The position numbers and the translations under genes are program-made. From Alphaproteobacteria bacterium (GTDB lineage Bacteria > Pseudomonadota > Alphaproteobacteria > SHVP01), in the NCBI GenBank assembly GCA_016869765.1, contig VGES01000009.1, forward strand, positions 32,092 through 96,091: 64,000 nt of DNA, given 5' to 3'. Under the pieces are notes generated by a model. That model saw only the letters and a program-made list of their open reading frames with translations, did not search any database and was not told where the DNA came from. Shown here piece by piece: positions 1 through 64,000 of this stretch. Position 1 is the stretch's first letter, and every line of letters starts with the position of its first letter.

Positions 1-38
1 GTGATGGCGTCGATGCGCTGGGTGATGGTGTTTGCCAT
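1..38 (-). CDS. 5' end of a leftward gene, product unknown
   Basis: An ATG on the minus strand at 36-38 opens a frame reading MANTITQRIDAI that runs off the left edge. Only 12 full codons are visible, so no family can be assigned. It diverges from the autotransporter gene at 207, and the roughly 170 bp between them should hold both promoters. I see no clear -35/-10 pair there. Confidence 0.45.
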   Translation of the reverse strand, partial: MANTITQRIDAI

Positions 39-206
39 GGTTCCCCAAGGATTCCGGCATAACGACGGTCGCGTTCGCCGCCCCATCAAATCGACTTGCC
101 ATGATACCGCCCTGATCTAGCGCAATTCTCTCACGCGTCGGTTTCGGCTCGACCGTGTCCGGCAGGCGCCTTAGGTTTCACCCGTACAACAAACGAGGGG
201 GTTCTG

Positions 207-2471
207 GTGGGGGAGCATCCTTGGAGGCCAGTTGGCGTACGTGCCTTGGCCGTCTCGCTGATCACCGCCGTGTTGGTCGCCTGTGGCGGTGGGGGCGGGG
301 GTGGTGGCGGCGGGAGCAGTTCGTCGTTCAACACGGCCGAGTTCCAGGCGAACTACGCGCTCGGCAAGGTCAACGCCTTGACCGCTTACAACAACAACGG
401 CACCGGCGCGGGCGTGACGGTGGCGGTCGTCGACACGGGCATCGATCAGAATCACACCGAGTTCTCGGGCCGTATTTCGGGGTCGTCGGCGAGTGTCGTC
501 GGTGGAACCGTCCAGGACACCAATGGGCATGGGACGCAAGTGGCCGGCCAGATCGCTGCCAATCGCAACAGCACCGGCATGCACGGCATTGCGTTCAGCG
601 CCACGATCCTGGCAATCAAGGCCGGCACCAGCACGACGTTCCTCGACAACGATATCGCCGCGGCGATCGATCTCGCGCGCACCAACAACGCGCGGGTCAT
701 CAACCTGAGCCTGGGTGGCACCGGAGGCGTCAACGCCACCCTCCAGACCGCGCTTCAGAACGCCGTCAACGCCAGCATCATCATCGTCGCGTCGTCGGGC
801 AACTCCTTTTCGGCGCAGTCGGAATTTCCGGCACGCCTGGCGAATTGCACCGGCGGCGGCGGCGTGTGCAACGGTTTCAACGCCCAGGGGCGCATGATTG
901 CGGTCGGCGCCGTCGACTCGAACAACGCCGAAGCCTCGTTCAACAGTCGCGCCGATGACACAGCGACAGCCTACCTCGTGGCACCTGGCGTCAGTGTTTT
1001 GACGACCCAACTCGGTGGCGGCACGACGACCGTGAGTGGTACGTCGTTCTCCTCGCCGCTCGTGGCGGGCGCGGTGGCGATTATCCTGCAGCGTTTTCCG
1101 ACCTTGACGACGGTGCAGGCGGTGAACCTGCTTTTCACGTCGGCCACCGACCTCGGCGCGGCAGGCACGGACACCATCTTCGGCCGTGGCCTCCTGAATT
1201 TGCAGGGCGCCTTCAACGCCCAGGGGCTGTCGTCACTGCCCACCGGCAGCACGAACACGGGTTCTTCCGTGCCGGTCGGCGATTCCCAGGTGAAGCTCGG
1301 GTCCGCCTTCGGCAACGCGCTCGCCAGCCACGCGTTCCTCGGCGCTGTGATTGCGCTCGACGGCTTTCAGCGCCCTTACCTGCTCGATCTGCGCGGACGA
1401 GTCGAAGGATCGAGCCCCGATCTCGGGTTGCGGGGCTTTCTCGCGGTCCCGAGTACGCGGACCGTGACGACGACAGCGCCCGGGGGTCTGCAGTTCTCGG
1501 CGCAAGTGGGCGAAACGCCGGCCAACGATCTGCTGCGTGAGCGTGCCTATCGGTTCGGCGCCGATGGGCGACAGAATCCGGAACGGGACGAGAAAGTCGA
1601 GGCCGTGTGGTTGAGCGCGCCCCTCGGCGAGCGGGCTCAGATGGCATTCGCGTCCAATCACGCCCCAGCCGCGATCATGAGCGATGTCCTCGGGCTTTCG
1701 GCCCGCGAGGGCGCGCCCGGGTCCGAATTCTGGTTTGCGCCGCAGCTCAGCCTGCTCGATCGCGGCGATGGTATCGCGGCCTACGGCTGGCTCGGCGCGA
1801 ACTGGCGTTTCGGTTTCGGCGTGATGTCCTCGGAGCGCGATGAGCTCACCGGCACCGGCGGCGGGTCGCTCAGTCAGGTCGCGGTCGGTTACCGCGCCTG
1901 GCCGAACGCCGAACTCGGGCTCGCCTATGGCCAGGTGGTCGAGCCCGACTCGATGTTTCGCTCGAACTCGTCGGGCGCGTTCGGGTCGATTGGCGGCGCC
2001 GACAGCCGCTTCGCGACGTTCAGCCTCGATCTCACGCTCGACGCCAAGACGAGCTTGCAGTCGAGTTGGAGCGAAGTCCGGATGGCGCCGGAACCCGGGA
2101 CGACGGGCTATCTGAGCAACTGGGGTGATGTGCGGGCCAATTCCTTTGCGCTCGGACTCACCCGTCGCGATGCATGGCGAGCGGGCGATCGTCTCTCGCT
2201 TACCCTGGGACAGCCGCTGCGCGTGACGGACGCCAAGGCGGACGCAACGTTGCCTGTCGCCGCTGACGCGCTCGGCCACATCTACTACGAAACGCGACGC
2301 ATCGATGTCGTTCCGACGGGCCGTGAGATCGATCTACAGGTCGCCTATCAGATTCCGCTCGCCGATCGCCTCAATCTCTCGTCGTTCGCTACGATCGCGC
2401 GCGAACCGGGTCACGATCCCGCCGCGTCCGTTGGTTTCGCGACCGGCGTGCGCGTCAACCTGAAGTTCTGA
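207..2471 (+). CDS. lipidated subtilisin-type autotransporter serine protease
   Basis: The 754-residue product starts at a GTG preceded by GAGGGGG at 195-201. The N-terminus has a lipoprotein signal with lipobox LVAC (Cys26), followed by a run of ten Gly and four Ser. A peptidase S8 domain spans about 60-335, with the triad Asp76 (VVDTGID), His108 (NGHGT) and Ser280 (SGTSFSSP), and Asn199 as the likely oxyanion residue. Residues from about 470 to the end alternate in the way of an autotransporter beta-barrel, and the chain ends in Phe (GVRVNLKF). Together these indicate an outer-membrane autotransporter whose protease passenger is lipid-anchored, the arrangement known from NalP of Neisseria. 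The substrate is unknown. The stop overlaps the start of the next lipoprotein gene, so the two are probably co-transcribed. Confidence 0.88.
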   Translation: MGEHPWRPVGVRALAVSLITAVLVACGGGGGGGGGGSSSSFNTAEFQANYALGKVNALTAYNNNGTGAGVTVAVVDTGIDQNHTEFSGRISGSSASVVGGTVQDTNGHGTQVAGQIAANRNSTGMHGIAFSATILAIKAGTSTTFLDNDIAAAIDLARTNNARVINLSLGGTGGVNATLQTALQNAVNASIIIVASSGNSFSAQSEFPARLANCTGGGGVCNGFNAQGRMIAVGAVDSNNAEASFNSRADDTATAYLVAPGVSVLTTQLGGGTTTVSGTSFSSPLVAGAVAIILQRFPTLTTVQAVNLLFTSATDLGAAGTDTIFGRGLLNLQGAFNAQGLSSLPTGSTNTGSSVPVGDSQVKLGSAFGNALASHAFLGAVIALDGFQRPYLLDLRGRVEGSSPDLGLRGFLAVPSTRTVTTTAPGGLQFSAQVGETPANDLLRERAYRFGADGRQNPERDEKVEAVWLSAPLGERAQMAFASNHAPAAIMSDVLGLSAREGAPGSEFWFAPQLSLLDRGDGIAAYGWLGANWRFGFGVMSSERDELTGTGGGSLSQVAVGYRAWPNAELGLAYGQVVEPDSMFRSNSSGAFGSIGGADSRFATFSLDLTLDAKTSLQSSWSEVRMAPEPGTTGYLSNWGDVRANSFALGLTRRDAWRAGDRLSLTLGQPLRVTDAKADATLPVAADALGHIYYETRRIDVVPTGREIDLQVAYQIPLADRLNLSSFATIAREPGHDPAASVGFATGVRVNLKF

Positions 2472-2770
2472 TGCGTGGCGCGAAGAAGGTATTGGTGTTG
2501 CTGCTGCCCTTGCTGGCGGTGACGGTGGGAGCGTGCATGGCGCAAACCGAAAAAGACTCCAATCGGCCCGAACCAAGGGACGAAGCGATCCCCGCCGGGG
2601 CGATCAAGGCGGGCGATGATCTCTACATGGTGCCGGCGGGCAATGATCCCTCGGGATGTCCGTGGTATCGGCCGTTCGCGCCGGGGCGCATGGTGGCCCA
2701 GGCGATGTATTATCGCGCCGCCGACGGACGCTTTGTGCCAAGCCGCGAGGCGGCAGACTGTCGGCGCTAG
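2471..2770 (+). CDS. small secreted lipoprotein, function unknown
   Basis: The 99-residue product has a type II signal peptide (basic MRGAKK, hydrophobic core, lipobox VGAC with Cys22). The mature part is short and polar, and contains two further Cys (SGCPWYRPF and AADCRR) that could form a disulfide. The ATG shares its A with the TGA of the autotransporter gene (TGATG). Translational coupling therefore looks likely, and the lipoprotein may work with or be cleaved by that protease, which is inference. I do not recognise a family. Confidence 0.75.
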   Translation: MRGAKKVLVLLLPLLAVTVGACMAQTEKDSNRPEPRDEAIPAGAIKAGDDLYMVPAGNDPSGCPWYRPFAPGRMVAQAMYYRAADGRFVPSREAADCRR

Positions 2771-2806
2771 AGGGTTGCGTCCGACGTCACCGGGGTTTTT
2801 TCACAC

Positions 2807-4438
2807 GTGTCGGAATACGACTTCATCGTCGTTGGCGCTGGCTCGGCCGGTTGCGCCGTTGCAGCAAGGCTGTCGGAGGACTCGTCGCAGCGCGTGCTGT
2901 TGCTCGAGGCGGGCGGGCCAGCGTGGTCGCCGATGCTGCACCTGCCGCTCGGCGCCGGGCGATTGATCGGCAAGGGGCTCCACGGCTGGCGCTACTGGAC
3001 GGAGCCGCAGGCCGAACTCGGCGGGCGCCGCCTGTTCTGGCCTCGCGGCAAGGTGATGGGGGGATCCTCCGCGATCAATGGCTGCGTCTACATCCGTGGC
3101 CATGCCCGCGACTTCGACCAGTGGGCGCAACTCGGCAACCGCGGTTGGAGCTACGCCGAGGTCTTGCCCTATTTCAAGCGCGCCGAAGGGCACGTCGATC
3201 GACGAGATCCACTGCACGGCAACGACGGGCCGCTTGGGGTCGCCAAGGCGAGCTATCGCCACGAACTGTTCGACGCCTTTCTTGCGGCAGCGCAACAGGC
3301 GGGCCATGGCCTGACCGAAGATTTCAACGGCCCTTCGCAGGAAGGGTTCGGCCGCTACGACTTCAACATCCTGCGTGGCCGGCGGCGCAGTGCCGCGACT
3401 TCGTACCTATCGCCCATCCGTGGCCGCCCGAACCTGACGATCGTCAAGCGTGCCCACGTTCGCCGTGTGATCCTCGAAAAGGGGCGGGCGTTTGGCGTCG
3501 AATACGAGCGCCGCGGGGGGCTCGTCCAAGTGCGCGCGAACCGCGAGGTCGTCCTGTCGGCCGGCGCCATCGGGTCGCCTCACCTGCTGATGCTGTCGGG
3601 CATAGGCGACCCGGCGATGTTGCAGCGGCACGGCATTCCCGTGATGGCCGATCTTCGGGGCGTGGGTCAAAACCTCCAGGACCACCAGACCGTCTATCTG
3701 CGGCTCACCTGCCGGGAGCCCATCACGCTCCACAGTATGCTGCGCATCGATCGTGCCGCGTGGATGATGCTTCAGGGAATGGTGTTCCGCCGCGGTCTGG
3801 CGACGACGTTTCCGACGCAGGGTGGATCGTTCGTCAAATCGCGTCCCGGGTTGGCAGCGCCTGACTTACAGATCAGCTTCACCATTGCGTTCGGCGGCAG
3901 CCGTATCGTGCTGCCGTTCCAGCGCCATTGGCGCAAGGATCCGCGCGAGCAGGACGGGTTCATGATCATGGCGTGGCTCTTGCGGCCGGAAAGCCACGGT
4001 TCGATCACGTTGCGTTCGGCCGATCCGCACGACAATCCCGTGATCGATCCGCGTTATCTTTCAGCCCCGGCTGATCGCGCCGTGCTGCGCGAAAGCGTCA
4101 CGATCATGCGTCGACTGGCAGCACAACCGGCCCTCGCTCGATACGTGAAAGCCGAGCAGGCTCCCGGGAGCGCCGTGCAGTCGGAGGCGGCACTCGACGA
4201 ATGGATTGGTCGCGACATGAACACGAGTCACCACCAGGTCGGGACCTGCAAGATGGGCAGCGACGCGATGGCGGTGGTCGATGATCAGTTGCGCGTGCGT
4301 GGGATCGCGGGCCTGCGCGTGGCTGACGCCGCGATCATGCCGACGCTGATCGGCGGCAATACGCACGCCACCGCCGTCATGATCGGGGAGAAAGCGGCCG
4401 ACATGGTCCTCGGACGTCCGCCGCTCGCGACGATCTGA
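2807..4438 (+). CDS. GMC-family FAD oxidoreductase (choline/alcohol dehydrogenase type)
   Basis: The 543-residue length is typical of bacterial GMC enzymes. The Rossmann FAD motif VVGAGSAG lies at the N-terminus, GMC signature 1 is around RGKVMGGSSAING and signature 2 around GAIGSPHLLMLSGIG. Catalytic His476 sits in HQVGTCKMG, and the C-terminal NTHATA block (Asn518, His520) supplies the second active-site position. Members oxidise primary alcohols such as choline, aliphatic alcohols or polyethylene glycol; the sequence does not identify the substrate. The GTG at 2807 is the only start that keeps the full Rossmann strand. No typical partner such as betaine aldehyde dehydrogenase or BetI is adjacent, which argues against a choline-specific role. 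Confidence 0.9.
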   Translation: MSEYDFIVVGAGSAGCAVAARLSEDSSQRVLLLEAGGPAWSPMLHLPLGAGRLIGKGLHGWRYWTEPQAELGGRRLFWPRGKVMGGSSAINGCVYIRGHARDFDQWAQLGNRGWSYAEVLPYFKRAEGHVDRRDPLHGNDGPLGVAKASYRHELFDAFLAAAQQAGHGLTEDFNGPSQEGFGRYDFNILRGRRRSAATSYLSPIRGRPNLTIVKRAHVRRVILEKGRAFGVEYERRGGLVQVRANREVVLSAGAIGSPHLLMLSGIGDPAMLQRHGIPVMADLRGVGQNLQDHQTVYLRLTCREPITLHSMLRIDRAAWMMLQGMVFRRGLATTFPTQGGSFVKSRPGLAAPDLQISFTIAFGGSRIVLPFQRHWRKDPREQDGFMIMAWLLRPESHGSITLRSADPHDNPVIDPRYLSAPADRAVLRESVTIMRRLAAQPALARYVKAEQAPGSAVQSEAALDEWIGRDMNTSHHQVGTCKMGSDAMAVVDDQLRVRGIAGLRVADAAIMPTLIGGNTHATAVMIGEKAADMVLGRPPLATI

Positions 4439-4469
4439 CCACGAATCAAAATCGACGGTATAACCCCTC

Positions 4470-5210
4470 ATGCGCAACACGCTCGGCTACCGCGCGACCA
4501 TCGGCATTCTCGTGCCGGCGCGCAACACCACCGTCCAACCCGAGTCGGAGGACATGCGCCCGCTCGGCGTCACGAATCATGTCGCCCGCCTTGGCTTCAA
4601 GGGCATGAGTCGTGCCCCGTTGTCGTCGGACTTCAAGGTCAACCAGTACAGCCAGGACTATCACAGCGCGATCGATCTGGTGCGTTTGGCGGAACCTGAC
4701 CTGATTCTGCTCGGCTATTCCCATGATTCCTTCATCGGGGGTGTTCGCGGCGGCGAGGCGTTGCAGGCGAAACTGACGGCCTATGCCGGTCGCCCGGTCG
4801 TTGTGCCCTCGCTCGCCTATCGGGCTGCCGTGCGAGCCCTGGACCTGAAGCGCGTGGCCATCCTCACCCCCTACGTGTCGGATGACGATCCGCTGGTGCG
4901 CGCGTTCTTCGAGGAATTGGGTTGTGTCGTCGTGCGCATCCGAGCACTGGAATTCAAGACCGCTCACGATATTGCGCAGATGCCCGAGGCGGTCATTCGT
5001 GACGGTTTGACGGCGGTCGACGGGCGGGATGTGGATGCAATCCTCCAGGTCGGGACCAACCTGCCCACGGCCAGAATCGCCGCCGAGGCCGAGTTCTGGC
5101 TGCGTAAACCGGTGCTCGCATGCAACACGGTCGACTACTGGCACGCGTTGCGCACCGCGGGAGTCAACGATCGCTCGCCCGCGTTCGGGACGCTGTTTTC
5201 TTCCCACTGA
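4470..5210 (+). CDS. Asp/Glu racemase - maleate isomerase superfamily protein lacking both catalytic Cys
   Basis: The 246 residues have the two-lobed layout of the maleate isomerase / arylmalonate decarboxylase group. The N-terminal block IGILVPARNTTVQPE, the GYSHDSFIGG loop and the VAILTPYVSDDDPLV start of the second lobe are all recognisable. In active members the loop reads roughly ACTSGSF and the second-lobe loop SCTNL. Here they are GYSHDSF (Tyr83) and VGTNL (Gly195), so neither nucleophilic/acid Cys is kept; the only Cys are at 152 and 218. The protein may bind a dicarboxylate without isomerising it, or use another mechanism. It lies 31 bp after the GMC gene and is probably co-transcribed with it. 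Confidence 0.7.
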   Translation: MRNTLGYRATIGILVPARNTTVQPESEDMRPLGVTNHVARLGFKGMSRAPLSSDFKVNQYSQDYHSAIDLVRLAEPDLILLGYSHDSFIGGVRGGEALQAKLTAYAGRPVVVPSLAYRAAVRALDLKRVAILTPYVSDDDPLVRAFFEELGCVVVRIRALEFKTAHDIAQMPEAVIRDGLTAVDGRDVDAILQVGTNLPTARIAAEAEFWLRKPVLACNTVDYWHALRTAGVNDRSPAFGTLFSSH

Positions 5211-5290
5211 CCGGGTGGCGCTCCTTGAGGAGCGTCAATGCCCGGAGGTTTGCCCGGCGTAGCATTTAAAGAGCAACGTCGGAGACACCC

Positions 5291-5977
5291 ATGCGTGCAA
5301 GTGACGTGATGACGAGTCCGGTGGTCGTGGTCGGACCGGACGCCCGAATCGAGGACATAGCGGCCATCCTGCTGCGCCATTCGATCAGCGCCGTGCCGGT
5401 GGTCGACTCCTCCGACCGCCTGATCGGCATCGTGAGCGAGGGGGACCTCTACCGCCGCCCCGAGGCCGGGACGGGTCCACGCCGCTCCTGGTTGCAGGCG
5501 TTCGCCGAGCAGGAGGAACAGGCCCGCCTGTTCATCAAGACTCATGGTCATACCGCACGCGAGGTCATGACGACGCCGGTCGTTTCGGTCGCCGAGTCCG
5601 CTGACCTCGGCGAAGTGGCCGAACTGCTCGAGCGCCACCGCATCAAGCGCGTCCCTGTCGTGCGCGACGGCAAGGTGGTGGGGGTCGTGAGCCGTGCCAA
5701 CATTCTGCAAGGCCTCGTGGCGAAACGTTACGTCCCGGGCGCTGGAAAGCCCACCGAAGGCGCGACTCGGGAACGCCTACTGGAGGCTTTGCGTGCGACC
5801 GATCTCGCGGCCGCGGCCCACATCAACGCGGTGATTCACGATTCGGTCGCGCACCTTTGGGGTCTGGTCCAGTCGCAAGTCGAAGCGGATGCGCTCCGCG
5901 TTGCGGCCGAAGGCGTTCCGGGCATTCGCCGCGTCGAGAGCCACATTGGTCTAATGCCGCGATCCTCCTTCCTCTGA
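5291..5977 (+). CDS. CBS-domain pair plus BON domain protein
   Basis: The product has 228 residues. Two CBS motifs occupy about 1-60 (ASDVMTSPVVVV, SAVPVVD, LIGIVSEGDL) and 85-150 (AREVMTTPVVSV, KRVPVV, VVGVVSRANIL). A BON-like module covers about 155-225 (HDSVAHLWGLVQSQVEADA and the GIRRVESHI end). CBS pairs bind adenine nucleotides and BON modules associate with membranes, so a nucleotide-sensing envelope protein is likely. This architecture is common in Proteobacteria, often next to stress genes. SD GGAGA lies just before the ATG. The convergent hemerythrin gene ends 17 bp away. Confidence 0.85.
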   Translation: MRASDVMTSPVVVVGPDARIEDIAAILLRHSISAVPVVDSSDRLIGIVSEGDLYRRPEAGTGPRRSWLQAFAEQEEQARLFIKTHGHTAREVMTTPVVSVAESADLGEVAELLERHRIKRVPVVRDGKVVGVVSRANILQGLVAKRYVPGAGKPTEGATRERLLEALRATDLAAAAHINAVIHDSVAHLWGLVQSQVEADALRVAAEGVPGIRRVESHIGLMPRSSFL

Positions 5978-5994
5978 CGCCCGTTCGGCTTCGA

Positions 5995-6540
5995 TCAGAC
6001 CACCGGCTCCGTGAGCAGCCGCCGCTGCAATGTCGCGAAGGCCGCCATCTCTTCGTCGGGAACCCGATCTGCGCCGGCGATTTCTCGCGCACTCACGGTC
6101 CAATCCTCGGCGAGGAGTCCTTGCGTGAAGGCCGGGAACAGGCGCTTCTCTTCTTTCGTGAGATGACGTCGATAACTCTCGACGAACGTCTTACCGCGAT
6201 TGAGGAATTCGTCGCGCCCGATCTCGGCCTCGGCGAGCACCGCATCGACGGCTTCGCCGAATCGGGTGACATGCGCCCGCAGGCTATCGTGTTCGTCGAG
6301 GATGTCGCCCAAGGTTTCGATCTGATCCGGTCGTCGTCGCGCGAGGCGGCGGTAGAGGGCGCTTTCCAACGGGTGATGGACTCGGTCCGGATAGCCGCGG
6401 AAGTACTGCATGGCTTCCCCGATCAAGTCCAGGTCCATCGGCTCATCGAGCGAGGCCGCAAAAATCTCGTGTTCGATCAGGTCCAAGAGCCGTTCGGTGG
6501 TTCGATGATCCGCGATGAGGCGTTCGAGCAGTTCCGGCAT
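5995..6540 (-). CDS. hemerythrin-domain protein
   Basis: The 181 residues form an all-helical hemerythrin-like fold. Candidate di-iron ligands are His12, His55/His56 with Glu59 in VHHPLE, His84 and His90 in LDEHDSLRAH, and His126 with Glu130 in RRHLTKEE. Such cytoplasmic proteins bind oxygen, nitric oxide or iron and act in oxidative or nitrosative stress. A strong SD (GGAGGG) precedes the ATG. It diverges from the host-attachment gene at 6636, and stress-type neighbours on both sides fit a shared theme. Confidence 0.85.
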   Translation of the reverse strand: MPELLERLIADHRTTERLLDLIEHEIFAASLDEPMDLDLIGEAMQYFRGYPDRVHHPLESALYRRLARRRPDQIETLGDILDEHDSLRAHVTRFGEAVDAVLAEAEIGRDEFLNRGKTFVESYRRHLTKEEKRLFPAFTQGLLAEDWTVSAREIAGADRVPDEEMAAFATLQRRLLTEPVV

Positions 6541-6635
6541 GGCAGCCCTCCTGGATGTTACGGTACGAGGACCGGGCGAAGGGGTGCTTGACTCACGTCA
6601 ATGGGCAAAACGGAAGCCTGGAGGACCCTTGCTCC

Positions 6636-7172
6636 ATGGTCACAAAAGCAGCCGGTAACGGTGTTACGTGGGTGGTGGTCGCCGATGGCGCCGCCGCTTC
6701 GATCTTCCAGGCCGAGGGACGCGACTCGGCGATCACGGTCGTCAAGATCTTTGCCAAGGGCGATGGTGCCGAGCCCGTCAGCGAACTCGTGAGCGATCAT
6801 CCAGGGCGGTCGTGGGGTGTCGGCGGTGGACGACACGCGATGGCGCCTCATACGGACCCGAAGCAGGTCGCCAAGGATGCCTTTTTGCGGGCGTTGGTCG
6901 CGTTCCTCCACGACGCCGATCATCGCGGGGCCTTCGATGGCCTGGTCCTCGTGGCCTCGGCACGGCCGCTTGGTCGTTTGCGGGCGCTGCTGCCCGATCA
7001 CATCGCCAGCAAACTCGTGGCTGAGGTACGCAAGAACCTCACCAAAGTGCCGGCCCATGCGCTGCGGGAAAACTCGCCTCCGAGGTCCGGCTCTAGTCGG
7101 TTCTGGCCGCCGGTGGTTCGGTGTCGGTCGGGATTCCGGCCACGTACCGGAACACGGCCACGGCCCGGTTGA
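6636..7172 (+). CDS. host attachment family protein, C-terminus probably frameshifted
   Basis: The ATG at 6636 has SD GGAGGA. The product begins TWVVVADGAAASIFQ and continues through SWGVGGGRH, FDGLVLVASARPLGRLRALL and KNLTKVPAHALRE, which is the pattern of the family named for attachment to host cells (an archaeo-eukaryotic release factor-like fold; the biochemical role is not settled). After LRE the frame runs on for about 34 Arg/Pro-rich residues over the 3' end of the convergent gene. One extra A in GGGAAAACTC (7066-7075) would instead give LREKLASEVRL and a stop at 7095, which looks like a native family end. A one-base deletion or sequencing error is therefore likely. Confidence 0.75.
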   Translation: MVTKAAGNGVTWVVVADGAAASIFQAEGRDSAITVVKIFAKGDGAEPVSELVSDHPGRSWGVGGGRHAMAPHTDPKQVAKDAFLRALVAFLHDADHRGAFDGLVLVASARPLGRLRALLPDHIASKLVAEVRKNLTKVPAHALRENSPPRSGSSRFWPPVVRCRSGFRPRTGTRPRPG

Positions 7173-7863
7173 CGTAGGACCCACGCCGTTCGGCCGGCAG
7201 CGGGATCAACGCCGGACCGGTGCGCATCAGGCTGTAATAGCGCCAAGCGGTCGCGCCGTCCGGCTCGAAAGAATAGTGAAATCGATGCTGGCCGGGTTCC
7301 ACCATCGGCAGCAGCATGGCGCGGATCGGCGTCACGTTCTCGATGTCGATCGTGTACCCAAAGGTGGATCGCGCGAGCCGGGCGCGGTAGACGACGCTTC
7401 CCGCGGGCGAGTTTTCGTCGAGCCAGAAGTGGAAGGTCGCGCCTTCGCCGAGTTCGGGTAGCGCGAAGTCCGGGCGTCGCGCAGAACGGTCAGGTCCTTC
7501 CAGAGCCGAGGCGTCATCGACCAGGCTGCGCCAACGCTGTCGGCTGATCGACCAATACTGGATGGTGCGGTAGCGCGACACGGCGGCCATTCGGGTCAGG
7601 GCGCCGGTGATGCCCTCCGGGGCCTCGAAGCGACCCGATGTCTCGACCATCGCGGAGAACGCGCCGCGCGACCAACCCACGCAAGCAGGTGGAGTCCAAT
7701 CGGGCAACTCGCCACCGAACCAAACGACGACCTCCGGCGCGGCTCCGAGACGTGGTGCGTTAGGTCGAGAAGCTCCCCCACACGGGGGCACGGGTCCTTC
7801 GGCCCCCACTGCGGACCCAGGAAAACTTAGGAGTAGCAAAAGAAGAAGCGTGGCACGCGTCAT
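7093..7863 (-). CDS. secreted protein of unknown function
   Basis: The 256-residue product has a Sec signal peptide (TRATLLLLLLLSFPGSAVG, cleavage near AVGAEG). The mature part carries two Cys (PPCGG and PACVGW) and blocks such as RYRTIQYWSISRQRW and YRARLARSTFGYTIDIENV, which suggest a periplasmic beta-rich domain. I cannot name a family with certainty. The gene converges on the host-attachment gene and overlaps its apparent 3' end, and it diverges from the flavoprotein gene at 7946, with a palindromic TGCTAGCA core in the shared upstream region. Confidence 0.7.
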   Translation of the reverse strand: MTRATLLLLLLLSFPGSAVGAEGPVPPCGGASRPNAPRLGAAPEVVVWFGGELPDWTPPACVGWSRGAFSAMVETSGRFEAPEGITGALTRMAAVSRYRTIQYWSISRQRWRSLVDDASALEGPDRSARRPDFALPELGEGATFHFWLDENSPAGSVVYRARLARSTFGYTIDIENVTPIRAMLLPMVEPGQHRFHYSFEPDGATAWRYYSLMRTGPALIPLPAERRGSYVNRAVAVFRYVAGIPTDTEPPAARTD

Positions 7864-7945
7864 CGGGGAAAACCGGCGCGAAGGCGAAACGACCGGAGGC
7901 GCTCATGCTAGCATCTTCCCGGAGTCTGAACCTGGGGAGGCGATC

Positions 7946-9442
7946 ATGGCGACGGGGTGGGATGTCATCGTGTGTGGGGCTGGGACGGCTGGGATGCCGT
8001 GCGCCATTTTTGCTGCGCGTCGCGGTGCTCGAGTCCTCGTCCTCGAACAATCGGATCGGGTCGGCGGCACGCTGTACGTTTCGGGCGGCCAAATGGCGGC
8101 CGCGGGCACGCGTCCGCAAAAGGCCCTCGGCATCCAGGACTCGCCCGATCGCCACTACGGCGAGGTGATGCGCATCTCCAAGAACGGCGCGCATGCCAAG
8201 CTGGCGCGCCTCGCGGTCGACGGCGCAGCCGACAGCCTGCACTGGTTGCTCGATAACGGGTTCCAGCTCACGCCCGGCCACCCGACGATCAGCTTTGGCC
8301 ACGAGCCCTATGAGGTGCCGCGAACCCATTGGGGGGTCGAGAACGGAATCTCGATCCTCAAGGCGATGAAGCCGGAATTCGATGCCGAGATCGCCAAAGG
8401 TCGGATCACGATACGCTTCAAGACCGAGGTCGTCGGGCTTATGCAGGAGAAATCGGGTGGCGCCGTCAAAGGCGTCGTCGCTCGGACCGGCGATGGTCGG
8501 CGCGAGGAAATCCCCGGCCAGAATGTCGTCCTGATGACGGGCGGGTACGGGCGGAACCGGCAGCTTTTCCCGCTGTTCTCGGGCGGCTATCCGCTCTATG
8601 GCGGCCTCGCCAACGAACAATCGCAGGGCACCGGGCTCACGCTCGGCCTGATGGCCGGCAGCGAATTGTGGGGAACCGATAGCTACATGCCGACGTTCGC
8701 GGGTATCAACGACCCGCGCGAGCCGTGGCGCCAGATCATCGGGACCGTGACGACACCGCAGTTGCGTCAGCCTTGGGAGATCTTCGTCGGCCGCGACGGC
8801 AAGCGTTTCGTTCGCGAAGACGATCCAAGCGTTGATGCCCGCGAACACGCGCTGCTTTCGATGCCGCATCTGACGTTCTGGGCGGTCTATGACCAGGGAA
8901 TCGCCAAGAGCGCGCCGCCATTCTTCGTCAATCTCAACCTGCTGGCGCTCGATGACTCGGGAAGCGGCAAGGTCGAGGGCGCGAGTAGCCAAGATATCGT
9001 CGATCGGTCGTACAACTCCGTCGACGGTTGGCACCGGGCCGACAGCATCGAGGCTCTGGGCAAGCTCGCCGGCATCGACCCGGCCGGATTGGCGGCCACC
9101 GTCGCGGCCTACAATCAATCCGTTCTGAGCAAGAAGGACGGGCTGGGCCGGACGCACCTGCCGATGGCGATTGCCAAGCCTCCGTTCTATGCCGTGCGTC
9201 ACCACGGTGTCGCGGTCGTGAGCTTCGCCGGTCTCGCCGTAAGCGATCGCCTACAGGTGCTGCGTCGCGACGGGACGCCGATTCCCAACCTCTACGCGGC
9301 GGGCGAAGTTCTGGGCAAGAGCCTGCTGTCGGGCAAGTCTTTCGTCGGCGGCATGAGCGTGCTGCCCTCGATCACCTTCGCCCGACTGCTCGGTTCGCAA
9401 GTCCTGCAATGGCAGGGCGCCCGATCGGCTGCCGCCGAGTAG
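7946..9442 (+). CDS. FAD-dependent fumarate reductase / ketosteroid dehydrogenase-type flavoprotein
   Basis: The product has 498 residues from an ATG preceded by GGGGAGG. It starts with a Rossmann motif (VIVCGAGTAGMPCAIFAARRG) and ends with the second FAD-binding block (NLYAAGEVLGKSLLSG, FVGGMSV), the two-domain layout of the fumarate reductase flavoprotein family. Soluble members reduce or oxidise C-C double bonds in fumarate-like acids, tricarballylate or 3-ketosteroids; the substrate cannot be fixed here. No heme or iron-sulfur partner is adjacent. The bicupin gene follows after 44 bp, suggesting one operon. Confidence 0.85.
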   Translation: MATGWDVIVCGAGTAGMPCAIFAARRGARVLVLEQSDRVGGTLYVSGGQMAAAGTRPQKALGIQDSPDRHYGEVMRISKNGAHAKLARLAVDGAADSLHWLLDNGFQLTPGHPTISFGHEPYEVPRTHWGVENGISILKAMKPEFDAEIAKGRITIRFKTEVVGLMQEKSGGAVKGVVARTGDGRREEIPGQNVVLMTGGYGRNRQLFPLFSGGYPLYGGLANEQSQGTGLTLGLMAGSELWGTDSYMPTFAGINDPREPWRQIIGTVTTPQLRQPWEIFVGRDGKRFVREDDPSVDAREHALLSMPHLTFWAVYDQGIAKSAPPFFVNLNLLALDDSGSGKVEGASSQDIVDRSYNSVDGWHRADSIEALGKLAGIDPAGLAATVAAYNQSVLSKKDGLGRTHLPMAIAKPPFYAVRHHGVAVVSFAGLAVSDRLQVLRRDGTPIPNLYAAGEVLGKSLLSGKSFVGGMSVLPSITFARLLGSQVLQWQGARSAAAE

Positions 9443-9486
9443 GTCCACGAGCGACGCGCGGCCGAGCGGCCGGGAAGGACCCCTCG

Positions 9487-10320
9487 ATGGCACGTCAGCA
9501 CATCGATTTCGTTCAGACGCAGTTCCTGCCCTGGCAATCGGGATTGCCGGGCGGACAACGGCCGGAGTTGCGCGTCAAAGTCTTGAGCCGCGACGACCAG
9601 GACGGCAGTTGCAGCGTCATCGCGCGTTACCCGGCGGGTTGGGAGCGTGCTGAGCCCGAATCGTGCGAAGCCGACGAGGAATTCCTCGTGCTCAAGGGCG
9701 GTCTAACGATCGATGACACGACCTACGGCGAACGCACGTACGCGTGTCTGCCCGCAGGCATGGCGCGCAACCGGGTGCGGGTGACAGAGGAAACCGTCGT
9801 CATCGCGTTCTTCAACTACGGACCGCCGGTTTTTCACGCTGGTTCGCCGCGCCCAAGCTCCTACGACGAGCGTAAGTTGGTGCGCTTCATCGATACGCGC
9901 AATCAAGCTTGGGTGGACGACGAGGCGCTGAACGGACGCTTCCTGTGGCTACGCCGCGACCCCAACACGGCGGACCTGAGCTACTTGCAAACGGCGCGGC
10001 CCGCGGTGGGAACGGGCGGGCAGGCCGAAACGCACCCGCACGCGCAGGAGATGTTCATGCTGTCGGGCGAACTGCACGGTGGCCGCGGCATCTATCGACC
10101 GGGGTCGTATTTCTGGCGTCCCCAGGGCATCAAACACGGCCCGTTCGGATCGCTCACGGGGATCGTTCTGATCCACCGTTCGATCGGCGGACCGCTGCAC
10201 TACGATCTTTGTCAACCCGACGAGCCGTGGCGGTGGAATCCACCGCATCGGCCGATCGTGCCGGACGACCTGCGGTCAATTGCGGGTCGCATCGGTCCGA
10301 CGACGTCGCTGTTCGATTGA
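9487..10320 (+). CDS. bicupin protein (ChrR/DUF4437-like)
   Basis: The product has 277 residues. Two cupin barrels are visible: the first centred on EADEEFLVLKGGLTIDD, the second on AETHPHAQEMFMLSGELHG with likely metal ligands in the HPHxxE motif. The ending HGPFGSLTGIVLIHRS is the second half of barrel two. Such proteins often act as metal-dependent dioxygenases or sugar/acid-binding domains, but activity cannot be inferred. It follows the flavoprotein gene closely. A second bicupin of similar layout lies at 57773. Confidence 0.75.
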   Translation: MARQHIDFVQTQFLPWQSGLPGGQRPELRVKVLSRDDQDGSCSVIARYPAGWERAEPESCEADEEFLVLKGGLTIDDTTYGERTYACLPAGMARNRVRVTEETVVIAFFNYGPPVFHAGSPRPSSYDERKLVRFIDTRNQAWVDDEALNGRFLWLRRDPNTADLSYLQTARPAVGTGGQAETHPHAQEMFMLSGELHGGRGIYRPGSYFWRPQGIKHGPFGSLTGIVLIHRSIGGPLHYDLCQPDEPWRWNPPHRPIVPDDLRSIAGRIGPTTSLFD

Positions 10321-10322
10321 AA

Positions 10323-10345
10323 GGATGGCGGCGGTGCCGCCATCC
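10323..10345. terminator. GC-rich hairpin, likely bidirectional terminator
   Basis: A perfect 10-bp stem (GGATGGCGGC / GCCGCCATCC) with a GGT loop lies between the convergent bicupin gene and the transporter remnant. There is no long U-run, so it is a probable rather than certain intrinsic terminator. Confidence 0.6.
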
Positions 10346-10354
10346 CGAGCGTCT

Positions 10355-10897
10355 TCAATCGAGCTGGTAACGTGCCTCGATCGGCTTCAAATCGGCGAAG
10401 AACTGAGGATGGCTGCGGATCGCCGCCTTCTGGAAGTCGTAGTTGACGAAAGGCGCAGGATCTAGGTCCTTGATCCGCCCGAGGCCGACAAGGAACGGGA
10501 TCGCCTTGGACTTCAGACCTTCGGCGAACGCCTTCGACAGCCGCGGGTCCATCGATTCGGCGTCTTTCTTGAGCGACACCTTCACGGCGTCGAGTTCGAT
10601 TCCCTCGACGTAACGCATGGTGATCTCCGCCGCTTCGTCGAGGTTCTTGCGCGTGTATTGCATGGCTTCGGCGTGCGCGGCCCAGAACTTTTCGACCAGC
10701 GCTTTCTTGTCTCCGATCACTTTCTTCGAGGTCACGAACAGGGGAACGTCGTAACACGAGGCGCAGGGGCCCGCCCCATGCAGGACGATCGATGATCCAG
10801 GCACCTGTGTTGTGGCCACGGACGGAAACGGTTCCCAGACGGCGATCGCGTCGACCGCGCCGGTCTTGAGTGAGGTGATCATCTGCGGCGGCGGGAG
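10355..10897 (-). pseudogene. NitT/TauT-type substrate-binding protein, C-terminal half only
   Basis: The frame encodes about 180 residues that begin abruptly at LPPPQMITSLKTGAVDAIAVWEPF, normally the middle of an ABC transporter substrate-binding protein of the nitrate/sulfonate/taurine class. It continues to a natural end (FFADLKPIEARYQLD). The signal peptide and the first lobe are missing. Upstream of 10897 the same frame only reads the antisense of a Crp/Fnr gene, so the open frame is longer than the real homology. The missing half implies loss of function unless the assembly is wrong. No permease or ATPase gene is adjacent. Confidence 0.8.
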
Positions 10898-10900
10898 CCC

Positions 10901-11233
10901 GAGGTCGCAAGCGCCTACTGGACGAAGGCGAACGACCAACTCGTCGCGGCCCAAGAGCAGCTCTTGATCCTCGGGCGAATGAACGCCACCGAACGCGTGG
11001 CGACGTTCCTCAGCCATCTGCTCCAGAATGCGCCGGTTGATGACGTGATCCGCTTGCCGATGACTCGCAACGCCATCGCCGACTACCTCGGCCTGACCAC
11101 CGAAACGGTCAGCCGAACGTTCACCCGACTGCGTCGGGAGGGTGTGGTTTGCCCGGTCAATACCCACGACGTTCAGGTCAAGAATGCCTCTCGCCTGCGT
11201 TCCTACGCCACTGCCCAGGCGCTCGCTGCGTAA
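10901..11233 (+). pseudogene. Crp/Fnr-family regulator, C-terminal DNA-binding half only
   Basis: The open frame (about 110 codons) carries the dimerisation helix (NDQLVAAQEQLLILGR) and the complete winged helix: ATERVATFLSHLL, then LPMTRNAIADYLGLTTETVS with the Fnr/FixK-type recognition helix, then FTRLRREGVV. The N-terminal cyclic-nucleotide/iron-sulfur sensor domain is absent. The frame abuts the truncated transporter gene at about 10900, and no promoter or credible start is left. A TTG at 10964 could start an 89-residue product, but a truncated product seems more likely to be non-functional. Confidence 0.8.
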
Positions 11234-11261
11234 CCCCACGGCCGATCGTGGTGTGCGGGCC

Positions 11262-11705
11262 ATGATTAGCCGCTGGGCGGTGGCCGGGGTCGTGGATACA
11301 GCGACGGCTTTGAACCTGATTGCTGATGTTGGGAAATTGACTCCCACGCCGCCGACGTGGCTCGTCGGCGAGCGCGCCCTATCGGCTTGGGAGCAACTGC
11401 CCGACTTCCATCAGAAGGTCCGCGTCGGTGTCCTCGACCAGGCCGACGTGTATGCCAACCCGGCCCCCTTTGCCACCTACCTCCGGCACCATGCGAAGTC
11501 GGGCCATGCGCCGATCGCCACGACGCTCGGTACGGTCTTCGACCTGCAACTCGGGACCGACTGTGACGGATTGTTGCGAAATGGCGTCTGTGTCCTCTGC
11601 CTGCCGGCGCCGGTGGGAAAGGTCGAACGTGAAGTCGGCTCAGCCCTGCTGCGTCAGCTCCCCGGTACGGTTCGTATCTACGACGTTCTCGAATCGGTCC
11701 ACTGA
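11262..11705 (+). CDS. uncharacterised protein
   Basis: The 147-residue reading is taken from the ATG at 11262. It opens MISRWAVAGVVDTATALNL, then an alpha/beta-looking body with TPPTWLVGERALSAWEQLP and, near the end, CDGLLRNGVCVLCLPAPVG with three Cys close together. I do not recognise the family. It follows the Fnr-type fragment by 28 bp and may have been co-transcribed with it. The longer open frame from 11142 overlaps the Fnr fragment and is unlikely to be used. Confidence 0.5.
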   Translation: MISRWAVAGVVDTATALNLIADVGKLTPTPPTWLVGERALSAWEQLPDFHQKVRVGVLDQADVYANPAPFATYLRHHAKSGHAPIATTLGTVFDLQLGTDCDGLLRNGVCVLCLPAPVGKVEREVGSALLRQLPGTVRIYDVLESVH

Positions 11706-11778
11706 CCGCTGACGACGCGAGCTTGTGTCGAGCCTGCCGCCGGCTATCATCCGCCGACGCCGGGGGCAGGGGAAAATT

Positions 11779-14109
11779 GTGAAACAAGGGTTGGGCAAAC
11801 CCGTACCACGGGTTGAAGACGACCGATTGCTCAGCGGGCGTGGTCGCTATACCGATGACCATTGGTTTCCAAACATGGCGCGCGGCGTCGTGTTGCGTTC
11901 CCCGCACGCGCACGCGCGCATTCGATCGATCGATGTCACCGCGGCACGAGGCTCTCCCGGGGTCCTGGCGGTATTGACCGGGGCCGACGTCGCAGCCGCC
12001 GGCCTGGGGATGCTTCCTTGCCTGGCACCGCTGCAGCGCAGCGGGGGCGCGATGATTCGCCCGCCGTTTCCGGTGCTGGCATCGGACACCGTGCGCTTCG
12101 TCGGCGATGCGGTGGCGTTCGTCGTAGCACAATCGGTCGCCCGAGCGAAGGACGCGGCGGAACTGATCGCGGTCGATTACGAACCGCTACCGAGCGTCAC
12201 CTATCTGGCGGACGCGTCCCGCCCGGGTTCCGTCGTCGTATGGCCCGAGGCTCCCGACAACGTGGCGTTCGATTTCGATCTTGGCGACCGCGCAGCCGTC
12301 GAGGCGGCGTTTGCACGGGCCGATCACGTCACCAGCCTTGAATTCGCGATCAACCGGGTATCGGCGGCCCCGATGGAGCCGCGCGCCGCGGTCGGCGTCT
12401 ACGACAGCCACGAGGAGCGTTACACGCTCTATTCCGGGGTGCAGGCGCCCCACACGATGCGTCGCTTGCTCGCCGGTGCCCTGCTCAAGATCCCCGAGAC
12501 CCAGCTTCGCGTCGTGAGTCCCGAAATGGGGGGCGCCTTCGGCATGCGCTCCAGTCCGTATCGCGAACTCACGCTGGTTCTGTGGGCGGCCAAACTCGTG
12601 GGACGGCCGGTGAAGTGGACGGGCGATCGCAGCGAGGCGTTCATCTCCGATGATCAGGCGCGCGACAATCTCACCCGGGTCGAGCTTGCTCTGCGCAAGG
12701 ACGGAACATTTCTCGCCTTGCGGGCAACCACGCGTGCGGCGCTCGGCGCCTACCTTGCGATGGGTGCCGGCGGTCCGCCGACGATGAATTTGGGCGGGAT
12801 CGCTGGGGTTTACACGACCCCCGTCATTCATGTTCATGTCGAAGGCGTGTTCAGCCACACACCGCCCACTTCGGCGTACCGGGGCGCGGGACGGCCGGAG
12901 GCGTCCTACGCGATCGAACGGGCCATCGACCTCGCGAGCCGGGAACTCGGAATCAGCCCGGTGGAACTGCGGCGTCGCAACACGATTGCGTCCGCGGCAA
13001 TGCCGTTTCAGACGGGGCTCGTCTTCAAGTACGATTCCGGCGAATTCGAGAAAAACATGGACGCCGTGCTGCGTCTCGCTGACCTGGCCGGCTTCGAGGC
13101 GCGCCGGCAAGACGCGATGGTGCGCAACCGCTTGCGCGGATTCGGGATCGCCAACGTGATCGAGCGGGCGGCCTCGGTCGGGGAGGAGACGGCCGAAGTT
13201 CGCTTCGATCCGACCGGCGGGGTGACGCTGTTGATGGGAACGCATTCCCATGGCCAAGGCCATGAAACGGTGTTCCGCCAATTGCTGGCCGATGCGCTTG
13301 GCGTCGACTTCGAGCATGTGCGTTATGTCCAGGGCGACACCGATCAGGTCGTACACGGGTTCGGGACGTTCGGTTCGCGCTCTTCGGGATTGGGCGGCGC
13401 CGCGCTCCAGCGCGCGGCCGACAAGGTCTTGGACAAGTGCCGCCGCATCGTGGCCCATCAATTCGAGGCGGCTCCGGAGGACATCGAGTTTCGCGACGGA
13501 CGCTTCGCCGTCGTCGGCACGGACAAGGCCAAGACGCTGCAAGAGGTCGTGCGAATGGCCTACACGCCGGCAGCCTTGCCACCCGGACTCGAGGTCGGGC
13601 TCCACGAACGCGCCGCCTACGCCCCCACGGCTGCGACGTTCCCCAACGGTTGCCACGCCTGTGAGGTCGAAATCGATCCCGAGACCGGCGTCGTTCGATT
13701 GCTGCGCTATTGCGTCGTCGACGATGTCGGGACGGTCATGAATCCCCTGTTGCTCGAAGGGCAGATCCACGGCGGTATCGTCCAGGGAGCGGGGCAGGTT
13801 CTGATGGAAGACGTGGTATGGGATCGCGAGAGCGGCCAGGCGCTGGCCGGCTCGTTCATGGACTACTGCATGCCGCGCGCTTCGGATTTCCCGTCCTTCG
13901 AGATCGGTGTCAATCCCGTTCCGACCCCGGTCAATCCGCTTGGCATCAAGGGCGCCGGCGAGGCGGGAACGATCGGCGCGCTGCCCTGCGTGATGAACGC
14001 GATCGTCGATGCGCTGTCTCCGCTCGGGATTACGACGTTCGACATGCCGGCGACTCCGCAGCGCGTCTGGCAGGCCATTCAACGAGCCCAGGCCGCGGGA
14101 ACACGGTGA
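11779..14109 (+). CDS. molybdenum hydroxylase large subunit (xanthine dehydrogenase / CoxL-like)
   Basis: The product is about 776 residues from a GTG preceded by CAGGGGA; an upstream GTG at 11725 would add 18 residues with no family character. The N-terminal domain reads KPVPRVEDDRLLSGRGRYTDD. Pterin-binding blocks include GGAFGMRS and the active-site loop AYRGAGRPEASY. Glu728 in KGAGEAGT is the base that activates the Mo-bound water. The AYRGAGRP loop lacks the Cys of true CO dehydrogenase, so this belongs to the general aldehyde/N-heterocycle hydroxylase group. The FAD and 2Fe-2S subunits normally encoded beside it are absent from the whole window. It heads a tight operon with CoA-transferase, crotonase-fold and amidase genes, pointing to breakdown of an amide or ring compound. 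Confidence 0.9.
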   Translation: MKQGLGKPVPRVEDDRLLSGRGRYTDDHWFPNMARGVVLRSPHAHARIRSIDVTAARGSPGVLAVLTGADVAAAGLGMLPCLAPLQRSGGAMIRPPFPVLASDTVRFVGDAVAFVVAQSVARAKDAAELIAVDYEPLPSVTYLADASRPGSVVVWPEAPDNVAFDFDLGDRAAVEAAFARADHVTSLEFAINRVSAAPMEPRAAVGVYDSHEERYTLYSGVQAPHTMRRLLAGALLKIPETQLRVVSPEMGGAFGMRSSPYRELTLVLWAAKLVGRPVKWTGDRSEAFISDDQARDNLTRVELALRKDGTFLALRATTRAALGAYLAMGAGGPPTMNLGGIAGVYTTPVIHVHVEGVFSHTPPTSAYRGAGRPEASYAIERAIDLASRELGISPVELRRRNTIASAAMPFQTGLVFKYDSGEFEKNMDAVLRLADLAGFEARRQDAMVRNRLRGFGIANVIERAASVGEETAEVRFDPTGGVTLLMGTHSHGQGHETVFRQLLADALGVDFEHVRYVQGDTDQVVHGFGTFGSRSSGLGGAALQRAADKVLDKCRRIVAHQFEAAPEDIEFRDGRFAVVGTDKAKTLQEVVRMAYTPAALPPGLEVGLHERAAYAPTAATFPNGCHACEVEIDPETGVVRLLRYCVVDDVGTVMNPLLLEGQIHGGIVQGAGQVLMEDVVWDRESGQALAGSFMDYCMPRASDFPSFEIGVNPVPTPVNPLGIKGAGEAGTIGALPCVMNAIVDALSPLGITTFDMPATPQRVWQAIQRAQAAGTR

Positions 14110-14113
14110 TGTA

Positions 14114-15307
14114 ATGCCCCATCGTCCGGCGTCCCAGGCGCTTGCCCGCTTTACCGTTCTCGACCTGACGCGGGCGCGCGCCGGCCCGTCCGCCGTTCGC
14201 CAACTCGCCGACTGGGGAGCGAACGTCATCAAGATCGAATTGCCCGCCGGGGCTGGCGAAGGCGATCCGATGGAGGACTATCGCGACAAGGGCGACTACC
14301 TCAACCTGCATCGCAACAAGCGATCGATCACGCTCAACCTGAAGGAAACGGAGGGTCGCGCTGTCTTCCAGCGCTTGGCGGAACGCGCCGATGTCGTCGT
14401 CGAGAACTTCCGGCCCGACGTGAAGCAGCGCCTTGGAATCGATTACGAGACGCTGCGGGCGATCAACCCTCGCCTCGTCTACGCCAGCATCTCGGGCTTC
14501 GGCCAGGACGGCCCCTACCGGGAGCGGCCCGGGCTCGACCAGATCGCGCAGGGCATGGGTGGCCTGATGTCGATCACTGGAGAACCCGGCGGTCCGCCGA
14601 TGCGCGCCGGCATCGCGATCTCCGATGTCGCGTCGGGCATCTATTGTGCGTGTGGTATTCTGGTCGCGCTGCTCGAGCGCGAACAGTCGGGTCAGGGCCA
14701 GTGGGTCGCAACCTCCCTGCTGCAGGCCCAGATCCACATGCTCGATTTCCAGGCGGCGCGATGGCTGGTCGACGGCGACGTTCCGGAGCCCGCCGGCAAC
14801 GATCACCCGACGAGCGCCCCGGTCGGCGTCTTCGAGACGGCGGATGGGATGATCAATCTGGCGGCCGTGGGCAACAAGGGCTTCGGGCGGTTCTGTCAGG
14901 AACTCGGCGCCCCGGAGTTGATCGATGATCCGCGGTTCTCGACCGTTCCTGCCAGGGTCAAGAATCGCCGGGCCCTGCATGAAGAAATCAATCGCCGGCT
15001 ACGAGATCACGACACGCAGACCTGGGTGACGCGCTTCAATCGGGCTGGTGTGCCCTGTGGTCCCATCTACCGCATGGACCAGGTTTTCGCCGATCCGCAG
15101 GTTCGCCATCTCGGCATCGCCCAGTCGGTGGCCACCGACAGCGGCGCCGCACTGACCCTCGTCGGCCAGCCGGTGTCGTTGTCGCGTACGCCGAGTTCGA
15201 TTCGCGTGCCGCCACCGGCCAAAGGCCGCGATACCGACGAGGTGTTGCGCGAGTTCGGGTTCGCACCGGCGGAGATCGCGGCTCTGCGAACGAAAAAGGT
15301 TCTCTGA
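14114..15307 (+). CDS. CaiB/BaiF-type (class III) CoA-transferase
   Basis: The 397 residues match the usual length of formyl-CoA-transferase relatives. The start region reads TVLDLTRARAGPSAVRQLADWGA, followed by VIKIELPAG, the RNKRSITLNLK block, ENFRPDV and the acylated-Asp region RPGLDQIAQGMGG. Class III enzymes transfer CoA between carboxylic acids through a mixed anhydride on that Asp. The gene starts 4 bp after the molybdenum hydroxylase and its TGA overlaps the next ATG, so it would activate a product of the hydroxylase as a CoA ester (inference). Confidence 0.9.
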   Translation: MPHRPASQALARFTVLDLTRARAGPSAVRQLADWGANVIKIELPAGAGEGDPMEDYRDKGDYLNLHRNKRSITLNLKETEGRAVFQRLAERADVVVENFRPDVKQRLGIDYETLRAINPRLVYASISGFGQDGPYRERPGLDQIAQGMGGLMSITGEPGGPPMRAGIAISDVASGIYCACGILVALLEREQSGQGQWVATSLLQAQIHMLDFQAARWLVDGDVPEPAGNDHPTSAPVGVFETADGMINLAAVGNKGFGRFCQELGAPELIDDPRFSTVPARVKNRRALHEEINRRLRDHDTQTWVTRFNRAGVPCGPIYRMDQVFADPQVRHLGIAQSVATDSGAALTLVGQPVSLSRTPSSIRVPPPAKGRDTDEVLREFGFAPAEIAALRTKKVL

Positions 15308-16098
15308 TGGGCGAAGTGGCGGAAGGCAGAGTGGTGGCGGAGCGGGAGGGCGCTGTTGGGCGAATCGTCGTCGACAATCCGGCCCGCCGCAACGCGATGT
15401 CGCTCGCGATGTGGCGCCAAGGCCATCAGGCGCTCCGCGACTTCGCAGCCGATCCATCCGTCCGAGCGATCGTCGTAGCGGGACGCGGGGAAAAAGCCTT
15501 CGTCTCGGGGGCCGATATTTCGCGTTTCGCGGCGGAGCGACAGGACGCGGCGGCAGCGCAGTCCTACGATGAGGCGGCCTTCGGTTTTCTCGAAGCCCTA
15601 CGGCGTGTCGAGAAGCCGACCGTGGCGGCGATCCGCGGGTACTGCATGGGGGGTGGCGTCTCGCTGGCGGTTGCTTGCGACCTGAGACTCTGTGACCAGC
15701 AGGCCCGATTCGGCGTTCCGGCCGCGCGGCTCGGCCTCGGCTATGGCGCAAACGCTCTGGCACGCCTTGCCGCTGTGGTGGGGGAGGCGGGCGCCCGCTG
15801 GCTGCTGCTCACCGGCGAGCAGATCGATGCCGATCGCGCGTCGCGCATGGGTCTCGTGCACGAGGTCGTCCAATCGTCGATCTTCGGGCATCGTCTTGAA
15901 GCGCTCGTCGAGGCGTTGGTGGCAAACGCGCCGCTGACTTTGCGGGCGGTTAAGATCGGCCTCGACGAAATCTCCGAGAACGTCCCGGGCCTGCCGCGAA
16001 CTGCAGAGGCGGTCAAGGCGTGTTTCGCGAGCAGCGACTTCGCCGAAGGGCGGCGAGCGTTTCTGGAAAAGCGGCCGCCGAGATTTTCCGGGCGATGA
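15307..16098 (+). CDS. enoyl-CoA hydratase/isomerase (crotonase) family protein without both Glu
   Basis: The 263 residues have the crotonase fold. The first oxyanion block is AFVSGADISRFA and the second is YCMGGGVSLAVACDLRL. In classical hydratases the two catalytic glutamates sit in GGGCELA and in PEI/LG. Here the positions read GGGVSLA and PAARLGLG, so both are replaced (Ser and Ala). It is therefore more likely another acyl-CoA lyase, isomerase or thioesterase. It is translationally coupled on both sides (TGATG upstream, ATGA downstream) and belongs to the 11.8-17.4 kb operon. Confidence 0.85.
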   Translation: MGEVAEGRVVAEREGAVGRIVVDNPARRNAMSLAMWRQGHQALRDFAADPSVRAIVVAGRGEKAFVSGADISRFAAERQDAAAAQSYDEAAFGFLEALRRVEKPTVAAIRGYCMGGGVSLAVACDLRLCDQQARFGVPAARLGLGYGANALARLAAVVGEAGARWLLLTGEQIDADRASRMGLVHEVVQSSIFGHRLEALVEALVANAPLTLRAVKIGLDEISENVPGLPRTAEAVKACFASSDFAEGRRAFLEKRPPRFSGR

Positions 16099-17438
16099 CG
16101 CCGTCGGTGATTTCTTTTGCCGGATGCCGGCGCGATTTCCTGATTGGGGAAGATACGCCGCGCCGCTTTCTCGAGCGCTGCCTCGCCGCGATCGAAGGGC
16201 ACGAACGATCGATCCGGGCCTTCGCCGCAATCGATATTGCCGGCGCGCGACGGGCGGCCGATCACGCGACGCGTCGCTATCGCGCAAGGCGACCGCAGTC
16301 CTGGCTCGATGGCTGTCCAATCGGGATCAAGGACATTATCGACACTGCCGACCTGCCGACCGAGATGAACAGTCCGATCTATCGCGGTCATCGTCCGGTG
16401 GTCGACGCCGCCTGTGTTCGGGCGCTGCGCGAATCCGGCGCCGTGATTCTGGGCAAGACTACGACCATGGAGTTTGCCGGAGGGAGGCCGCCGCCGACAC
16501 GAAATCCCTATTCGCCGGTGCACAGCCCGGGTGGATCGTCGACCGGTTCGGCGGCGGCGGTCGGGGCGGGTTTCGTTCCCGTCGCGATTGGAACCCAGAC
16601 CGGAGGGTCGATCATTCGCCCGGCATCCTATTGCGGGGCGGTGGGTTGGAAGCCGACCTACGGAGCGATCAACCCCGGCGGTGTGCATCCCTTGGCGCCG
16701 TCCTTGGACCACGTCGGGGTTCTCGCTGCGACCGTGGCCGATGCGTGGATTGCGGGGTGGGCGATGGCCAACGGGGCCGGCCCTCAGCCCGGTTGGCGTA
16801 CGATCCAAGGAATAGAACGACCGCCGGCACCCGCCAAGCTGCGGCGGGTGGCACGGTTGTTTTTCGGCGAGTGGGACAAGACCGACGCCCCCTCGCGGGA
16901 ACGCTTCGAGCAGTTCCTCGATCGATTGCGTGAGAAGGGCGTCGCAGTCGTCGACCGACGGACCGACCGCGATCTGGCGCAGCTCGAACGCGATTTCGCC
17001 GACGCCGCCGACGACACACTTCACGTCATCACCTACGAGATGCGGTGGCCGTTCTGGTCCTATCGCGACGAGCATCCCGCCAAGGTGAGCCGCCGCTTCA
17101 AGCACCTGATGGCACCGGGCGCCGGTGTGACTCATCGGGCCTATGAGCGGTATTTGGAGCGCAAAGCCTCCTACCGACGCCGGGTTCTTGCGCTGCGGCG
17201 CCGTTTCGACGCCTTCGTGGGCCTTTCGACCTCGGGAATTCCGCCACGGAGCCGCACCGACATGGGCAGCCGGGCCAACCAGACGGCCTGGACTTGGCTT
17301 GGGTTTCCCGCCCTCAGCCTGCCGATCCTGTTCGCCCAAGGGTTGCCCCTTGGGGTGCAACTCATGGGTTATCCTGACGAGGATCGTCTACTAATAGCCC
17401 AGGCTAGGTCGATCGCGCGATTAGTGGAAGTTGTATAA
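16095..17438 (+). CDS. amidase signature family hydrolase
   Basis: The 447 residues contain the complete Ser-cisSer-Lys triad: Lys79 in GIKDIID, the cis Ser in PGGSSTGSAA (about 148) and nucleophile Ser172 in TQTGGSIIRPASYCG. Members hydrolyse amides to acids plus ammonia and include indoleacetamide, nicotinamide and Glu-tRNA amidases; with no GatA-type partners this is a catabolic enzyme. The ATG overlaps the TGA of the crotonase gene. As the last gene of the operon it may release the acid that CaiB then activates (inference). Confidence 0.9.
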   Translation: MTPSVISFAGCRRDFLIGEDTPRRFLERCLAAIEGHERSIRAFAAIDIAGARRAADHATRRYRARRPQSWLDGCPIGIKDIIDTADLPTEMNSPIYRGHRPVVDAACVRALRESGAVILGKTTTMEFAGGRPPPTRNPYSPVHSPGGSSTGSAAAVGAGFVPVAIGTQTGGSIIRPASYCGAVGWKPTYGAINPGGVHPLAPSLDHVGVLAATVADAWIAGWAMANGAGPQPGWRTIQGIERPPAPAKLRRVARLFFGEWDKTDAPSRERFEQFLDRLREKGVAVVDRRTDRDLAQLERDFADAADDTLHVITYEMRWPFWSYRDEHPAKVSRRFKHLMAPGAGVTHRAYERYLERKASYRRRVLALRRRFDAFVGLSTSGIPPRSRTDMGSRANQTAWTWLGFPALSLPILFAQGLPLGVQLMGYPDEDRLLIAQARSIARLVEVV

Positions 17439-17579
17439 ACTTTCTCGTGATGCACCTGGGCGTGTGATGCCGGTCACTGGCCTCCCGCTCGGCCTCACGT
17501 AGTCTCCCCCCGCTGGTGCCCTCGGGACGTGGGCGCCAGCCACGATTGGTAAGTCATCGCGTGCTTCTTGGGGGAGTAC

Positions 17580-18770
17580 ATGACACCCGACCAATTCGTC
17601 ACCGTGATCCGCTCGCACGAGAAGTTCGTACGCGGGATCGCCGGCGGTCAACGGGCCAACTTGCGGGGGATGAACTTCTCGGGCCTGCGGCTTTCCAACC
17701 TGAACCTGCAGGGCGCCATCCTCGCTGGGGCGACGTTCGAGAACTGCGTCATTCCCGGGGCCAACTTCAAGTTCGCCGACCTTTTCTGCGCCAACTTCGA
17801 CAACTGCGACACCACCGGGTCGAACTTCGAACGTGCCGACCTGCGCGGAATATTGATGCGGCGCGCCAAACTCCGGGGATGCAATTTCCGCGAAAGCGAC
17901 TTTCGTCCCGGGGCCATCAAGGAAGACAAGAACAACCCCGGCGTCTCGGATCTCTCGGGCGCCAATCTCGATCGTGCGATTCTCGAAAAGGCCAAGATGC
18001 CGGACGTGAATTTCTCGGGCGCCTCGATGCGCGAGGCGAAGGCGAGTTGGGCGGTCTTGACCAAAGCCAACCTCCGCGGCGTCGATCTGTCGGGCGCAAA
18101 TCTCAACGGGGCACGGCTGCAAGAAGCCAAGTTGGTCGGCGCCGACCTGACGGGGGCGTCGGTACGGGACGCATTGTTTCGCGGCGCCGACCTGCGGGGG
18201 GCGGTCGTTGGTGACGCGGAAGCCGCGCGAACCGGGTTTCGCGATGCCCGGATGGTACCCGGCATGGTGCGTCTGGCGCGCGAGGTGCAAACCGCGCTCC
18301 GGCTCCACGCCCTGTGGGTCGACAGCGAAGGGACCATGGGGGAGCGCGGTGAGTTCACTGGCGCCGACCTGAGCGGTCTCGACTTGACCGGGGCTTTTCT
18401 GAGTGGCGCCATGTTGCGCGAGGCGCGCTTCGAGGGCACCAAGCTCGACCAGGCCCTACTCGTCATGGCCGACCTCCGCTCGGCCAACCTGACCAAGGCG
18501 ACGATGGTGTCCGCCGACCTTACGGCAGCCGACTTTACCGGGGCCAACCTCTCGGGGGCCGTTCTCCGTGTTGACAAGTACGGCAAGCTTCCGATTCGCG
18601 ACGGCAAGGGCAAAGAAACGGGTCAGAGCCGAGCCACAACGTTCACAAAGGCGGTTCTCGAGGGCGTCGATGCCACCGAGACCGACATTTCGGGGGCGGT
18701 TGGGCTCAAGGTTCCGGCCGCGCGTGAGAAGGAAGGCCACTCTCCTGCCAACGACGACTTGGACGAGTAA
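17580..18770 (+). CDS. pentapeptide-repeat protein
   Basis: The 396 residues begin TPDQFVTVIRSHEKFVRG after a GGGGGA SD. From about residue 30 to 370 there are successive A(N/D)LxG-type pentapeptides, for example RANLRGMNFSGLRLSNLNL and GADLSGLDLTGAFLSGAML, which form a right-handed quadrilateral beta helix. A non-repeat segment around 215-255 (MVRLAREVQTALRLHALWV) splits the helix in two. No signal peptide is seen. Some family members mimic DNA to protect gyrase, but most have unknown roles, and nothing here selects a function. Confidence 0.85.
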   Translation: MTPDQFVTVIRSHEKFVRGIAGGQRANLRGMNFSGLRLSNLNLQGAILAGATFENCVIPGANFKFADLFCANFDNCDTTGSNFERADLRGILMRRAKLRGCNFRESDFRPGAIKEDKNNPGVSDLSGANLDRAILEKAKMPDVNFSGASMREAKASWAVLTKANLRGVDLSGANLNGARLQEAKLVGADLTGASVRDALFRGADLRGAVVGDAEAARTGFRDARMVPGMVRLAREVQTALRLHALWVDSEGTMGERGEFTGADLSGLDLTGAFLSGAMLREARFEGTKLDQALLVMADLRSANLTKATMVSADLTAADFTGANLSGAVLRVDKYGKLPIRDGKGKETGQSRATTFTKAVLEGVDATETDISGAVGLKVPAAREKEGHSPANDDLDE

Positions 18771-18861
18771 CCGCTCCGGCCGCAACCGCTCGTGGGAACA
18801 ACGGGTAGACGGAAGACGTTAGCTAGGTATAACCATCGTCCCTGTTCAACGGAGCCGTCCC

Positions 18862-19335
18862 ATGCGCAACGTCGCGGCCTTCTTCGTCGCTCTTGCCCTT
18901 GTCCTCAGCCTTCCGGTCGTGATCGAAGTCCACGCCGCGGGAAGTCTCATTCCCGAGACCCGCGATGACCCGGATACCGCGGCCGGCAAGGCCGCGATCA
19001 AGGGAGAAAAGTGGCAGGTCGCCGTCGATCACTTCATCAAGGTCGTGGGGCGTGACGCCAAGAATGCAAACGCTCACAACTACCTTGGCTTTTCGTTTCG
19101 CAAACTGAAAAACTTCGAATCGGCGTTCCGTCACTATGGGACAGCCCTGCAGCTTGATCCAACCCACAAGGCGGCTCACGCCTATATTGGGGAGGCCTAT
19201 CTCGAAACCAACCAGCTCGCCAAGGCCGAGGAGCATTTCGACGCATTGAAGAAACTCTGCTCGTTCTGCGAAGAGCGCCGGGATCTCGATCGCGCCATAA
19301 AGGCCTTCAAGCAGAAGAACAACATCGCCTCCTAG
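18862..19335 (+). CDS. secreted TPR-repeat protein
   Basis: The 157-residue product has a Sec signal peptide (RNVAAFFVALALVLSLPVVI, cleavage after VHA). Three tetratricopeptide units follow: GKAAIKGEKWQVAVDHFIKVV, NAHNYLGFSFRKLKNFESA and AAHAYIGEAYLETNQLAKA. A CSFC pair near the C-terminus could be oxidised or bind metal. It is probably a periplasmic scaffold. A promoter-like TAGGTATAAC lies about 35 bp upstream of the start. Confidence 0.85.
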   Translation: MRNVAAFFVALALVLSLPVVIEVHAAGSLIPETRDDPDTAAGKAAIKGEKWQVAVDHFIKVVGRDAKNANAHNYLGFSFRKLKNFESAFRHYGTALQLDPTHKAAHAYIGEAYLETNQLAKAEEHFDALKKLCSFCEERRDLDRAIKAFKQKNNIAS

Positions 19336-19537
19336 ACAGTCGACTTCGGCTGACGGACACGTTCGCCAGAAAACGGCGGCGAAACGGCGGGTGTTGCCAA
19401 AAAGACGCACAAGGGTGCAAAGGCGACACGCCGGCGCAGAAAGATGCTACAAGCCCTCAAGAATTCTGAATATTTTTGTTCAACGACGTGTCCGGACGTC
19501 GACCGTTAGATAAGGGGGCCCTTGGGGGCTGATCATC

Positions 19538-20653
19538 GTGCGCAATATCAACAAGCTCGTGCTCGCGGCAATGGTGGCCGCAGGAATCCCTTCCGCAGCT
19601 TCGGCCCAGGTCGCCGGTGCCTACTACATCTCAGGTGCTATCGGTTTTTCCAATCCGCCGGACACCCGACTGGACACCGCGACCACCAGTAGCGAACTCG
19701 AGCTTCAGCGCAGTTTCCCGAGTGGGCTGATCACGGTCGGTCGGCGTTTCGGCGCCACCGGCACGATCCGTGGCGAGTTCGAGTTGTCCTATAGCCACAA
19801 CGAAGTCGAGCGGACCAACAACGGCACCGAGAGCGATGGCAGCGTTCGCGCGATCGGCTTGACGGGGAACCTGTTGATGGACATCCCGACCGGCACGAAG
19901 TACGTGCCCTACATGGGGCTCGGTCTGGGGTTTGCGCGGGTCAGTGTTTCGGCGTCGTCCTTCGCCAATGGGACGCTCAGTGTCGATGACAACGGCCAGG
20001 CGTTCATGGCCCAAGGCATCCTCGGCCTGAGTTATGCGATCGACAACAACCTCGAGGTCTTCGGCGATTACCGCTTCGTTGCGGTTCCCGATTTTTCGGT
20101 GAGCGCACGGAATGCCACCGGTGTGGACGGCGACTTTCGTGACAACCGCTTCATGCTTGGTCTGCGGTATTGGTACGCGCGAGCGCCGATGGCCGCACCC
20201 GCTCCGGCACCAGCACCCGCACCAGCGCCAGCACCAGCACCGGCCCCGCAGCAGCAGGCCCAGCCGGCTCCGGCGCCGGCGCCCGCCCAACCGGCGCCAG
20301 CCCCGGCTCGTCCAGCGGAAGTTCCGCGCAACTACCTCGTGTTCTTCGATTGGGACAAGTCAGACATCACGGCGCAATCGGCGCAGATCATTCGCACCGC
20401 GTCGGACAACGCCAAGCGTCTGAACGTGGTGCGGATCGAGGCGACCGGCCATGCCGACCGCTCCGGCCCCGAGGCTTACAACATGCGTTTATCGCAGCGC
20501 CGTGCGGACGCCGTAAAACGCGAACTCGTGCGCAACGGCATTCGTGAGAACGAGATCGTGGTCTTCGCGCGTGGTGAGACGCAGCCGCTCGTATCGACGG
20601 CCGATGGCGTGCGCGAGCCGCAAAACCGGCGGGTCGAGATCATTCTCCGCTGA
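19538..20653 (+). CDS. OmpA-family outer membrane protein
   Basis: The 371-residue product is read from GTG. It has a signal peptide (cleavage near ASAQVAG), an eight-strand-type beta-barrel over about 25-215 (GAYYISGAIGFSNPP to FMLGLRYWYARAP), an Ala-Pro-rich linker of about 45 residues, and an OmpA C-terminal peptidoglycan-binding domain (NYLVFFDWDKSDIT, ATGHADRSGPEAYNMRLSQR, ending NRRVEIIL). It anchors the outer membrane to the cell wall. The linker DNA is a simple-sequence tract of GC(A/T/G)CC(G/C/T) units at about 20195-20310, prone to length change. A strong terminator follows. Confidence 0.92.
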   Translation: MRNINKLVLAAMVAAGIPSAASAQVAGAYYISGAIGFSNPPDTRLDTATTSSELELQRSFPSGLITVGRRFGATGTIRGEFELSYSHNEVERTNNGTESDGSVRAIGLTGNLLMDIPTGTKYVPYMGLGLGFARVSVSASSFANGTLSVDDNGQAFMAQGILGLSYAIDNNLEVFGDYRFVAVPDFSVSARNATGVDGDFRDNRFMLGLRYWYARAPMAAPAPAPAPAPAPAPAPAPQQQAQPAPAPAPAQPAPAPARPAEVPRNYLVFFDWDKSDITAQSAQIIRTASDNAKRLNVVRIEATGHADRSGPEAYNMRLSQRRADAVKRELVRNGIRENEIVVFARGETQPLVSTADGVREPQNRRVEIILR

Positions 20654-20671
20654 TAACGGGACACCAATAAC

Positions 20672-20706
20672 AAAAGGGCCGACCCTCAGGTCGGCCCTTT
20701 TGTTTC
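20672..20706 (+). terminator. intrinsic terminator of the OmpA-like gene
   Basis: A 13-bp perfect stem (AAAAGGGCCGACC / GGTCGGCCCTTTT) with a CTCA loop is followed by T-rich TGTTTC, 18 bp past the OmpA stop. It is symmetric enough to serve the convergent gene at 20731 as well. Confidence 0.9.
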
Positions 20707-20730
20707 TTGGTCAGAGATCGACGCGCTTAT

Positions 20731-21189
20731 TTAGCGAAGCGCGAGGCTCGCCGTGGGCAATCGGATGCCGCGCTGGTCGCTGAAACGCCGAAACTCGCTG
20801 CGATTGAGGTTCAGGAGTTCGGTAAACAGGATCGAGGAATCCTCGCAGTGGGCGTTCGTGTCGGCAAGGTGGCGTTGGGACTCGGCATTGGCGACGCGCG
20901 TAATGAACTGATCGAGGTTGGGCTGCGCCTGGGCGCCATGCGCGTCGCGGAAGAGCTTCTGTAGCTGCTTGCCGTAGGCGGTCAGCTCGTTGCGGAACTT
21001 GCGGACGAACGCGTTGTAGCGCCCACGTTCATCACAATAGAGCGCAGCGACCATCAACTCGGTCTGGAGCAAGCGCGCCTTGACCGCCGGATGCTCAGGC
21101 CGAATTTCGGCCGCTTGGGCCGAGCCGTCCAAGGTCCAAATACCCATCGCCAACAGTGCGGCGGCCAAAAGCTTGCCCTTGTGCGTCAT
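20731..21189 (-). CDS. secreted protein of unknown function
   Basis: The 152-residue product has a signal peptide (THKGKLLAAALLAMG, cleavage near AQAAEI). The mature part is mainly helical, with VKARLLQTELMVAALYCDERGRYNAFVRKF, NLDQFITRVANAESQR and two Cys (YCDER and AHCED) that may pair. The length and pattern resemble small periplasmic proteins found in many alphaproteobacteria, but I cannot name it. The ATG at 21189 lies directly after a run of G, so the SD is unusually close. Confidence 0.7.
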   Translation of the reverse strand: MTHKGKLLAAALLAMGIWTLDGSAQAAEIRPEHPAVKARLLQTELMVAALYCDERGRYNAFVRKFRNELTAYGKQLQKLFRDAHGAQAQPNLDQFITRVANAESQRHLADTNAHCEDSSILFTELLNLNRSEFRRFSDQRGIRLPTASLALR

Positions 21190-21299
21190 TCCCCCGTTCG
21201 CCCCCAGATGACGACGACTGCGCCCTAGTTTTGTGCCCGATTGGACGGGGCGCCGCAAGTCGGTTTCGCGCATGGCGATCGGCCTCATGTCGGGGTGGT

Positions 21300-22157
21300 T
21301 TAGCGGAGAAACGCGAAAAGAAGGGGCAGCGGCATCGTTCCGCCGGCAGCAATCGCGAGGGCCAGGGCCGCTAGCGACAGGGCCGCGCCGGCCAACAGGA
21401 GCGCGAAGGTCCTGGCCAGCGCCGCGAGCGGAGCACCGCCGGTCGGCAAGAGCACAAAACGATCGGTCAGAAGAACCAGCAAGAGGACGACCAGCGGGAC
21501 GGCAAACTCGCGTTCTTCGATCCCGAGAAACGCCATCGACGCCAGGAGGGGCGTTTGAACGCCGGAGTTGAACGCAAATCCTGGAGATTCTCGCCAAGCC
21601 AGCGACCCGATCGTGGCCCCGGCGGATACGGCGACCAGCTGCCAGGCCATCTCGGCCACCTTCGGTTCGCCCGAAGCGAGAGCCACAAGGCCGAGGCCCG
21701 CGGCAGCAACCGTGGCTTGGGCCGGATTGTCGGCAGAGCTCGAATCGGTCTCGGTGTGGGCGATCGCGACGATCGCGATCAGCGCGATGACGATGCCAGC
21801 GACGACGACCGTCGTGATTTGGGACCAGGATCCCAGCGATCGGCTGACCACCCACAGGCCAGCGAGAACGGGAAACGCCACCAGGAGGCCACGGCGCAGG
21901 AAACCGATGTTCTTGAACACCGTGTCGGCGGCAAGCCCGAGGACGAGGCCGGCGGCGCCGACCGCCAATATCCGACCGGGTAAGTCGCTGGGAGGCCAGG
22001 CTGGCAGCCCCCAGTGGTAGAGGCCTGACGCGAGAAAACTTGCGGGCGCGGCGAGGCCCGCCACGGGGCGGGTCCAAGGCACGAGGCGCAAGACCAACCC
22101 GAGAACCGCGGCCAAGCCGGCGAGCGCAACGAGTTGCCACCAGGGGTCGTCGAGCAC
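21300..22157 (-). CDS. polytopic inner-membrane protein, unknown
   Basis: The 285 residues contain about eight hydrophobic segments (for example WQLVALAGLAAVLGLVLRLV, ITTVVVAGIVIALIAIVAI, PLVVLLLVLLTDRFVLL), separated by short loops. No conserved motif identifies a transporter family. The GTG start is only a few bases beyond the terminator hairpin of the upstream gene, leaving almost no room for a promoter. The true start may be internal, or some read-through may drive it. Confidence 0.65.
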   Translation of the reverse strand: MLDDPWWQLVALAGLAAVLGLVLRLVPWTRPVAGLAAPASFLASGLYHWGLPAWPPSDLPGRILAVGAAGLVLGLAADTVFKNIGFLRRGLLVAFPVLAGLWVVSRSLGSWSQITTVVVAGIVIALIAIVAIAHTETDSSSADNPAQATVAAAGLGLVALASGEPKVAEMAWQLVAVSAGATIGSLAWRESPGFAFNSGVQTPLLASMAFLGIEEREFAVPLVVLLLVLLTDRFVLLPTGGAPLAALARTFALLLAGAALSLAALALAIAAGGTMPLPLLFAFLR

Positions 22158-22160
22158 GAC

Positions 22161-22199
22161 AGAAAAACAAAACCCGGGCCCTACCGGAGCCCGGGTTTG
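22161..22199 (-). terminator. intrinsic terminator of the small membrane protein gene
   Basis: On the minus strand, AAACCCGGGC and GCCCGGGTTT pair as a 10-bp stem with a 9-nt loop, followed by TTGTTTTTCT. It lies 19 bp after the stop of the 22218-22457 gene. Confidence 0.88.
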
Positions 22200-22217
22200 C
22201 TATCAAACGTCTGACGG

Positions 22218-22457
22218 TTAACGCCGCGTGGCGGCGTTAAACAGGTAGATGATGATCACTAGGCCGATCAGTCCGACAAGTCCGGCACCGCCCAGCTCGG
22301 TGATCAGGGTCAGCAGGTTCTTCACGATTGCGCCACCTAAGAACGGTGTGTTCAACCCGAATAAGACCTGAAGCACCAACGCGAGCGGGATCAACGCAAT
22401 CATGATCGTAATGAGCTGCCCGATCCACCCTCTTACCGTTTCAAGCCACTGAGGCAT
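22218..22457 (-). CDS. small two-helix membrane protein, unknown
   Basis: The 79-residue product has two long hydrophobic segments (QLITIMIALIPLALVLQVLF and GLVGLIGLVIIIYLFNA) joined by GLNTPFLGGAIVKNLLTLI. The short charged N-terminus has Trp residues and the C-terminus ends TRR. The start has SD GGGGGA. The gene is a monocistronic unit, with a perfect inverted repeat in its leader, a second upstream and a strong terminator, so it is probably an individually regulated membrane peptide. I do not recognise the family. Confidence 0.7.
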   Translation of the reverse strand: MPQWLETVRGWIGQLITIMIALIPLALVLQVLFGLNTPFLGGAIVKNLLTLITELGGAGLVGLIGLVIIIYLFNAATRR

Positions 22458-22474
22458 GTTTCCCCCTTAAGCAT

Positions 22475-22504
22475 TTGAGAACAAACGACGGCAAAGGTTC
22501 TCAA
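22475..22504 (-). promoter_or_regulatory. inverted repeat in the leader of the small membrane protein gene
   Basis: TTGAGAAC and GTTCTCAA form perfect 8-bp arms around a 14-nt spacer, ending 18 bp before the ATG at 22457. It could be an operator or an RNA stem controlling translation. Confidence 0.5.
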
Positions 22505-22563
22505 GGGACTATTCTGCACTGTTTAACGAACCTGTCTACTAGATTTAGACAAGGGGACACAAT

Positions 22564-22590
22564 CCCTAGATTTCCTAGTATTTTCTAGGG
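22564..22590. promoter_or_regulatory. CCCTAGA/TCTAGGG inverted repeat
   Basis: Seven-bp arms with a 13-nt A/T-rich spacer that itself contains CCTAG, in the AT-rich 200-bp gap between the small membrane gene and the monooxygenase stop at 22658. It lies about 110 bp upstream of the small gene, a plausible regulator site. Its role is unproven. Confidence 0.35.
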
Positions 22591-22657
22591 GTTTACGCCG
22601 AGCCCGACGCGCCGCTGGATCACGAGTTCGAGATCGTTGGCGAGCGGAACCGGGTGG

Positions 22658-23911
22658 TCAAATCACGAGTTCGGGATCGGGATAGTCGTCGACGAAGCGA
22701 TCGCCGGTCTTCAATCCAAAGGCCCATTTGCCGTAAGGCGTGCTCGCGCGCTCCCACTGGAGCGAGCTATGCGAGGCCATGGCGCGGACGTCACGATAGT
22801 GGCGCTGGACCGAATTGTGTCCGGTCTGGCCGCCGGCCCCCATGGTTTCGGCAAGACGGCGGACCGATTGGACGCAAGTCCGCGCCAAGTACGCGATGTC
22901 GCGACGCTGGGTCAGGCGCTTGATTCCGGTCAGCCGGCGTCCGGCGACCCCGTGTTCGTGAAGCTCCCGCATGAATTCGGCGGTGAGCAGTTCGACGGCG
23001 CGAATCTCGGCGGCCGACTCCGAAACCCGTGTCTGAACCGGCAGGAGTTCCGCGATCGCCTCGCCCGAGACTCGACCAATGCGGCCCGAGGTTTGTTCGA
23101 GATAGTCGTTCAGGGCTCCCCAGGCCGCTCCCAACAACGGCCCGAGCAGTCCGGTCCAGAAGTACTGAGTCATCTCGACCCGATAGATATAACTCTTGTG
23201 CAGTGCAGCGCCCGGCGGATCGGCACTCTGCAGATCGCCTGTCAGGACCGTGCGATGGCTCGGCACGAACTGGTTCTCGACCTTGATGTCCTTGCTGCCG
23301 GTGCCCTTTAGGCCGGCGGCATACCAGTTGTCGATGATCGTGTATTGCGTCGGATGCAGCAGGAACATGCGGAACTGGGTGGGGGTCGGGTCGTTGGGGT
23401 CACGTTTGTCGTCGATCTTTGCACCGACGATGCTCCAGTCGGCGTGGTCGACACCGCTCGAAAAGCGCCAAAGCCCGCTCAGCAGGTAACCGCCCTCGAC
23501 CGGGATGGCGTTGGCTCCGCCACCGCCCGCAAACCCCGTGGAGATGATCGCGTCAGGCTTCTGGCCGAACGCCTCTTCCTGGGCTTGGCCCGGAAAACGG
23601 CCGAGAATCCAGGTGTGGTGAAACACCACCGTCGAAATCCAAGCCGTCGAGCCACACGCGAGCGCCAGCTCCCGCCCGATGTCGATGTGCACGCCCCAAT
23701 CCATTTCATAGCCGCCGAAGCGGGCCGGGGTGTAGTACTTGTGGAGGCCGGCCGCGCGCAGGTCGGCAATGGTCGCTTCGGACATCGAGCGCCGTTCCTC
23801 GGTTTCCGTCGTGCGCTCGCGCAGGACGGGCAGCAAGTCGCGGGCGCGTGCCGCCAATTCATGCGGCGTCGGCCGCGACATTGCCAGCGGATGGCAGGCG
23901 AGAGTGGTCAT
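22658..23911 (-). CDS. acyl-CoA dehydrogenase-fold flavin-dependent monooxygenase
   Basis: The 417 residues belong to the two-component (class D) monooxygenases related to HsaA and DszC, which use reduced flavin from a partner reductase to hydroxylate aromatic or heterocyclic substrates. Visible blocks are IADLRAAGLHKYYTPARFGGYEMDW, GSTAWISTVVFHHTWILGRFP, NAIPVEGGYLLSGLWRFSSG, NWYAAGLKGTGSKDIKVENQFVP and GGQTGHNSVQRHYRDVRAM. The ATG overlaps the stop of a homologous upstream gene (ATGA). A second Met eleven residues downstream is a possible alternative start. The gene is the third of the leftward operon 25753-22658. Confidence 0.85.
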   Translation of the reverse strand: MTTLACHPLAMSRPTPHELAARARDLLPVLRERTTETEERRSMSEATIADLRAAGLHKYYTPARFGGYEMDWGVHIDIGRELALACGSTAWISTVVFHHTWILGRFPGQAQEEAFGQKPDAIISTGFAGGGGANAIPVEGGYLLSGLWRFSSGVDHADWSIVGAKIDDKRDPNDPTPTQFRMFLLHPTQYTIIDNWYAAGLKGTGSKDIKVENQFVPSHRTVLTGDLQSADPPGAALHKSYIYRVEMTQYFWTGLLGPLLGAAWGALNDYLEQTSGRIGRVSGEAIAELLPVQTRVSESAAEIRAVELLTAEFMRELHEHGVAGRRLTGIKRLTQRRDIAYLARTCVQSVRRLAETMGAGGQTGHNSVQRHYRDVRAMASHSSLQWERASTPYGKWAFGLKTGDRFVDDYPDPELVI

Positions 23912-25197
23912 CCCCGCGTTCCCGTCAAACCGCAGCCGTCGCTCGGGAATCCGACCGGCACGCTGAACCTCTGGCCGGCGCGGTCGATCGAGGCATCGCC
24001 GCTGGGCCGGCCGAGCGCCCAGCTGCCATAGAGGGCCATCGCCTTGTCCCAGGCGACGCCGCCATGCGCCGTCATGGCACAAATGTCGCGAAAGTGTCGG
24101 TGAACCGGGTTGTGGCCGGTTTGGCCCGAGGCGCCCATCATCGCGGACAGGCGGTCCACCGCCTCGCGGCAGACTTTGGCGATGTAGGTGAGATCGCGCC
24201 GCATCTCGGCCCGTTGGGCCCCCTCGATCGCACGACCGCGAGAACCCAGGTCATGAAGCGCCCGGATCATCGCTTGCCCCATGAGGTCAGCGGACCGGAT
24301 CTCCGCCGCACTCTGGGCCACGGCCGCCTGCACGTGCATTTGCTCGACCACCGCCTCGCCATAGGTCTGGCCACGCCGCGGCTTGGTCGCTTCGACGTAA
24401 TCCGTGAACCCGCCCTTGGCGGCCCCGAGGATGGGACCGAGCAACAGCGTCATGAAATAGAGCGTCATCTCGACGCCGTAGATGTAGCTCGGATGGACGC
24501 TCGCTCCGGGCGGGTTGGCGCCGCTGATATCGCTCGCCAGGGCGGTTCGGTGTTTGGGAACGAACTGGTCGGTCACTTTGACGTCGTGACTCCCGGTGCC
24601 CTTGAGGCCAGCCGCATGCCAGTTGTCGATGATTTCGAATTGTCGGCGGTCCAGGACGCACATCAATCGCGGGGCGGTCCGGCTGGGGATCGAACCCTCG
24701 GCATCGAAAATGGCCCCGACGATCGCGAAGTCGGCGTGGGCCGAGCCGCTGCAGAACCGCCACAGGCCGGATACGCGAAACCCGCCGGGAACTGCGACCG
24801 CCCGGCTACCGCCCTGGGCGCCCGTCGAAACGATGCAATCGGGGTTGGCGCCGAAGGCGTCGTCCTGCGTCTCCTTCGGGAAACGCCCGAGAATCCACGT
24901 GTGCGAACAGACCACGGAGGACACCCAACCGGTCGAGCCGCAACCGCGGGCGAGTTCCTCGGCGACGTCGACATGGGCGCCCCAGTCGGCCTCGAAGCCG
25001 CCGTAGCGCCGCGGCGTGAATATCTTGTGCAGTCCGGCCGCCTTGAGATCGGCGACGGTCTCGGGCGGCAGATGACGGCGCTGCTCGGTATCGACGGCGC
25101 GCGTCCGCAGTGCCGGGATCAGGGCCCGGGCACGCCCGCGCAACGTCTGACGCAAGGTATCGCGCTCTGAGGACGTCCTGCCCGGGTTGCTTTCCAT
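23908..25197 (-). CDS. second acyl-CoA dehydrogenase-fold flavin-dependent monooxygenase
   Basis: The 429-residue product is homologous over its full length to the gene at 22658, with corresponding motifs (VADLKAAGLHKIFTPRRYGG, GSTGWVSSVVCSHTWILGRFP, GGFRVSGLWRFCSG, NWHAAGLKGTGSHDVKV, SGQTGHNPVHRHFRDICAM). I chose the ATG at 25197, one base after the flavin reductase stop, over the longer open frame. The two enzymes are diverged paralogues that presumably share the adjacent reductase. They may act on successive steps or different substrates, or form a hetero-oligomer. Confidence 0.85.
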   Translation of the reverse strand: MESNPGRTSSERDTLRQTLRGRARALIPALRTRAVDTEQRRHLPPETVADLKAAGLHKIFTPRRYGGFEADWGAHVDVAEELARGCGSTGWVSSVVCSHTWILGRFPKETQDDAFGANPDCIVSTGAQGGSRAVAVPGGFRVSGLWRFCSGSAHADFAIVGAIFDAEGSIPSRTAPRLMCVLDRRQFEIIDNWHAAGLKGTGSHDVKVTDQFVPKHRTALASDISGANPPGASVHPSYIYGVEMTLYFMTLLLGPILGAAKGGFTDYVEATKPRRGQTYGEAVVEQMHVQAAVAQSAAEIRSADLMGQAMIRALHDLGSRGRAIEGAQRAEMRRDLTYIAKVCREAVDRLSAMMGASGQTGHNPVHRHFRDICAMTAHGGVAWDKAMALYGSWALGRPSGDASIDRAGQRFSVPVGFPSDGCGLTGTRG

Positions 25198-25198
25198 C

Positions 25199-25753
25199 CT
25201 AATCGGCCAGTCGTCGGTACTGACCGGAATGGAAGAGCAGGGGGGCGAGGGCGGCACTGGCGTAGCGCTCGACCACGCCCACGATGATCACGTGGTCACC
25301 GCCCGGGTAGCGCGCCATCACGGCGCATTCCATGTGGGCGACGCACCCCTCGATCAATGGCGCCTCCGAGGTGCCCTTGAGGACCGGTACGCCGGCGAAA
25401 CGATCGCCGTCGCTGCGCGCGAACTGACGTGCGATCGTCTCCTGATCCGAAGCCAGCACGTTGACGGCAAAGGGCTGGCCTTGGTCGAATAGGGCGGAGC
25501 TGTTGGCGGCGGTGGCGACGCTCCAGAGAATGAGCGGCGGGTCGAGCGACACCGAGCTAAAGGAGTTGATCGTGACTCCGACCGGGCGACGGTCCTGGGC
25601 GATCGTCGTGATCACGGCCACGCCAGTGGCAAACTGCCCCAGCATGTTGCGGTATCGTCGCTTGTCGGCATCCGACGCTCCCGGGCCGATCGAGGTCGAA
25701 CGGACCATCGATGCCTCAGCCGCGTCTCTAAACACTGCACCCTGTTTCGACAT
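25199..25753 (-). CDS. flavin reductase (HpaC/HsaB-like) of a two-component monooxygenase
   Basis: The 184 residues show the flavin-reductase fold: YRNMLGQFATGVAVITT, GVTINSFSSVSLDPPLILWSV, FAVNVLASDQETIARQFA and a C-terminal PLLFHSGQYRRL. Such enzymes reduce FMN/FAD with NAD(P)H and pass it to the oxygenase. It is the first gene of the leftward operon and lies one base from monooxygenase 2. The ATG at 25753 or the Met at 25708 could start translation. It diverges from the IclR-type gene at 25929. Confidence 0.9.
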   Translation of the reverse strand: MSKQGAVFRDAAEASMVRSTSIGPGASDADKRRYRNMLGQFATGVAVITTIAQDRRPVGVTINSFSSVSLDPPLILWSVATAANSSALFDQGQPFAVNVLASDQETIARQFARSDGDRFAGVPVLKGTSEAPLIEGCVAHMECAVMARYPGGDHVIIVGVVERYASAALAPLLFHSGQYRRLAD

Positions 25754-25834
25754 CCTCGACGAGCCGCGACGCCTCGGGCTTGCCTTGCCGAGGCGGCTGA
25801 TTCTCCATGGCCACCGAACGTCCCCTCAATGCGT

Positions 25835-25873
25835 TCAGCCTAGCATGTTCGCACCGTGGGCATGCTAGGCTGA
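25835..25873. promoter_or_regulatory. perfect 13-bp inverted repeat, probable IclR-type operator
   Basis: TCAGCCTAGCATG (25835-25847) and its exact complement CATGCTAGGCTGA (25861-25873) are separated by 13 bp, so equivalent points are 26 bp apart. The site sits in the 175-bp divergent region between the flavin reductase and IclR genes, 56 bp upstream of the IclR start. Arm symmetry and position fit binding by a regulator tetramer or two dimers. Confidence 0.7.
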
Positions 25874-25928
25874 CGACGGCAGGGATTTGCCGCGCCATCC
25901 GACCTGGAGTGGCCCGAGAACGGCTCAA

Positions 25929-26720
25929 ATGAGCGATTTCCGACCAGTTCGATCTCTCGTTCGTGGACTGGATATTCTGTCGGCGGTCAACCGCCGCGCT
26001 GGGGCGAGCGTCTCCGAAGTGGCCGAAGACACCAGTCTCTCGCGAGGCACGGCCTACCGAATGCTCGAGACGTTGCGGGAGGCGGGCTATCTGTTCCGCG
26101 AGGGCTCCGATGGCCGCTACCGCTTGACCATTCGTGTCCGTGGGTTGAGCGACGGCTTCAGCGACGAAAGCTGGGTGCCGCGAATCGCCAAGCCGCTGAT
26201 CGAACAGCTGTGCCGCGAGCTGGTGTGGCCGATTGCGGTAGCCACGTGTTACGGCATCAACATGTTGGTCCGCGAAACGACGGACAAGAGTTCGCCGCTG
26301 GCTCTGCGTCGATACTCGGGTGGCTTTCGCGTGCCGTTGCTCGGCAGCTCTTCGGGAAGGGTCTATCTCGCGTTTTGCAGCGCCGAGCAACGCGAGACTC
26401 TCCTCGAAGTCTTAGCACGCTCGGATGCGCATCCCTCCGATGCGCTCGCCCGCAATCGTGCGACGGTCGACAAAATCCTGGGCGAGGTCCGGAGCAACCG
26501 CTTTGCTGTCACCTCGCGACCGGATCTCAACGACACGTCGCTGGCTGTGCCCGTGTTTTCGGGCGGACGTGTTTTCGCGGCGGTCGTCCTTCGCTACATC
26601 GATTCGGCGATGTCGGCCAACGACGCGATCACCAAATACCTGGCGCCGCTCCGCGCGACGGCCGAACGTATCGGGCAGGAGTTTCAGCTTTCTAACCCCG
26701 AGGAGACCCGCCCGACCTAG
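25929..26720 (+). CDS. IclR-family transcriptional regulator
   Basis: The 263-residue product has an N-terminal winged helix-turn-helix (SLVRGLDILSAVNRRAGASVSEVAEDTSLSRGTAYRMLETL, recognition helix SRGTAYRML) followed by the IclR effector domain from about 80 (FRVPLLGSSSGRVYLAF, NDTSLAVPVFSGGRVFAAVVLRY). The closest named relatives by feel are the MhpR-type regulators of aromatic catabolism. It is divergent from the monooxygenase operon with a perfect inverted repeat between them, so it very likely controls that operon and itself. Its 3' end overlaps the next convergent gene by 4 bp. Confidence 0.9.
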   Translation: MSDFRPVRSLVRGLDILSAVNRRAGASVSEVAEDTSLSRGTAYRMLETLREAGYLFREGSDGRYRLTIRVRGLSDGFSDESWVPRIAKPLIEQLCRELVWPIAVATCYGINMLVRETTDKSSPLALRRYSGGFRVPLLGSSSGRVYLAFCSAEQRETLLEVLARSDAHPSDALARNRATVDKILGEVRSNRFAVTSRPDLNDTSLAVPVFSGGRVFAAVVLRYIDSAMSANDAITKYLAPLRATAERIGQEFQLSNPEETRPT

Positions 26721-28456
26721 CGAGGGGCGTCGTCGAACTCCTGGAGGGTCGCGGCCAACTTGGTCATTGCATTGGCCCGCGCGAAGGCGGCTGAGATGCC
26801 CCCCGCGATCTGCAACGCTTCGTCCAAGGCCAGCTGTCCCGTCGAACGATTGCCGTTGCGCAGGGCGCTGAGCGCGGCTCCGGCCAAAGCCCAGACACGA
26901 TCGACGTCCGTGGCAATTCGCATCGCACTTGCCCGCGCGTCCGACAGGGTCGCGTCGCGCTCGAGCCCAGCCGGTGCGGCCACGGCCACCGCCCAGAGGC
27001 CCTGTGTCCTCAGGGCTGGATCGCTGATCGCGGCGGCGGTGCTTCGGGCTACTGCCAGATCGCCGGCTTCTATCAGTGCGCGGACGATTCGGCTATGGAC
27101 GAAACCCTTGGCGTAGGCGAAACGCTCGGTGATCTGCTCGGCCGCGTCTCGGGCCTCGCCCGCGGTGAGAAGCGCGCCGGACCGGTCCCCCAGGCGGGCT
27201 TGTCGTAACGCGACATCGGCCAGAGTTGCCGAGCGATAACGCGGATCGGTGATCTCCTTAGCCGTGCGTTGGGCGGCACCGAAGTCCTGCGCCTCGGCGA
27301 GGTCCAGCGCAATGGCCTGAAGTGTCGAGCGTCGCAGCGTCTGGTCCTTGATGTCACCCACGACCGCTCGGGCTTCCTCGCGAAGGCCGACCTCGGCGAG
27401 CACGGTCGCCAGTTCCGCGGCCAGGCGTTCCTGGTTCGTCCGCGTTCTTCCCGGGATTGCGAGCAGCGTGCGCAGGCCCTCGACGACGCGCCGGCTCTGG
27501 TCCGCCGCGCCCATACGGAACAGCTCGGCTCCGGTGCGGGCGAGCAGATTGGCGGCGCGAATCTCGTCGCCGCTCGTGCTCATCGTGGCGATCAGATCAT
27601 CCACCACGGCTGGTAGGCGATCGCTGCGTCCGAGGCGCGCCTCGGCCAAAGCTACCGCGGCGAGCGCGTCGCTCCTGAGCCATTCGTCGGGGATCGTTTC
27701 CGCTAGGAGATTGGCTTCGACGAAACGGCCGGTTTCGGCCTGCGCCGAGGCGATACTGCGCAGCCCTGAAATGACCAACCGCGGATCCTCGAGGAAGCGC
27801 AGCAGGTCGAGGGCATCGCCCGATCGCCCGGCGCGGGCCTTCCCCGCCGCGACATCCCCCAACACCCAGTCGCGGAAGCGGGTGTCGGCGATCGCTTTGG
27901 CGCTTTCGAAGGCTTCCTCGAGCAGACAATCGACGCTTGGTCGTCGCAAACACTGCGAGCCGTCCCGTGTCGGATCGGCCACGGGGAGCGACACCTTATC
28001 GGCCAAGCGTCGGGTTCGGTCATCACGGTTGAGAGCGTCGCGCGCGTCGTCGATGGCACGCGTGCGGGTCGTTTCGATGCGGCGCACGAGGCGACTCGCG
28101 CGTCCGACCGATTCGATGTGATTGAGGATCTGACGCGTTGGCTGTCCTTGGATCGGGAGTTGCATCTGAGATTCGTAGAGCCGGATGGCGCGCTCGGTGA
28201 GCGGGCCCTGCCTGCCGTCGATCGCACCATCGTAAAGCCCCAGCTCGGACAGCAGTTCCTGGATGCGGCTCACCAACGTGCGGAACTCGATATCGTCGTC
28301 GATGAAGGCCCGCGGGCCGACGGCCTCGTCCCGGAGCGCGACCGGCGTCCAAGACGATGCCGTCGCCGAGTGGAGACCCACGATGTGCGCTTGGGCGCCG
28401 GGACCTGCCGCGCCCGGTGCCAGCGCCAGCAGCAGCAGACAGGCGAACCGCCTCAT
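26717..28456 (-). CDS. secreted peptidoglycan-binding and TPR-like repeat protein
   Basis: The 579 residues are read from the ATG at 28456 (SD AAGGGCG) and include a signal peptide (RRFACLLLLALAPGAAGPGAQA). About 50-120 is a PG_binding_1 domain (FRTLVSRIQELLSELGLYDGAIDG, LTERAIRLYESQMQLPIQG). The rest, from about 190, is a long array of 35-40-residue helical repeats with recurring D-x-x-x-R-x-x-x-L-x-x-(I/V)-A patterns (DPRLVISGLRSIASAQAETG, DPRYRSATLADVALRQARLG). It is likely a periplasmic scaffold tethered to the cell wall. It diverges from the Crp/Fnr gene across a 14-bp palindrome. Confidence 0.8.
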   Translation of the reverse strand: MRRFACLLLLALAPGAAGPGAQAHIVGLHSATASSWTPVALRDEAVGPRAFIDDDIEFRTLVSRIQELLSELGLYDGAIDGRQGPLTERAIRLYESQMQLPIQGQPTRQILNHIESVGRASRLVRRIETTRTRAIDDARDALNRDDRTRRLADKVSLPVADPTRDGSQCLRRPSVDCLLEEAFESAKAIADTRFRDWVLGDVAAGKARAGRSGDALDLLRFLEDPRLVISGLRSIASAQAETGRFVEANLLAETIPDEWLRSDALAAVALAEARLGRSDRLPAVVDDLIATMSTSGDEIRAANLLARTGAELFRMGAADQSRRVVEGLRTLLAIPGRTRTNQERLAAELATVLAEVGLREEARAVVGDIKDQTLRRSTLQAIALDLAEAQDFGAAQRTAKEITDPRYRSATLADVALRQARLGDRSGALLTAGEARDAAEQITERFAYAKGFVHSRIVRALIEAGDLAVARSTAAAISDPALRTQGLWAVAVAAPAGLERDATLSDARASAMRIATDVDRVWALAGAALSALRNGNRSTGQLALDEALQIAGGISAAFARANAMTKLAATLQEFDDAPR

Positions 28457-28510
28457 CGCCCTTCCGATCTCTGGGGTGTGACGGTGTGCTTTGCCCAACA
28501 TTTTGTTGGT

Positions 28511-28524
28511 CTATGCTAGCATAG
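28511..28524. promoter_or_regulatory. palindromic divergent -10 / operator
   Basis: CTATGCTAGCATAG is a perfect 14-bp palindrome between divergent starts at 28456 and 28562. Each strand contains TATGCT, a fair -10 match; TTGCCC lies 15 bp upstream on the plus strand. It could be overlapping divergent promoters, a regulator site, or both. Confidence 0.5.
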
Positions 28525-28561
28525 CGCCCGTTGGGCGTAGGGGATTACGGACGGTTCAGTC

Positions 28562-29311
28562 ATGACCGGCGCAAAGGCACCCGAGCGGTCCCTCGCGGGA
28601 ATCGCGTTGTTCGAGGGCCTGCCAGAGGCCGAAGTCGCCGCGGTGGAATCGCGCTGCGCCTGGGCACATTTTGCGCCCGGCGAGCAGATCATCGACCGCG
28701 ACAGCGACAACAAGGACGTGTTCTTCGTGACCGGTGGAACCGTCCGGATCGTCAATTTTTCGACCTCCGGCCGGGAAATCGCCTTTGCCAATATCGAGGC
28801 AGGCGGCTTCTTCGGCGAACTTGCGGCGATTGACGGCCAACGGCGATCGGCGAGTGTGGTGGCCGTGGCCGATTGTGACCTGGCCGCGCTGAGCCCCATG
28901 GCATTCACGCGAATCTTGGTGCGCAATCCGACCGTGGCCATGCGTGTGCTGCAGCGCCTGGCCGGAATCATTCGCGTCGCGGACGATCGAATCATGGATC
29001 TCAGCACGCTTCGGGCGGTGCAGCGCGTCTATGTCGAGCTGTTGCGCCTCACGGCTCCCGACGCGGCGGTGCCCAATCTCTCGGTTATCCGACCGATGTT
29101 GAGCCACAGCGAGATCGCCAGCCGTGCGAGCACGACGCGGGAAACCGTGGCCCGGGTGCTCGGTCAACTCGCGCTCGGCAAGATCGTCGAGCGCAAGGGC
29201 AAGGCGCTCTACATTCGCGATCGCCTGAAGCTCGAACGGCTGGCGGAGTCCACGGCGCCCGAGACCTTTGTTACGCCGCGCCTGCAAGTCGCAGCGCAAG
29301 CGGGCGAATAG
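28562..29311 (+). CDS. Crp/Fnr-family transcriptional regulator
   Basis: The product has 249 residues. The cyclic-nucleotide-binding barrel spans about 10-125, with phosphate-binding cassette GGFFGELAAIDGQRRSASVVA retaining the Glu and Arg used to bind cAMP-like ligands. There is a dimer helix, then a winged helix-turn-helix (MLSHSEIASRASTTRETVARVLGQLA). No Fnr-type N-terminal Cys cluster is present, so it is not an oxygen-sensing Fnr. It is transcribed away from the cell-wall repeat protein. The target regulon is unknown. Confidence 0.9.
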   Translation: MTGAKAPERSLAGIALFEGLPEAEVAAVESRCAWAHFAPGEQIIDRDSDNKDVFFVTGGTVRIVNFSTSGREIAFANIEAGGFFGELAAIDGQRRSASVVAVADCDLAALSPMAFTRILVRNPTVAMRVLQRLAGIIRVADDRIMDLSTLRAVQRVYVELLRLTAPDAAVPNLSVIRPMLSHSEIASRASTTRETVARVLGQLALGKIVERKGKALYIRDRLKLERLAESTAPETFVTPRLQVAAQAGE

Positions 29312-29424
29312 CGAGAGATCATCCTGACGGTCCGCCGGACGCTTGCCCGGGTGACGAGCCCGTACTAAGCATGGCCCTCGCCGCTGCCGACGCCTGCGGT
29401 AGCCCGTAAGGAATTGGCCATTTC

Positions 29425-30183
29425 GTGTCGACAGCATCACAGGTTCCCGAGGTCTCGGTCGTCGTGCCGATCCACAACGAGGCCGGCGCCATCGAGTCCC
29501 TTGTGGCCGAAATCGTCGCGGCGCTCGGCGAGCGAGACTTCGAGATCGTCGCCGTCGATGACGGTAGTTCCGACGACAGTCCGGAACGCCTGGCTCGCTT
29601 GATGGCCGACCTTCCCAGGCTTCGGTTGCTGCGCCATGTCCGGCAGGCGGGCCAGAGCGCAGCGTTATGGACCGGCATCAAGGCGGCGACGGGCGAATGG
29701 GTCGCGACGATCGATGGCGATGGCCAGAACGACCCTCGGGACATCGAGACGTTGCTCGCGGCGCGACCCGGCGCGAGTGATCAAGCGCCGCTGCTGATTG
29801 CCGGCCATCGCCGACAACGCAAAGACACGGTGGTAAAACGCCTGTCGTCGCGGATCGCCAACGCCGTCCGAGCCTGTCTGCTACGCGACCAGACGCCGGA
29901 CACCGGATGCGGCCTCAAGCTCATGCGGCGGGGGCATTTCACCACGCTGCCCGCGTTCGATCACTTTCATCGCTTTCTGCCGGCGCTGGTGATTCGCCAG
30001 GGCGGGCGGGTCCTCTCGGTCGATGTTGGGCATCGTCCCAGACTGAAGGGACGTTCGCACTATGGAACGTGGGATCGGCTTTGGGTCGGTCTCTACGACC
30101 TATTCGGCGTGAGTTGGCTGCAGCGGCGCCCGATCCACGTTGATCATCGTGAAATCAAGTCGTCGCGTGGAGTTGTGCCATGA
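29425..30183 (+). CDS. family 2 glycosyltransferase, polyprenyl-phosphate sugar transferase (ArnC/DPM-like)
   Basis: The 252 residues have the GT-A start EVSVVVPIHNEAGAIESLV, the DDGSSDDSPE nucleotide-binding loop, the DGDGQNDP acidic motif and the GCGLKLMRRG block seen in dolichol-phosphate mannose synthase-like enzymes. No long C-terminal membrane helices are present. It would load a sugar from a nucleotide donor onto undecaprenyl phosphate on the cytoplasmic face. The next gene overlaps by 4 bp and an ArnT-like transferase follows, giving a complete donor-synthesis and transfer operon. Confidence 0.9.
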   Translation: MSTASQVPEVSVVVPIHNEAGAIESLVAEIVAALGERDFEIVAVDDGSSDDSPERLARLMADLPRLRLLRHVRQAGQSAALWTGIKAATGEWVATIDGDGQNDPRDIETLLAARPGASDQAPLLIAGHRRQRKDTVVKRLSSRIANAVRACLLRDQTPDTGCGLKLMRRGHFTTLPAFDHFHRFLPALVIRQGGRVLSVDVGHRPRLKGRSHYGTWDRLWVGLYDLFGVSWLQRRPIHVDHREIKSSRGVVP

Positions 30184-30461
30184 GTGAAACGGTCTGGCTC
30201 GTGATCGGATTTGTCGGGCAGGGGCTGTTCGCCTCGCGCTTCATCGTCCAATGGCTGGTCAGCGAACGCGAGGGCAAGAGCGTGATCCCGGTCGTGTTCT
30301 GGTACCTGAGCCTGATCGGCGGCCTGACGCTCCTGTCGTACGCCTTGTGGCGGGAAGACCCGGTGATCATCGTGGGTCAGGCCGCTGGGGCGGTCATCTA
30401 TTCGCGCAACCTGGTGCTGATTTTCCGCGAACGACGGCGCAGGCCGAGACAACCCGCATAG
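30180..30461 (+). CDS. LAB_N (lipid A biosynthesis N-terminal domain) membrane protein
   Basis: The 93-residue product has three hydrophobic helices. It starts VWLVIGFVGQGLFASRFIVQWLVSE and continues VIPVVFWYLSLIGGLTLLSYAL and DPVIIVGQAAGAVIYSRNLVLI, the signature of the LAB_N domain found fused or adjacent to lipid A and undecaprenyl sugar enzymes. It is thought to help move or present the lipid-linked sugar. It is coupled to the upstream gene (ATGA) and lies 7 bp before the ArnT-like gene. Confidence 0.88.
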   Translation: MSETVWLVIGFVGQGLFASRFIVQWLVSEREGKSVIPVVFWYLSLIGGLTLLSYALWREDPVIIVGQAAGAVIYSRNLVLIFRERRRRPRQPA

Positions 30462-30468
30462 AGCGACG

Positions 30469-32091
30469 ATGGCATACTCCGGAGCGCTACGGTGGCTGGC
30501 GGCTTGGGCGGTCTTGGTCGGTGCGGCGATCGTCATGCGGCCGCTGATGCCGCTCGACGAAACGCGGTACCTCGGCGTCGCGTGGGAGATGTGGACGTCG
30601 GGCAACCTCATTGTCCCGCACATCAACGGCGAGCCCTACAGTCATAAGCCACCGGTGCTGTTTTGGCTGATCAACGCAGCCTGGGCGGTGTTCGGCCCGA
30701 CCGAGGTCGTCGCGCGTCTGGTTGCGCCGACGGTCGGGTTGGCCTGCCTCGGGATGACGCAAGTGCTGGCGCGACTTTGGTGGCCCGATCGACCGGAGAT
30801 CGCCGCGAATGCACCCTGGGTGCTTTTGGGCACCCTCCTGTTCACGGTCACGACCACCCTCAGCATGTTCGATACGCTGGTTGCGCTGTGGACGCTCGTC
30901 GGCCTGGCCGGATTGTCCCTGATGAGCCGGCACGTCACGGGATCCTGGCGGCGGTTCGTATTGGGGGTCGTAGGTTTCGGGGTGGCGATCGGCCTCGGTG
31001 TGCTGAGCAAGGGGCCGGTCGTCGCGGTGTTCCTTCTCCCTGCGGCTCTGCTTGCGTTTCTCTGGCGGCGCAGTCCCGAGGATCGCCATTGGGGCCGATG
31101 GGCTCTCGGGGTCGTTGGCGGCTTGGTGTTGGCGGCCGTGATCGCACTTGCGTGGGCATTGCCCGCGGCGGAGGCCGGCGGCGCCGCGTTCGAGCGCGCC
31201 ATCTTCTGGGGGCAGACCAGCGATCGCGTGGCCGGAGGGTTCTCGCACGCACGTCCGTTCTGGTGGTATCTCCCGGTTCTCTTCGCGGTGTTCTTCCCCT
31301 GGCTGCTTGTTCCAGGTCTCTGGGCGGCGGTGCGGCGAGCGCGCTGGCGCGAGGATCAGGGTTTGCGGCTGCTCGCGGTGTGCGTCCTTGGTGCGATCGT
31401 CGTGCTCTCGCTTTTCACCGACAAGCAGCCGCACTATCTCGTGCCGGCGGCGTCGGCATTCGCGCTCATCGTTGCTCGCTTGGCAAGCGACCCCGGCCGG
31501 TGGCAGGCCGGTTGGCTCCCCATGGGCCTTGTTGCGGCGATCGGATTGGCCGCGTCTGGTCTGGCGCTGTGGTGCGTGTTGATCGGGCCGCCTCGATTTG
31601 CCCAATCCTTGCCACGAGAAAGCTTTTGGTGGTTGGGCGCGTTGGGAGCGATGGCCCTGATCGTCGCCTTACTCGGGCGGGGACGCGGTGACGTGGTGCG
31701 CGCGTTGCGTCGGCCGGCGCTCGCGATCGTCACTCTCGTAGTTGCGGTGCACCTCACCTTGGCCCCGGTTGCAGCGCCCCTCTACGATCTCGAGACGGCC
31801 GCCAAGAAAGTGGCTGCGCTGCAGACCGACCAGCGACCCGTCGCCTACGTTGGCAAGTATCACAACCAGTTCCGTTTCCTCGGGCGTTTGAGGGCCCCAC
31901 TGGACACTATCGACGGCGACGAGGTGGCCGACTGGTTCGGCCATCATCCGGGCGGCGTCGTGATCTACCTTCATCGCGAGCTGTCCAGCACCGGTCCACG
32001 CCCCCTGTTCGAGCAGGACTTTCGCAGCCGCACGCTAGCATTCTGGGAACGCGACGCAGCGCTCGCCGAGCCGGGACGTTTTATGCGCTAG
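30469..32091 (+). CDS. family 39 glycosyltransferase (ArnT-like), integral membrane
   Basis: The 540-residue product has about twelve membrane segments. The first loop carries the metal-binding acidic pair in MPLDETRYLGVAWEMW, and then HINGEPYSHKPPVLFWLINAAWAVFG, typical of PMT/ArnT enzymes. The soluble C-terminal end includes VAYVGKYHNQFRFLGRL. These enzymes transfer a sugar from undecaprenyl phosphate to lipid A or protein at the periplasmic face. As third gene of the operon it should use the donor made by the ArnC-like enzyme. Arn enzymes for making aminoarabinose are absent here, so the sugar is unknown. Confidence 0.9.
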   Translation: MAYSGALRWLAAWAVLVGAAIVMRPLMPLDETRYLGVAWEMWTSGNLIVPHINGEPYSHKPPVLFWLINAAWAVFGPTEVVARLVAPTVGLACLGMTQVLARLWWPDRPEIAANAPWVLLGTLLFTVTTTLSMFDTLVALWTLVGLAGLSLMSRHVTGSWRRFVLGVVGFGVAIGLGVLSKGPVVAVFLLPAALLAFLWRRSPEDRHWGRWALGVVGGLVLAAVIALAWALPAAEAGGAAFERAIFWGQTSDRVAGGFSHARPFWWYLPVLFAVFFPWLLVPGLWAAVRRARWREDQGLRLLAVCVLGAIVVLSLFTDKQPHYLVPAASAFALIVARLASDPGRWQAGWLPMGLVAAIGLAASGLALWCVLIGPPRFAQSLPRESFWWLGALGAMALIVALLGRGRGDVVRALRRPALAIVTLVVAVHLTLAPVAAPLYDLETAAKKVAALQTDQRPVAYVGKYHNQFRFLGRLRAPLDTIDGDEVADWFGHHPGGVVIYLHRELSSTGPRPLFEQDFRSRTLAFWERDAALAEPGRFMR

Positions 32092-32591
32092 AGCCTGCTG
32101 CTGAAGCCTGCCCGCCGCGGCCGCCAATCGCGCGCCGCTTTCTCGGCCTCGGCGACCTCGCGTGCACTCATTCGCGACGTTGCCTCGGCGAGAAAAACCT
32201 TCGCCTGGTGGGCAATTGCTGGATTTTCCGTGCGGGCCGCCAGGGTAAGCCACAGGTAGGCGTCCTCGACATCCGGGCGAATTCCCTGCCCGTAGAGGCG
32301 CTGTGAGCCGAACACGAGCTGTGCCCCCGCATCGCCCTTCTGCGCCGCCCGGTAGAACCACACGGCGGCGATCCGGAGGTCCCGGGCGAACCCCTGGCCG
32401 TTCAGCAGCATGATCCCGGTCATGAACTCGGCGCCCGCGTGCCCTTGCTCGCGCAGATGGGCAAACACCGCCTTGGCGCCAGCGAAATCACCCGCGGTGT
32501 AGAGCCGCTCGCCCGTGGCGTAGTCGTTGGCGCTGCCCGCGAGGGGCCAGCCAAGGCAAAGCACCACAACCGATATCAGCCGCTTGATCAT
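32088..32591 (-). CDS. secreted Sel1-repeat protein
   Basis: The 167-residue product has a signal peptide (IKRLISVVVLCLGWPLAGSA). Sel1/TPR-like repeats include QGHAGAEFMTGIMLLNGQGF, RAAQKGDAGAQLVFGSQRLY and DVEDAYLWLTLAARTE. It is probably a periplasmic protein-interaction module. It converges on the ArnT-like gene with a 4-bp overlap of stops. Confidence 0.85.
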   Translation of the reverse strand: MIKRLISVVVLCLGWPLAGSANDYATGERLYTAGDFAGAKAVFAHLREQGHAGAEFMTGIMLLNGQGFARDLRIAAVWFYRAAQKGDAGAQLVFGSQRLYGQGIRPDVEDAYLWLTLAARTENPAIAHQAKVFLAEATSRMSAREVAEAEKAARDWRPRRAGFSSRL

Positions 32592-32630
32592 GGGAACGAC
32601 CCTAGCGGGACTTGGTCATCGTTTGAAGCC

Positions 32631-33140
32631 CTAGGCGCTTCGTCGCGGCGCGAGGGCGGCGTTCTCGACCCGAATCCGCCAATAGAGCAGCGTGGCGTTG
32701 AGGATCGAGAACACAAGGGCAATTGTCCACGCCTCGAACATCAGGGGCACAACGGCGATTTCGGCCACCACGACCGCGTAGTTCGGATGGCGCATCAAGC
32801 GATAGGGGCCGCGTCGCACGAGCGGCGTGTCAGCGAGCGTGATGATGCGAGTTGTCCAGAAGGGGCCTAGGCTCGCAATCACCCACAAGCGCGCTACCTG
32901 CAGCAGCAGGAACGCCGCGAGCAAGGGAACCGAAACCATGCGTTCCTCGGGGATCGCGAACAAGATCGCGGCGAGCCACGCGCCGTGCAGAGCGATGAAC
33001 AGCGGGTAGTGCGAGCGGCCGATCTCGACGGCACCGCGTGCCAGCAGGCGACGCGTGTTGCGCTGCGCCCAGGCCAACTCGATCAGTCGCTGGATGACGA
33101 GGAATCCGAAGACCAGATAGAGGTCCGGAACTCCGCTCAT
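32631..33140 (-). CDS. isoprenylcysteine carboxyl methyltransferase-like membrane methyltransferase
   Basis: The 169 residues have four to five hydrophobic segments and the ICMT-type catalytic block GPYRLMRHPNYAVVVAEIAVVP, where the RHPNY and following Glu bind SAM. Bacterial members next to type III polyketide synthases methylate the phenolic product, as in the alkylresorcinol srs and ars clusters. The ATG overlaps the synthase stop, so the two work as a pair. The likely product is a methylated alkylresorcinol or alkylpyrone lipid (inference). Confidence 0.88.
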   Translation of the reverse strand: MSGVPDLYLVFGFLVIQRLIELAWAQRNTRRLLARGAVEIGRSHYPLFIALHGAWLAAILFAIPEERMVSVPLLAAFLLLQVARLWVIASLGPFWTTRIITLADTPLVRRGPYRLMRHPNYAVVVAEIAVVPLMFEAWTIALVFSILNATLLYWRIRVENAALAPRRSA

Positions 33141-34183
33141 GCTCTGGTGTCGAGAGTCAGGAATCCCGCCGTGAAACCGGGGCCCAACGAGGACAGCAGG
33201 TGCCGCGTGGGCTTTGCCTCGGCCAATGCGTCACGCAACACGAACATCACGGTTGCGGCGGACATGTTGCCGAAGCGACGAAGCACATGGCGGGGATGGA
33301 TGAGCGTGCCCGGCGCCAGGCCATAGATGTCCTCGAGGGCCTCGATTACCTTGATGCCGCCGGGATGGCAGACGAACGAGCCGATATCGGCGAGGGCCAA
33401 GCCTTGGCGCACGAGGTAGGCGTCGACGGCGCTCCGCATCTTGGTCCGTACGAGCTGAGGAATGTCGCGCGAAAAAATCACGGAAAGGCCATCATCACGC
33501 ACGTCCCAGCCCATCACATCGAGCGAGTCGGCCCAAGTGTGTTCGCCCCACCCGGTCACGGCGGGGCCGCTCCGGCCACAACGAACGATGGCGGCGGCGG
33601 CGCCGTCGCCGAACAGGGCCGTCGCTACGATATTGCTCTTGGAAAAGTCGTCCTTGCGAAAGGTGAGGCCGCAAAGCTCGACGACGAGGAAGAGAATGGT
33701 GAGGTCCGGTTCAGCGCGCGCCAGGGCCGCGGCGCGAGCGAGCCCCAGGACGCCGCCGACACAGCCGAGGCCGAAAATGGGCAGGCGCCGCATGTCGCGG
33801 CGCATCGCCATCCTCTCCATGAGCAGGGCGTCGAGACTCGGCGTTGCGATCCCCGAGCTCGACACGACGACCAGACCGTCGATGTCGGCGACACTGAGGC
33901 CGGCCTGGTCGAGTGCGTCGGTCGCCGCTCGTTCCAGGAGATCGACCGAGTGTTCGAGATAGAGCCGGTTTCGTTCGGAAAACGAATGCTCGGTGCTGTC
34001 CCAGTCGAGCGGTACGCACGAGTGGCGCGTCTCGATCGCAGCATTGTGATAGATCGCCTGCATGCGCTCGAAATGCGGATTGTTGCCGAGAAATAGCGCC
34101 GCCGCGGCCGGCGCGACCTCGCTTTGATGCAGCACGTGGGGTGGAACGGCGGTCGCAAGAGACAAGAGGCGAGGGACGGTCAT
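33137..34183 (-). CDS. type III polyketide synthase (chalcone/alkylresorcinol synthase family)
   Basis: The 348 residues contain the full catalytic triad: Cys141 in FGLGCVGGVLG, His273 in VCHPGGIKVIEAL and Asn306 in RRFGNMSAA. The enzyme condenses a starter acyl-CoA with malonyl units and cyclises the chain. The partner ICMT-like gene suggests a membrane phenolic lipid rather than a flavonoid. No Srs-type flavin hydroxylase is adjacent. Confidence 0.92.
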   Translation of the reverse strand: MTVPRLLSLATAVPPHVLHQSEVAPAAAALFLGNNPHFERMQAIYHNAAIETRHSCVPLDWDSTEHSFSERNRLYLEHSVDLLERAATDALDQAGLSVADIDGLVVVSSSGIATPSLDALLMERMAMRRDMRRLPIFGLGCVGGVLGLARAAALARAEPDLTILFLVVELCGLTFRKDDFSKSNIVATALFGDGAAAAIVRCGRSGPAVTGWGEHTWADSLDVMGWDVRDDGLSVIFSRDIPQLVRTKMRSAVDAYLVRQGLALADIGSFVCHPGGIKVIEALEDIYGLAPGTLIHPRHVLRRFGNMSAATVMFVLRDALAEAKPTRHLLSSLGPGFTAGFLTLDTRA

Positions 34184-34256
34184 CGGTGCCGCGCTTGGCT
34201 ACTGGACTTTGGCCATCACGCTTCCACATATAGGCCGATACGCTTCATGGACCAAC

Positions 34257-34988
34257 ATGGATAAGTCGCGACCCCAACAGAATCGGGTGCGGAAAGCGCC
34301 GTTGCGATCGCTGGGGCGGCGACTTCGCAACTACTTTCTGACCGGGATCATCATCGCCGGTCCAATCGGGATCACGATGTGGCTGGCGGTCCAGATCGTC
34401 GACTTCGTCGATGCCGCCGCTGGCGTGTTGCTGCCAGCGTTGCCTCCAGAATACTCGCCGATCGGGGTTCCCGGCGTCGGGCTCCTCGTTTTCGCGATCG
34501 GCCTGACGTTGATCGGGTTCCTCACGGCCAACATCGTTGGAACGAGTCTAATTCGTTTGGGGGAGCGACTGGTCGAACGCATGCCGGTGGTGCGTTCGAT
34601 CTACTCGGCGCTAAAGCAGATATTTCAGACGGTGTTGTCCCAATCCTCACGGTCGTTCCGCGAGGTCGTGCTCGTGGAGTATCCGCGCAAGGGCGTCTGG
34701 ACCCTGGGGTTCGTCACCGGCGAACCGCAGGGAGCGATCAAAGCCGCGCTCCAGGGCGAGCTGATCAGCGTGTTCGTGCCGACGACCCCCAATCCAACCT
34801 CCGGGTTCCTGCTGTTCATGCCGCGTTCAGAAACGATTCCAGTGGCCGTGGGCGTCGAGGATGCTTTGAAAATGGTGGTTTCGACCGGGCTCGTCGCCCC
34901 TGGCGCGACGAATGCCCCGTTGGCCGCGCCCGAGGCCGGGCGACCCCAGGCGTTGGCGCCCCTCGGTCAGCCCGAGCGCAGGTACTGA
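34257..34988 (+). CDS. DUF502 family membrane protein
   Basis: The 243 residues start at the ATG at 34257. Two membrane helices (LRNYFLTGIIIAGPIGITMWL and GVGLLVFAIGLTLIGFLTANIVG) are followed by the family core (LVERMPVVRSIYSALKQIFQTV, VVLVEYPRKGVWTLGFVTGE, ISVFVPTTPNPTSGFLLFMP). The function is not established. It commonly sits beside recG in alphaproteobacteria, as here, where the 3' ends overlap by 22 bp in convergent orientation. Confidence 0.9.
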   Translation: MDKSRPQQNRVRKAPLRSLGRRLRNYFLTGIIIAGPIGITMWLAVQIVDFVDAAAGVLLPALPPEYSPIGVPGVGLLVFAIGLTLIGFLTANIVGTSLIRLGERLVERMPVVRSIYSALKQIFQTVLSQSSRSFREVVLVEYPRKGVWTLGFVTGEPQGAIKAALQGELISVFVPTTPNPTSGFLLFMPRSETIPVAVGVEDALKMVVSTGLVAPGATNAPLAAPEAGRPQALAPLGQPERRY

Positions 34989-37069
34989 ACCGCCGTGTCG
35001 CGGTCGAACAGATAAAGCAGGATGCGGAGTGCCTGGCCCGCTTCTCCGGCCAGGCCGCTCTTGGCGTCGATCAGGACGCGACAATCGTCGTGGGCCTTCT
35101 GCAGCAAATCCTGGTGGCGGTCCAGGTCGACGAGTTTGAAGTCGGGCATCCCGCTCTGCCGGGTTCCGAGCACCTCGCCAGCGCCACGCAGGCGTAGGTC
35201 TTCCTCGGCGATGACAAAGCCGTCGTCGGTCTCGCGCATGATGGCGAGGCGGGCATGGGCGGTCTCGCCGAGCGGCGTCGCGTAGAGCAGAAGGCAAGTC
35301 GAGTGTCCCTGGCCGCGACCGACGCGGCCTCGCAATTGGTGCAGTTGGGCGAGGCCGAAGCGTTCCGCGTGTTCGATGACGATGACCGTCGCCTCCGGCA
35401 CGTCGACGCCCACCTCGATGACGGTCGTGGCCACCAGGACGTCGAGTGCGCCGGCGGCGAATTGGGCCATCACGCGGTCGCGATCGGGAGCGCGCATCTG
35501 ACCGTGGAGCAACCCGACACGGTCGCCGAAACGCTTGGCGAGGGTGGCATAACGTTGTTCGGCCGCCGCGACATCGAGGTTCTCGGATTCGGCGATCACC
35601 GGGCAGACCCAGTAGACGCGCTGTCCGGACGCGATCGCCCGCGCGAGGGAGTCCTCGACCTCGGCCAATCGGGCCAGGGGAATCGTCCGGGTCGCCACGG
35701 GTTGGCGCCCAGGAGGTTTTTCGGTCAGGCGGGAGGTTTGGATGTCGCCATAGGCGGTAAGCGCCAACGTCCGCGGGATCGGTGTTGCCGTCATCAGCAG
35801 CGTGTTGACGCCGAGTTGACTGCCGTCTTTGGCCTTGTTGGCGAGGCGCAGGCGCTGGTCGACACCGAAACGATGCTGCTCGTCGATGACCACGAGCCCG
35901 AGGTCGTGGAACACGACTTCGTCTTCGAAGATGGCATGGGTGCCGATGACAACGCGCGCCTCGCCCGTGGCCAAGGCGCTAAGCGTGGCCGAACGGGTCT
36001 TGGCGGCATCGCGCCCGGTGAGAAGCGCCACCGGAACTCGACACGCAGCGGCAAGCGGCTCGAGCACGCGCCAATGCTGGCGCGCGAGGATTTCCGTGGG
36101 CGCCATCAGCGCTGCCTGAGCGCCAGCCTCGACGGCGATCAACATGCTGAGGAATGCCACCACGGTCTTGCCGCTGCCGACGTCGCCCTGCAAGAGGCGC
36201 AACATTCGCGTGTCGCTGGCGAGATCGACCTCGATGTCCTGCAACGCCGTTTCCTGGGACGCCGTGAGCCGGTAGGGCAGGGCCGCAACCGCCAGCCTGC
36301 GCAACCGTCGATCGCCGACCAGGGGGCGCCCCGCCTGGCGCCGCAGCTGACGGCGCACGAGCGCCAGAGCGATCTGGTTGGCCAGCAATTCGTCATAGGC
36401 GAGCCGGCGCCTTGCAGCTTTGCCGGGGCTGAGGTCTTCGAGGCGTTGTGGCCCGTGAGCTTCCTCGAGGGCCGCCGCCCACTCTGGCCACTGTTCCTCG
36501 GCCAAGCGTCTGGCGGGAATCCACTCGGGCAGCGCCGGTAGACGGTCGAGCGCTGCGGTCTGCGCCTTGCGCAGCGGTTTCGCGCTCAAGCCTGCGGTCA
36601 GGCCATAGACCGGTTCCACGGTCTGCACGTTGTCGAGTTCGGCGAGGGGCGCGATGTAGTCGGGGTGGGTCATTTGGCGCTCACCGCCGTAGACCTCCAC
36701 CCGTCCACTCACCACCCGGACCTCGCCACGGGGCAGGGATTTTTCCAGGTAGTCGGGACGGGCGTGAAAGAACACGAGCGTGATGAACCCGGTGTCGTCC
36801 GAACATCGGACCTTATAGGGCAGGCGTTTGAGCCTGGGCCGCTCGTGGACATCGACCTGCACGACAAGGGTGGCGATTTCGCCGGCCACGGCCTGGGCCA
36901 CCTTGGGAGCGTTGCGCCGATCGATCAGGCCGATCGGAAGATGCCACAGGAGGTCGATTACCCGCTTGCCCGCGACGCGTTCGATCAGCGCGCCCATACG
37001 TGGGCCAACCCCTTTGATGGCGGTGACCGGCCGGAAGAGCGGGAACAGGATCTCGGGACGTTGGGCCAC
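34967..37069 (-). CDS. recG: ATP-dependent DNA helicase RecG
   Basis: The 700 residues have the RecG order. First comes an N-terminal helical and wedge OB domain (KGVGPRMGALIERVAGKRVIDLLWHLP). Next are helicase motif I LLQGDVGSGKTVVAF, Ia MAPTEILARQHW, the DEQHRF box (VVIDEQHRFGVDQR), motif III LLMTATPIPRTLALT, and V/VI ATTVIEVGVDVPEA and QLHQLRGRVGRG. The C-terminal block includes FVIAEEDLRLRGAGEVLGTRQSG. RecG remodels stalled replication forks and branched DNA. The length is normal. Confidence 0.97.
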   Translation of the reverse strand: MAQRPEILFPLFRPVTAIKGVGPRMGALIERVAGKRVIDLLWHLPIGLIDRRNAPKVAQAVAGEIATLVVQVDVHERPRLKRLPYKVRCSDDTGFITLVFFHARPDYLEKSLPRGEVRVVSGRVEVYGGERQMTHPDYIAPLAELDNVQTVEPVYGLTAGLSAKPLRKAQTAALDRLPALPEWIPARRLAEEQWPEWAAALEEAHGPQRLEDLSPGKAARRRLAYDELLANQIALALVRRQLRRQAGRPLVGDRRLRRLAVAALPYRLTASQETALQDIEVDLASDTRMLRLLQGDVGSGKTVVAFLSMLIAVEAGAQAALMAPTEILARQHWRVLEPLAAACRVPVALLTGRDAAKTRSATLSALATGEARVVIGTHAIFEDEVVFHDLGLVVIDEQHRFGVDQRLRLANKAKDGSQLGVNTLLMTATPIPRTLALTAYGDIQTSRLTEKPPGRQPVATRTIPLARLAEVEDSLARAIASGQRVYWVCPVIAESENLDVAAAEQRYATLAKRFGDRVGLLHGQMRAPDRDRVMAQFAAGALDVLVATTVIEVGVDVPEATVIVIEHAERFGLAQLHQLRGRVGRGQGHSTCLLLYATPLGETAHARLAIMRETDDGFVIAEEDLRLRGAGEVLGTRQSGMPDFKLVDLDRHQDLLQKAHDDCRVLIDAKSGLAGEAGQALRILLYLFDRDTAVQYLRSG

Positions 37070-37174
37070 AGGACGCGGGCTTGTTCCGATGTTGGACCGA
37101 CATTAGCTTAGCGCTCTGGTCGCTGCCACCGGGTCCCTCCCGGGGCGGGCGGCGTTGGCCTTTGGTGGAACGCG

Positions 37175-37432
37175 ATGATTGGTCTGGATGAACGGCGTCG
37201 ACGGGTGCGCTACCGCAGTTGGCACCGCGGCACCCGGGAGATGGACCTGTTGCTGGGTGGCTTTGCCGACCGGCATCTGGCGACGATGTCGGCGGACGAT
37301 CTCGAGGCGTTCGAACGATTGATCGCACTGCCCGACCCCGATCTCTACGCGATCTATCGGCGCCTCGAAGCGCCACCCGAGGCGGTCGAGGGGCCACTTC
37401 TGAACCTTTTCTTGAACTTCAAGATAGCCTGA
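37175..37432 (+). CDS. sdhE: SdhE/DUF339 FAD assembly factor
   Basis: The 85-residue helical protein carries the conserved RGTREMD version of the RGxxE motif, and GGFADRHLATMSADDLEAFERLIALPDPDLYAIY. SdhE promotes covalent attachment of FAD to succinate dehydrogenase and fumarate reductase. The genes it serves are not in this window. It is divergent from recG and 7 bp upstream of mfd, the usual alphaproteobacterial arrangement. Confidence 0.92.
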   Translation: MIGLDERRRRVRYRSWHRGTREMDLLLGGFADRHLATMSADDLEAFERLIALPDPDLYAIYRRLEAPPEAVEGPLLNLFLNFKIA

Positions 37433-37439
37433 TAACTAT

Positions 37440-40400
37440 TTGTTTATAAAAAATATTGGAATTCCATCGGGGCCCGGCGTTCTCGCTGTCCAGGGGGCGC
37501 CCGCGGGTGTCGATGCCCTCGCCATGCTCGACCTCGCCCAGGGGTCCGGCCGCCCGGTGTTGGCGATCGTCCGCGATGCCGAGCGCCTCGCCGAGACGGT
37601 CGCGGTGCTCGAGTACTTCACCGCGGGCATCGAGATCCTGAGCTTTCCAGCGTGGGACTGTCTGCCCTATGACCGGGTTTCGCCGGCCGCCGCGGTTTCG
37701 GCGCAACGCATGGAGACGTTGAGCCGACTCGCGGGGCGGGTGAGCACACCGATCGTCGTGGTGACCACGGTCAACGCCGCCGTGCAGCGGGTGCCGACGC
37801 GAGACGTCGTCGCCAGCGCTTCGTTTCGGGTCACGGCCGGTGGCCGCCTCGACGTCGAAGCGTTCCTCGCGTTCCTGGCGCGTGACGGCTACGCCCGCAC
37901 GGGGACCGTGCGAGAGCCCGGGGAATTCGCCGTACGTGGTGGCGTGATCGATGTCTTTCCGCCGGGGGCCGAAGAGCCGGTGCGTCTCGATTTGTTCGGC
38001 GACGCGATCGAGGGCATCCGGGCTTTCGACCCGCTCACGCAGATTTCGCTGCGCCGCATCGACGAACTGCCGTTGATTCCGGTGAGCGAGGTTTTTCTCG
38101 ACCGCTCATCGATCGAACGCTTTCGCGCGGGCTATCGCGAGCGGTTCGGCGCGGTCACGGATTCGGATCCGCTGTATTTCGCCATCAGCGGGGGCTCCAA
38201 GTACGCTGGGATGGAACACTGGGTTCCGCTGTTCCACGACACCATGGGGACTCTCTTCGACTACCTTCCGGGGGCGATCGTGAGCCTCGATCCGTTCGTC
38301 GAGGAGGCGGCCGTGGCGCGGTTCGAAACCATCGCCGAACACTATCAGGCGCGCGCTCAGGCCGGACGGTTCAAGGGCGATTCCGAGGCCGTGTACAAGC
38401 CGCTGCCGCCGGAGGCGCTGTATCTGAAACGCGAGGAATGGCGCCAACGCATCGACGGTCGTAGCGTCGCCGCCTTCGGACCGACGGCATCGGGCCGTCG
38501 GGTCCAGGCGGTGGAAGCGGGCGGAAAGCCGGGCCGATCGTTTGCGGCCGAGCGCCAGCAGACCGACAGCAACCTGATGACCGCGCTAAACGCCTACGTT
38601 GCGGCCTGCCGGCAGTCGGGGCAAAGCGTCGTCGTCGCGGCCTACACCAAAGGGGCGCGCGACCGAATCGCCACCCTGCTGAAGACCGAAGGGGGACTCG
38701 AAGGCGCCAACGCCGATCACTGGCGCGACGTCGCGGCTCTCACCAAACAGCAACTCGCGCTCGCCATATTGCCGATCGAGCACGGATTTTCGCTCGAGAA
38801 CCTCGTGGTGGTCAGCGAACAAGACCTGTTCGGCGATCGTCTGATTCGGCGTGCCCGTCGGACCCGTCGCGCCGAAGCGTTCTTGACCGAGGTCTCCTCG
38901 CTCGCGGTCGGAGACTTCGTCGTCCACATCGAGCACGGCATCGGTCGTTATGACGGCTTGAAGACACTCGACGTCTCGGGCGCCCCCCACGACTGCGTCG
39001 CGCTGACGTACGCTGGCGATGACCGGCTCTACATTCCGGTCGAAAACATCGATGTCCTGTCTCGTTATGGCTCGGCCGAAGCCGAGGTCGTTCTCGACCG
39101 ACTGGGCGGTGGCGGCTGGCAGGCGCGCAAAGCGCGGCTCAAGGAGCGGCTGCGCGAAATCGCCGGCGAGTTGATCAAGGTGGCGGCCGCGCGGGCGGCC
39201 AAGGCAGCCCCGCGTCTGGACCCCCCGACCGGGCTCTACGACGAGTTCTGCGCCCGCTTTCCCTTCGAGCTCACCGAGGATCAGCAGGGGGCGATCAACG
39301 ACGTGCTGGGCGACCTCGCGACGGGCCGGTCGATGGATCGGCTGGTGTGCGGCGACGTCGGTTTCGGCAAGACCGAGGTCGCGCTCCGCGCGACGTTCGC
39401 GACGGCGATGGCTGGTCGGCAGGTTGCCGTCGTGGTTCCGACCACGCTTCTGGCGCGGCAACACTTCGAGACCATCGAGCGGCGGTTCGCCGGATTTCCC
39501 ATTCGTGTCGCCCAATTGTCGCGCCTCGTCCCGGCGAAGCAGGCGGCAATCGTGCGCGAGGAACTGGCGGCAGGCAAAATCGATGTCGTCGTCGGAACGC
39601 ACGCGCTGCTGGCCAAGAACGTGGCGTTCCGCGATCTCGCGCTCGTCGTGGTCGACGAAGAGCAGCACTTTGGCGTCGTCCACAAGGAACGCCTCAAGCA
39701 ACTGCGCAACGACGTTCACGTCCTGACGATGACGGCGACCCCGATTCCGCGGACGTTGCAGATGGCGCTTAGCGGCATTCGTGAGTTGTCGCTGATCGCA
39801 ACTCCGCCGGTCGATCGCTTGGCGGTCCGCACGTTCATCATGCCGCACGATCCCGTCGTGTTGCGCGAGGCGGTGATGCGCGAACGGTTCCGTGGCGGGC
39901 AGACGTTCTACGTATGCCCCCGGATACGCGATCTGCGCGAGGCCGAGGAGTTCTTCAAGCAGCATGTGCCCGAGGTGAAATACACGATCGCCCACGGGCA
40001 ATTGGCGCCGCGCGACCTCGAAGACGTGATGCAAGGGTTCTACGAACGGCGCTTCGACGCCTTGATCTCGACCAACATCATCGAGTCCGGCCTCGACGTT
40101 CCTTCCGCCAACACGATGATCATTCATCGCGCCGACATGTTCGGGCTGGCGCAGCTCTACCAGCTTCGCGGACGCATCGGACGCTCGAAGGTTCGCGCCT
40201 ACGCCTATCTGACGATCCTGCCCGGCACGATACCGACGGCCCAGGCGCAGAAGCGGCTCGAAGTGATGCAGACGCTGGATCAGCTCGGCGCGGGCTTCAG
40301 TCTGGCGAGCCACGATCTCGACATCCGGGGGGCGGGCAATCTGTTGGGCGAAGAACAGTCCGGTCACATCCGCGAGGTCGGGCTCGAGCTCTACCAGGAG

Positions 40401-40967
40401 ATGCTCGAAGAGGCGATCAACGCCGCCAAGGCGGGCGGCGAGGGCAAGTCGGAGCAGGACCACTGGTCGCCGCAACTGAATTTCGGGACATCGGTGCTGA
40501 TTCCCGAGGCCTATGTCGGCGATCTCGGCGTTCGCATGGGCCTCTACCGTCGCTTGGGCGATCTCACGATCCAGGCGGAGATCGATGGCTTCGCCGCCGA
40601 ATTGGTTGATCGCTTCGGGCCCATGCCCGACGAGGTCAAGCACCTGCTCGAGATCGTCACGGTGAAGGGGCTCTGCCGTCAGGCCGGGGTCGAGCGATTC
40701 GAGGCTGGGCCGCGCGGCGCCTCGGTGGTGTTCCGGGCCAATCGCTTCTCCAATCCTGCCGGCTTGGTCGACTTCATCAGTCGTCAAGCCGGGTCGGCCA
40801 AACTACGGCCCGATCATACGTTGGTGTTGCGTCGCCATTGGGACGACGTCGAGACGCGTCTGCGCGAAGGCTCCGACCTGGTCAAGCGACTGGCGGAGAT
40901 CGCGGCTCAGGCGCCAACGGCCGCTGCGCCTCCGCGCGCGTCGGCCGTGATGCGGTCGAAGACCTGA
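37440..40967 (+). CDS. mfd: transcription-repair coupling factor Mfd
   Basis: The 1175 residues carry UvrB-homology domains (about 1-330: FPAWDCLPYDRVSPAAAVSAQRM, REPGEFAVRGGVIDVFPPG). An RNA polymerase-interaction/Tudor domain follows (GDFVVHIEHGIGRYDGL), then the RecG-like motor: DRLVCGDVGFGKTEVALR, VVPTTLLARQHFETI, VVDEEQHFGVVHKERLK, MTATPIPRTLQMAL, FDALISTNIIESGLDVPSA, YQLRGRIGRSKVRAYAY. The C-terminal D7 domain ends near the stop. Mfd removes stalled RNA polymerase and recruits UvrA. The only usable start is a TTG inside an AT-rich patch with no clear SD, so the first 12-15 residues are uncertain. The 3' end overlaps the convergent dsbA-like gene by 61 bp. Confidence 0.96.
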   Translation: MFIKNIGIPSGPGVLAVQGAPAGVDALAMLDLAQGSGRPVLAIVRDAERLAETVAVLEYFTAGIEILSFPAWDCLPYDRVSPAAAVSAQRMETLSRLAGRVSTPIVVVTTVNAAVQRVPTRDVVASASFRVTAGGRLDVEAFLAFLARDGYARTGTVREPGEFAVRGGVIDVFPPGAEEPVRLDLFGDAIEGIRAFDPLTQISLRRIDELPLIPVSEVFLDRSSIERFRAGYRERFGAVTDSDPLYFAISGGSKYAGMEHWVPLFHDTMGTLFDYLPGAIVSLDPFVEEAAVARFETIAEHYQARAQAGRFKGDSEAVYKPLPPEALYLKREEWRQRIDGRSVAAFGPTASGRRVQAVEAGGKPGRSFAAERQQTDSNLMTALNAYVAACRQSGQSVVVAAYTKGARDRIATLLKTEGGLEGANADHWRDVAALTKQQLALAILPIEHGFSLENLVVVSEQDLFGDRLIRRARRTRRAEAFLTEVSSLAVGDFVVHIEHGIGRYDGLKTLDVSGAPHDCVALTYAGDDRLYIPVENIDVLSRYGSAEAEVVLDRLGGGGWQARKARLKERLREIAGELIKVAAARAAKAAPRLDPPTGLYDEFCARFPFELTEDQQGAINDVLGDLATGRSMDRLVCGDVGFGKTEVALRATFATAMAGRQVAVVVPTTLLARQHFETIERRFAGFPIRVAQLSRLVPAKQAAIVREELAAGKIDVVVGTHALLAKNVAFRDLALVVVDEEQHFGVVHKERLKQLRNDVHVLTMTATPIPRTLQMALSGIRELSLIATPPVDRLAVRTFIMPHDPVVLREAVMRERFRGGQTFYVCPRIRDLREAEEFFKQHVPEVKYTIAHGQLAPRDLEDVMQGFYERRFDALISTNIIESGLDVPSANTMIIHRADMFGLAQLYQLRGRIGRSKVRAYAYLTILPGTIPTAQAQKRLEVMQTLDQLGAGFSLASHDLDIRGAGNLLGEEQSGHIREVGLELYQEMLEEAINAAKAGGEGKSEQDHWSPQLNFGTSVLIPEAYVGDLGVRMGLYRRLGDLTIQAEIDGFAAELVDRFGPMPDEVKHLLEIVTVKGLCRQAGVERFEAGPRGASVVFRANRFSNPAGLVDFISRQAGSAKLRPDHTLVLRRHWDDVETRLREGSDLVKRLAEIAAQAPTAAAPPRASAVMRSKT

Positions 40968-41566
40968 AGGAACGCGGCAGGCTCCTGCGCGCCCGACATC
41001 GCGTACTTGCGTTCGAAGATGAACGTTGGCACGCCCGAGACCCCCATGCGCCGCACGTATTCGTCGGCCGAAGCGACCATCTCCCGATCCTCTTCACTGG
41101 CGAGCCTGGCACGAATGTCGGCGGCATCGAGCCCGCCTTCAGTCGCTGCGGCGACGAGGGTTTCGCCGTTCGACAGGTCTTCGCCGTCCAGGAAATAGCG
41201 TCGGAACAGGCTGGTGACCACGGCGTCCTGCCGGCCGGCCAAGCCAGCCCAGTGGATGACGCGGTGGCAATCCAGCGTGTTGGGGATGCGGCTCATGCGA
41301 TCGAAATGGAACTCGAGCCCGACCGAACGCCCGGCCTCGCCGATGGCGCTGCGAATCCGTTCCGGGTAGCTGCCGTCGGTGCCGAACTTCTCGCGCAGAT
41401 ACTCCTGGCGATCGCGGCCCTCCCGTGGCATGTCGGGGTTGAGTTGAAAGGGATGCCAGGTGATTTCCGCCTGGATATCCGGGCGCTGGACGAGGGCAGA
41501 CTCGAGACGGCGCTTGCCGACGAAGCACCAGGGGCAGACGGCGTCGGAGATGATGTCGATCTTCAT
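40907..41566 (-). CDS. DsbA-family oxidoreductase (FrnE-like)
   Basis: The 219 residues lack a signal peptide, so the protein is cytoplasmic. It has a thioredoxin-fold CxxC site near the N-terminus (SDAVCPWCFVGKRRL) and the FrnE-type helical insert and end (VSGVPTFIFERKYAMSGAQ). FrnE-like proteins act in redox isomerisation or as glutathione-dependent isomerases such as 2-hydroxychromene-2-carboxylate isomerase. Its last 20 codons overlap the 3' end of mfd in antisense. Confidence 0.92.
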   Translation of the reverse strand: MKIDIISDAVCPWCFVGKRRLESALVQRPDIQAEITWHPFQLNPDMPREGRDRQEYLREKFGTDGSYPERIRSAIGEAGRSVGLEFHFDRMSRIPNTLDCHRVIHWAGLAGRQDAVVTSLFRRYFLDGEDLSNGETLVAAATEGGLDAADIRARLASEEDREMVASADEYVRRMGVSGVPTFIFERKYAMSGAQEPAAFLQVFDRITADARGGAAAVGA

Positions 41567-41614
41567 GTTGGGCAGTATAGGGAGGGGCTCGCAGTGAGCC
41601 AAACCGGGGGAGCG

Positions 41615-42376
41615 ATGGGGCAGGAACTGGCAGGCAAAACGGCCCTGGTCACAGGCGCATCGAGTGGGCTCGGCGCCCGTTTCGCGAGGGTCCTGGCGGA
41701 CGCAGGCGCCAACGTTGCGCTCGCGGCCCGACGCGGCGATCGTCTGGCCAAGCTCGCCGATGAAATCGGCGCCCGTGGTGTACGCGCAATCGCGGTGCCC
41801 CTCGATGTCCTCGAACCGCGTTCGATCGGTGCGGCGTTGGACCGCGTCGGGCAGGGCCTGGGACCCGTCGATATCCTCATCAACAACGCCGGGATTTCGC
41901 GCGAGAAGTGGATCACCGACTTCGACGAGGCCGACTACGACGCCGTCATGGACACCAACCTCAAAGGGGCATTCCTGGTCGCCCAGGCGGTCGGTCGGCG
42001 CATGATTGCCGACAAGCGCAGCGGCAAGATCGTCAACATCGCGTCCGTCCTCGGGTCGAGCGTGATCCCGATGCTCTCGGTCTATGCCATGGCCAAGGGC
42101 GGTCTCTTGCAGATGACCAAGGCGATGGCGATCGAGTGGGCCCGCCACGATATCCAGGTCAACGCGATCGCCCCGGGTTACATCCGCACCGAGATCAACG
42201 ATGCGTTCTTCCGCTCCGACGCCGGCCAAAAACTCACGGCTCGTCTCCTACGGCGCAGGGTCGGCGAGCCGGAGGACCTGGACGGCGCACTCCAGCTCCT
42301 CGTGGGCCCTGCCTCGCGATTCATCACCGGCTCGGTCGTCACGGTCGACGACGGCCAGTCGCTCCGCGGCCTTTGA
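41615..42376 (+). CDS. short-chain dehydrogenase/reductase
   Basis: The 253 residues show the classical SDR motifs: TALVTGASSGLGARFA (cofactor loop), NNAGISREKW, the catalytic Ser region (VNIASVLGSS) and the YAMAKGGLLQ Tyr-x-x-x-Lys. The AARRG after strand 2 favours NADP. The ATG at 41615 with SD GGGGGAG is preferred over the GTG at 41594. The substrate is unknown. It diverges from the DsbA-like gene by 48 bp. Confidence 0.92.
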   Translation: MGQELAGKTALVTGASSGLGARFARVLADAGANVALAARRGDRLAKLADEIGARGVRAIAVPLDVLEPRSIGAALDRVGQGLGPVDILINNAGISREKWITDFDEADYDAVMDTNLKGAFLVAQAVGRRMIADKRSGKIVNIASVLGSSVIPMLSVYAMAKGGLLQMTKAMAIEWARHDIQVNAIAPGYIRTEINDAFFRSDAGQKLTARLLRRRVGEPEDLDGALQLLVGPASRFITGSVVTVDDGQSLRGL

Positions 42377-42379
42377 GGC

Positions 42380-43000
42380 CTAACTCAACGGCGTCATCAC
42401 GATTTTCTTGTAGCCTGGGCGCGCCTGGAGGCGTTTGTACCAGGCATCGACGTTGGGCAGGTTGGCGCGTTGGATGGGCAACTCGTAGCGTCGCCATGCG
42501 AACACGCCGAGCGGCACGTCACCCAAAGTAAAGGCCTTGCCGGCGGCGAACGCGTTGGCCTTGAGATGCTGGTCGAACATCGCCCAGCTGGCTTCCGCTT
42601 TCTGGCGCGCATTCTCGATCGCCGTCTGGTCGCGCTTGTCGGGCGGTGTACGTAGCAGTTGCACGATCAACACGACGAAGTCCGAGAACAACGTCGTCTG
42701 CTGCCAATCCATCCACTGTTCAGCCAAGCCGCGGACCTTCGGGTCGCGTGGCCAAAGTTGGTCGTTGCCGTACTTGTGTCCGAAGTAGCGAACGATGGCG
42801 TTCGACTCCCACAGGATGTAGCCGTCATCGTCGATGGTCGGAATGCGTTTGTTCGGGTTTCGCGCCACGTAGTCCGGCTTGTCCAATCCACCGAACGGCC
42901 CACCCAAGTCGATGCGATCGTAGCGGACGCCGACTTCCTCGGCCGCCCACAGTGCCTTCTGAACGTTGGATGAATTCGCGCGACCCCAGATTTTCAACAT
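42380..43000 (-). CDS. glutathione S-transferase
   Basis: The 206 residues start LKIWGRANSSNVQKALWAAEEVGVRYD, where the Ser replaces the Tyr/Cys of other classes (theta/zeta-like). The cis-Pro and ES motif NKRIPTIDDDGYILWESNAIVRY binds glutathione, and the helical C-terminal domain ends GYKKIVMTP. It conjugates glutathione to electrophiles or acts as an isomerase. It is convergent with the SDR gene, 3 bp apart, and is one of five GST genes in the window. Confidence 0.92.
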   Translation of the reverse strand: MLKIWGRANSSNVQKALWAAEEVGVRYDRIDLGGPFGGLDKPDYVARNPNKRIPTIDDDGYILWESNAIVRYFGHKYGNDQLWPRDPKVRGLAEQWMDWQQTTLFSDFVVLIVQLLRTPPDKRDQTAIENARQKAEASWAMFDQHLKANAFAAGKAFTLGDVPLGVFAWRRYELPIQRANLPNVDAWYKRLQARPGYKKIVMTPLS

Positions 43001-43186
43001 GACCTTGCCGTTGGTTGGTGACGGAGAGGGGCTGAGCCTAACGGCCAGCGCGGCCGCGGGCCAAACGTTAACCAAGTCAATTTACCTAAAATTTTACGAA
43101 ATAGCGAAAGAGGTCATGCACTTGGTTGGTTACTGAATTCTTGACCCGGCGGGCGAATGCGACCATGTTCACCATAATTATTGGAG

Positions 43187-43207
43187 GCACACGAAGAACT
43201 CGTGTGC
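43187..43207 (+). promoter_or_regulatory. hairpin in the flagellin 5' leader region
   Basis: GCACACGA and TCGTGTGC form a perfect 8-bp stem with loop AGAAC, 92 bp upstream of the flagellin ATG. A second smaller stem, CGGCC-TAA-GGCCG-like, lies just downstream (about 43222-43236). The roughly 300-bp gap 43001-43298 is AT-rich at its left end and otherwise holds only promoter-like TTGACC at about 43139-43145. Alphaproteobacterial flagellin mRNAs are known to be controlled through their leaders (FlbT), which this could serve. Confidence 0.45.
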
Positions 43208-43298
43208 GGTCGTTCACTCGACCGGCCTAACGGCCGCAAGAATTTCTTGAAGCGATAGAACGTCGTTGGCCGTGGCCGGACAGGTGGAGAAGGCCACT

Positions 43299-44105
43299 AT
43301 GGTTGAACCTATCTCTTCGGGATCGTCGTTGGGCATTCAGCAGCTCAACGCCACCAAGAAGTCCCTAAACAAGACGCAGGAACGGATCACGACAGGGCTG
43401 CGCATCAATGGCCCCAAGGACGATGCCGCGACCTTTGCCGTCGCGCAGGCGTTGCGGGGCACGCAGTCGGGCACGCAGGCAGTGAAAGTGGCGCTCAACA
43501 ACGCCGAGGCGACGGTCAACGTCGCGGCTTCGGCCAGCGTCCAAGTTTCCAACCTGCTGATCGATCTCAAGACCAAGGCGCTCGAGGCGAGCAACCCCGC
43601 CCTCGACGCGGCATCGCGCTCGACCATCAACAACGAGTTCCAGTCGTTGGTCGATCAGCTCAATACCGTGACCAGTTCGGCGTCGTTCAACGGCGTCAAC
43701 CTGGTCGAAAGTGGGGCCAGCAGCTTACAAGTTCTGACGACCGAGAGCGGCGACGCGGTCACCGTCAATGCCCAGAACCTCTCGGCGCAAGGGCTGGGCG
43801 TCGACAGCCTGTCGCTGCTGACGTCAGGCGATACTGCGACAGCGCTGGCGGCGATCGACAATGCGATCAACCAGGCGAATTCGAGCGCCGCGCAGTTGGG
43901 CTCGGATTTGCAGCGGATCGAGAATCAGGGCGAATTCACGACCCGACTCGACAATGTCTTGAGCCAGGGCATCGGCAACTTGGTCGACGCCAATCTGAGC
44001 GAAGAGGCAGCCGGTTTGACCGCCCAACGCGTCAAGGAAGAGTTGGGACTGAGGACCTTGGCCATCGCGAACGCCGGGCCGAAGGCGCTCCTGTCGCTAT
44101 TCTAG
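43299..44105 (+). CDS. flagellin
   Basis: The 268 residues from the ATG at 43299 (SD GGAGAAGG) have the D0/D1 N-terminal helices (GIQQLNATKKSLNKTQERITTGLRINGPKDDAATFAVAQAL) and the matching C-terminal helices (LGSDLQRIENQGEFTTRL, AGLTAQRVKEELGLRTLAIANAGPKALLSLF). Almost no variable D2/D3 region lies between them, so the filament surface would be minimal, as in other short alphaproteobacterial flagellins. It is secreted by the flagellar type III system. No other flagellar gene is in the window, and the gene stands alone between a long leader and a strong terminator. Confidence 0.95.
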   Translation: MVEPISSGSSLGIQQLNATKKSLNKTQERITTGLRINGPKDDAATFAVAQALRGTQSGTQAVKVALNNAEATVNVAASASVQVSNLLIDLKTKALEASNPALDAASRSTINNEFQSLVDQLNTVTSSASFNGVNLVESGASSLQVLTTESGDAVTVNAQNLSAQGLGVDSLSLLTSGDTATALAAIDNAINQANSSAAQLGSDLQRIENQGEFTTRLDNVLSQGIGNLVDANLSEEAAGLTAQRVKEELGLRTLAIANAGPKALLSLF

Positions 44106-44129
44106 AGTAGCTTCAAGCCGCACCACCAG

Positions 44130-44158
44130 AAGGCTGGGCCGCAAGGCCCGGCCTTTCT
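44130..44158 (+). terminator. intrinsic terminator of flagellin
   Basis: AAGGCTGGGCC pairs with GGCCCGGCCTT (one T-G wobble) around loop GCAA, followed by TCTTG. It lies 25 bp past the flagellin stop and just before the convergent patatin gene. Confidence 0.85.
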
Positions 44159-44167
44159 TGTTCGCGG

Positions 44168-45184
44168 TTAGAGAAAGACGCGCGCGATATCGAGCGAGGA
44201 ACGCTCACCCACGGCTTCGAAGTTCTGCTCGATCCAGCGCGACGCCGCGGCCCCGCCGACGCTGCGCAGGTGTTCGAGGAACGAGCGGTCCGTGTTCATC
44301 TTGCTCGCGGCGCCGAAGCGGCTCATGTCCGCGCTGGCCTCGACCATGTGCATGTTCATGCGTTTGTAGTCGCGACCATCGAGGGCGCCGCTGTCGATCA
44401 GCCGAGTCACGAAGTGGATCGCCCGCATCTCGTGGACGAGCGAGTTGTTGAAGCTGATCTCGTTGATGCGATCGACGACGTCACGGGCCGTCGTCGGAAT
44501 CTCGTCGCGACGCAACGGGTTGATCTGCACGATCACCACGTCGCGGGCCTCGCAGTTGTAGATCAGCGGGTAAATGCAGGGATTTCCCGAGTAGCCGCCG
44601 TCGTAATAGGCCTCGCCCTCGATCTCGACCGCCTGAAACAGAAACGGCAGAGCGGAAGAGGCGAGCAGCACCGCGGTCGACAAATCGCGGTGCGAGAAGA
44701 CCCGTGCTTTGCCGGTCTGCACGTTGGTCGCGGCAACGAACAGTTTGAGTCCCGACTGATGGCGCACGAGGTCGTAATCGATGGCTTCGTCGAGCAGCGC
44801 GCGCAGCGGGTTCAGGTTCAGCGGATTGAATTCGTAGGGCGAGAAGGCCCGGCTGAACATGTCGAAGAACGCGAAGCCCGGCGAACGCTCGAAATGCCGA
44901 TGTCCGCTCACGCGATCCCAGGGCGTCGGCTGAAAGGGTCCGAGCGCACCGAGGGTGGCCACCCGCGCCCAAAAGGCCGCGAGGGCCTCGCGTGCGCCGT
45001 CGCGTCCGCCGTTGGCGTACCCGGCGGCGAGCACCGCCGCGTTCATGGCCCCGGCCGAAGTTCCCGACAGACCTTCGATCTCGAGGCGGGGCTCGGCGAG
45101 CAGACGATCGAGCACGCCCCAGGTGAAAGCCCCATGCGAACCGCCGCCCTGCAACGCGAGATTGATTCGTTTGGGCGGCGACAT
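44168..45184 (-). CDS. patatin-like phospholipase
   Basis: The 338 residues have the patatin oxyanion loop LQGGGSHGAF at 11-20, the nucleophile elbow GLSGTSAGAMN with Ser43, and the catalytic Asp in YYDGGYSGNP (about 200). The enzyme hydrolyses acyl lipids; bacterial relatives are involved in lipid turnover and polyhydroxybutyrate granule metabolism. It lies 9 bp after the bdhA stop, so the two are probably one operon, which fits a link with storage polymer use (inference). Confidence 0.92.
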   Translation of the reverse strand: MSPPKRINLALQGGGSHGAFTWGVLDRLLAEPRLEIEGLSGTSAGAMNAAVLAAGYANGGRDGAREALAAFWARVATLGALGPFQPTPWDRVSGHRHFERSPGFAFFDMFSRAFSPYEFNPLNLNPLRALLDEAIDYDLVRHQSGLKLFVAATNVQTGKARVFSHRDLSTAVLLASSALPFLFQAVEIEGEAYYDGGYSGNPCIYPLIYNCEARDVVIVQINPLRRDEIPTTARDVVDRINEISFNNSLVHEMRAIHFVTRLIDSGALDGRDYKRMNMHMVEASADMSRFGAASKMNTDRSFLEHLRSVGGAAASRWIEQNFEAVGERSSLDIARVFL

Positions 45185-45193
45185 TCGGGCCGC

Positions 45194-45985
45194 TCAGCGG
45201 GCGGTCCACGCCCCGTCGACCGGGAGAGCCGCACCGGTGATCGAGCGAGCGGCTGGGCCACACAGGAACAGGACGATTCCGGCGACCTCCTCCACCTCGA
45301 TGAAACGTTTGTTGGGCTGGGCCGCCAGGATGATGTCGCTGATCACTTTGTCGCGCGGCAGTCCGTGGGCCTTGGCCTGCTCGGCGATCTGGCCTTCGAC
45401 GAGCGGCGTGCGCACGTACCCTGGGCAGATCGCGTTGCAGGTGACATCGAGGGTCGCCGTCTCGAGGGCCACGGTCTTGGTCAAGCCGAGCACGCCGTGT
45501 TTGGCCGCGATGTAGGCGCTTTTGAACGGTGAAGCGACCAGGCCGTGGGCCGAGGCGATGTTGACGATGCGGCCGAAGCCCCGCGATTTCATGCCTGGTA
45601 GCGCGGCGCGGATGGTGTGAAACGCCGATGACAGATTGATCGCGAGGATCGCGTCCCATTTGGCGATGGGAAATTCATCGACCGGCGCCACGAACTGGAT
45701 GCCGGCGTTGTTGACCAGGATGTCGACGGCTCCGAACACATTCTCGGCTTGCGCGACCATCGCCGCGATCTCGTCGGGTTTGGCCATGTCCGCGTTGGAA
45801 TAGAGCACCTTGCCGCGGCTGCTCCTGGCAATCTCGTGGCGCAGGGTCTCGATGGCGGCGGCGTCACCGAAGCCATTGAGCATGACGTTGGCCCCAGCCT
45901 GGGCCAACGCTCGCGCGATCCCGAGCCCGATGCCGCTGGTCGATCCCGTGACGACGGCGCTTTTCCCGGCGAGGTCTTGGTTCAT
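45194..45985 (-). CDS. bdhA: 3-hydroxybutyrate dehydrogenase
   Basis: The 263-residue SDR has TGSTSGIGLGIARALAQAGANVMLNGFGD, NNAGIQFVAPVDEFP, the catalytic YIAAKHGVLGLTKTVALE and the BdhA-typical ICPGYVRTPLVEGQI and AQPNKRFIEVEEVAG. It interconverts 3-hydroxybutyrate and acetoacetate with NAD and is associated with polyhydroxybutyrate degradation. It is the first gene of the bdhA-patatin unit and diverges from the SPFH gene. Confidence 0.94.
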   Translation of the reverse strand: MNQDLAGKSAVVTGSTSGIGLGIARALAQAGANVMLNGFGDAAAIETLRHEIARSSRGKVLYSNADMAKPDEIAAMVAQAENVFGAVDILVNNAGIQFVAPVDEFPIAKWDAILAINLSSAFHTIRAALPGMKSRGFGRIVNIASAHGLVASPFKSAYIAAKHGVLGLTKTVALETATLDVTCNAICPGYVRTPLVEGQIAEQAKAHGLPRDKVISDIILAAQPNKRFIEVEEVAGIVLFLCGPAARSITGAALPVDGAWTAR

Positions 45986-46110
45986 GGCGCGGGCATTAGG
46001 GGCAAATGGGGCTTCAGTGTCAACGAAACTGCGGTTGGCCAGGATAGACCTTGCCTTAGGTCGGCGATGGCCGTCATCCTTGACCGTTCGCCGCGATGCA
46101 GGGGAGCCGC

Positions 46111-47112
46111 ATGACCACCGCCATCGTCAGCCCGTTTCTGATCTTCGTCATCGCGATCGTCGTTTTCGCGATCATTTTGGTGTTGGCCGGGGTGAAGACG
46201 GTCCCACAGGCGCACGAATACACGCTCGAGCGATTCGGTCGCTACGTGCGAACGCTCACGCCTGGGCTCAACCTGATCATCCCGATCATCGATCGCGTCG
46301 GCAAGCGCGTGTCGATGCAGGAATCGGTGCTCGAAATTCCCTCGCAGGACGTGATCACCCACGACAACGCCACCGTGCGCACCGATGCGATCGTGTTCTA
46401 TCAGGTGATCGACGCGGCGCGGGCGGCTTACGAGGTCGCCAATCTCGGGGTCGCGATCAGCAACCTCGCCCAGACCAACATCCGTTCGGTGATCGGTGGC
46501 ATGCCGCTCGACGACGTGCTGTCCAAGCGCGACGAGATCAACGACCGTCTGCTCCGCGTCGTAGATGCGGCGACCAACCCATGGGGTGTCAAAGTCACGC
46601 GCATCGAGATCAAGGACCTGGCGCCGCCCAGCGATCTCGTCAACGCCATGGCGATGCAAATGAAGGCCGAGCGCGAGAAGCGCGCCGAAATTCTCACCGC
46701 CGAGGGCCAGAAGCAGTCGGCGATCCTGCGCGCCGAGGGGCAGAAGCAATCGGCGATCCTCGAAGCCGAGGGGCGCAAGGAAGCCGCTTTCCGTGATTCG
46801 GAGGCCCGCGAGCGCGCGGCGCAAGCCGAAGCCAAAGCGACGACGATGGTCTCGGAGGCGATCGCCCGGGGCAGCGTTCAGGCGATCAACTATTTCGTCG
46901 CCCAGCAATACGTCCGCGCGCTCGAAGTCATGGCCTCGTCGCCCAATCAGAAGACGTTGATCCTGCCGGTCGAAGCGGCCGGGGTCATCGGCTCGATCGC
47001 CGGCATCGCCGAGTTGGCCAAGGCGGCGCTCAGCGATGGCGGCGGAACACCGCGCGGTGGACCCGACCGACCGTCGGCGCCCTGGGGTTCGGGACCGCGT
47101 CCCGCCGAATAG
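46111..47112 (+). CDS. SPFH/stomatin-like protein (QmcA/slipin type)
   Basis: The product has 333 residues from the ATG at 46111 (SD AGGGGAG; an ATG at 46096 would add five residues). One N-terminal membrane helix (VSPFLIFVIAIVVFAIILVLAGV) is followed by the PHB domain (VPQAHEYTLERFGRYVRTLTPGLN, ATNPWGVKVTRIEIKDLAPP). A long coiled coil carries repeats EGQKQSAILRAEGQKQSAI. It forms membrane microdomain scaffolds and often guards proteases. The NfeD gene follows by 8 bp, the standard partner. Confidence 0.93.
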   Translation: MTTAIVSPFLIFVIAIVVFAIILVLAGVKTVPQAHEYTLERFGRYVRTLTPGLNLIIPIIDRVGKRVSMQESVLEIPSQDVITHDNATVRTDAIVFYQVIDAARAAYEVANLGVAISNLAQTNIRSVIGGMPLDDVLSKRDEINDRLLRVVDAATNPWGVKVTRIEIKDLAPPSDLVNAMAMQMKAEREKRAEILTAEGQKQSAILRAEGQKQSAILEAEGRKEAAFRDSEARERAAQAEAKATTMVSEAIARGSVQAINYFVAQQYVRALEVMASSPNQKTLILPVEAAGVIGSIAGIAELAKAALSDGGGTPRGGPDRPSAPWGSGPRPAE

Positions 47113-47120
47113 GAGCGATC

Positions 47121-47585
47121 ATGGACACCGTGCTCGGCTGGCTCGACTCGATTTCGTTCTGGCACTGGTGGGCGCTCGGCGTCGCGCTTCTGATCCTCGA
47201 AGTTTTCACCGTCACGATGTTCCTGATCGGACCGGCGATCGCCGCCGGCCTCGTGGGTCTCCTGTTGCTCATCGTTCCCGATTTCGACTGGCGATATCAG
47301 TTCCTCGTTTTTGCGCTCCTCGCCGTGGCCGCGTCGGTCGTCTGGCAGCGCTGGGTGCCGCGCAACCCGACGCCGACCGACCATCCGGGGTTGAACATGC
47401 GTGCGCAGCAGTACGTCGGACGGCGGGTGCAGTTGCACGAGGACCTGACCAACGGACGGGGACGGATCCACTTGGATGACTCGATCTGGATCGCCGAGAC
47501 AGGGGCGAGCGACACGCTCGCCAAGGGTCAGACGGTCGAAGTGGTGGGTTCGGACGGCGCCACGCTCAAGGTACGAGTGGTTTAG
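47121..47585 (+). CDS. NfeD-family membrane protein
   Basis: The 154 residues have three to four hydrophobic segments (SFWHWWALGVALLILEVFTVTMFLIGPAIAAGLVGLLLLIV), then a soluble OB-fold domain (QYVGRRVQLHEDLTNGRGRIHLDDSIW, TVEVVGSDGATLKVRVV). Short NfeD proteins are co-encoded with stomatins and are thought to modulate them. It is in the same operon as the SPFH gene. Confidence 0.93.
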   Translation: MDTVLGWLDSISFWHWWALGVALLILEVFTVTMFLIGPAIAAGLVGLLLLIVPDFDWRYQFLVFALLAVAASVVWQRWVPRNPTPTDHPGLNMRAQQYVGRRVQLHEDLTNGRGRIHLDDSIWIAETGASDTLAKGQTVEVVGSDGATLKVRVV

Positions 47586-47704
47586 AACCAGCAAGCGGCG
47601 GCGCTCCGGCGCTGTCGTCCGGTGAACGCTGGAGCACCGATCTTTGCGCAGGTGCAATAGAGGACCTCAAACGGGAAAGCCAAGCCGACAGCAAAGGTTG
47701 AGCG

Positions 47705-48115
47705 ATGCGTTTCTTCGGATGGTCGATCTGGTGGTTTTATCCTGCGTTCCTGCTCACCGCGGTGAATGCAACCGAGCGATTCTTTGATTTCGGGTGGCCG
47801 GCGAAGAGCCTGGCCTATTTCATGGGTGGCGGGTTGTCTGTGTACGTCGCTTCTGCGGCCTCGTTGGTTGCGTTGGTTTTGATATGGCGTCTGCCCCACC
47901 GCTTGAAGGGGCCCTACCGAATCATCTCCCTTTGCATCTCGGGGGCGTGGGTGCTCACCCTTTTTGGGTTGCCAGGGGTCCCAGGCTGGGAAGCCTACGG
48001 ATGGCCGCGCGACGTCGAGCTTTGGCAGGTGATCGTGTTCTGGGTGGTCGTGATCGCTCAGGCCGGTGTGCACATGCTCGCATGGCGGCGGGGCGCCATC
48101 ACCAACGACGCGTGA
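47705..48115 (+). CDS. four-helix membrane protein, family A copy 1, unknown
   Basis: The 136-residue product has four hydrophobic segments. It starts RFFGWSIWWFYPAFLLTAVNATERFF and continues ASLVALVLIWRLPHRLKGPYRIISL and ELWQVIVFWVVVIAQAGVHMLAWRR. The same landmarks (WYPAFLLTA-x-xAT-RFF, WRLPH-x-xKGPY, LWQ-x-x-VxW-V-I-QAGVH) occur in the gene at 51696, so they are paralogues flanking the repeated membrane-protein block. I do not recognise the family. Confidence 0.65.
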   Translation: MRFFGWSIWWFYPAFLLTAVNATERFFDFGWPAKSLAYFMGGGLSVYVASAASLVALVLIWRLPHRLKGPYRIISLCISGAWVLTLFGLPGVPGWEAYGWPRDVELWQVIVFWVVVIAQAGVHMLAWRRGAITNDA

Positions 48116-48275
48116 AGGCAGACACGCCGTGAGTCACGACGGGTGCCATGATGAAGGATCCTCGAAGAATGCGTATCCAAAGGACGTGATGATCGCGCGC
48201 GGTGTTGCGATGCCATTGAACGTGCTGTGCTGTGGTGAGGTCCTGCAGGTTGGGGCCAGCGGACGCGGCTGAACC

Positions 48276-49160
48276 ATGCTCCTTCCGGTCGCCATATCGG
48301 CGTTCGTTGCAGCGATGGTTTGTTTCGCCAATGGGCTACCGTACTACGCCTTGCTCTTGATCGTCGTGGCGGCGGTAGCCGCGTTGGCGCACCGATCGGC
48401 GGTACGCAAGGCAGAACGCGAAGAATGGGAACGGACCGAGCGCGACCTCGAGTTGCTAATGGCCGATGACGCTCCGGCGACCACGAAGAACAAGACGTTG
48501 CCGGCCCAAGAGGCTTCTCGAGACTCCAAGAGCGAGATACTGCTCACCGACGAAGTTTCTCCCGAGCCAGAGGTATTGCTGACCCAGGAGGTTTCCCCTC
48601 TGCGAGAGGGGCCGGAAGTATTTTCGGACCGCGAGGTTGTTGCCGATCCGGCGATCGCCCCAGCCGGTCCGGTGTTGGACGATCGCGAACCGCCAGTCGC
48701 TGCGGCCTCCGACGATGGATGGAGACTAACGAGGAACCTCACAGATGAGGAACGGAAGGAAGGAGTCGAGGAACGAGTCGTGACGAACGTCCAGCGTCGT
48801 AGGACCTGGGCTATCAATGCCGGCCTGGCGTTTGTGATGGCGATAATCTGTTTCGTCTCCCGGCTACCGTCGTACGGCTTCCTTTTGATCGCCGCGGCGG
48901 CGTACTTCGTGTTGATGCACCGATCGGCGGTACGCAGGGCAGAACGCGAAGAATGGGAACGGACGGAGCGCGACATCGAACCATTGATAAACGATGACGA
49001 ACGCTCGGACCCCGGGGGCGAGGTGTTGCCGACCGAAGAGGCCCCCTCGGTCTCCGAGCGAGAGATCCTTCCGGCCGAGGAGGCTCCGCTGGCGCCTGAG
49101 AGCGAGACACTGCTCACCGACGAGGGTGCTCCCGAGCCAGAGGTATTGCTGACCCAGTAG
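48276..49160 (+). CDS. duplicated-module membrane protein, family B, 5' part of a TAG-split gene
   Basis: The 294 residues contain two copies of one module. Each has a hydrophobic hairpin (VAISAFVAAMVCFANGLPYY; INAGLAFVMAIICFVSRLPSYG), a basic/acidic helix HRSAVR(K/R)AEREEWERTERD, and an acidic linker with EILLTDE or ETLLTDE and PEPEVLLTQ. The stop is a TAG at 49158-49160. The first copy has GAG at the same position (48588-48590) in otherwise nearly identical DNA, and the frame stays open after the TAG to 50108. The gene therefore looks like a longer protein interrupted by one base change. Function unknown. Confidence 0.65.
   Translation: MLLPVAISAFVAAMVCFANGLPYYALLLIVVAAVAALAHRSAVRKAEREEWERTERDLELLMADDAPATTKNKTLPAQEASRDSKSEILLTDEVSPEPEVLLTQEVSPLREGPEVFSDREVVADPAIAPAGPVLDDREPPVAAASDDGWRLTRNLTDEERKEGVEERVVTNVQRRRTWAINAGLAFVMAIICFVSRLPSYGFLLIAAAAYFVLMHRSAVRRAEREEWERTERDIEPLINDDERSDPGGEVLPTEEAPSVSEREILPAEEAPLAPESETLLTDEGAPEPEVLLTQ
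48531..48604 (+). repeat. direct repeat R1, copy 1
   Basis: A 74-bp segment coding for the acidic ILLTDE-PEPEVLLTQ linker. It recurs exactly 570 bp downstream at 49101-49174 with five differences by my count. One of these changes GAG to TAG. Confidence 0.85.
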
Positions 49161-49174
49161 GTTTCCCCTCTGCG
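49101..49174 (+). repeat. direct repeat R1, copy 2 (contains the TAG)
   Basis: Second copy of the 74-bp linker repeat. The T at 49158 turns the Glu codon of copy 1 into an amber stop, and the coding sense VSPLR continues after it. Confidence 0.85.
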
Positions 49175-49250
49175 TGGGGCGTTTTGGGCAACCCCGCAAC
49201 CGCTCGACGAAACGAACCTTCTGCCCTTTGGTCCGGCGCTCTGGGTATCC

Positions 49251-50108
49251 GTGATCTACTTCGCGGTGTTGTCGCTCGTTTGGGCATTTGATCCCGAGAT
49301 GACCATCGTTGGGGTCGCCGTCGCCATTGGTGTCTATGCCGCGATCGCGTTCCTGGTGCTCTGGCTCGGGATTGTGATCCGAATCGCGGCCGAAGGAAGT
49401 CGGACGGACTATAACTGGGTTGCGATTGGGAGGGCGGAGCGAGAGTCGCGTCGACGGCGCCGCGCGCGGGAGCAGGCGGCGCGCGAAAACGAGATATTGC
49501 TGACCGATGTCGCCCCAACGGAGGCCGAAGGTGATGAAAAGTCCGGGCGCGAAACACAGGAGAGCGAGATACTACTGACCCACGTCGTCCCACCGGTGAT
49601 CGCGAGGGAAGGGATGGGTCCGGTGCGGGACGATCGCGGACCGCCAGTCGCGGCCGTGATCGACGGCGGAAGGAAGCCAACGATGAACGTTTGGGATCAG
49701 GAACAGAATCAGGCCCTTGTGGCACGGACCTATCTCGTCAGTAACATCTTCTTCGTGATTTATGCATGGAAGCTTGCTTACCTCGGGGCGTGGCCGTTCG
49801 TGGACCCGCCGGATTGGAGCGATTGGGCGCTTCTTGCCCTGGCCGGTGTCCTCCTTGTCGCGATCTATCTGCCGATCGGTCCGCGGAACCGGCCAACCTG
49901 GAGAGTCCTGTTGGCCTCGGCCGGGATGGTGATCGCGGTATGCGGAGGGTTCCTCGAGGCGATCGCTGAAGCCGGCCAACAGGACATCATTGGGCAGGTG
50001 CTGGTCTGGTTGGGAACTGTAGCGTTCCTGATCGGCTCGGTGCTGTGGGCGCGACGTGGGCGGGTGCTAGCGGCACCACCGAAGGGCCCGGTCGGACCGG
50101 TGTCGTGA
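49251..50108 (+). CDS. family B membrane protein, 3' part of the TAG-split gene
   Basis: The GTG at 49251 gives 285 residues, but the frame is open back to the TAG at 49160 and is the same frame as the preceding gene, reading VSPLRGAFWATPQPLDETN before this start. It encodes two membrane helices (VLSLVWAFDPEMTIVGVAVAIGVYAA), a basic helix (RAERESRRRRRAREQAAREN) and two ILLT linkers. A GPVRDDRGPPVAA block echoes GPVLDDREPPVAA of the 5' part. The C-terminal module of four helices reads VIYAWKLAYLGAWPF, LPIGPRNRPTWRV, VLVWLGTVAFLIGSVLWARRG. It may be made from the GTG, by read-through, or not at all. Confidence 0.55.
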   Translation: MIYFAVLSLVWAFDPEMTIVGVAVAIGVYAAIAFLVLWLGIVIRIAAEGSRTDYNWVAIGRAERESRRRRRAREQAARENEILLTDVAPTEAEGDEKSGRETQESEILLTHVVPPVIAREGMGPVRDDRGPPVAAVIDGGRKPTMNVWDQEQNQALVARTYLVSNIFFVIYAWKLAYLGAWPFVDPPDWSDWALLALAGVLLVAIYLPIGPRNRPTWRVLLASAGMVIAVCGGFLEAIAEAGQQDIIGQVLVWLGTVAFLIGSVLWARRGRVLAAPPKGPVGPVS

Positions 50109-50149
50109 CGGCCACCAGGACGTGGCAACGAGTTTCGGCGCAAGTACCG
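50016..50149 (+). repeat. direct repeat R2, copy 1
   Basis: 134 bp covering the last roughly 30 codons of the family B gene and 41 bp after its stop. It recurs at 51531-51664 with about eight mismatches and no gaps. Confidence 0.9.
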
Positions 50150-50303
50150 CTCGCGGGGACACCTCGAATGAGACAAACAGGCTCCCACGAAATTGCTGGG
50201 ACGTGCCGGTCGGGCGCGGTATTGCGATGCAATTGATGCTGTGGGCTCGAAGTGGGCACGCGCAGAAACCGCTGACGCCGGGACCGATCGGCCCCGTTTC
50301 GTG

Positions 50304-51383
50304 ATGGCTGGTGATCGCCGAAAGCAGGACGAGACTTGGGGCACGCTCCCGCTGCTCGGCGAGATCGCCCTACCGTTTCGGCGGGCGACGGCAATCATGG
50401 CGACCGCCGCCTATTTCGCTCCGTTCCTGATCGCCTGGATCTTCGTGCCGCAGGTGACCGTCGCGGCACTCAAGATTGCAGCGGCGTTCTACGCTGTGAT
50501 CGCCGCTTCTTTCCTGTTACCTGTGTTGTTCTCGCGCGCACTGGCGGAGGGCGATCCGTTGGCTGACAGCGAGCCGCCAAAGATCACCGATGCTAGCAGC
50601 GATGTTGCGAGTGGCCCCGGCGCGATGGCGGCTCCGACTATCATCGAAGGGCCGGTGCACAACGTCCCTCGCCGACCGATCGGGAAGATCATCGCCGATC
50701 TTTGGACATCGGCCCTGACGGGGTGGACGATCGAGAGAAGACTCGCCCTCCGCGCCCGCGCCGAGTTTGCCCTCGTCATTCCAGTGGTCATTTACGCTTG
50801 GAAGGCGCTCTATCTGGGGGCGTACCCGTTCACGAACTCGGTTGATATTGGCGACGGGGGAATCCTCGGTCTGTACCTTCTGTTGAACGTTGCCATCCTT
50901 CTCCCGATTGGTCCTCAAAACGCACCATCGTGGAAAGTCAAGTTGGCGATGCCGGGGGCGGTCGTCGCGCTATTGGGCAGCTTCTTGCGGTCCGATCAGC
51001 AGGTTGCAACCGGCCAGACAATGGTCTTGTTAGGGACCGGTTTGGTCATCGCTTCTTTCGCGCTGTGGGCAACCGGGGAGGAAGGTCCCTCCAAGGGGCG
51101 GATCGCTTCGGATGGGGAACCGCGCTCCTCCCTCGCGATCCCCTTCTTTGCGGTCCTCTTTTCCTGGAAGCTCGTCTACTTCGGCGGGTTCCCGTTCGCC
51201 GAGCTTGCCCTGATCGATGGCGCGTTTCTTTGTCTCTTTGTGGTCGTTTTGATCATCGCCTATCTCCGGCAGTTCAGCCCGAAAACGGGACCGGCATGGA
51301 AACTATCCATCGTGGGTATTAGCAATCTTCCCAGCACTAATCGGTGGGTTCGAGGGGGCGCAGGCCCGAAGTCACGACAATGA
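50304..51383 (+). CDS. family B membrane protein, 3' end frameshifted
   Basis: From the ATG at 50304 the frame gives 359 residues: a two-helix hairpin (AIMATAAYFAPFLIAWIFV, ALKIAAAFYAVIAASFLLPVLF), an acidic linker, then two copies of the C-terminal module (VIYAWKALYLGAYPF, LPIGPQNAPSWKV; then FSWKLVYFGGFPF, SPKTGPAWKL). After SIVG the frame reads ISNLPSTNRWVRGG and stops at 51383. Shifting by one base near 51318 gives LAIFPALIGGFEG and later AQILVWLGTAAFLLGLLIW up to a stop at 51513, matching the paralogue ending at 50108. The start lacks a strong SD. Function unknown. Confidence 0.6.
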   Translation: MAGDRRKQDETWGTLPLLGEIALPFRRATAIMATAAYFAPFLIAWIFVPQVTVAALKIAAAFYAVIAASFLLPVLFSRALAEGDPLADSEPPKITDASSDVASGPGAMAAPTIIEGPVHNVPRRPIGKIIADLWTSALTGWTIERRLALRARAEFALVIPVVIYAWKALYLGAYPFTNSVDIGDGGILGLYLLLNVAILLPIGPQNAPSWKVKLAMPGAVVALLGSFLRSDQQVATGQTMVLLGTGLVIASFALWATGEEGPSKGRIASDGEPRSSLAIPFFAVLFSWKLVYFGGFPFAELALIDGAFLCLFVVVLIIAYLRQFSPKTGPAWKLSIVGISNLPSTNRWVRGGAGPKSRQ

Positions 51384-51530
51384 CACGGTTGCTGCCGCGC
51401 AAATACTTGTCTGGCTCGGAACGGCGGCGTTCTTGCTCGGTTTGTTGATTTGGAGGCGTGGTCGACAGCCGCCCGCTCAGCCCACAAATCAGCCGAGTGG
51501 ACCTATGTCGTGACGCATGCGCCAATGGGC

Positions 51531-51664
51531 ACTGTGGTGTTCCTGATCGGCTCGGTGCTGTGGGCGCGACGTGGGCGTGCGCTAGCGGCACCACCGAAGG
51601 GCCCGGTCGGACCGGTGTCGTGAGGGCCGCCAGGACGTGGCAACGAGTTTCGGCGTAAGCACCG
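51531..51664 (+). repeat. direct repeat R2, copy 2 (orphan 3' end)
   Basis: Same 134 bp as at 50016-50149, here following a frameshifted paralogue. It encodes an orphan VFLIGSVLWARRGR end with the original stop and downstream bases, but no gene body attached. Confidence 0.9.
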
Positions 51665-51695
51665 TCGCCAAGCCGGAAAGTGAGCCAGGCTGAAG

Positions 51696-52115
51696 ATGCG
51701 TCTCTTCGGAATGTTGAGCTGGTGGCTCTACCCCGCGTTCCTGTTGACCGCGGCGGAGGCGACCTTGCGATTCTTTGGCCTCATGGAGGCGTCGACCAAC
51801 CCGCGCGACCACCTGAGTATCGCCATGCTGCCCGCGTACCTAGCCCTGGCCGCGGGCGCGATCCTGGTGGTTTCAGCGTGGCGATTGCCGCATGGAATGA
51901 AGGGCCCTTATCAACTCGTTTCCTTGGGCGTCCTGGTGGCATGGGCGCTCACATCGTATGCGTCGCACTGGCAATTCGTGCCAAACGGAAGTGCCTATGG
52001 GTCCTCGAGCCCGGTCCAACTTTGGCAGCTGCTTGTCCTCTGGGCCGTCATAATCGTTCAGGCCGGTGTGCACGCGCTAGCGCGGCGGCGCCGTGCCTTC
52101 ATCTACGCCCGGTGA
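51696..52115 (+). CDS. four-helix membrane protein, family A copy 2, unknown
   Basis: The 139-residue product is paralogous to the gene at 47705, sharing WYPAFLLTA, the WRLPH-MKGPYQLVSLG block and LWQLLVLWAVIIVQAGVHALARRR, with a divergent central loop (MEASTNPRDHLSIAMLPAY). Four hydrophobic segments are predicted by eye. It closes the repeated block, and a strong terminator follows. Confidence 0.65.
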   Translation: MRLFGMLSWWLYPAFLLTAAEATLRFFGLMEASTNPRDHLSIAMLPAYLALAAGAILVVSAWRLPHGMKGPYQLVSLGVLVAWALTSYASHWQFVPNGSAYGSSSPVQLWQLLVLWAVIIVQAGVHALARRRRAFIYAR

Positions 52116-52160
52116 GAAGAACACGCGCACGCAGCGGGATTAAGCGGTGTCCCAGCAACA

Positions 52161-52187
52161 AAGAAGGGCCCCGCAGGGCCCTTCTTC
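52161..52187. terminator. bidirectional intrinsic terminator
   Basis: AAGAAGGGCCC and GGGCCCTTCTT form an 11-bp perfect stem with loop CGCA, between the convergent gene ends at 52115 and 52208. Confidence 0.88.
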
Positions 52188-52207
52188 ATCGCCGCGTCTG
52201 ATCAACC

Positions 52208-52804
52208 TTACGCGCGGGTGTCCTTGTAGGCCTGACGGGACGTGCAGGCATCGAGCCAGCGCTTCACGTTGGGGTAGCTTTCCATCTTGAAGCCGCCCGG
52301 CACTGCCGCGGCGATGCACGCGGCCGCGTTGAGATCGGCGATCGTGAAGTCGCTGCCGATCAGGTACTTGCGGTTCGCCAGGTACGTGTTCAAGTACTCC
52401 ATGCGGGGCTTGAACGCTTCCTCGGCCGCATTGGCCTTGGCCGCGTCACGCTTGTCTGCCGGCTTGAACGCGCGCTCGACCAGCATCGTGATCGCGTGCG
52501 GCTCGGCCTCTGTCGCCGACCACAGCGCCCACTGCTCGGCCGCCGCCTGGTCCTTCTCCGAGGCGGGCCACAGCTTCTTGTATTTGCGGGCGAAGTACAT
52601 GTTGATCGCGAGCGATTCCGACATCGTCAGGTCGCCATCCTGCATCGTCGGCACTTTGCCCTGTGGGTTGACCTTGAGGTAGTCCGCGCCTTTGAGCTGA
52701 TCGGGCGTGAGCGCCTTCTGGTCGTAGGACACGCCCATCTCCTTGAGCGCCCAGGTGCAGCGGTTCGCGCGCGAGCGGGCGCTGCCATAGATCGTGATTG
52801 CCAT
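52208..52804 (-). CDS. glutathione S-transferase
   Basis: The 198 residues start ITIYGSARSRANRCTWALKEMGVSYD, with Ser in the catalytic region. LKVNPQGKVPTMQDGDLTMSESLAINMY supplies the cis-Pro and glutathione gamma-Glu-binding ES. The C-terminal helical domain includes YLIGSDFTIADLNAAACI. It closely resembles in layout the pair at 56473 and 57078 (RSRANRC, ESLAIN), so these three form a local paralogous group. Confidence 0.92.
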   Translation of the reverse strand: MAITIYGSARSRANRCTWALKEMGVSYDQKALTPDQLKGADYLKVNPQGKVPTMQDGDLTMSESLAINMYFARKYKKLWPASEKDQAAAEQWALWSATEAEPHAITMLVERAFKPADKRDAAKANAAEEAFKPRMEYLNTYLANRKYLIGSDFTIADLNAAACIAAAVPGGFKMESYPNVKRWLDACTSRQAYKDTRA

Positions 52805-52889
52805 CGTTCCTCCGGTTGTGGGTGGACCATCGATCGGGTCGGGGGGATTCTCCCCGTGGCGGGGGAGCGGTCAATAGACAATCCTGGGA

Positions 52890-53930
52890 TTAGCCGTGCA
52901 GCAATATCTTGCCCACGGCCGTACGACCGGCCAGGAGTTCTACGGCTTCGGACGCCTCCGCCAAGGGGAAGGCAGCCGCCACGACGGGCTTCAGGTGGCC
53001 CTTCGCCAACTCGCCGAACACGGTCGCCGTGGTGGCTTTCGGATAGGACGAGGTCGTGAGGATGCGAATCTGCCGACGGAAGAGTTTGACGATGTCGATC
53101 GTCACCTGTTCGCCGGCATGCGCCCCAGCGATGGCGATACGCCCGCCGGGCGCCATCGCCTCGATCGTCGCTTTGAGTACGGGTCCGCCCACCGTCTCGA
53201 TAGCGAGGTCGGCCCCTTGGCCATGGGTCAGACGGCGAATTTCGGCCGCCATGTCGTCTTCGCGGTAGTTGACCACCGCGTCGGCGCCGAGGGCCAACAC
53301 GCGCCCGGCCTTATCGCGCGACCCGACGGTCGCGATCACCCGCGCCCCCGCCCGCTTGACGACCTGGATCGCTGCCGTGCCAACGCCGCCACCGGCACCG
53401 TTGACGACAACGGTCTCTCCTTCGCGGACTCCACCCTGGTTGATCGCGAGTTCCCAGGCGGTGGAGAATGTCGTGCGCCCGGCGGCGGCGGTTTCGAAGC
53501 TGAGACCGTCGGGTAGGCGGACGAGATTGTGCGGCGCGACCGCGATGTACTCGGCGAATGTTCCCCAACAGGTCAGTCCCAGGCGCCCGAAGTTGTGACA
53601 CAGGTTGTCGAGGCCCCGTTGGCACCGACAATCCAGGTGACGGCACGAGCCGCTCGACAGGGCCGAGGCGGGCATCACGCGATCGCCGGCGCGAAACGCC
53701 GTGACCTCGCGGCCGAAAGCGACCACCTCACCGGCGCCTTCGCTTCCCATGACGTGGGGCAAGGGAATCTGGTAGCCCGCCACGCCCTGACGCACATCGA
53801 GGTCGAGATGATTGACGCCGGCCGTGTGAATCTTGACGAGCACTTCGTTGGCAGCGGGCACCGGTGTCGGGACGTCCTCGTAGCGCATGACCTCCGGCCC
53901 ACCGTGCGCGTGAATGACGATCGCTCTCAT
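52890..53930 (-). CDS. MDR-family zinc-type alcohol dehydrogenase / quinone oxidoreductase
   Basis: The 346 residues start RAIVIHAHGGPEVMRYEDVPTPVPAANEVLVKI. The catalytic domain has HLDLDVRQG and a structural-zinc-type Cys cluster (SSGSCRHLDCRCQRGLDNLC). The cofactor domain has VNGAGGGVGTAAIQVVKRAGARVIATVGS. The N-terminal GGPEVMRY is typical of quinone oxidoreductase/crotonyl-CoA reductase relatives. The substrate is unknown. The ATG at 53930 is preferred over the longer frame. Confidence 0.9.
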   Translation of the reverse strand: MRAIVIHAHGGPEVMRYEDVPTPVPAANEVLVKIHTAGVNHLDLDVRQGVAGYQIPLPHVMGSEGAGEVVAFGREVTAFRAGDRVMPASALSSGSCRHLDCRCQRGLDNLCHNFGRLGLTCWGTFAEYIAVAPHNLVRLPDGLSFETAAAGRTTFSTAWELAINQGGVREGETVVVNGAGGGVGTAAIQVVKRAGARVIATVGSRDKAGRVLALGADAVVNYREDDMAAEIRRLTHGQGADLAIETVGGPVLKATIEAMAPGGRIAIAGAHAGEQVTIDIVKLFRRQIRILTTSSYPKATTATVFGELAKGHLKPVVAAAFPLAEASEAVELLAGRTAVGKILLHG

Positions 53931-54024
53931 ATCCGTCCCTCGGTTGTGCGCTTCAACCGCCCACGTATACACTTGGCGTGACGCGGCCCGCGAGCACGTC
54001 GGGTCTGACAAGGGGAGGGACCTC

Positions 54025-54135
54025 ATGCGTTTCACTCGTGGCGAGTTGTTTCCACTTGCCGCCGGCGCGGCCGGCGCTCAGGTCATCAACGTCGACCACC
54101 TCACGGAAGCCGCCGCTGCGCGCGTGACGTCGTAG
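54025..54135 (+). pseudogene. leader remnant of an ABC transporter substrate-binding protein
   Basis: The 36-codon frame starts at an ATG with an excellent SD (AAGGGGAGGG). It reads RFTRGELFPLAAGAAGAQ, an export-leader pattern (basic n-region, LAAGAA core) typical of substrate-binding proteins, then breaks into unrelated VINVDHLTEAAAARVTS and stops at the ATPase start. The position directly before a NitT/TauT-type ATPase and the near-complete absence of a mature domain suggest a large internal deletion. Confidence 0.6.
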
Positions 54136-54926
54136 TGCTGTCCGGCGAATACGTCGTCTTCGACGACATCTCGTTCCACTATCACCAGGGCGGGGCGGCC
54201 GTCCTGGCGAACTTGCAACTCACGATGGGTGAGGGGGAGTTCTTCCTCCTCCTCGGCCCGTCTGGGTGCGGCAAGACCACGGTCCTCAACCTGTTGGCGG
54301 GGTTCGATCGACCGAACGGCGGTTCGATCCGCGTGGGCGGCAAGCCCGTGGATGGACCGGGTGTCGACCGCGTCGTCATCTTCCAGGGCGACGATTCCCT
54401 TCTCGGTTGGCTCACGGCCGTCGACAACGTCGAGTTCGGCCTCCGCGTCGCCGGTATTTCGAAGGCCGAGCGACGTCAGCGTGCCGAGCGGGCGCTCGAG
54501 CTTGTCGGGCTCAAGGGCCAGGGCCACAAATTCCCCCACCAGCTTTCGGGTGGCATGAAGCAGCGCATCCAGATTGCTCGCGCGCTCGTGTGCGTCTCCG
54601 ACGTGCTGCTGATGGACGAGCCGTTTGCTGCGCTCGATGCGCAGACGCGAGCAACGCTTCAGGACGAACTCGCCCGGATATGGCAGGAGACCAAACGCAC
54701 GATGCTGTTCATCACCCACGACATCGCCGAGGCGATCATCCTCGCCGATCGCATCGGTGTCATGAACGCGGGGCCGGCCTCCAAGATCAAAGAGATTATC
54801 GTCAACGACCTGCCGCGGCCGCGACGCCGTGGCGATCCCGCGTTCGGTGCGCTCTATGAGCGAATCGAGCGCGTGGTCGCCGAAGAGGTGCGTCGCACCA
54901 TGCAGCGCGACGCCGCTCGTGGCTGA
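54135..54926 (+). CDS. ABC transporter ATPase, nitrate/sulfonate/taurine type (SsuB/TauB-like)
   Basis: The 263 residues carry Walker A LLGPSGCGKTTVLNLLAG, Q-loop VIFQGDDSLLGWLTA, signature HQLSGGMKQRIQIARAL, Walker B VLLMDEPFAALDAQTR and H-loop MLFITHDIAEAI. The QGDDSLLGWLTAVDNVEFGL pattern fits the NitT/TauT class. The GTG overlaps the stop of the leader remnant. The ATPase looks intact but its substrate-binding and permease partners are only remnants, so it is probably an orphan. Confidence 0.9.
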   Translation: MLSGEYVVFDDISFHYHQGGAAVLANLQLTMGEGEFFLLLGPSGCGKTTVLNLLAGFDRPNGGSIRVGGKPVDGPGVDRVVIFQGDDSLLGWLTAVDNVEFGLRVAGISKAERRQRAERALELVGLKGQGHKFPHQLSGGMKQRIQIARALVCVSDVLLMDEPFAALDAQTRATLQDELARIWQETKRTMLFITHDIAEAIILADRIGVMNAGPASKIKEIIVNDLPRPRRRGDPAFGALYERIERVVAEEVRRTMQRDAARG

Positions 54927-55020
54927 CGGCCGTATCATCGGTGCCAAGCCGGGACAGCTGTTCTTCATGATCAAGATGCCGGCAGCGATGCCGTTCGTGT
55001 TCACCGGCTTGCGGCTCGCT
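54919..55020 (+). pseudogene. permease fragment of the same ABC transporter
   Basis: One frame reads GRIIGAKPGQLFFMIKMPAA then MPFVFTGLRLA, the cytoplasmic coupling-helix region (EAA loop) of NitT/TauT permeases, with no residues of the preceding or following helices. It overlaps the ATPase stop by 8 bp and ends 64 bp before the MmgE/PrpD gene. This is a 34-codon scrap left by deletion of the rest. Confidence 0.75.
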
Positions 55021-55084
55021 GATCGATCGCTTCGGCGGGCGCTTCGCCGTACGCGGTGCAGATCTGTAATCGAAAGGAATCGAC

Positions 55085-56476
55085 ATGACGGATTCAGCGA
55101 AGCGCGAGGATGCCGGCATCACCCTGGCGCGCTACGCCGCCAATCTGCGATACGAGGACCTGCCGGCCGACGTGGTCGCCAAGGTCAAGGAGCTGATCCT
55201 CGATTCGTTCGGCGTGGCGCTCGCCGGGTCGACCGCTCCGGGGATCGACGCCGCCGTCAAGATGATCCGGCAGTGGGGCGGCAACCCGGAGGCGACGCTT
55301 TACGGCCATGGCCTGAAGCTACCCAGCTCCTCGGTTGCGATGGTCAACGGCGCGATGTCCACCGCGCGGGACTTCGACGACACGCTCGATGACGCGATGC
55401 TGCACACCCAGCCTTCGGTGCTGCCGGGCGTGCTAGCGATGGCAGAAGCCGAAGGCGGGCGTAACGGCCGCGACATTATCGCCGCCGTGACGGCCGGGGC
55501 CGAGCTCATTTCGCGCATGGGCCATGCAAGGCGCAAGGGCCAAGAGTTTCTCCCCACGGGGACCTGCGGCGCGCTGGGGACGGCAGGGGCCGTCGCACGC
55601 TTGCTCGGACTACCGTTCGAAGGCGTGCTCAACGCTTGTGGCGTGGCCTACAGTCAATGCGCGGCGAACGTCCAGCCGCTGCGCGACGGCGCGACGGTCA
55701 AGCGGTTTCATGCCGGTTTTGCCGCGCGCAACGGCGTGGTGGCCGCGACGCTCGCCCGCAATGGCCTGACCGGTGCCCGGCATTTCCTCGAAGGCCCCTA
55801 TGGCTACTACAACCTCTATGAGCGCGGCGAATACGACCCGGCGCCGCTCACCAAGGATCTCGGGCGGTACTTTCACCTAAAGGAACTCGCGCTCAAGCCC
55901 TGGCCGAGCGCCCGCGACAATCACGGTATCGTCGATGCGGCGCTTGAGTTGGCGGCGGAGCACGATCTCAAGGCCGAACAGATTGCCTCGATCGATGCAT
56001 ACCTGCCGCCCAATGCGTTCGGCGTCTCGGGCAAGCCGTGGGCCAAGGCCGATGGCCATCCCGTGGTCGAAGCGATCGTGTCGGGCGCCTACTGTGTTGC
56101 GGTTGCGGTCATCCGCCGCGGACTCTATCTCGAAGATTTCACCGAGGAGCGCATCGCCGATCCAGCCGTAGGGGCGCTCGCCCGTCGGGTCAACGTCGCG
56201 TTGTTTCCCGGCGTCACCAGCGAGATCGCCTTCGTGCCGCAAATGCTCAGAGTCCATTTGAAATCGGGCCGCACGATCGAACGTCGCATCGACACGATGA
56301 AGGGCCATCCCGGGAAACCGATGAGCCGCCCCGAAGTGATCGACAAGTTCCGGCGCTGTGGCAAGTTCGCCGCGCGCCCGGCCAGCGCCAAGCAACTGGA
56401 CGCCATCATTCACGCGGTCGACAACCTCGAAGCGATGAAGGACGTGCGTGAACTGGGCGTGCTGATGGCGCTTTAG
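55085..56476 (+). CDS. MmgE/PrpD family protein
   Basis: The 463 residues show the family layout: LPADVVAKVKELILDSFGVALAGS, MVNGAMSTARDFDDTLDDAMLHTQPSVLPGVLAMAE, PTGTCGALGTAGAVARLLGL, a C-terminal lid, and LKPWPSARDNHGIVDAAL. Members include 2-methylcitrate dehydratase, cis-aconitate decarboxylase and uncharacterised hydrolyases. No prp genes are nearby, so the substrate is open. An SD (AAAGGAA) precedes the ATG. It lies where the lost transporter operon would have continued, so it may be the retained catabolic gene of that unit. Confidence 0.9.
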   Translation: MTDSAKREDAGITLARYAANLRYEDLPADVVAKVKELILDSFGVALAGSTAPGIDAAVKMIRQWGGNPEATLYGHGLKLPSSSVAMVNGAMSTARDFDDTLDDAMLHTQPSVLPGVLAMAEAEGGRNGRDIIAAVTAGAELISRMGHARRKGQEFLPTGTCGALGTAGAVARLLGLPFEGVLNACGVAYSQCAANVQPLRDGATVKRFHAGFAARNGVVAATLARNGLTGARHFLEGPYGYYNLYERGEYDPAPLTKDLGRYFHLKELALKPWPSARDNHGIVDAALELAAEHDLKAEQIASIDAYLPPNAFGVSGKPWAKADGHPVVEAIVSGAYCVAVAVIRRGLYLEDFTEERIADPAVGALARRVNVALFPGVTSEIAFVPQMLRVHLKSGRTIERRIDTMKGHPGKPMSRPEVIDKFRRCGKFAARPASAKQLDAIIHAVDNLEAMKDVRELGVLMAL

Positions 56477-57075
56477 CGTCCGTGCGCCTTGGCGTAGGTC
56501 GGTCGGGCCTCCAAGCGGGCCAACCAGCCGTCGAACGACGGAAAGGGCGCCAGGTCGATGCGCGAGGCGCGCAACAGGGAGAAGACACCCGCGACATTGA
56601 TGTCGGCAACGGTGAAACGATCGCCCAATAGAAAGTCGCGACCGCGCAGGTGGAGGTCGAGGTACATCAGGCGGGGACGCAAGGCTTGCTCCCCCTCGAT
56701 CGCGACGCGCTCCTCGCGACGCTCGGGCGGGCGCAACACGCGATGGCGCGCGACGGCGAAGAAATTCGGTTCGGCTTCCGTTGCGGCCCACATCGTCCAC
56801 TGCATTGCCCGGGCCCGATCTTGCGGCGGTTTTGGCCACAACGCAGTGCGTCGCGCCAGGTGAAGATTGATCGCCAGCGACTCGCTCAGCACCCAATCAT
56901 CCTCGACCCAGGTCGGAATTTTGCCCCACGGGTTGATCGCGAGGAACGCCGCGTCCTTCGTGCCGACGCCCGAGGCCATCGGCACATGCTCGAAAGGTTG
57001 GCCGAGTTCGTAGAGCGTCCACAAACAGCGGTTGGCCCGCGAGTTGTGATCGCCATAGAGGCGGGGAAGGGCCAT
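56473..57075 (-). CDS. glutathione S-transferase
   Basis: The 200 residues read PRLYGDHNSRANRCLWTLYELGQPFEHVP at the N-terminus, then INPWGKIPTWVEDDWVLSESLAINLHLA (cis-Pro, ES) and a helical C-terminal domain (DFLLGDRFTVADINVAGVFSLL). It is a close paralogue of the gene directly upstream (57078), 2 bp apart, and translationally linked. The stop overlaps that of the convergent MmgE/PrpD gene by 4 bp. Confidence 0.92.
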   Translation of the reverse strand: MALPRLYGDHNSRANRCLWTLYELGQPFEHVPMASGVGTKDAAFLAINPWGKIPTWVEDDWVLSESLAINLHLARRTALWPKPPQDRARAMQWTMWAATEAEPNFFAVARHRVLRPPERREERVAIEGEQALRPRLMYLDLHLRGRDFLLGDRFTVADINVAGVFSLLRASRIDLAPFPSFDGWLARLEARPTYAKAHGR

Positions 57076-57077
57076 GC

Positions 57078-57698
57078 CTAGTCGAACCCGTGCGCCTTCT
57101 TGTACTGCGGGCGGACTTCCAATTCGCGGAGCCAGCGGTCGGCGTGGGGATGGGCGGTCATGTCGACCTTGGCCCGACGCAAGAAATTGAGCACCGAGGC
57201 CACATTGACATCAGCGAACGAAAATCGATCTCCCAGGATGTAGCGCCCGGATTTCTCGAGATGGCGGTCGAGATGATCCAAGCGCGGTGCCAACGATTTC
57301 TCCGCCTGGGCGGCTTTGGCCGGGTCGCGCTTCTCCGGCGCCGCGATCACACGGTGGATCGCCAGTTGCACGGCCGGTGGTTCAGCCTCGGTGGCCGCCC
57401 AGAACGTCCACTGCAACACGTGCATCTGAGCGTCCTTGTCCCTAGGCCACAGTGGCGTCATGTAGGTTTGCGCAAGGTACAGATTGATCGCGAGCGATTC
57501 GGTCAGTACCAGGTCGCCGTCGACCAGCGCCGGGGTCTTTCCGGCCGGATTGATGGCGAGGAATGCCGGCGTCTTGGTTTCGCCCGAGCCGTGGCTCAAC
57601 GGCACGTGCTCGAAGGGGACGCCCATTTCGTAGAACGCCCAGAGGCAGCGCGTGGCGCGCGATCGAATATCGCCGTAGAGCTTGGGTAGGGCTGGCAT
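57078..57698 (-). CDS. glutathione S-transferase
   Basis: The 206 residues from the ATG at 57698 read LPKLYGDIRSRATRCLWAFYEMGVPFEHVP, then INPAGKTPALVDGDLVLTESLAINLYLA and YILGDRFSFADVNVASVLNFL. They are arranged exactly as in the downstream GST at 56473, indicating a tandem duplication followed by divergence. Both lack an obvious catalytic Tyr or Cys at the N-terminus and have a Ser instead. Confidence 0.92.
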   Translation of the reverse strand: MPALPKLYGDIRSRATRCLWAFYEMGVPFEHVPLSHGSGETKTPAFLAINPAGKTPALVDGDLVLTESLAINLYLAQTYMTPLWPRDKDAQMHVLQWTFWAATEAEPPAVQLAIHRVIAAPEKRDPAKAAQAEKSLAPRLDHLDRHLEKSGRYILGDRFSFADVNVASVLNFLRRAKVDMTAHPHADRWLRELEVRPQYKKAHGFD

Positions 57699-57772
57699 GG
57701 GTCCTCCGATTTGGCGCGCCATCATGCCCCAGACCGAGGCTGTCGTGGCAAAATGATCGATCGGAGGTCGCG

Positions 57773-58603
57773 ATGTTTCCCACAGTCCTTCACCTCGACG
57801 CCGCTGCGATGCCCTGGCGCGAGTTCAACGTCGGCAAACCCAACTACGTTCGGTTGAAGGAACTCAACCGCGATCCCGAAACGGGCGGCCATCTGTGGCT
57901 GGTGAACGAGCCGGCGGGCTTCAAGGGCAGCGGCGGTGGACGCCCGCACTATCTTCCGGTCGACGAGGAGGCGTTGTTTCTCTCGGGCCGCATGGTGGGC
58001 GATCCCGAGACCACCTACGTCGCGGGCGACTATCTGTTCTTCCCCAAGGGGTTCCTCCACAGCCCCGATGATGCGACCGACATCGGCGCCGAGATCCTCA
58101 TGCGGTTTTCCGGCCCGATGAGTTACGTCAACGGGGAGTTGCCCAGGGGGCGCCCATGGCGGCGGGACGACGAGCGTCAAGTGCTGCCGGGACAAACCAA
58201 CGCGCGAACGCCGATCAGTCGACGTGCAACCGCCGATCTGCCTTGGGAGGACTGGCGACTCGAAGGCGAACCGACCGGCGAACGGGTTCGCCTGTTGTCG
58301 ACTGATCGCACGACGGGCGCCTGTACGTTCATCGTGAAGATTCCCGCCGGGTGGCGCTCGCCAGCGGGACGGCGAATGAGCGCGGCCCAGCGCGAGTGGT
58401 TCGTGCTCGAGGGCGATTACCGCACCGGCGGTCCCGATGGCGTTCATATGAAGCGTTGGGGCTATCGCTGCCTGCTGCCGGATGCGGCCTTCGGCGGGGC
58501 AGGCGAGGGAAGTGACGGCGGCGCTACGCTCCTGTGTTGGAGCAGCGGGCCGCTCGATCACATGGGCCCGGCGGGCGACACGCGCCAAGCGACCCTCGGC
58601 TGA
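57773..58603 (+). CDS. bicupin protein (DUF4437-like)
   Basis: The 276 residues contain two cupin units: the first with FKGSGGGRPHYLPVDEEALFLSGRMV and YLFFPKGFLHSPDDATDIGAEILMRFSGP, the second with CTFIVKIPAGWRSP, EWFVLEGDYRTGG and LLCWSSGPLDHMGP. This fits the ChrR-like bicupins, and the second barrel keeps fewer metal-ligand His than the first. It diverges from the GST pair and is followed by the rhodanese gene after 52 bp. A distant relative sits at 9487. Confidence 0.75.
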   Translation: MFPTVLHLDAAAMPWREFNVGKPNYVRLKELNRDPETGGHLWLVNEPAGFKGSGGGRPHYLPVDEEALFLSGRMVGDPETTYVAGDYLFFPKGFLHSPDDATDIGAEILMRFSGPMSYVNGELPRGRPWRRDDERQVLPGQTNARTPISRRATADLPWEDWRLEGEPTGERVRLLSTDRTTGACTFIVKIPAGWRSPAGRRMSAAQREWFVLEGDYRTGGPDGVHMKRWGYRCLLPDAAFGGAGEGSDGGATLLCWSSGPLDHMGPAGDTRQATLG

Positions 58604-58655
58604 ATCGCTCCCGATACGGCGGACGACTAGACTAGCAACAACAACGGAGGACGAC

Positions 58656-59528
58656 GTGGCCGGTTACGCCCATCCCGAATACCTGGTCGAGACCGAGTGG
58701 CTTGCCCAGCACCTAAAGGACCCTGACCTGCGGATCTTCGACTGCACGGTCGACATGACCTACGACAAGGAGAAGGGCTATCGCTCGGAGAACGGTCGCG
58801 CCAAGTACGAAGCGGGCCACATCCCGGGGGCCGCGTTCATCGACCTGAAAGACGAGTTCAAAGACAAGCAGCACCACCTGAACTACATGCTGCCGCCGCG
58901 CGACGAATTCGTGGCGATTGCCTCCGCGCTCGGGATCGGCGACGGCGTACGCGTCGTGCTCTACAACATCGGTCCGACGTGGTGGGCGACCCGCATGTGG
59001 TGGAACCTGCGCCACCACGGGTTCGACAACTGCGCCGTCGTGAACGGCGGTTTCGAGAAGTGGGTGCAGGAGGGGCGACCGGTCGAAAAAGCCGCGAGTA
59101 CCTATCCCAAGGCGACGTTCGTATCCCGACCGCGTCCCCATATGTTCATCGGCAAAGAAGGCGTCCTGAAGGCGATCGACGAGCAATCGACCGTGCTCAT
59201 CAACGCGTTGGCGCCCGAACTCCATTCCGGTGAACGCCTGCAATATGGTCGCGCCGGCCACATCAAGCGCAGCGTCAACGTCTCGGCGCGCACGCTGCTG
59301 AACGACGGCACGTATACCTTCAAGTCGGCCGACGAACTGCGCAGAGCCTTCGCCCCGGTGAAGGCGATGGCCGCGCCCAAGGTCGTGGCCTACTGTGGTG
59401 GCGGCATCTCGGCCACGACGGATGCGTTCGCACTGGCCCTGCTCGGCCACGACAACGTGCAGCTTTACGATGCTTCGATGACCGAATGGGGCAACGACCC
59501 GACGCTCCCCATGGAGATGGGGTCTTGA
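58656..59528 (+). CDS. two-domain sulfurtransferase (rhodanese / 3-mercaptopyruvate type)
   Basis: The 290 residues start at a GTG with SD ACGGAGG. The N-terminal inactive rhodanese domain has LRIFDCTVDMTYDKEKG and YEAGHIPGAAFIDLK. The C-terminal active domain has VLINALAPELHSG, GHIKRSVNVSARTLL and the active loop VVAYCGGGISATTDAFALALLGH with the persulfide Cys. It moves sulfane sulfur from thiosulfate or 3-mercaptopyruvate to thiophilic acceptors. The next gene overlaps its stop. Confidence 0.92.
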   Translation: MAGYAHPEYLVETEWLAQHLKDPDLRIFDCTVDMTYDKEKGYRSENGRAKYEAGHIPGAAFIDLKDEFKDKQHHLNYMLPPRDEFVAIASALGIGDGVRVVLYNIGPTWWATRMWWNLRHHGFDNCAVVNGGFEKWVQEGRPVEKAASTYPKATFVSRPRPHMFIGKEGVLKAIDEQSTVLINALAPELHSGERLQYGRAGHIKRSVNVSARTLLNDGTYTFKSADELRRAFAPVKAMAAPKVVAYCGGGISATTDAFALALLGHDNVQLYDASMTEWGNDPTLPMEMGS

Positions 59529-59947
59529 GACGTCACACCCTCGGCCCGGTCTTGCTGGCATTGGGGGCGGGCATGGGGGCTCTGTCAGGAGCCCCCACCG
59601 CGCACGCCAATCCCGACCTGTTGGGCTGCTTCACCACCGACGGTCCGAACGCCGCGATTTACATGCGGATCACACAGGGGCCTTCGGGCTACCTGATTAC
59701 GTTTCAGAAGAGCAACCAGACCTTTCCTCTCTCCCCCGCGCCAGTCGGTGATCTCCAGTTGATCGCCGACGACCTCGATCTCGCCCTCAACAAGATTTCG
59801 GGAATCCGCGTGCTCTACGGACTTTCCAATGAGGACGACATCATCGCTGCTCTTTCGGCTGAAATTGACTGGCGTGACGGACGGACCCGCTACGTCGCTG
59901 CCGACGAGTTCGGCGCGGGCCCGTTGTTCAAGGTGGCGTGCCGCTGA
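59525..59947 (+). CDS. small secreted protein, unknown
   Basis: I take the TTG at 59525, which overlaps the rhodanese TGA and has SD GGAGATGGGG. It gives 140 residues with a signal peptide (RRHTLGPVLLALGAGMGALSG, cleavage near AHANP). The mature part has Cys in LLGCFTT and at the end (FKVACR), probably a disulfide, and a beta-rich pattern (AAIYMRITQGPSGYLITF, EIDWRDGRTRYVA). I do not recognise the family. A decayed copy of its 3' end lies directly downstream. Confidence 0.65.
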   Translation: MRRHTLGPVLLALGAGMGALSGAPTAHANPDLLGCFTTDGPNAAIYMRITQGPSGYLITFQKSNQTFPLSPAPVGDLQLIADDLDLALNKISGIRVLYGLSNEDDIIAALSAEIDWRDGRTRYVAADEFGAGPLFKVACR

Positions 59948-60122
59948 CTAGGCCGTTGGCCTTACCTAAAGAAGGGGGATAGATCAGGTGAGCGGGCTAT
60001 GCATGGCGGTTCAGCGGCGCTTCACGCTCTACGCTGTGTTCGAGGCGAATTGGCGATAGGATGCAGCCAGTACATCGGGATCAAGTTATGATCGCCGAGC
60101 TGACAAAGTTTCCTGCCGATGA

Positions 60123-60299
60123 TGTTCTGTCGCGCTTGACGTCGTGACCAAAGAGAACCGTTATGGGAAGGCCCTCTTCGTCGCCGCCGTGTCGACGGAG
60201 ATCAACTGGGGACTAGGGCGCACGCGCTACCTCAGCGTCGCCCGCAATATCAACCTCAAGCCCCCTACTGGACCACACTACAAGGTAACCTGTCGTTGA
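60123..60299 (+). pseudogene. truncated copy of the preceding secreted-protein gene
   Basis: The open stretch has no stop from 60123 to the TGA at 60297-60299. It ends AALFVAAVSTEINWGLGRTRYL and KVTCR; strictly it reads KALFVAAVSTEINW and GRTRYLSVA. The intact gene ends IIAALSAEIDW, GRTRYVAAD and FKVACR. Only the last 40 or so codons are recognisable. The 175 bp before it (59948-60122) holds nothing I can identify, with no credible 5' part. A GTG at 60144 could start 51 residues without a signal peptide. Confidence 0.65.
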
Positions 60300-60953
60300 T
60301 CAGGCGGCGACCAGGTCCTTGTATTTCTCGATGTAGAACGCACGGCTGTTGCCGGTGGCCTTCGCGGCCGGCCGTTCGAGCATCGCGCCGAACCAACGTT
60401 TGAGCCTAGTGTTGCCCGCGAAGGCATCGACACCGCGGTAATGCTCGAGCAGCGAGAACCGCTCCGCATAAGGAAAGTACGTGAGATCGGCGAGCGACAG
60501 GGCCTTGCCCAGCCAGTAGGGGCCGGTCCAACCGTTGCCGAACGCGTGCTCCTCGACGAACGCGATCGCCGCGATGAAGTCCTTGGCGTGCTGCGCGCGC
60601 TTGGCCGGGTCTTTTTCGATCAACAAGTAGAAGAACGGACCGGCGAGGCGCGCATTGGCGTAGTCGATCCAGATCCGCACCTTGGCGCGTTCAGCCGGGT
60701 CCCGGGGCATCAATGGCGGCTCGGGAAACACCTCCTCGAGGTACTCGTTGATGATCGCCGATTCGTAGATCACCTGGCCGCGGTGACGGATCACCGGCAC
60801 TTTGCCGTAGGGCGAGACGTCCTTGAACCAGGCGGGCTTGTTGCGGAGATCGATCTCGGTCAACGAGAACGGGACGCCCTTCTCGGTCAACATGAAGCGT
60901 GTCCGCTGGGCGTAGGGGCAGGCGTTGGCGCTGAAAATTTCGATGTCGGCCAT
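60300..60953 (-). CDS. glutathione S-transferase, Cys type (CPYA motif)
   Basis: The 217 residues have a catalytic-Cys N-terminus (FSANACPYAQRTRFMLTEKG) like omega-class, glutathionyl-hydroquinone reductase-type or SspA-like proteins. VSPYGKVPVIRHRGQVIYESAIINEYLEE is the glutathione-binding part, followed by a helical domain (WLGKALSLADLTYFPYAERFSLLEHY). A Cys GST usually works as a thiol transferase or dehydroascorbate reductase rather than a conjugator, so it differs from the four Ser-type GSTs here. Confidence 0.9.
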   Translation of the reverse strand: MADIEIFSANACPYAQRTRFMLTEKGVPFSLTEIDLRNKPAWFKDVSPYGKVPVIRHRGQVIYESAIINEYLEEVFPEPPLMPRDPAERAKVRIWIDYANARLAGPFFYLLIEKDPAKRAQHAKDFIAAIAFVEEHAFGNGWTGPYWLGKALSLADLTYFPYAERFSLLEHYRGVDAFAGNTRLKRWFGAMLERPAAKATGNSRAFYIEKYKDLVAA

Positions 60954-61074
60954 GGGATCCTTCCTGAGTCTCAAGGCATACCGCGACGGCGGGCCGCAGC
61001 CAAGCGTGCGGGGAAGGCTGCGCCGGGGCACGCGGCTGGGCTAAGATATGTCAACCGTTCCACCGGAGGTTCCC

Positions 61075-62271
61075 ATGGACGCTCATGCCAACATCAAGAA
61101 CGTCGGCCGGATGCTCGACTCGACCCATGACGAGGTCCATCGCCAGCGCTTCGTCTCGGTGCTCCGCAAGAAGGTCCTGGTCGATTTCGCCAAGGACATG
61201 AAGACGGTCTACGAGAAGAAAGTGGCGGGGCGACACAAGCGCCGCACCGGGAAAGCGCCCAAGGACGCACGCGAGATCCGCCGCGCGATGCTGCACGAGC
61301 CGGTCTTCGAAGCGTGGTCGAGCCTTCGCTACAACGCGCAATATATGACCTGGTGGTCGGTTCAGCCGGCCGTGGAGCGACAGTTGCCGGAGTTGATCCA
61401 GGCGGCCAAGGACGCGCATCTCGCCAATCCGGCCGGTGGATCGTTGGAACTCGATAACAAGCTGCATATCCCCGGCTACGTCAGCCAGCTCGACGTGCAC
61501 CAGATGCCGGGGTGCTTTCAGACCGAGTTCACCAAGGACGACGTCGCCCAGGGTGCCGTCTACTTCTATGGAACGACCGTCTTTTCCGGCGGCTTGGCGC
61601 ACCGCCGTGGCAACAAGGGTTCGGTCGGCCAGACCATCGCGCAGTACCTGAAGCACAAGGGCTTCAAGCCCAAGCGCATTCTCGACATGGGCTGCACCGC
61701 CGGCTCGAACACGATGCCCTACAAGGAAATCTTCCCGCAGGCCGAGGTGCATGGCATCGACGTCGGCGCGCCGTGTTTGCGTTTCGGCCACGCGCGGGCC
61801 GAAGCCGAGGGGCACGCGATCCACTTCAGTCAGCAGAGCGCCGAGAAGACGAATTTCCCGGACAATTACTTCGACCTGATCACGTCGAGCTTCTTCTTCC
61901 ACGAGCTCTCGGTGCCGGCGACGAGGAACGTGCTCAAGGAGTGCCACCGCATCCTGAAACCGGGCGGCCTCGTGCTGCACATGGAGCTGCCCCCCTCGGC
62001 CCTGACGGACGCCTACTACAATTTCTATCTCGACTGGGACGCCTTCTATAACAACGAACCGCACTACGAGGCGTTCCGCAACCTCGACTTCCCGAAGACC
62101 CTGGTGGAAGCAGGCTTCAAGAAGAAGGACCTGGAGATGATCCGGATCCCGAACTACGCCACGACCAAGCCCGAGGAGTTCAAGGCGGTGGTCGAGGGGC
62201 GCGGGCAGACGGCGCGGCGCGACCATGGCGGCGGCGCCGTGTGGTTTACCTTCGGCGGCTGGAAGAGATAG
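61075..62271 (+). CDS. SAM-dependent methyltransferase with conserved N-terminal domain, tandem copy 1
   Basis: The 398 residues start at an ATG with SD CCGGAGG. The N-terminal 190 residues are an unrecognised domain with the blocks HEPVFEAWSSLRYNAQYMTWWSVQPAVER and QLDVHQMPGCFQTEFTKDDVAQGAVYFYG. A class I methyltransferase fold follows: motif I RILDMGCTAGSNT at 201-213, acidic HGIDVG (Asp229), motif IV region FDLITSSFFFHELS, and LKPGGLVLHMELPP. The methyl acceptor is unknown. It is clearly homologous over its full length to the gene at 62740. Confidence 0.85.
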   Translation: MDAHANIKNVGRMLDSTHDEVHRQRFVSVLRKKVLVDFAKDMKTVYEKKVAGRHKRRTGKAPKDAREIRRAMLHEPVFEAWSSLRYNAQYMTWWSVQPAVERQLPELIQAAKDAHLANPAGGSLELDNKLHIPGYVSQLDVHQMPGCFQTEFTKDDVAQGAVYFYGTTVFSGGLAHRRGNKGSVGQTIAQYLKHKGFKPKRILDMGCTAGSNTMPYKEIFPQAEVHGIDVGAPCLRFGHARAEAEGHAIHFSQQSAEKTNFPDNYFDLITSSFFFHELSVPATRNVLKECHRILKPGGLVLHMELPPSALTDAYYNFYLDWDAFYNNEPHYEAFRNLDFPKTLVEAGFKKKDLEMIRIPNYATTKPEEFKAVVEGRGQTARRDHGGGAVWFTFGGWKR

Positions 62272-62311
62272 CCGCCCGGGTCGGGATGACCTAGATCAAC
62301 CAAGAAGTGAC

Positions 62312-62342
62312 AAGGGCCGGGCATGATCTGCTCGGCCCTTTC
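62312..62342 (+). terminator. intrinsic terminator after methyltransferase copy 1
   Basis: AAGGGCCG and CGGCCCTT form an 8-bp stem with a 13-nt loop and run into TTTCC, 41 bp past the stop. It would separate copy 1 from the following genes. Confidence 0.65.
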
Positions 62343-62359
62343 CGTATTAGGAGGACGTG

Positions 62360-62716
62360 ATGGCGAAGGCAAGAAAGAAGACCAACGGGACGAAAGCGAA
62401 AAGCAACGGTGGCCAGCCGGTCAGGTTGCCGATCCACGCCAAGGGAAAGCGCGCGGGCTTTTACCGCGACCCGGCAAACGACCAGATATTCTCGTTCATC
62501 ATCATGCTGACCCAGGAACTCTCGGTGGCTATGGATCGCATCGAGACGATCGAGCGCTTGCTCGACAAGAACGGGGTGGTGCGGCGCAAGGACATCGAAG
62601 CCTATCGTCCGGGCGACGCCGAAGAAACCGAGCGGACCGCACGGCGGGACGCCTACATCGGACGGGTATTCCAGATCCTGCACGAAGAGGCTGAAAAGCT
62701 CGAAGCCGGACACTAG
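62360..62716 (+). CDS. small basic protein between the methyltransferases, unknown
   Basis: The 118 residues are read from the ATG at 62360 (SD AGGAGG at 62349-62354; the GTG at 62357 is too close to it). The Lys-rich N-terminus (AKARKKTNGTKAKSNGG) is followed by a helical part with NDQIFSFIIMLTQELSVAMDRIETIERLLDKNG and IGRVFQILHEEAEKL, suggesting a coiled-coil or dimer. It lies 23 bp before methyltransferase copy 2, so it is probably co-expressed and may be a partner subunit (inference). No family recognised. Confidence 0.75.
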   Translation: MAKARKKTNGTKAKSNGGQPVRLPIHAKGKRAGFYRDPANDQIFSFIIMLTQELSVAMDRIETIERLLDKNGVVRRKDIEAYRPGDAEETERTARRDAYIGRVFQILHEEAEKLEAGH

Positions 62717-62739
62717 GCAAGGCGTGACAGGGGAAGAGC

Positions 62740-63927
62740 GTGGGCAAGATCCGCAACGTCGGCGAGTTGGTCGAGCCGTCGCACGACGAAGGGCACCGGC
62801 AACGCTTCATTTCGATCCTGCGCAAGAAAGTCCTCATGGACTTCGCCAGGGACATGAAGACGGTCTACGAGCAGAAGGTCGAGCCACGCTTCGAACACGT
62901 GAATCGGCGTAAGCCCAGGGATGGCCGCGAGATCCGACGCGCCATGCGCCATGAGCCGATCTACGAGGCCTGGTCGAGCCTCCGTTACAACGCGCAGTTC
63001 ATGACCTGGTGGTCGGTGCAGCCGGCAGTCGAGCGCTCGCTGCCGACCCTGATCGAGGCGGCGCGCGACGCCGCTCGACAGAGTCCGGCCGGCGGCAGCC
63101 TCGAGATCGACCGCAACCTCGCGATCCCGGGGTACGTGACGCAACTCGACGTGCATCAGATGCCGGGTTGCTTTCACAGCGAGTACGCCAAGGACGACGT
63201 CGCGCAGGGCGCGATCTATCACTACGGCGCCAATGTTTTCTACGGTGGGCTCGGGTCCAACCTGAAGCCCAAGGGCGATGTAGCGCGTTCAATCGCGCAC
63301 TACCTCAAGGCGCGCTTCCCCAAGTTTCAGCCCAAGCGCATCCTCGACATGGGTTGCACCGCAGGCTCGAACACGCTCCCGTACAAAGAGCTATTTCCGA
63401 ACGCCGAGGTTCACGGCATTGACGTTGGTGCGCCTTGCCTGCGCTTCGGCCATGCGCTCGCCGAGGCGCAAGGGTTGGCGGTGCACTTCCACCAGCGCAG
63501 CGCCGAAGCGCCCGGCTTTCCGGACAACCACTTCGACTTGATCACTTCGAGCTTTTTCTTCCACGAGGTGTCGGTGCCGGCGACGCAGCGCATCCTCAAG
63601 GAGTGCTATCGGATGCTGAAGCCGGGCGGCGCGATGATCCATATGGAGTTGCCGCCGACGGCGCTGACGGATGCGTATCAGAACTTCTACTACGATTGGG
63701 ACGCGCTCTATAACAACGAGCCGCACTACGAGCGCTTCCGCGCCATGGATTTTCCCAGGGCCCTGATGGCGGCCGGGTTCAAGAGGGACAAGCTCCACCT
63801 CGTGCGGATTCCCAATTACGCCTCGACGCCGCGGGAAGAGTTCCTCGCGACGGCGCGGGGTACGAACACCAAGCGCCGCGAGCACGGCGTGGGCCGCGTC
63901 TGGTTCACGTTCGGCGGCTGGAAATAA
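62740..63927 (+). CDS. SAM-dependent methyltransferase, tandem copy 2
   Basis: The 395-residue product starts at a GTG (SD AGGGGAAG). It is similar over its whole length to copy 1: GKIRNVGELVEPSHDEGHRQRF, HEPIYEAWSSLRYNAQFMTWW, QLDVHQMPGCFHSEYAKDDVAQG, RILDMGCTAGSNTLPYKELFP, HGIDVGAPCLRFGHALAEAQG and LKPGGAMIHMELPPTALTDAY. The main differences lie around 50-65 and the C-terminal tail. It follows the small basic protein gene and precedes a third copy by 16 bp. Confidence 0.85.
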   Translation: MGKIRNVGELVEPSHDEGHRQRFISILRKKVLMDFARDMKTVYEQKVEPRFEHVNRRKPRDGREIRRAMRHEPIYEAWSSLRYNAQFMTWWSVQPAVERSLPTLIEAARDAARQSPAGGSLEIDRNLAIPGYVTQLDVHQMPGCFHSEYAKDDVAQGAIYHYGANVFYGGLGSNLKPKGDVARSIAHYLKARFPKFQPKRILDMGCTAGSNTLPYKELFPNAEVHGIDVGAPCLRFGHALAEAQGLAVHFHQRSAEAPGFPDNHFDLITSSFFFHEVSVPATQRILKECYRMLKPGGAMIHMELPPTALTDAYQNFYYDWDALYNNEPHYERFRAMDFPRALMAAGFKRDKLHLVRIPNYASTPREEFLATARGTNTKRREHGVGRVWFTFGGWK

Positions 63928-63943
63928 CGAGAGGAGAACCACG

Positions 63944-64000
63944 ATGTCGAATATCCGCAACATTTCCGAATTGGTCGAGCCGACGCACGATGAACGTCAG
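63944..64000 (+). CDS. SAM-dependent methyltransferase, tandem copy 3, cut by window end
   Basis: An ATG with SD GAGGAGA, 16 bp after copy 2, opens SNIRNISELVEPTHDERQ. This matches the first 18 residues of copy 2 (GKIRNVGELVEPSHDEGH) closely, so a third paralogue begins here. Nineteen codons are visible. Confidence 0.8.
   Translation, partial: MSNIRNISELVEPTHDERQ

What the first reader, a model, noticed from the sequence alone, without database searches (positions are those of the whole stretch)
47705..52115. Locally amplified, modular membrane-protein locus of unknown function
Two copies of a four-helix protein (47705, 51696) flank genes built from repeated units: two-helix hairpins with HRSAVR-AEREEWERTERD tails, acidic ILLT linkers, GPV-DDR-PPVAA blocks, and four-helix modules with YAWK-YLG-PF and LPIGP-N-P-W. 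Short leader repeats (48197-48219 and 50214-50236) also recur. Such a mosaic of intact, split and orphan modules suggests active duplication and recombination of a lineage-specific envelope system. I know of no named family that fits.
Basis: partly seen in the sequence, partly recalled or inferred. Interest (0 to 1): 0.72.

Follow-up and report, generated by a model that had tools for sequence, protein, structure and literature searches.

The report
Orphan membrane-gene cluster behind qmcA–ybbJ
Directly behind a bacterium's qmcA–ybbJ gene pair lie four neighbouring genes for predicted membrane proteins, built from repeated modules and with no convincing relative in any other lineage searched; they likely serve the membrane cage that the pair would make, which nobody has tested.

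Summary
The repeats are real: four of the window's seven self-repeat pairs lie in this 4.4 kb block; 20 shuffles give none. Four same-strand genes (F1, A, B, F2) are built from a four-helix protein (F), two-helix hairpins (H), another four-helix module (Y) and motif-rich linkers. Gene A is split by an in-frame TAG; gene B is frameshifted here but intact (402 aa) on another contig. Searches with F, Y and H-Y queries found only near-identical copies among 5.8 billion proteins, and only chance-level hits in 384 other genomes of the class.

The block follows a qmcA–ybbJ (SPFH–NfeD) pair and ends at a terminator-like hairpin. In two sister genomes ybbJ and the GST gene are 16 and 8 bp apart; a third holds three different, overlapping four-helix genes there. 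Best reading: a young, lineage-restricted set of inner-membrane proteins, likely accessory to or clients of the QmcA–YbbJ cage. Main rival: a decaying foreign island. In 35 other qmcA–ybbJ loci of the class such genes are not usual. Function is inferred, not shown.

The parts
46096..47112 (+). qmcA-like SPFH gene (context)
   Evidence: Band_7; PDB 8z5g_A QmcA E 6.8e-117
47121..47585 (+). ybbJ-like NfeD gene (context)
   Evidence: PF01957; 8z5g_B YbbJ E 3.5e-20
47705..48115 (+). F1, predicted four-helix protein, 136 aa
   Evidence: near-identical P0001 on other contigs
48182..48229 (+). leader repeat in front of gene A
48276..49160 (+). gene A, 5' part: hairpin H1, linker, GPV block, hairpin H2 (from about 48795), linker, TAG at 49158-49160
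49161..50108 (+). gene A, 3' part in the same frame: hairpin H3 (from about 49221), linker, GPV block, Y1 (from about 49725); only start codon after the stop is GTG 49251
   Evidence: P0002
50011..50154 (+). tail repeat, first copy (end of A and following DNA)
50199..50243 (+). leader repeat in front of gene B
50304..51383 (+). gene B: hairpin H4, linker, Y2 (from about 50757), Y3 (from about 51123); frame changes at about 51323-51325 and the tail reads on in another frame to 51512
   Evidence: intact 402-aa form P0003
51526..51668 (+). tail repeat, second copy: orphan 3' end of a Y gene
51696..52115 (+). F2, predicted four-helix protein, 139 aa
52161..52186 (+). terminator-like hairpin, 11 pairs
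   Evidence: not listed by the stricter scan
52208..52804 (-). GST gene, right-hand neighbour of the slot (context)

Best explanation
Directly behind a qmcA–ybbJ pair lie four same-strand genes built from repeated modules, which encode predicted multi-pass inner-membrane proteins and likely act as lineage-restricted accessory or client proteins of the QmcA–YbbJ membrane cage. Shown: the module repeats, the gene order, the empty site in two sister genomes of one genus, and the absence of convincing relatives in the searches made. Predicted: each module has an even number of helices, so that the motif-rich linkers and the arginine-rich tails face the cytoplasm, the side that E. coli QmcA is predicted to face. 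Inferred and untested: the genes are transcribed together with qmcA–ybbJ; the F and Y helix bundles sit in the membrane patch that the cage encloses; the repeated E-[ILV]LLT linker motifs are docking sites; the cluster grew by copying whole units and single modules and is still being reshuffled, gene A being now split.
For: QmcA and YbbJ identities. Same strand, 119 bp between ybbJ and F1; a terminator-like hairpin after F2 at 52161-52186. Empty site: 16 bp between the ybbJ and GST stop codons in G002, 8 bp in G001, whose qmcA–ybbJ pair is itself a deletion remnant. In G004 the same slot holds three other genes that overlap the ybbJ end and one another, each with four predicted helices; two of the three also have low third-position GC, 0.62 and 0.74, against 0.86-0.94 for four neighbours. 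Topology: K+R on the N-terminal side against the other side 25:2 (A, with X at the stop), 17:2 (intact B), 7:3 (F1), 8:2 (F2). Constraint: pN/pS 0.53-0.70 in 7 module pairs, upper 95% bound below 1 in 6 of 7. Intact B on another contig. Precedents in print: a lineage-specific membrane protein encoded beside an SPFH gene (FArhodopsin, PMC10308929, passages); QmcA predicted to face the cytoplasm (PMC10434171, passages); flotillin–NfeD holding client proteins (PMC11222466, abstract and discussion).
Against: No physical or expression evidence links the four genes to QmcA. In the class survey only 1 of 35 evaluable qmcA–ybbJ loci has, by a rough ORF caller, a small multi-helix orphan (87 aa, no Pfam match) as its next same-strand gene; a second hit of the numeric rule is a GST. 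Gene A carries a stop codon and B is frameshifted here. Foreign-like codon use (third-position GC 0.71-0.78 against 0.84-0.90) fits a passing island as well. A and B have no clear ribosome-binding site. A 10-pair hairpin lies just behind ybbJ (47595-47618), though without a T run; the consensus scan lists three weak terminator-like sites inside F1, against 4.5 expected in shuffles of the region. The G004 genes show no convincing homology to F or Y. Both structure models are of low confidence (mean pLDDT 53.8 and 52.4).
Confidence: 0.36

Rival explanations
1. A decaying foreign island: orphan membrane genes that came in from an unsampled source, or arose by chance, landed between ybbJ and GST, duplicated and are now being lost; their place behind qmcA–ybbJ means nothing.
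For: In-frame TAG in A, frameshift in B, orphan 3' fragment; low third-position GC; relaxed pN/pS of 0.53-0.70; such genes are not usual behind ybbJ in the class.
Against: B is intact on another contig; the upper 95% bound of pN/pS is below 1 in 6 of 7 module pairs; the charge pattern of the loops is kept in all four proteins; no mobile-element gene was recognised at either edge of the block: the neighbours are ybbJ and GST; tRNA and Rfam scans of the window found nothing.
Confidence: 0.33
2. A functional membrane system of its own (for example envelope stress, transport or contact-dependent protection) that only shares a site and perhaps a promoter with qmcA–ybbJ.
For: Modular multi-pass proteins, two flanking F copies, motif repeats in cytoplasmic linkers.
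Against: No family match that would point to such a role; sister genus G004 also has four-helix genes in the same slot, overlapping ybbJ.
Confidence: 0.22
3. A phage-derived or anti-phage membrane cassette.
For: Orphan, low third-position GC, membrane-rich; 5' part of A has a weak match to phrog_19373 of unknown function (E 5.3e-4, 21 bits, residues 15-58) and to PADLOC 2TM-TIR (E 0.041).
Against: No match for B in 50,697 phage records or for F in viral contigs; no TIR or other effector domain in Pfam; no phage gene recognised among the neighbours.
Confidence: 0.05

Closest known systems
QmcA–YbbJ (SPFH1–NfeD) operon, E. coli, PDB 8z5g
   Same: The two genes directly upstream match both subunits.
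   Different: The operon described in print is SPFH plus NfeD; a figure legend in PMC2636767 says that further genes may lie inside such operons and were left out (passage). No counterpart of the four module genes was found.
Flotillin-associated rhodopsin (FAR) cluster, PMC10308929
   Same: A lineage-specific multi-pass membrane protein encoded next to an SPFH gene (passages).
   Different: There the protein is a rhodopsin and the SPFH gene a flotillin; here the proteins are orphans and the pair is qmcA–ybbJ.
Taxonomically restricted (orphan) gene clusters of bacteria, e.g. PMC10003748
   Same: No homologs outside the lineage, clusters of homologs within it (listing and start of abstract only).
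   Different: Here the genes are multi-module membrane proteins, up to about 610 codons, with internal module amplification.
Slot genes G4a, G4b, G4c of the sister genus (L020)
   Same: Small predicted four-helix genes without a Pfam match above cut-off, between ybbJ and GST.
   Different: The best scores to Y modules are out of register and near shuffle level (Y2-G4b 65 against a maximum of 60); treated as unrelated.

Membership tests
QmcA–YbbJ SPFH–NfeD operon (upstream genes) | SPFH/Band_7 protein of the QmcA type | tested here: met
   8z5g_A E 6.8e-117, residues 15-311
QmcA–YbbJ SPFH–NfeD operon (upstream genes) | adjacent NfeD protein of the YbbJ type | tested here: met
   8z5g_B E 3.5e-20; 8 bp between the genes
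QmcA–YbbJ SPFH–NfeD operon | F1, A, B and F2 on the same transcript | tested here: inconclusive
   same strand, terminator-like hairpin after F2; three weak terminator-like sites inside F1, fewer than in shuffles; no RNA data
SPFH-cage client or accessory proteins | physical association with QmcA or YbbJ | not testable with these tools
   needs co-purification or microscopy
FArhodopsin cluster | rhodopsin-family protein beside a flotillin | tested here: not met
   no Pfam or NCBIfam match above cut-off for F, A, B
YhhN family (PF07947) | Pfam gathering score 25.6 | tested here: not met
   14.9 bits for the 3' part of A
UbiA (PF01040) | Pfam gathering score 34.2 | tested here: not met
   25.0 bits, E 1.3e-5, for the 5' part of A
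Anti-phage membrane effector (PADLOC 2TM-TIR) | two helices plus a TIR domain | tested here: not met
   E 0.041 over 33 residues; no TIR in Pfam
Heme-copper oxidase subunit I (COX1, PF00115) | COX1 Pfam match | tested here: not met
   the Y profile weakly hits COX1 proteins in other genomes, but the locus proteins have no COX1 match up to E 1
F and Y as one family | profile-profile homology | tested here: not met
   hhalign probability 0.5%

The most novel reading that the evidence does not exclude
The gap behind ybbJ in this bacterial family is a cargo slot of the QmcA–YbbJ cage: each genus loads it with its own fast-evolving four-helix membrane proteins, here a modular set whose cytoplasmic linkers carry repeated docking motifs, so that the cage is a conserved shell with lineage-specific contents.
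Probability: 0.14. Interest if true: 0.66.

Novelty: new variant of a known kind. Interest (0 to 1): 0.4.

Why it matters
What the QmcA–YbbJ cage holds is not settled in the papers seen here. If the genes behind ybbJ encode proteins that live inside it, they are natural probes: lineage-specific proteins placed next to a conserved shell by the genome itself. Even if not, the block is a clear example of orphan membrane genes growing by module duplication at a site that is empty in sister genomes, with intact and broken forms at hand.

Tried and rejected
Homology of F to Y: an eye-made alignment looked good, hhalign gave 0.5% probability. Homology of the G004 slot genes to Y: Y2-G4b and Y3-G4b stand out by z of 4.6 and 4.4, but the alignment puts Y helices 3-4 on G4b helices 1-2, and hhalign gave 1.1%. 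Class hits of the Y profile (E 4.3e-4 to 9.7e-4 in 4 of 384 other genomes): three of the four ORFs were read and are COX1; the fourth (L036) was not read. Class hit of the F profile in 1 of 384 (E 8.9e-4): two stop codons inside a 50-residue match. ybbJ flank as a general hotspot of the class: not supported, 1 of 35; 5 of the 40 fetched loci were dropped before the count (4 without a YbbJ hit, 1 too short). Recoding of TAG: TAG also ends qmcA and ybbJ, so a stop is assumed. Structure: both models have mean pLDDT of 52-54, so no fold search was run. Not searched: the 5' part of gene A (H1, H2) and F2 as queries in the protein database, full-length gene A there, and H modules in other genomes; the A5 protein search scored only the 7996 candidates that share most words. 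Fragments of A and B as queries found only the block in the own genome. In one search F2 was not returned by F1 although the window encodes it, so that database does not list every gene of this contig.
Full report
What is there. The block 47705-52115 holds four genes on the + strand: F1 (136 aa), gene A, gene B and F2 (139 aa). F1 and F2 are 50% identical. Gene A is one frame from 48276 to 50108 with an in-frame TAG at 49158-49160; its order is hairpin H1, linker, GPV block, hairpin H2, linker, stop, hairpin H3, linker, GPV block, Y1. Gene B starts at ATG 50304 and reads H4, linker, Y2, Y3; the frame changes at about 51323-51325. The protein database holds an intact 402-aa form, P0003, on a contig of 24,039 bases, so not the window's contig of 96,091; it agrees with the window at 339 of the first 340 residues and over the last 62. 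F1 is also on other contigs (P0001, one residue different). P0002, the part of A after the stop, is listed on five contigs, the longest as long as the window's own; this suggests, but does not show, that the stop is shared by several assemblies.

The repeats are not chance. They have different ages: synonymous distance 1.17 for Y1/Y2, 0.77 for F1/F2, 0.41 for H1/H2, and 93-94% DNA identity for the tail copy at 51526-51668, which ends sharply on both sides. Within-kind pairs score above all 200 shuffles; H1-H3 (135 against a maximum of 79) and H3-H4 (87 against 56) do so too, while F and Y are not related by profile comparison. pN/pS is 0.53-0.70 in seven pairs; the upper 95% bound is below 1 in six, and 1.12 for H1/H2. 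So selection acts, but weakly.

Are they genes? In sliding windows the annotated frame scores higher than the other two over most of the block, but low in absolute terms: 0.10-0.13 bits per codon against 0.37-0.52 for qmcA, ybbJ and GST, and a spurious antisense ORF at 44270-45532 reaches 0.127. Third-position GC is 0.71-0.78 against 0.84-0.90. This fits foreign or young genes. A and B lack a clear ribosome-binding site; F1 has an AAAGG-like one.

Topology. Hydropathy gives 4 helices for F1 and F2, and 10 each for gene A (X at the stop) and intact B; K+R counts on the N-terminal side against the other side are 7:3, 8:2, 25:2 and 17:2. So the termini, the linkers and the LPIGP-type loops are predicted to be cytoplasmic. 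Nine of ten copies of the [ILVT]L[LP][TA] motif lie in the linkers of A; B has none. AlphaFold models from two-row alignments are of low confidence, so no fold search was made.

Relatives. F1: 1 protein (its near-identical copy) among 64 candidates. Y profile: none among 859 candidates, a search limited to short proteins. H-Y profile: P0002 and P0003 only, 7996 candidates scored. Own genome: only this block. Family and order: 1 of 10 genomes, the own one. Class: the Y profile hits 4 of 384 others at E 4.3e-4 to 9.7e-4, of which three were read and are COX1 proteins; the F profile hits 1 of 384, with stops inside. Two scans of genome contigs and one of viral contigs confirmed none; plasmids and phages none for P0003; the tools warn that records close to the window's genome may be left out of some of these. 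Pfam: below cut-off only (UbiA 25.0 of 34.2 bits, YhhN 14.9 of 25.6). NCBIfam: nothing near cut-off. PHROGs: one weak hit of unknown function, E 5.3e-4, for the 5' part of A. PADLOC: 2TM-TIR at E 0.041. PDB: chance-level only. The 5' part of A and F2 were not used as queries in the large protein database, and H modules were not sought in other genomes.

The site. The gene pair upstream is qmcA–ybbJ: 8z5g_A QmcA at 6.8e-117 and 8z5g_B YbbJ at 3.5e-20. To the right lies a GST gene on the other strand. In sister genome G002 the ybbJ and GST stop codons are 16 bp apart (my note says 17). In G001, of the same genus, a deletion has joined the first codons of qmcA to the end of ybbJ, and the interval to GST is 8 bp. 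In G004, of another genus, the interval holds three genes of 155, 139 and about 171 aa that overlap the ybbJ stop and one another, each with four predicted helices; G4a and G4c have third-position GC of 0.62 and 0.74, G4b 0.87, against 0.86-0.94 for qmcA, ybbJ, GST and rhodanese there. G4a and G4b look like distant copies of each other (76 against a maximum of 57 in 200 shuffles). In G008 a rhomboid gene follows ybbJ. So of the five family genomes in which a YbbJ match was found, two have orphan four-helix genes behind it. In the class, 41 of 115 genomes gave a QmcA match at 1e-80; all 40 others were fetched, 35 could be judged, and only one has a small two-helix orphan as the next same-strand gene (87 aa, no Pfam match); one more has a rhomboid. 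The flank of ybbJ is therefore not a general hotspot (rough ORF caller of my own).

How it may work. A terminator-like hairpin of a type seen elsewhere in the window closes the block at 52161-52186; before it there is a 10-pair hairpin without a T run at 47595-47618, and three weak scanner hits inside F1, fewer than in shuffles. Co-transcription with qmcA–ybbJ is thus plausible and untested. QmcA of E. coli is predicted to face the cytoplasm (PMC10434171, passages) and 26 copies form a complex (PMC12624060, passages); flotillin–NfeD of Staphylococcus aureus is reported to hold unfolded client proteins (PMC11222466, abstract and discussion); a rhodopsin paired with a flotillin gene is a published case of a lineage-specific membrane protein tied to an SPFH gene (PMC10308929, passages). 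From this I infer accessory or client proteins of the cage. The decaying-island reading is nearly as likely.

In print. Searches for NfeD/SPFH/operon, QmcA/YbbJ, QmcA/FtsH/HtpX and NfeD/flotillin/adjacent gene listed no paper whose title or abstract start names such a cluster behind qmcA–ybbJ; the library holds open-licence papers only.

Noticed in passing
L027 (G001) 4356-4620: A deletion has joined the first codons of qmcA to the last third of ybbJ; the pair is lost in this sister genome while its neighbours remain.
   Followed up: partly
L020 (G004) 4158-5531, - strand: Three overlapping orphan genes, each with four predicted helices, directly behind ybbJ; the first two look like copies of each other.
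   Followed up: partly
L021 (G008) 991-1986 and L072 (G034), next gene behind ybbJ: A rhomboid protease gene follows ybbJ directly in two unrelated genomes (Pfam).
   Followed up: no
window 61048-62271 and 62740-63927: Two methyltransferase-like genes (label by eye) in tandem, 72% identical in DNA over 1180 columns.
   Followed up: no
window 22658-24082 and 23908-25257, - strand: Overlapping ORFs of two related flavoenzyme-like proteins (label by eye), 66% identical in DNA over 610 columns.
   Followed up: no
window 43266-44105: A short flagellin (Flagellin_N and Flagellin_C), standing apart from any recognised flagellar gene in the listing.
   Followed up: no
window 52890-57725: Between GST and the cupin-like/rhodanese genes the window holds ADH, ABC transporter, MmgE/PrpD and two more GST genes that are not in the matching stretch of G002, so this side of the site has grown too.
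   Followed up: partly
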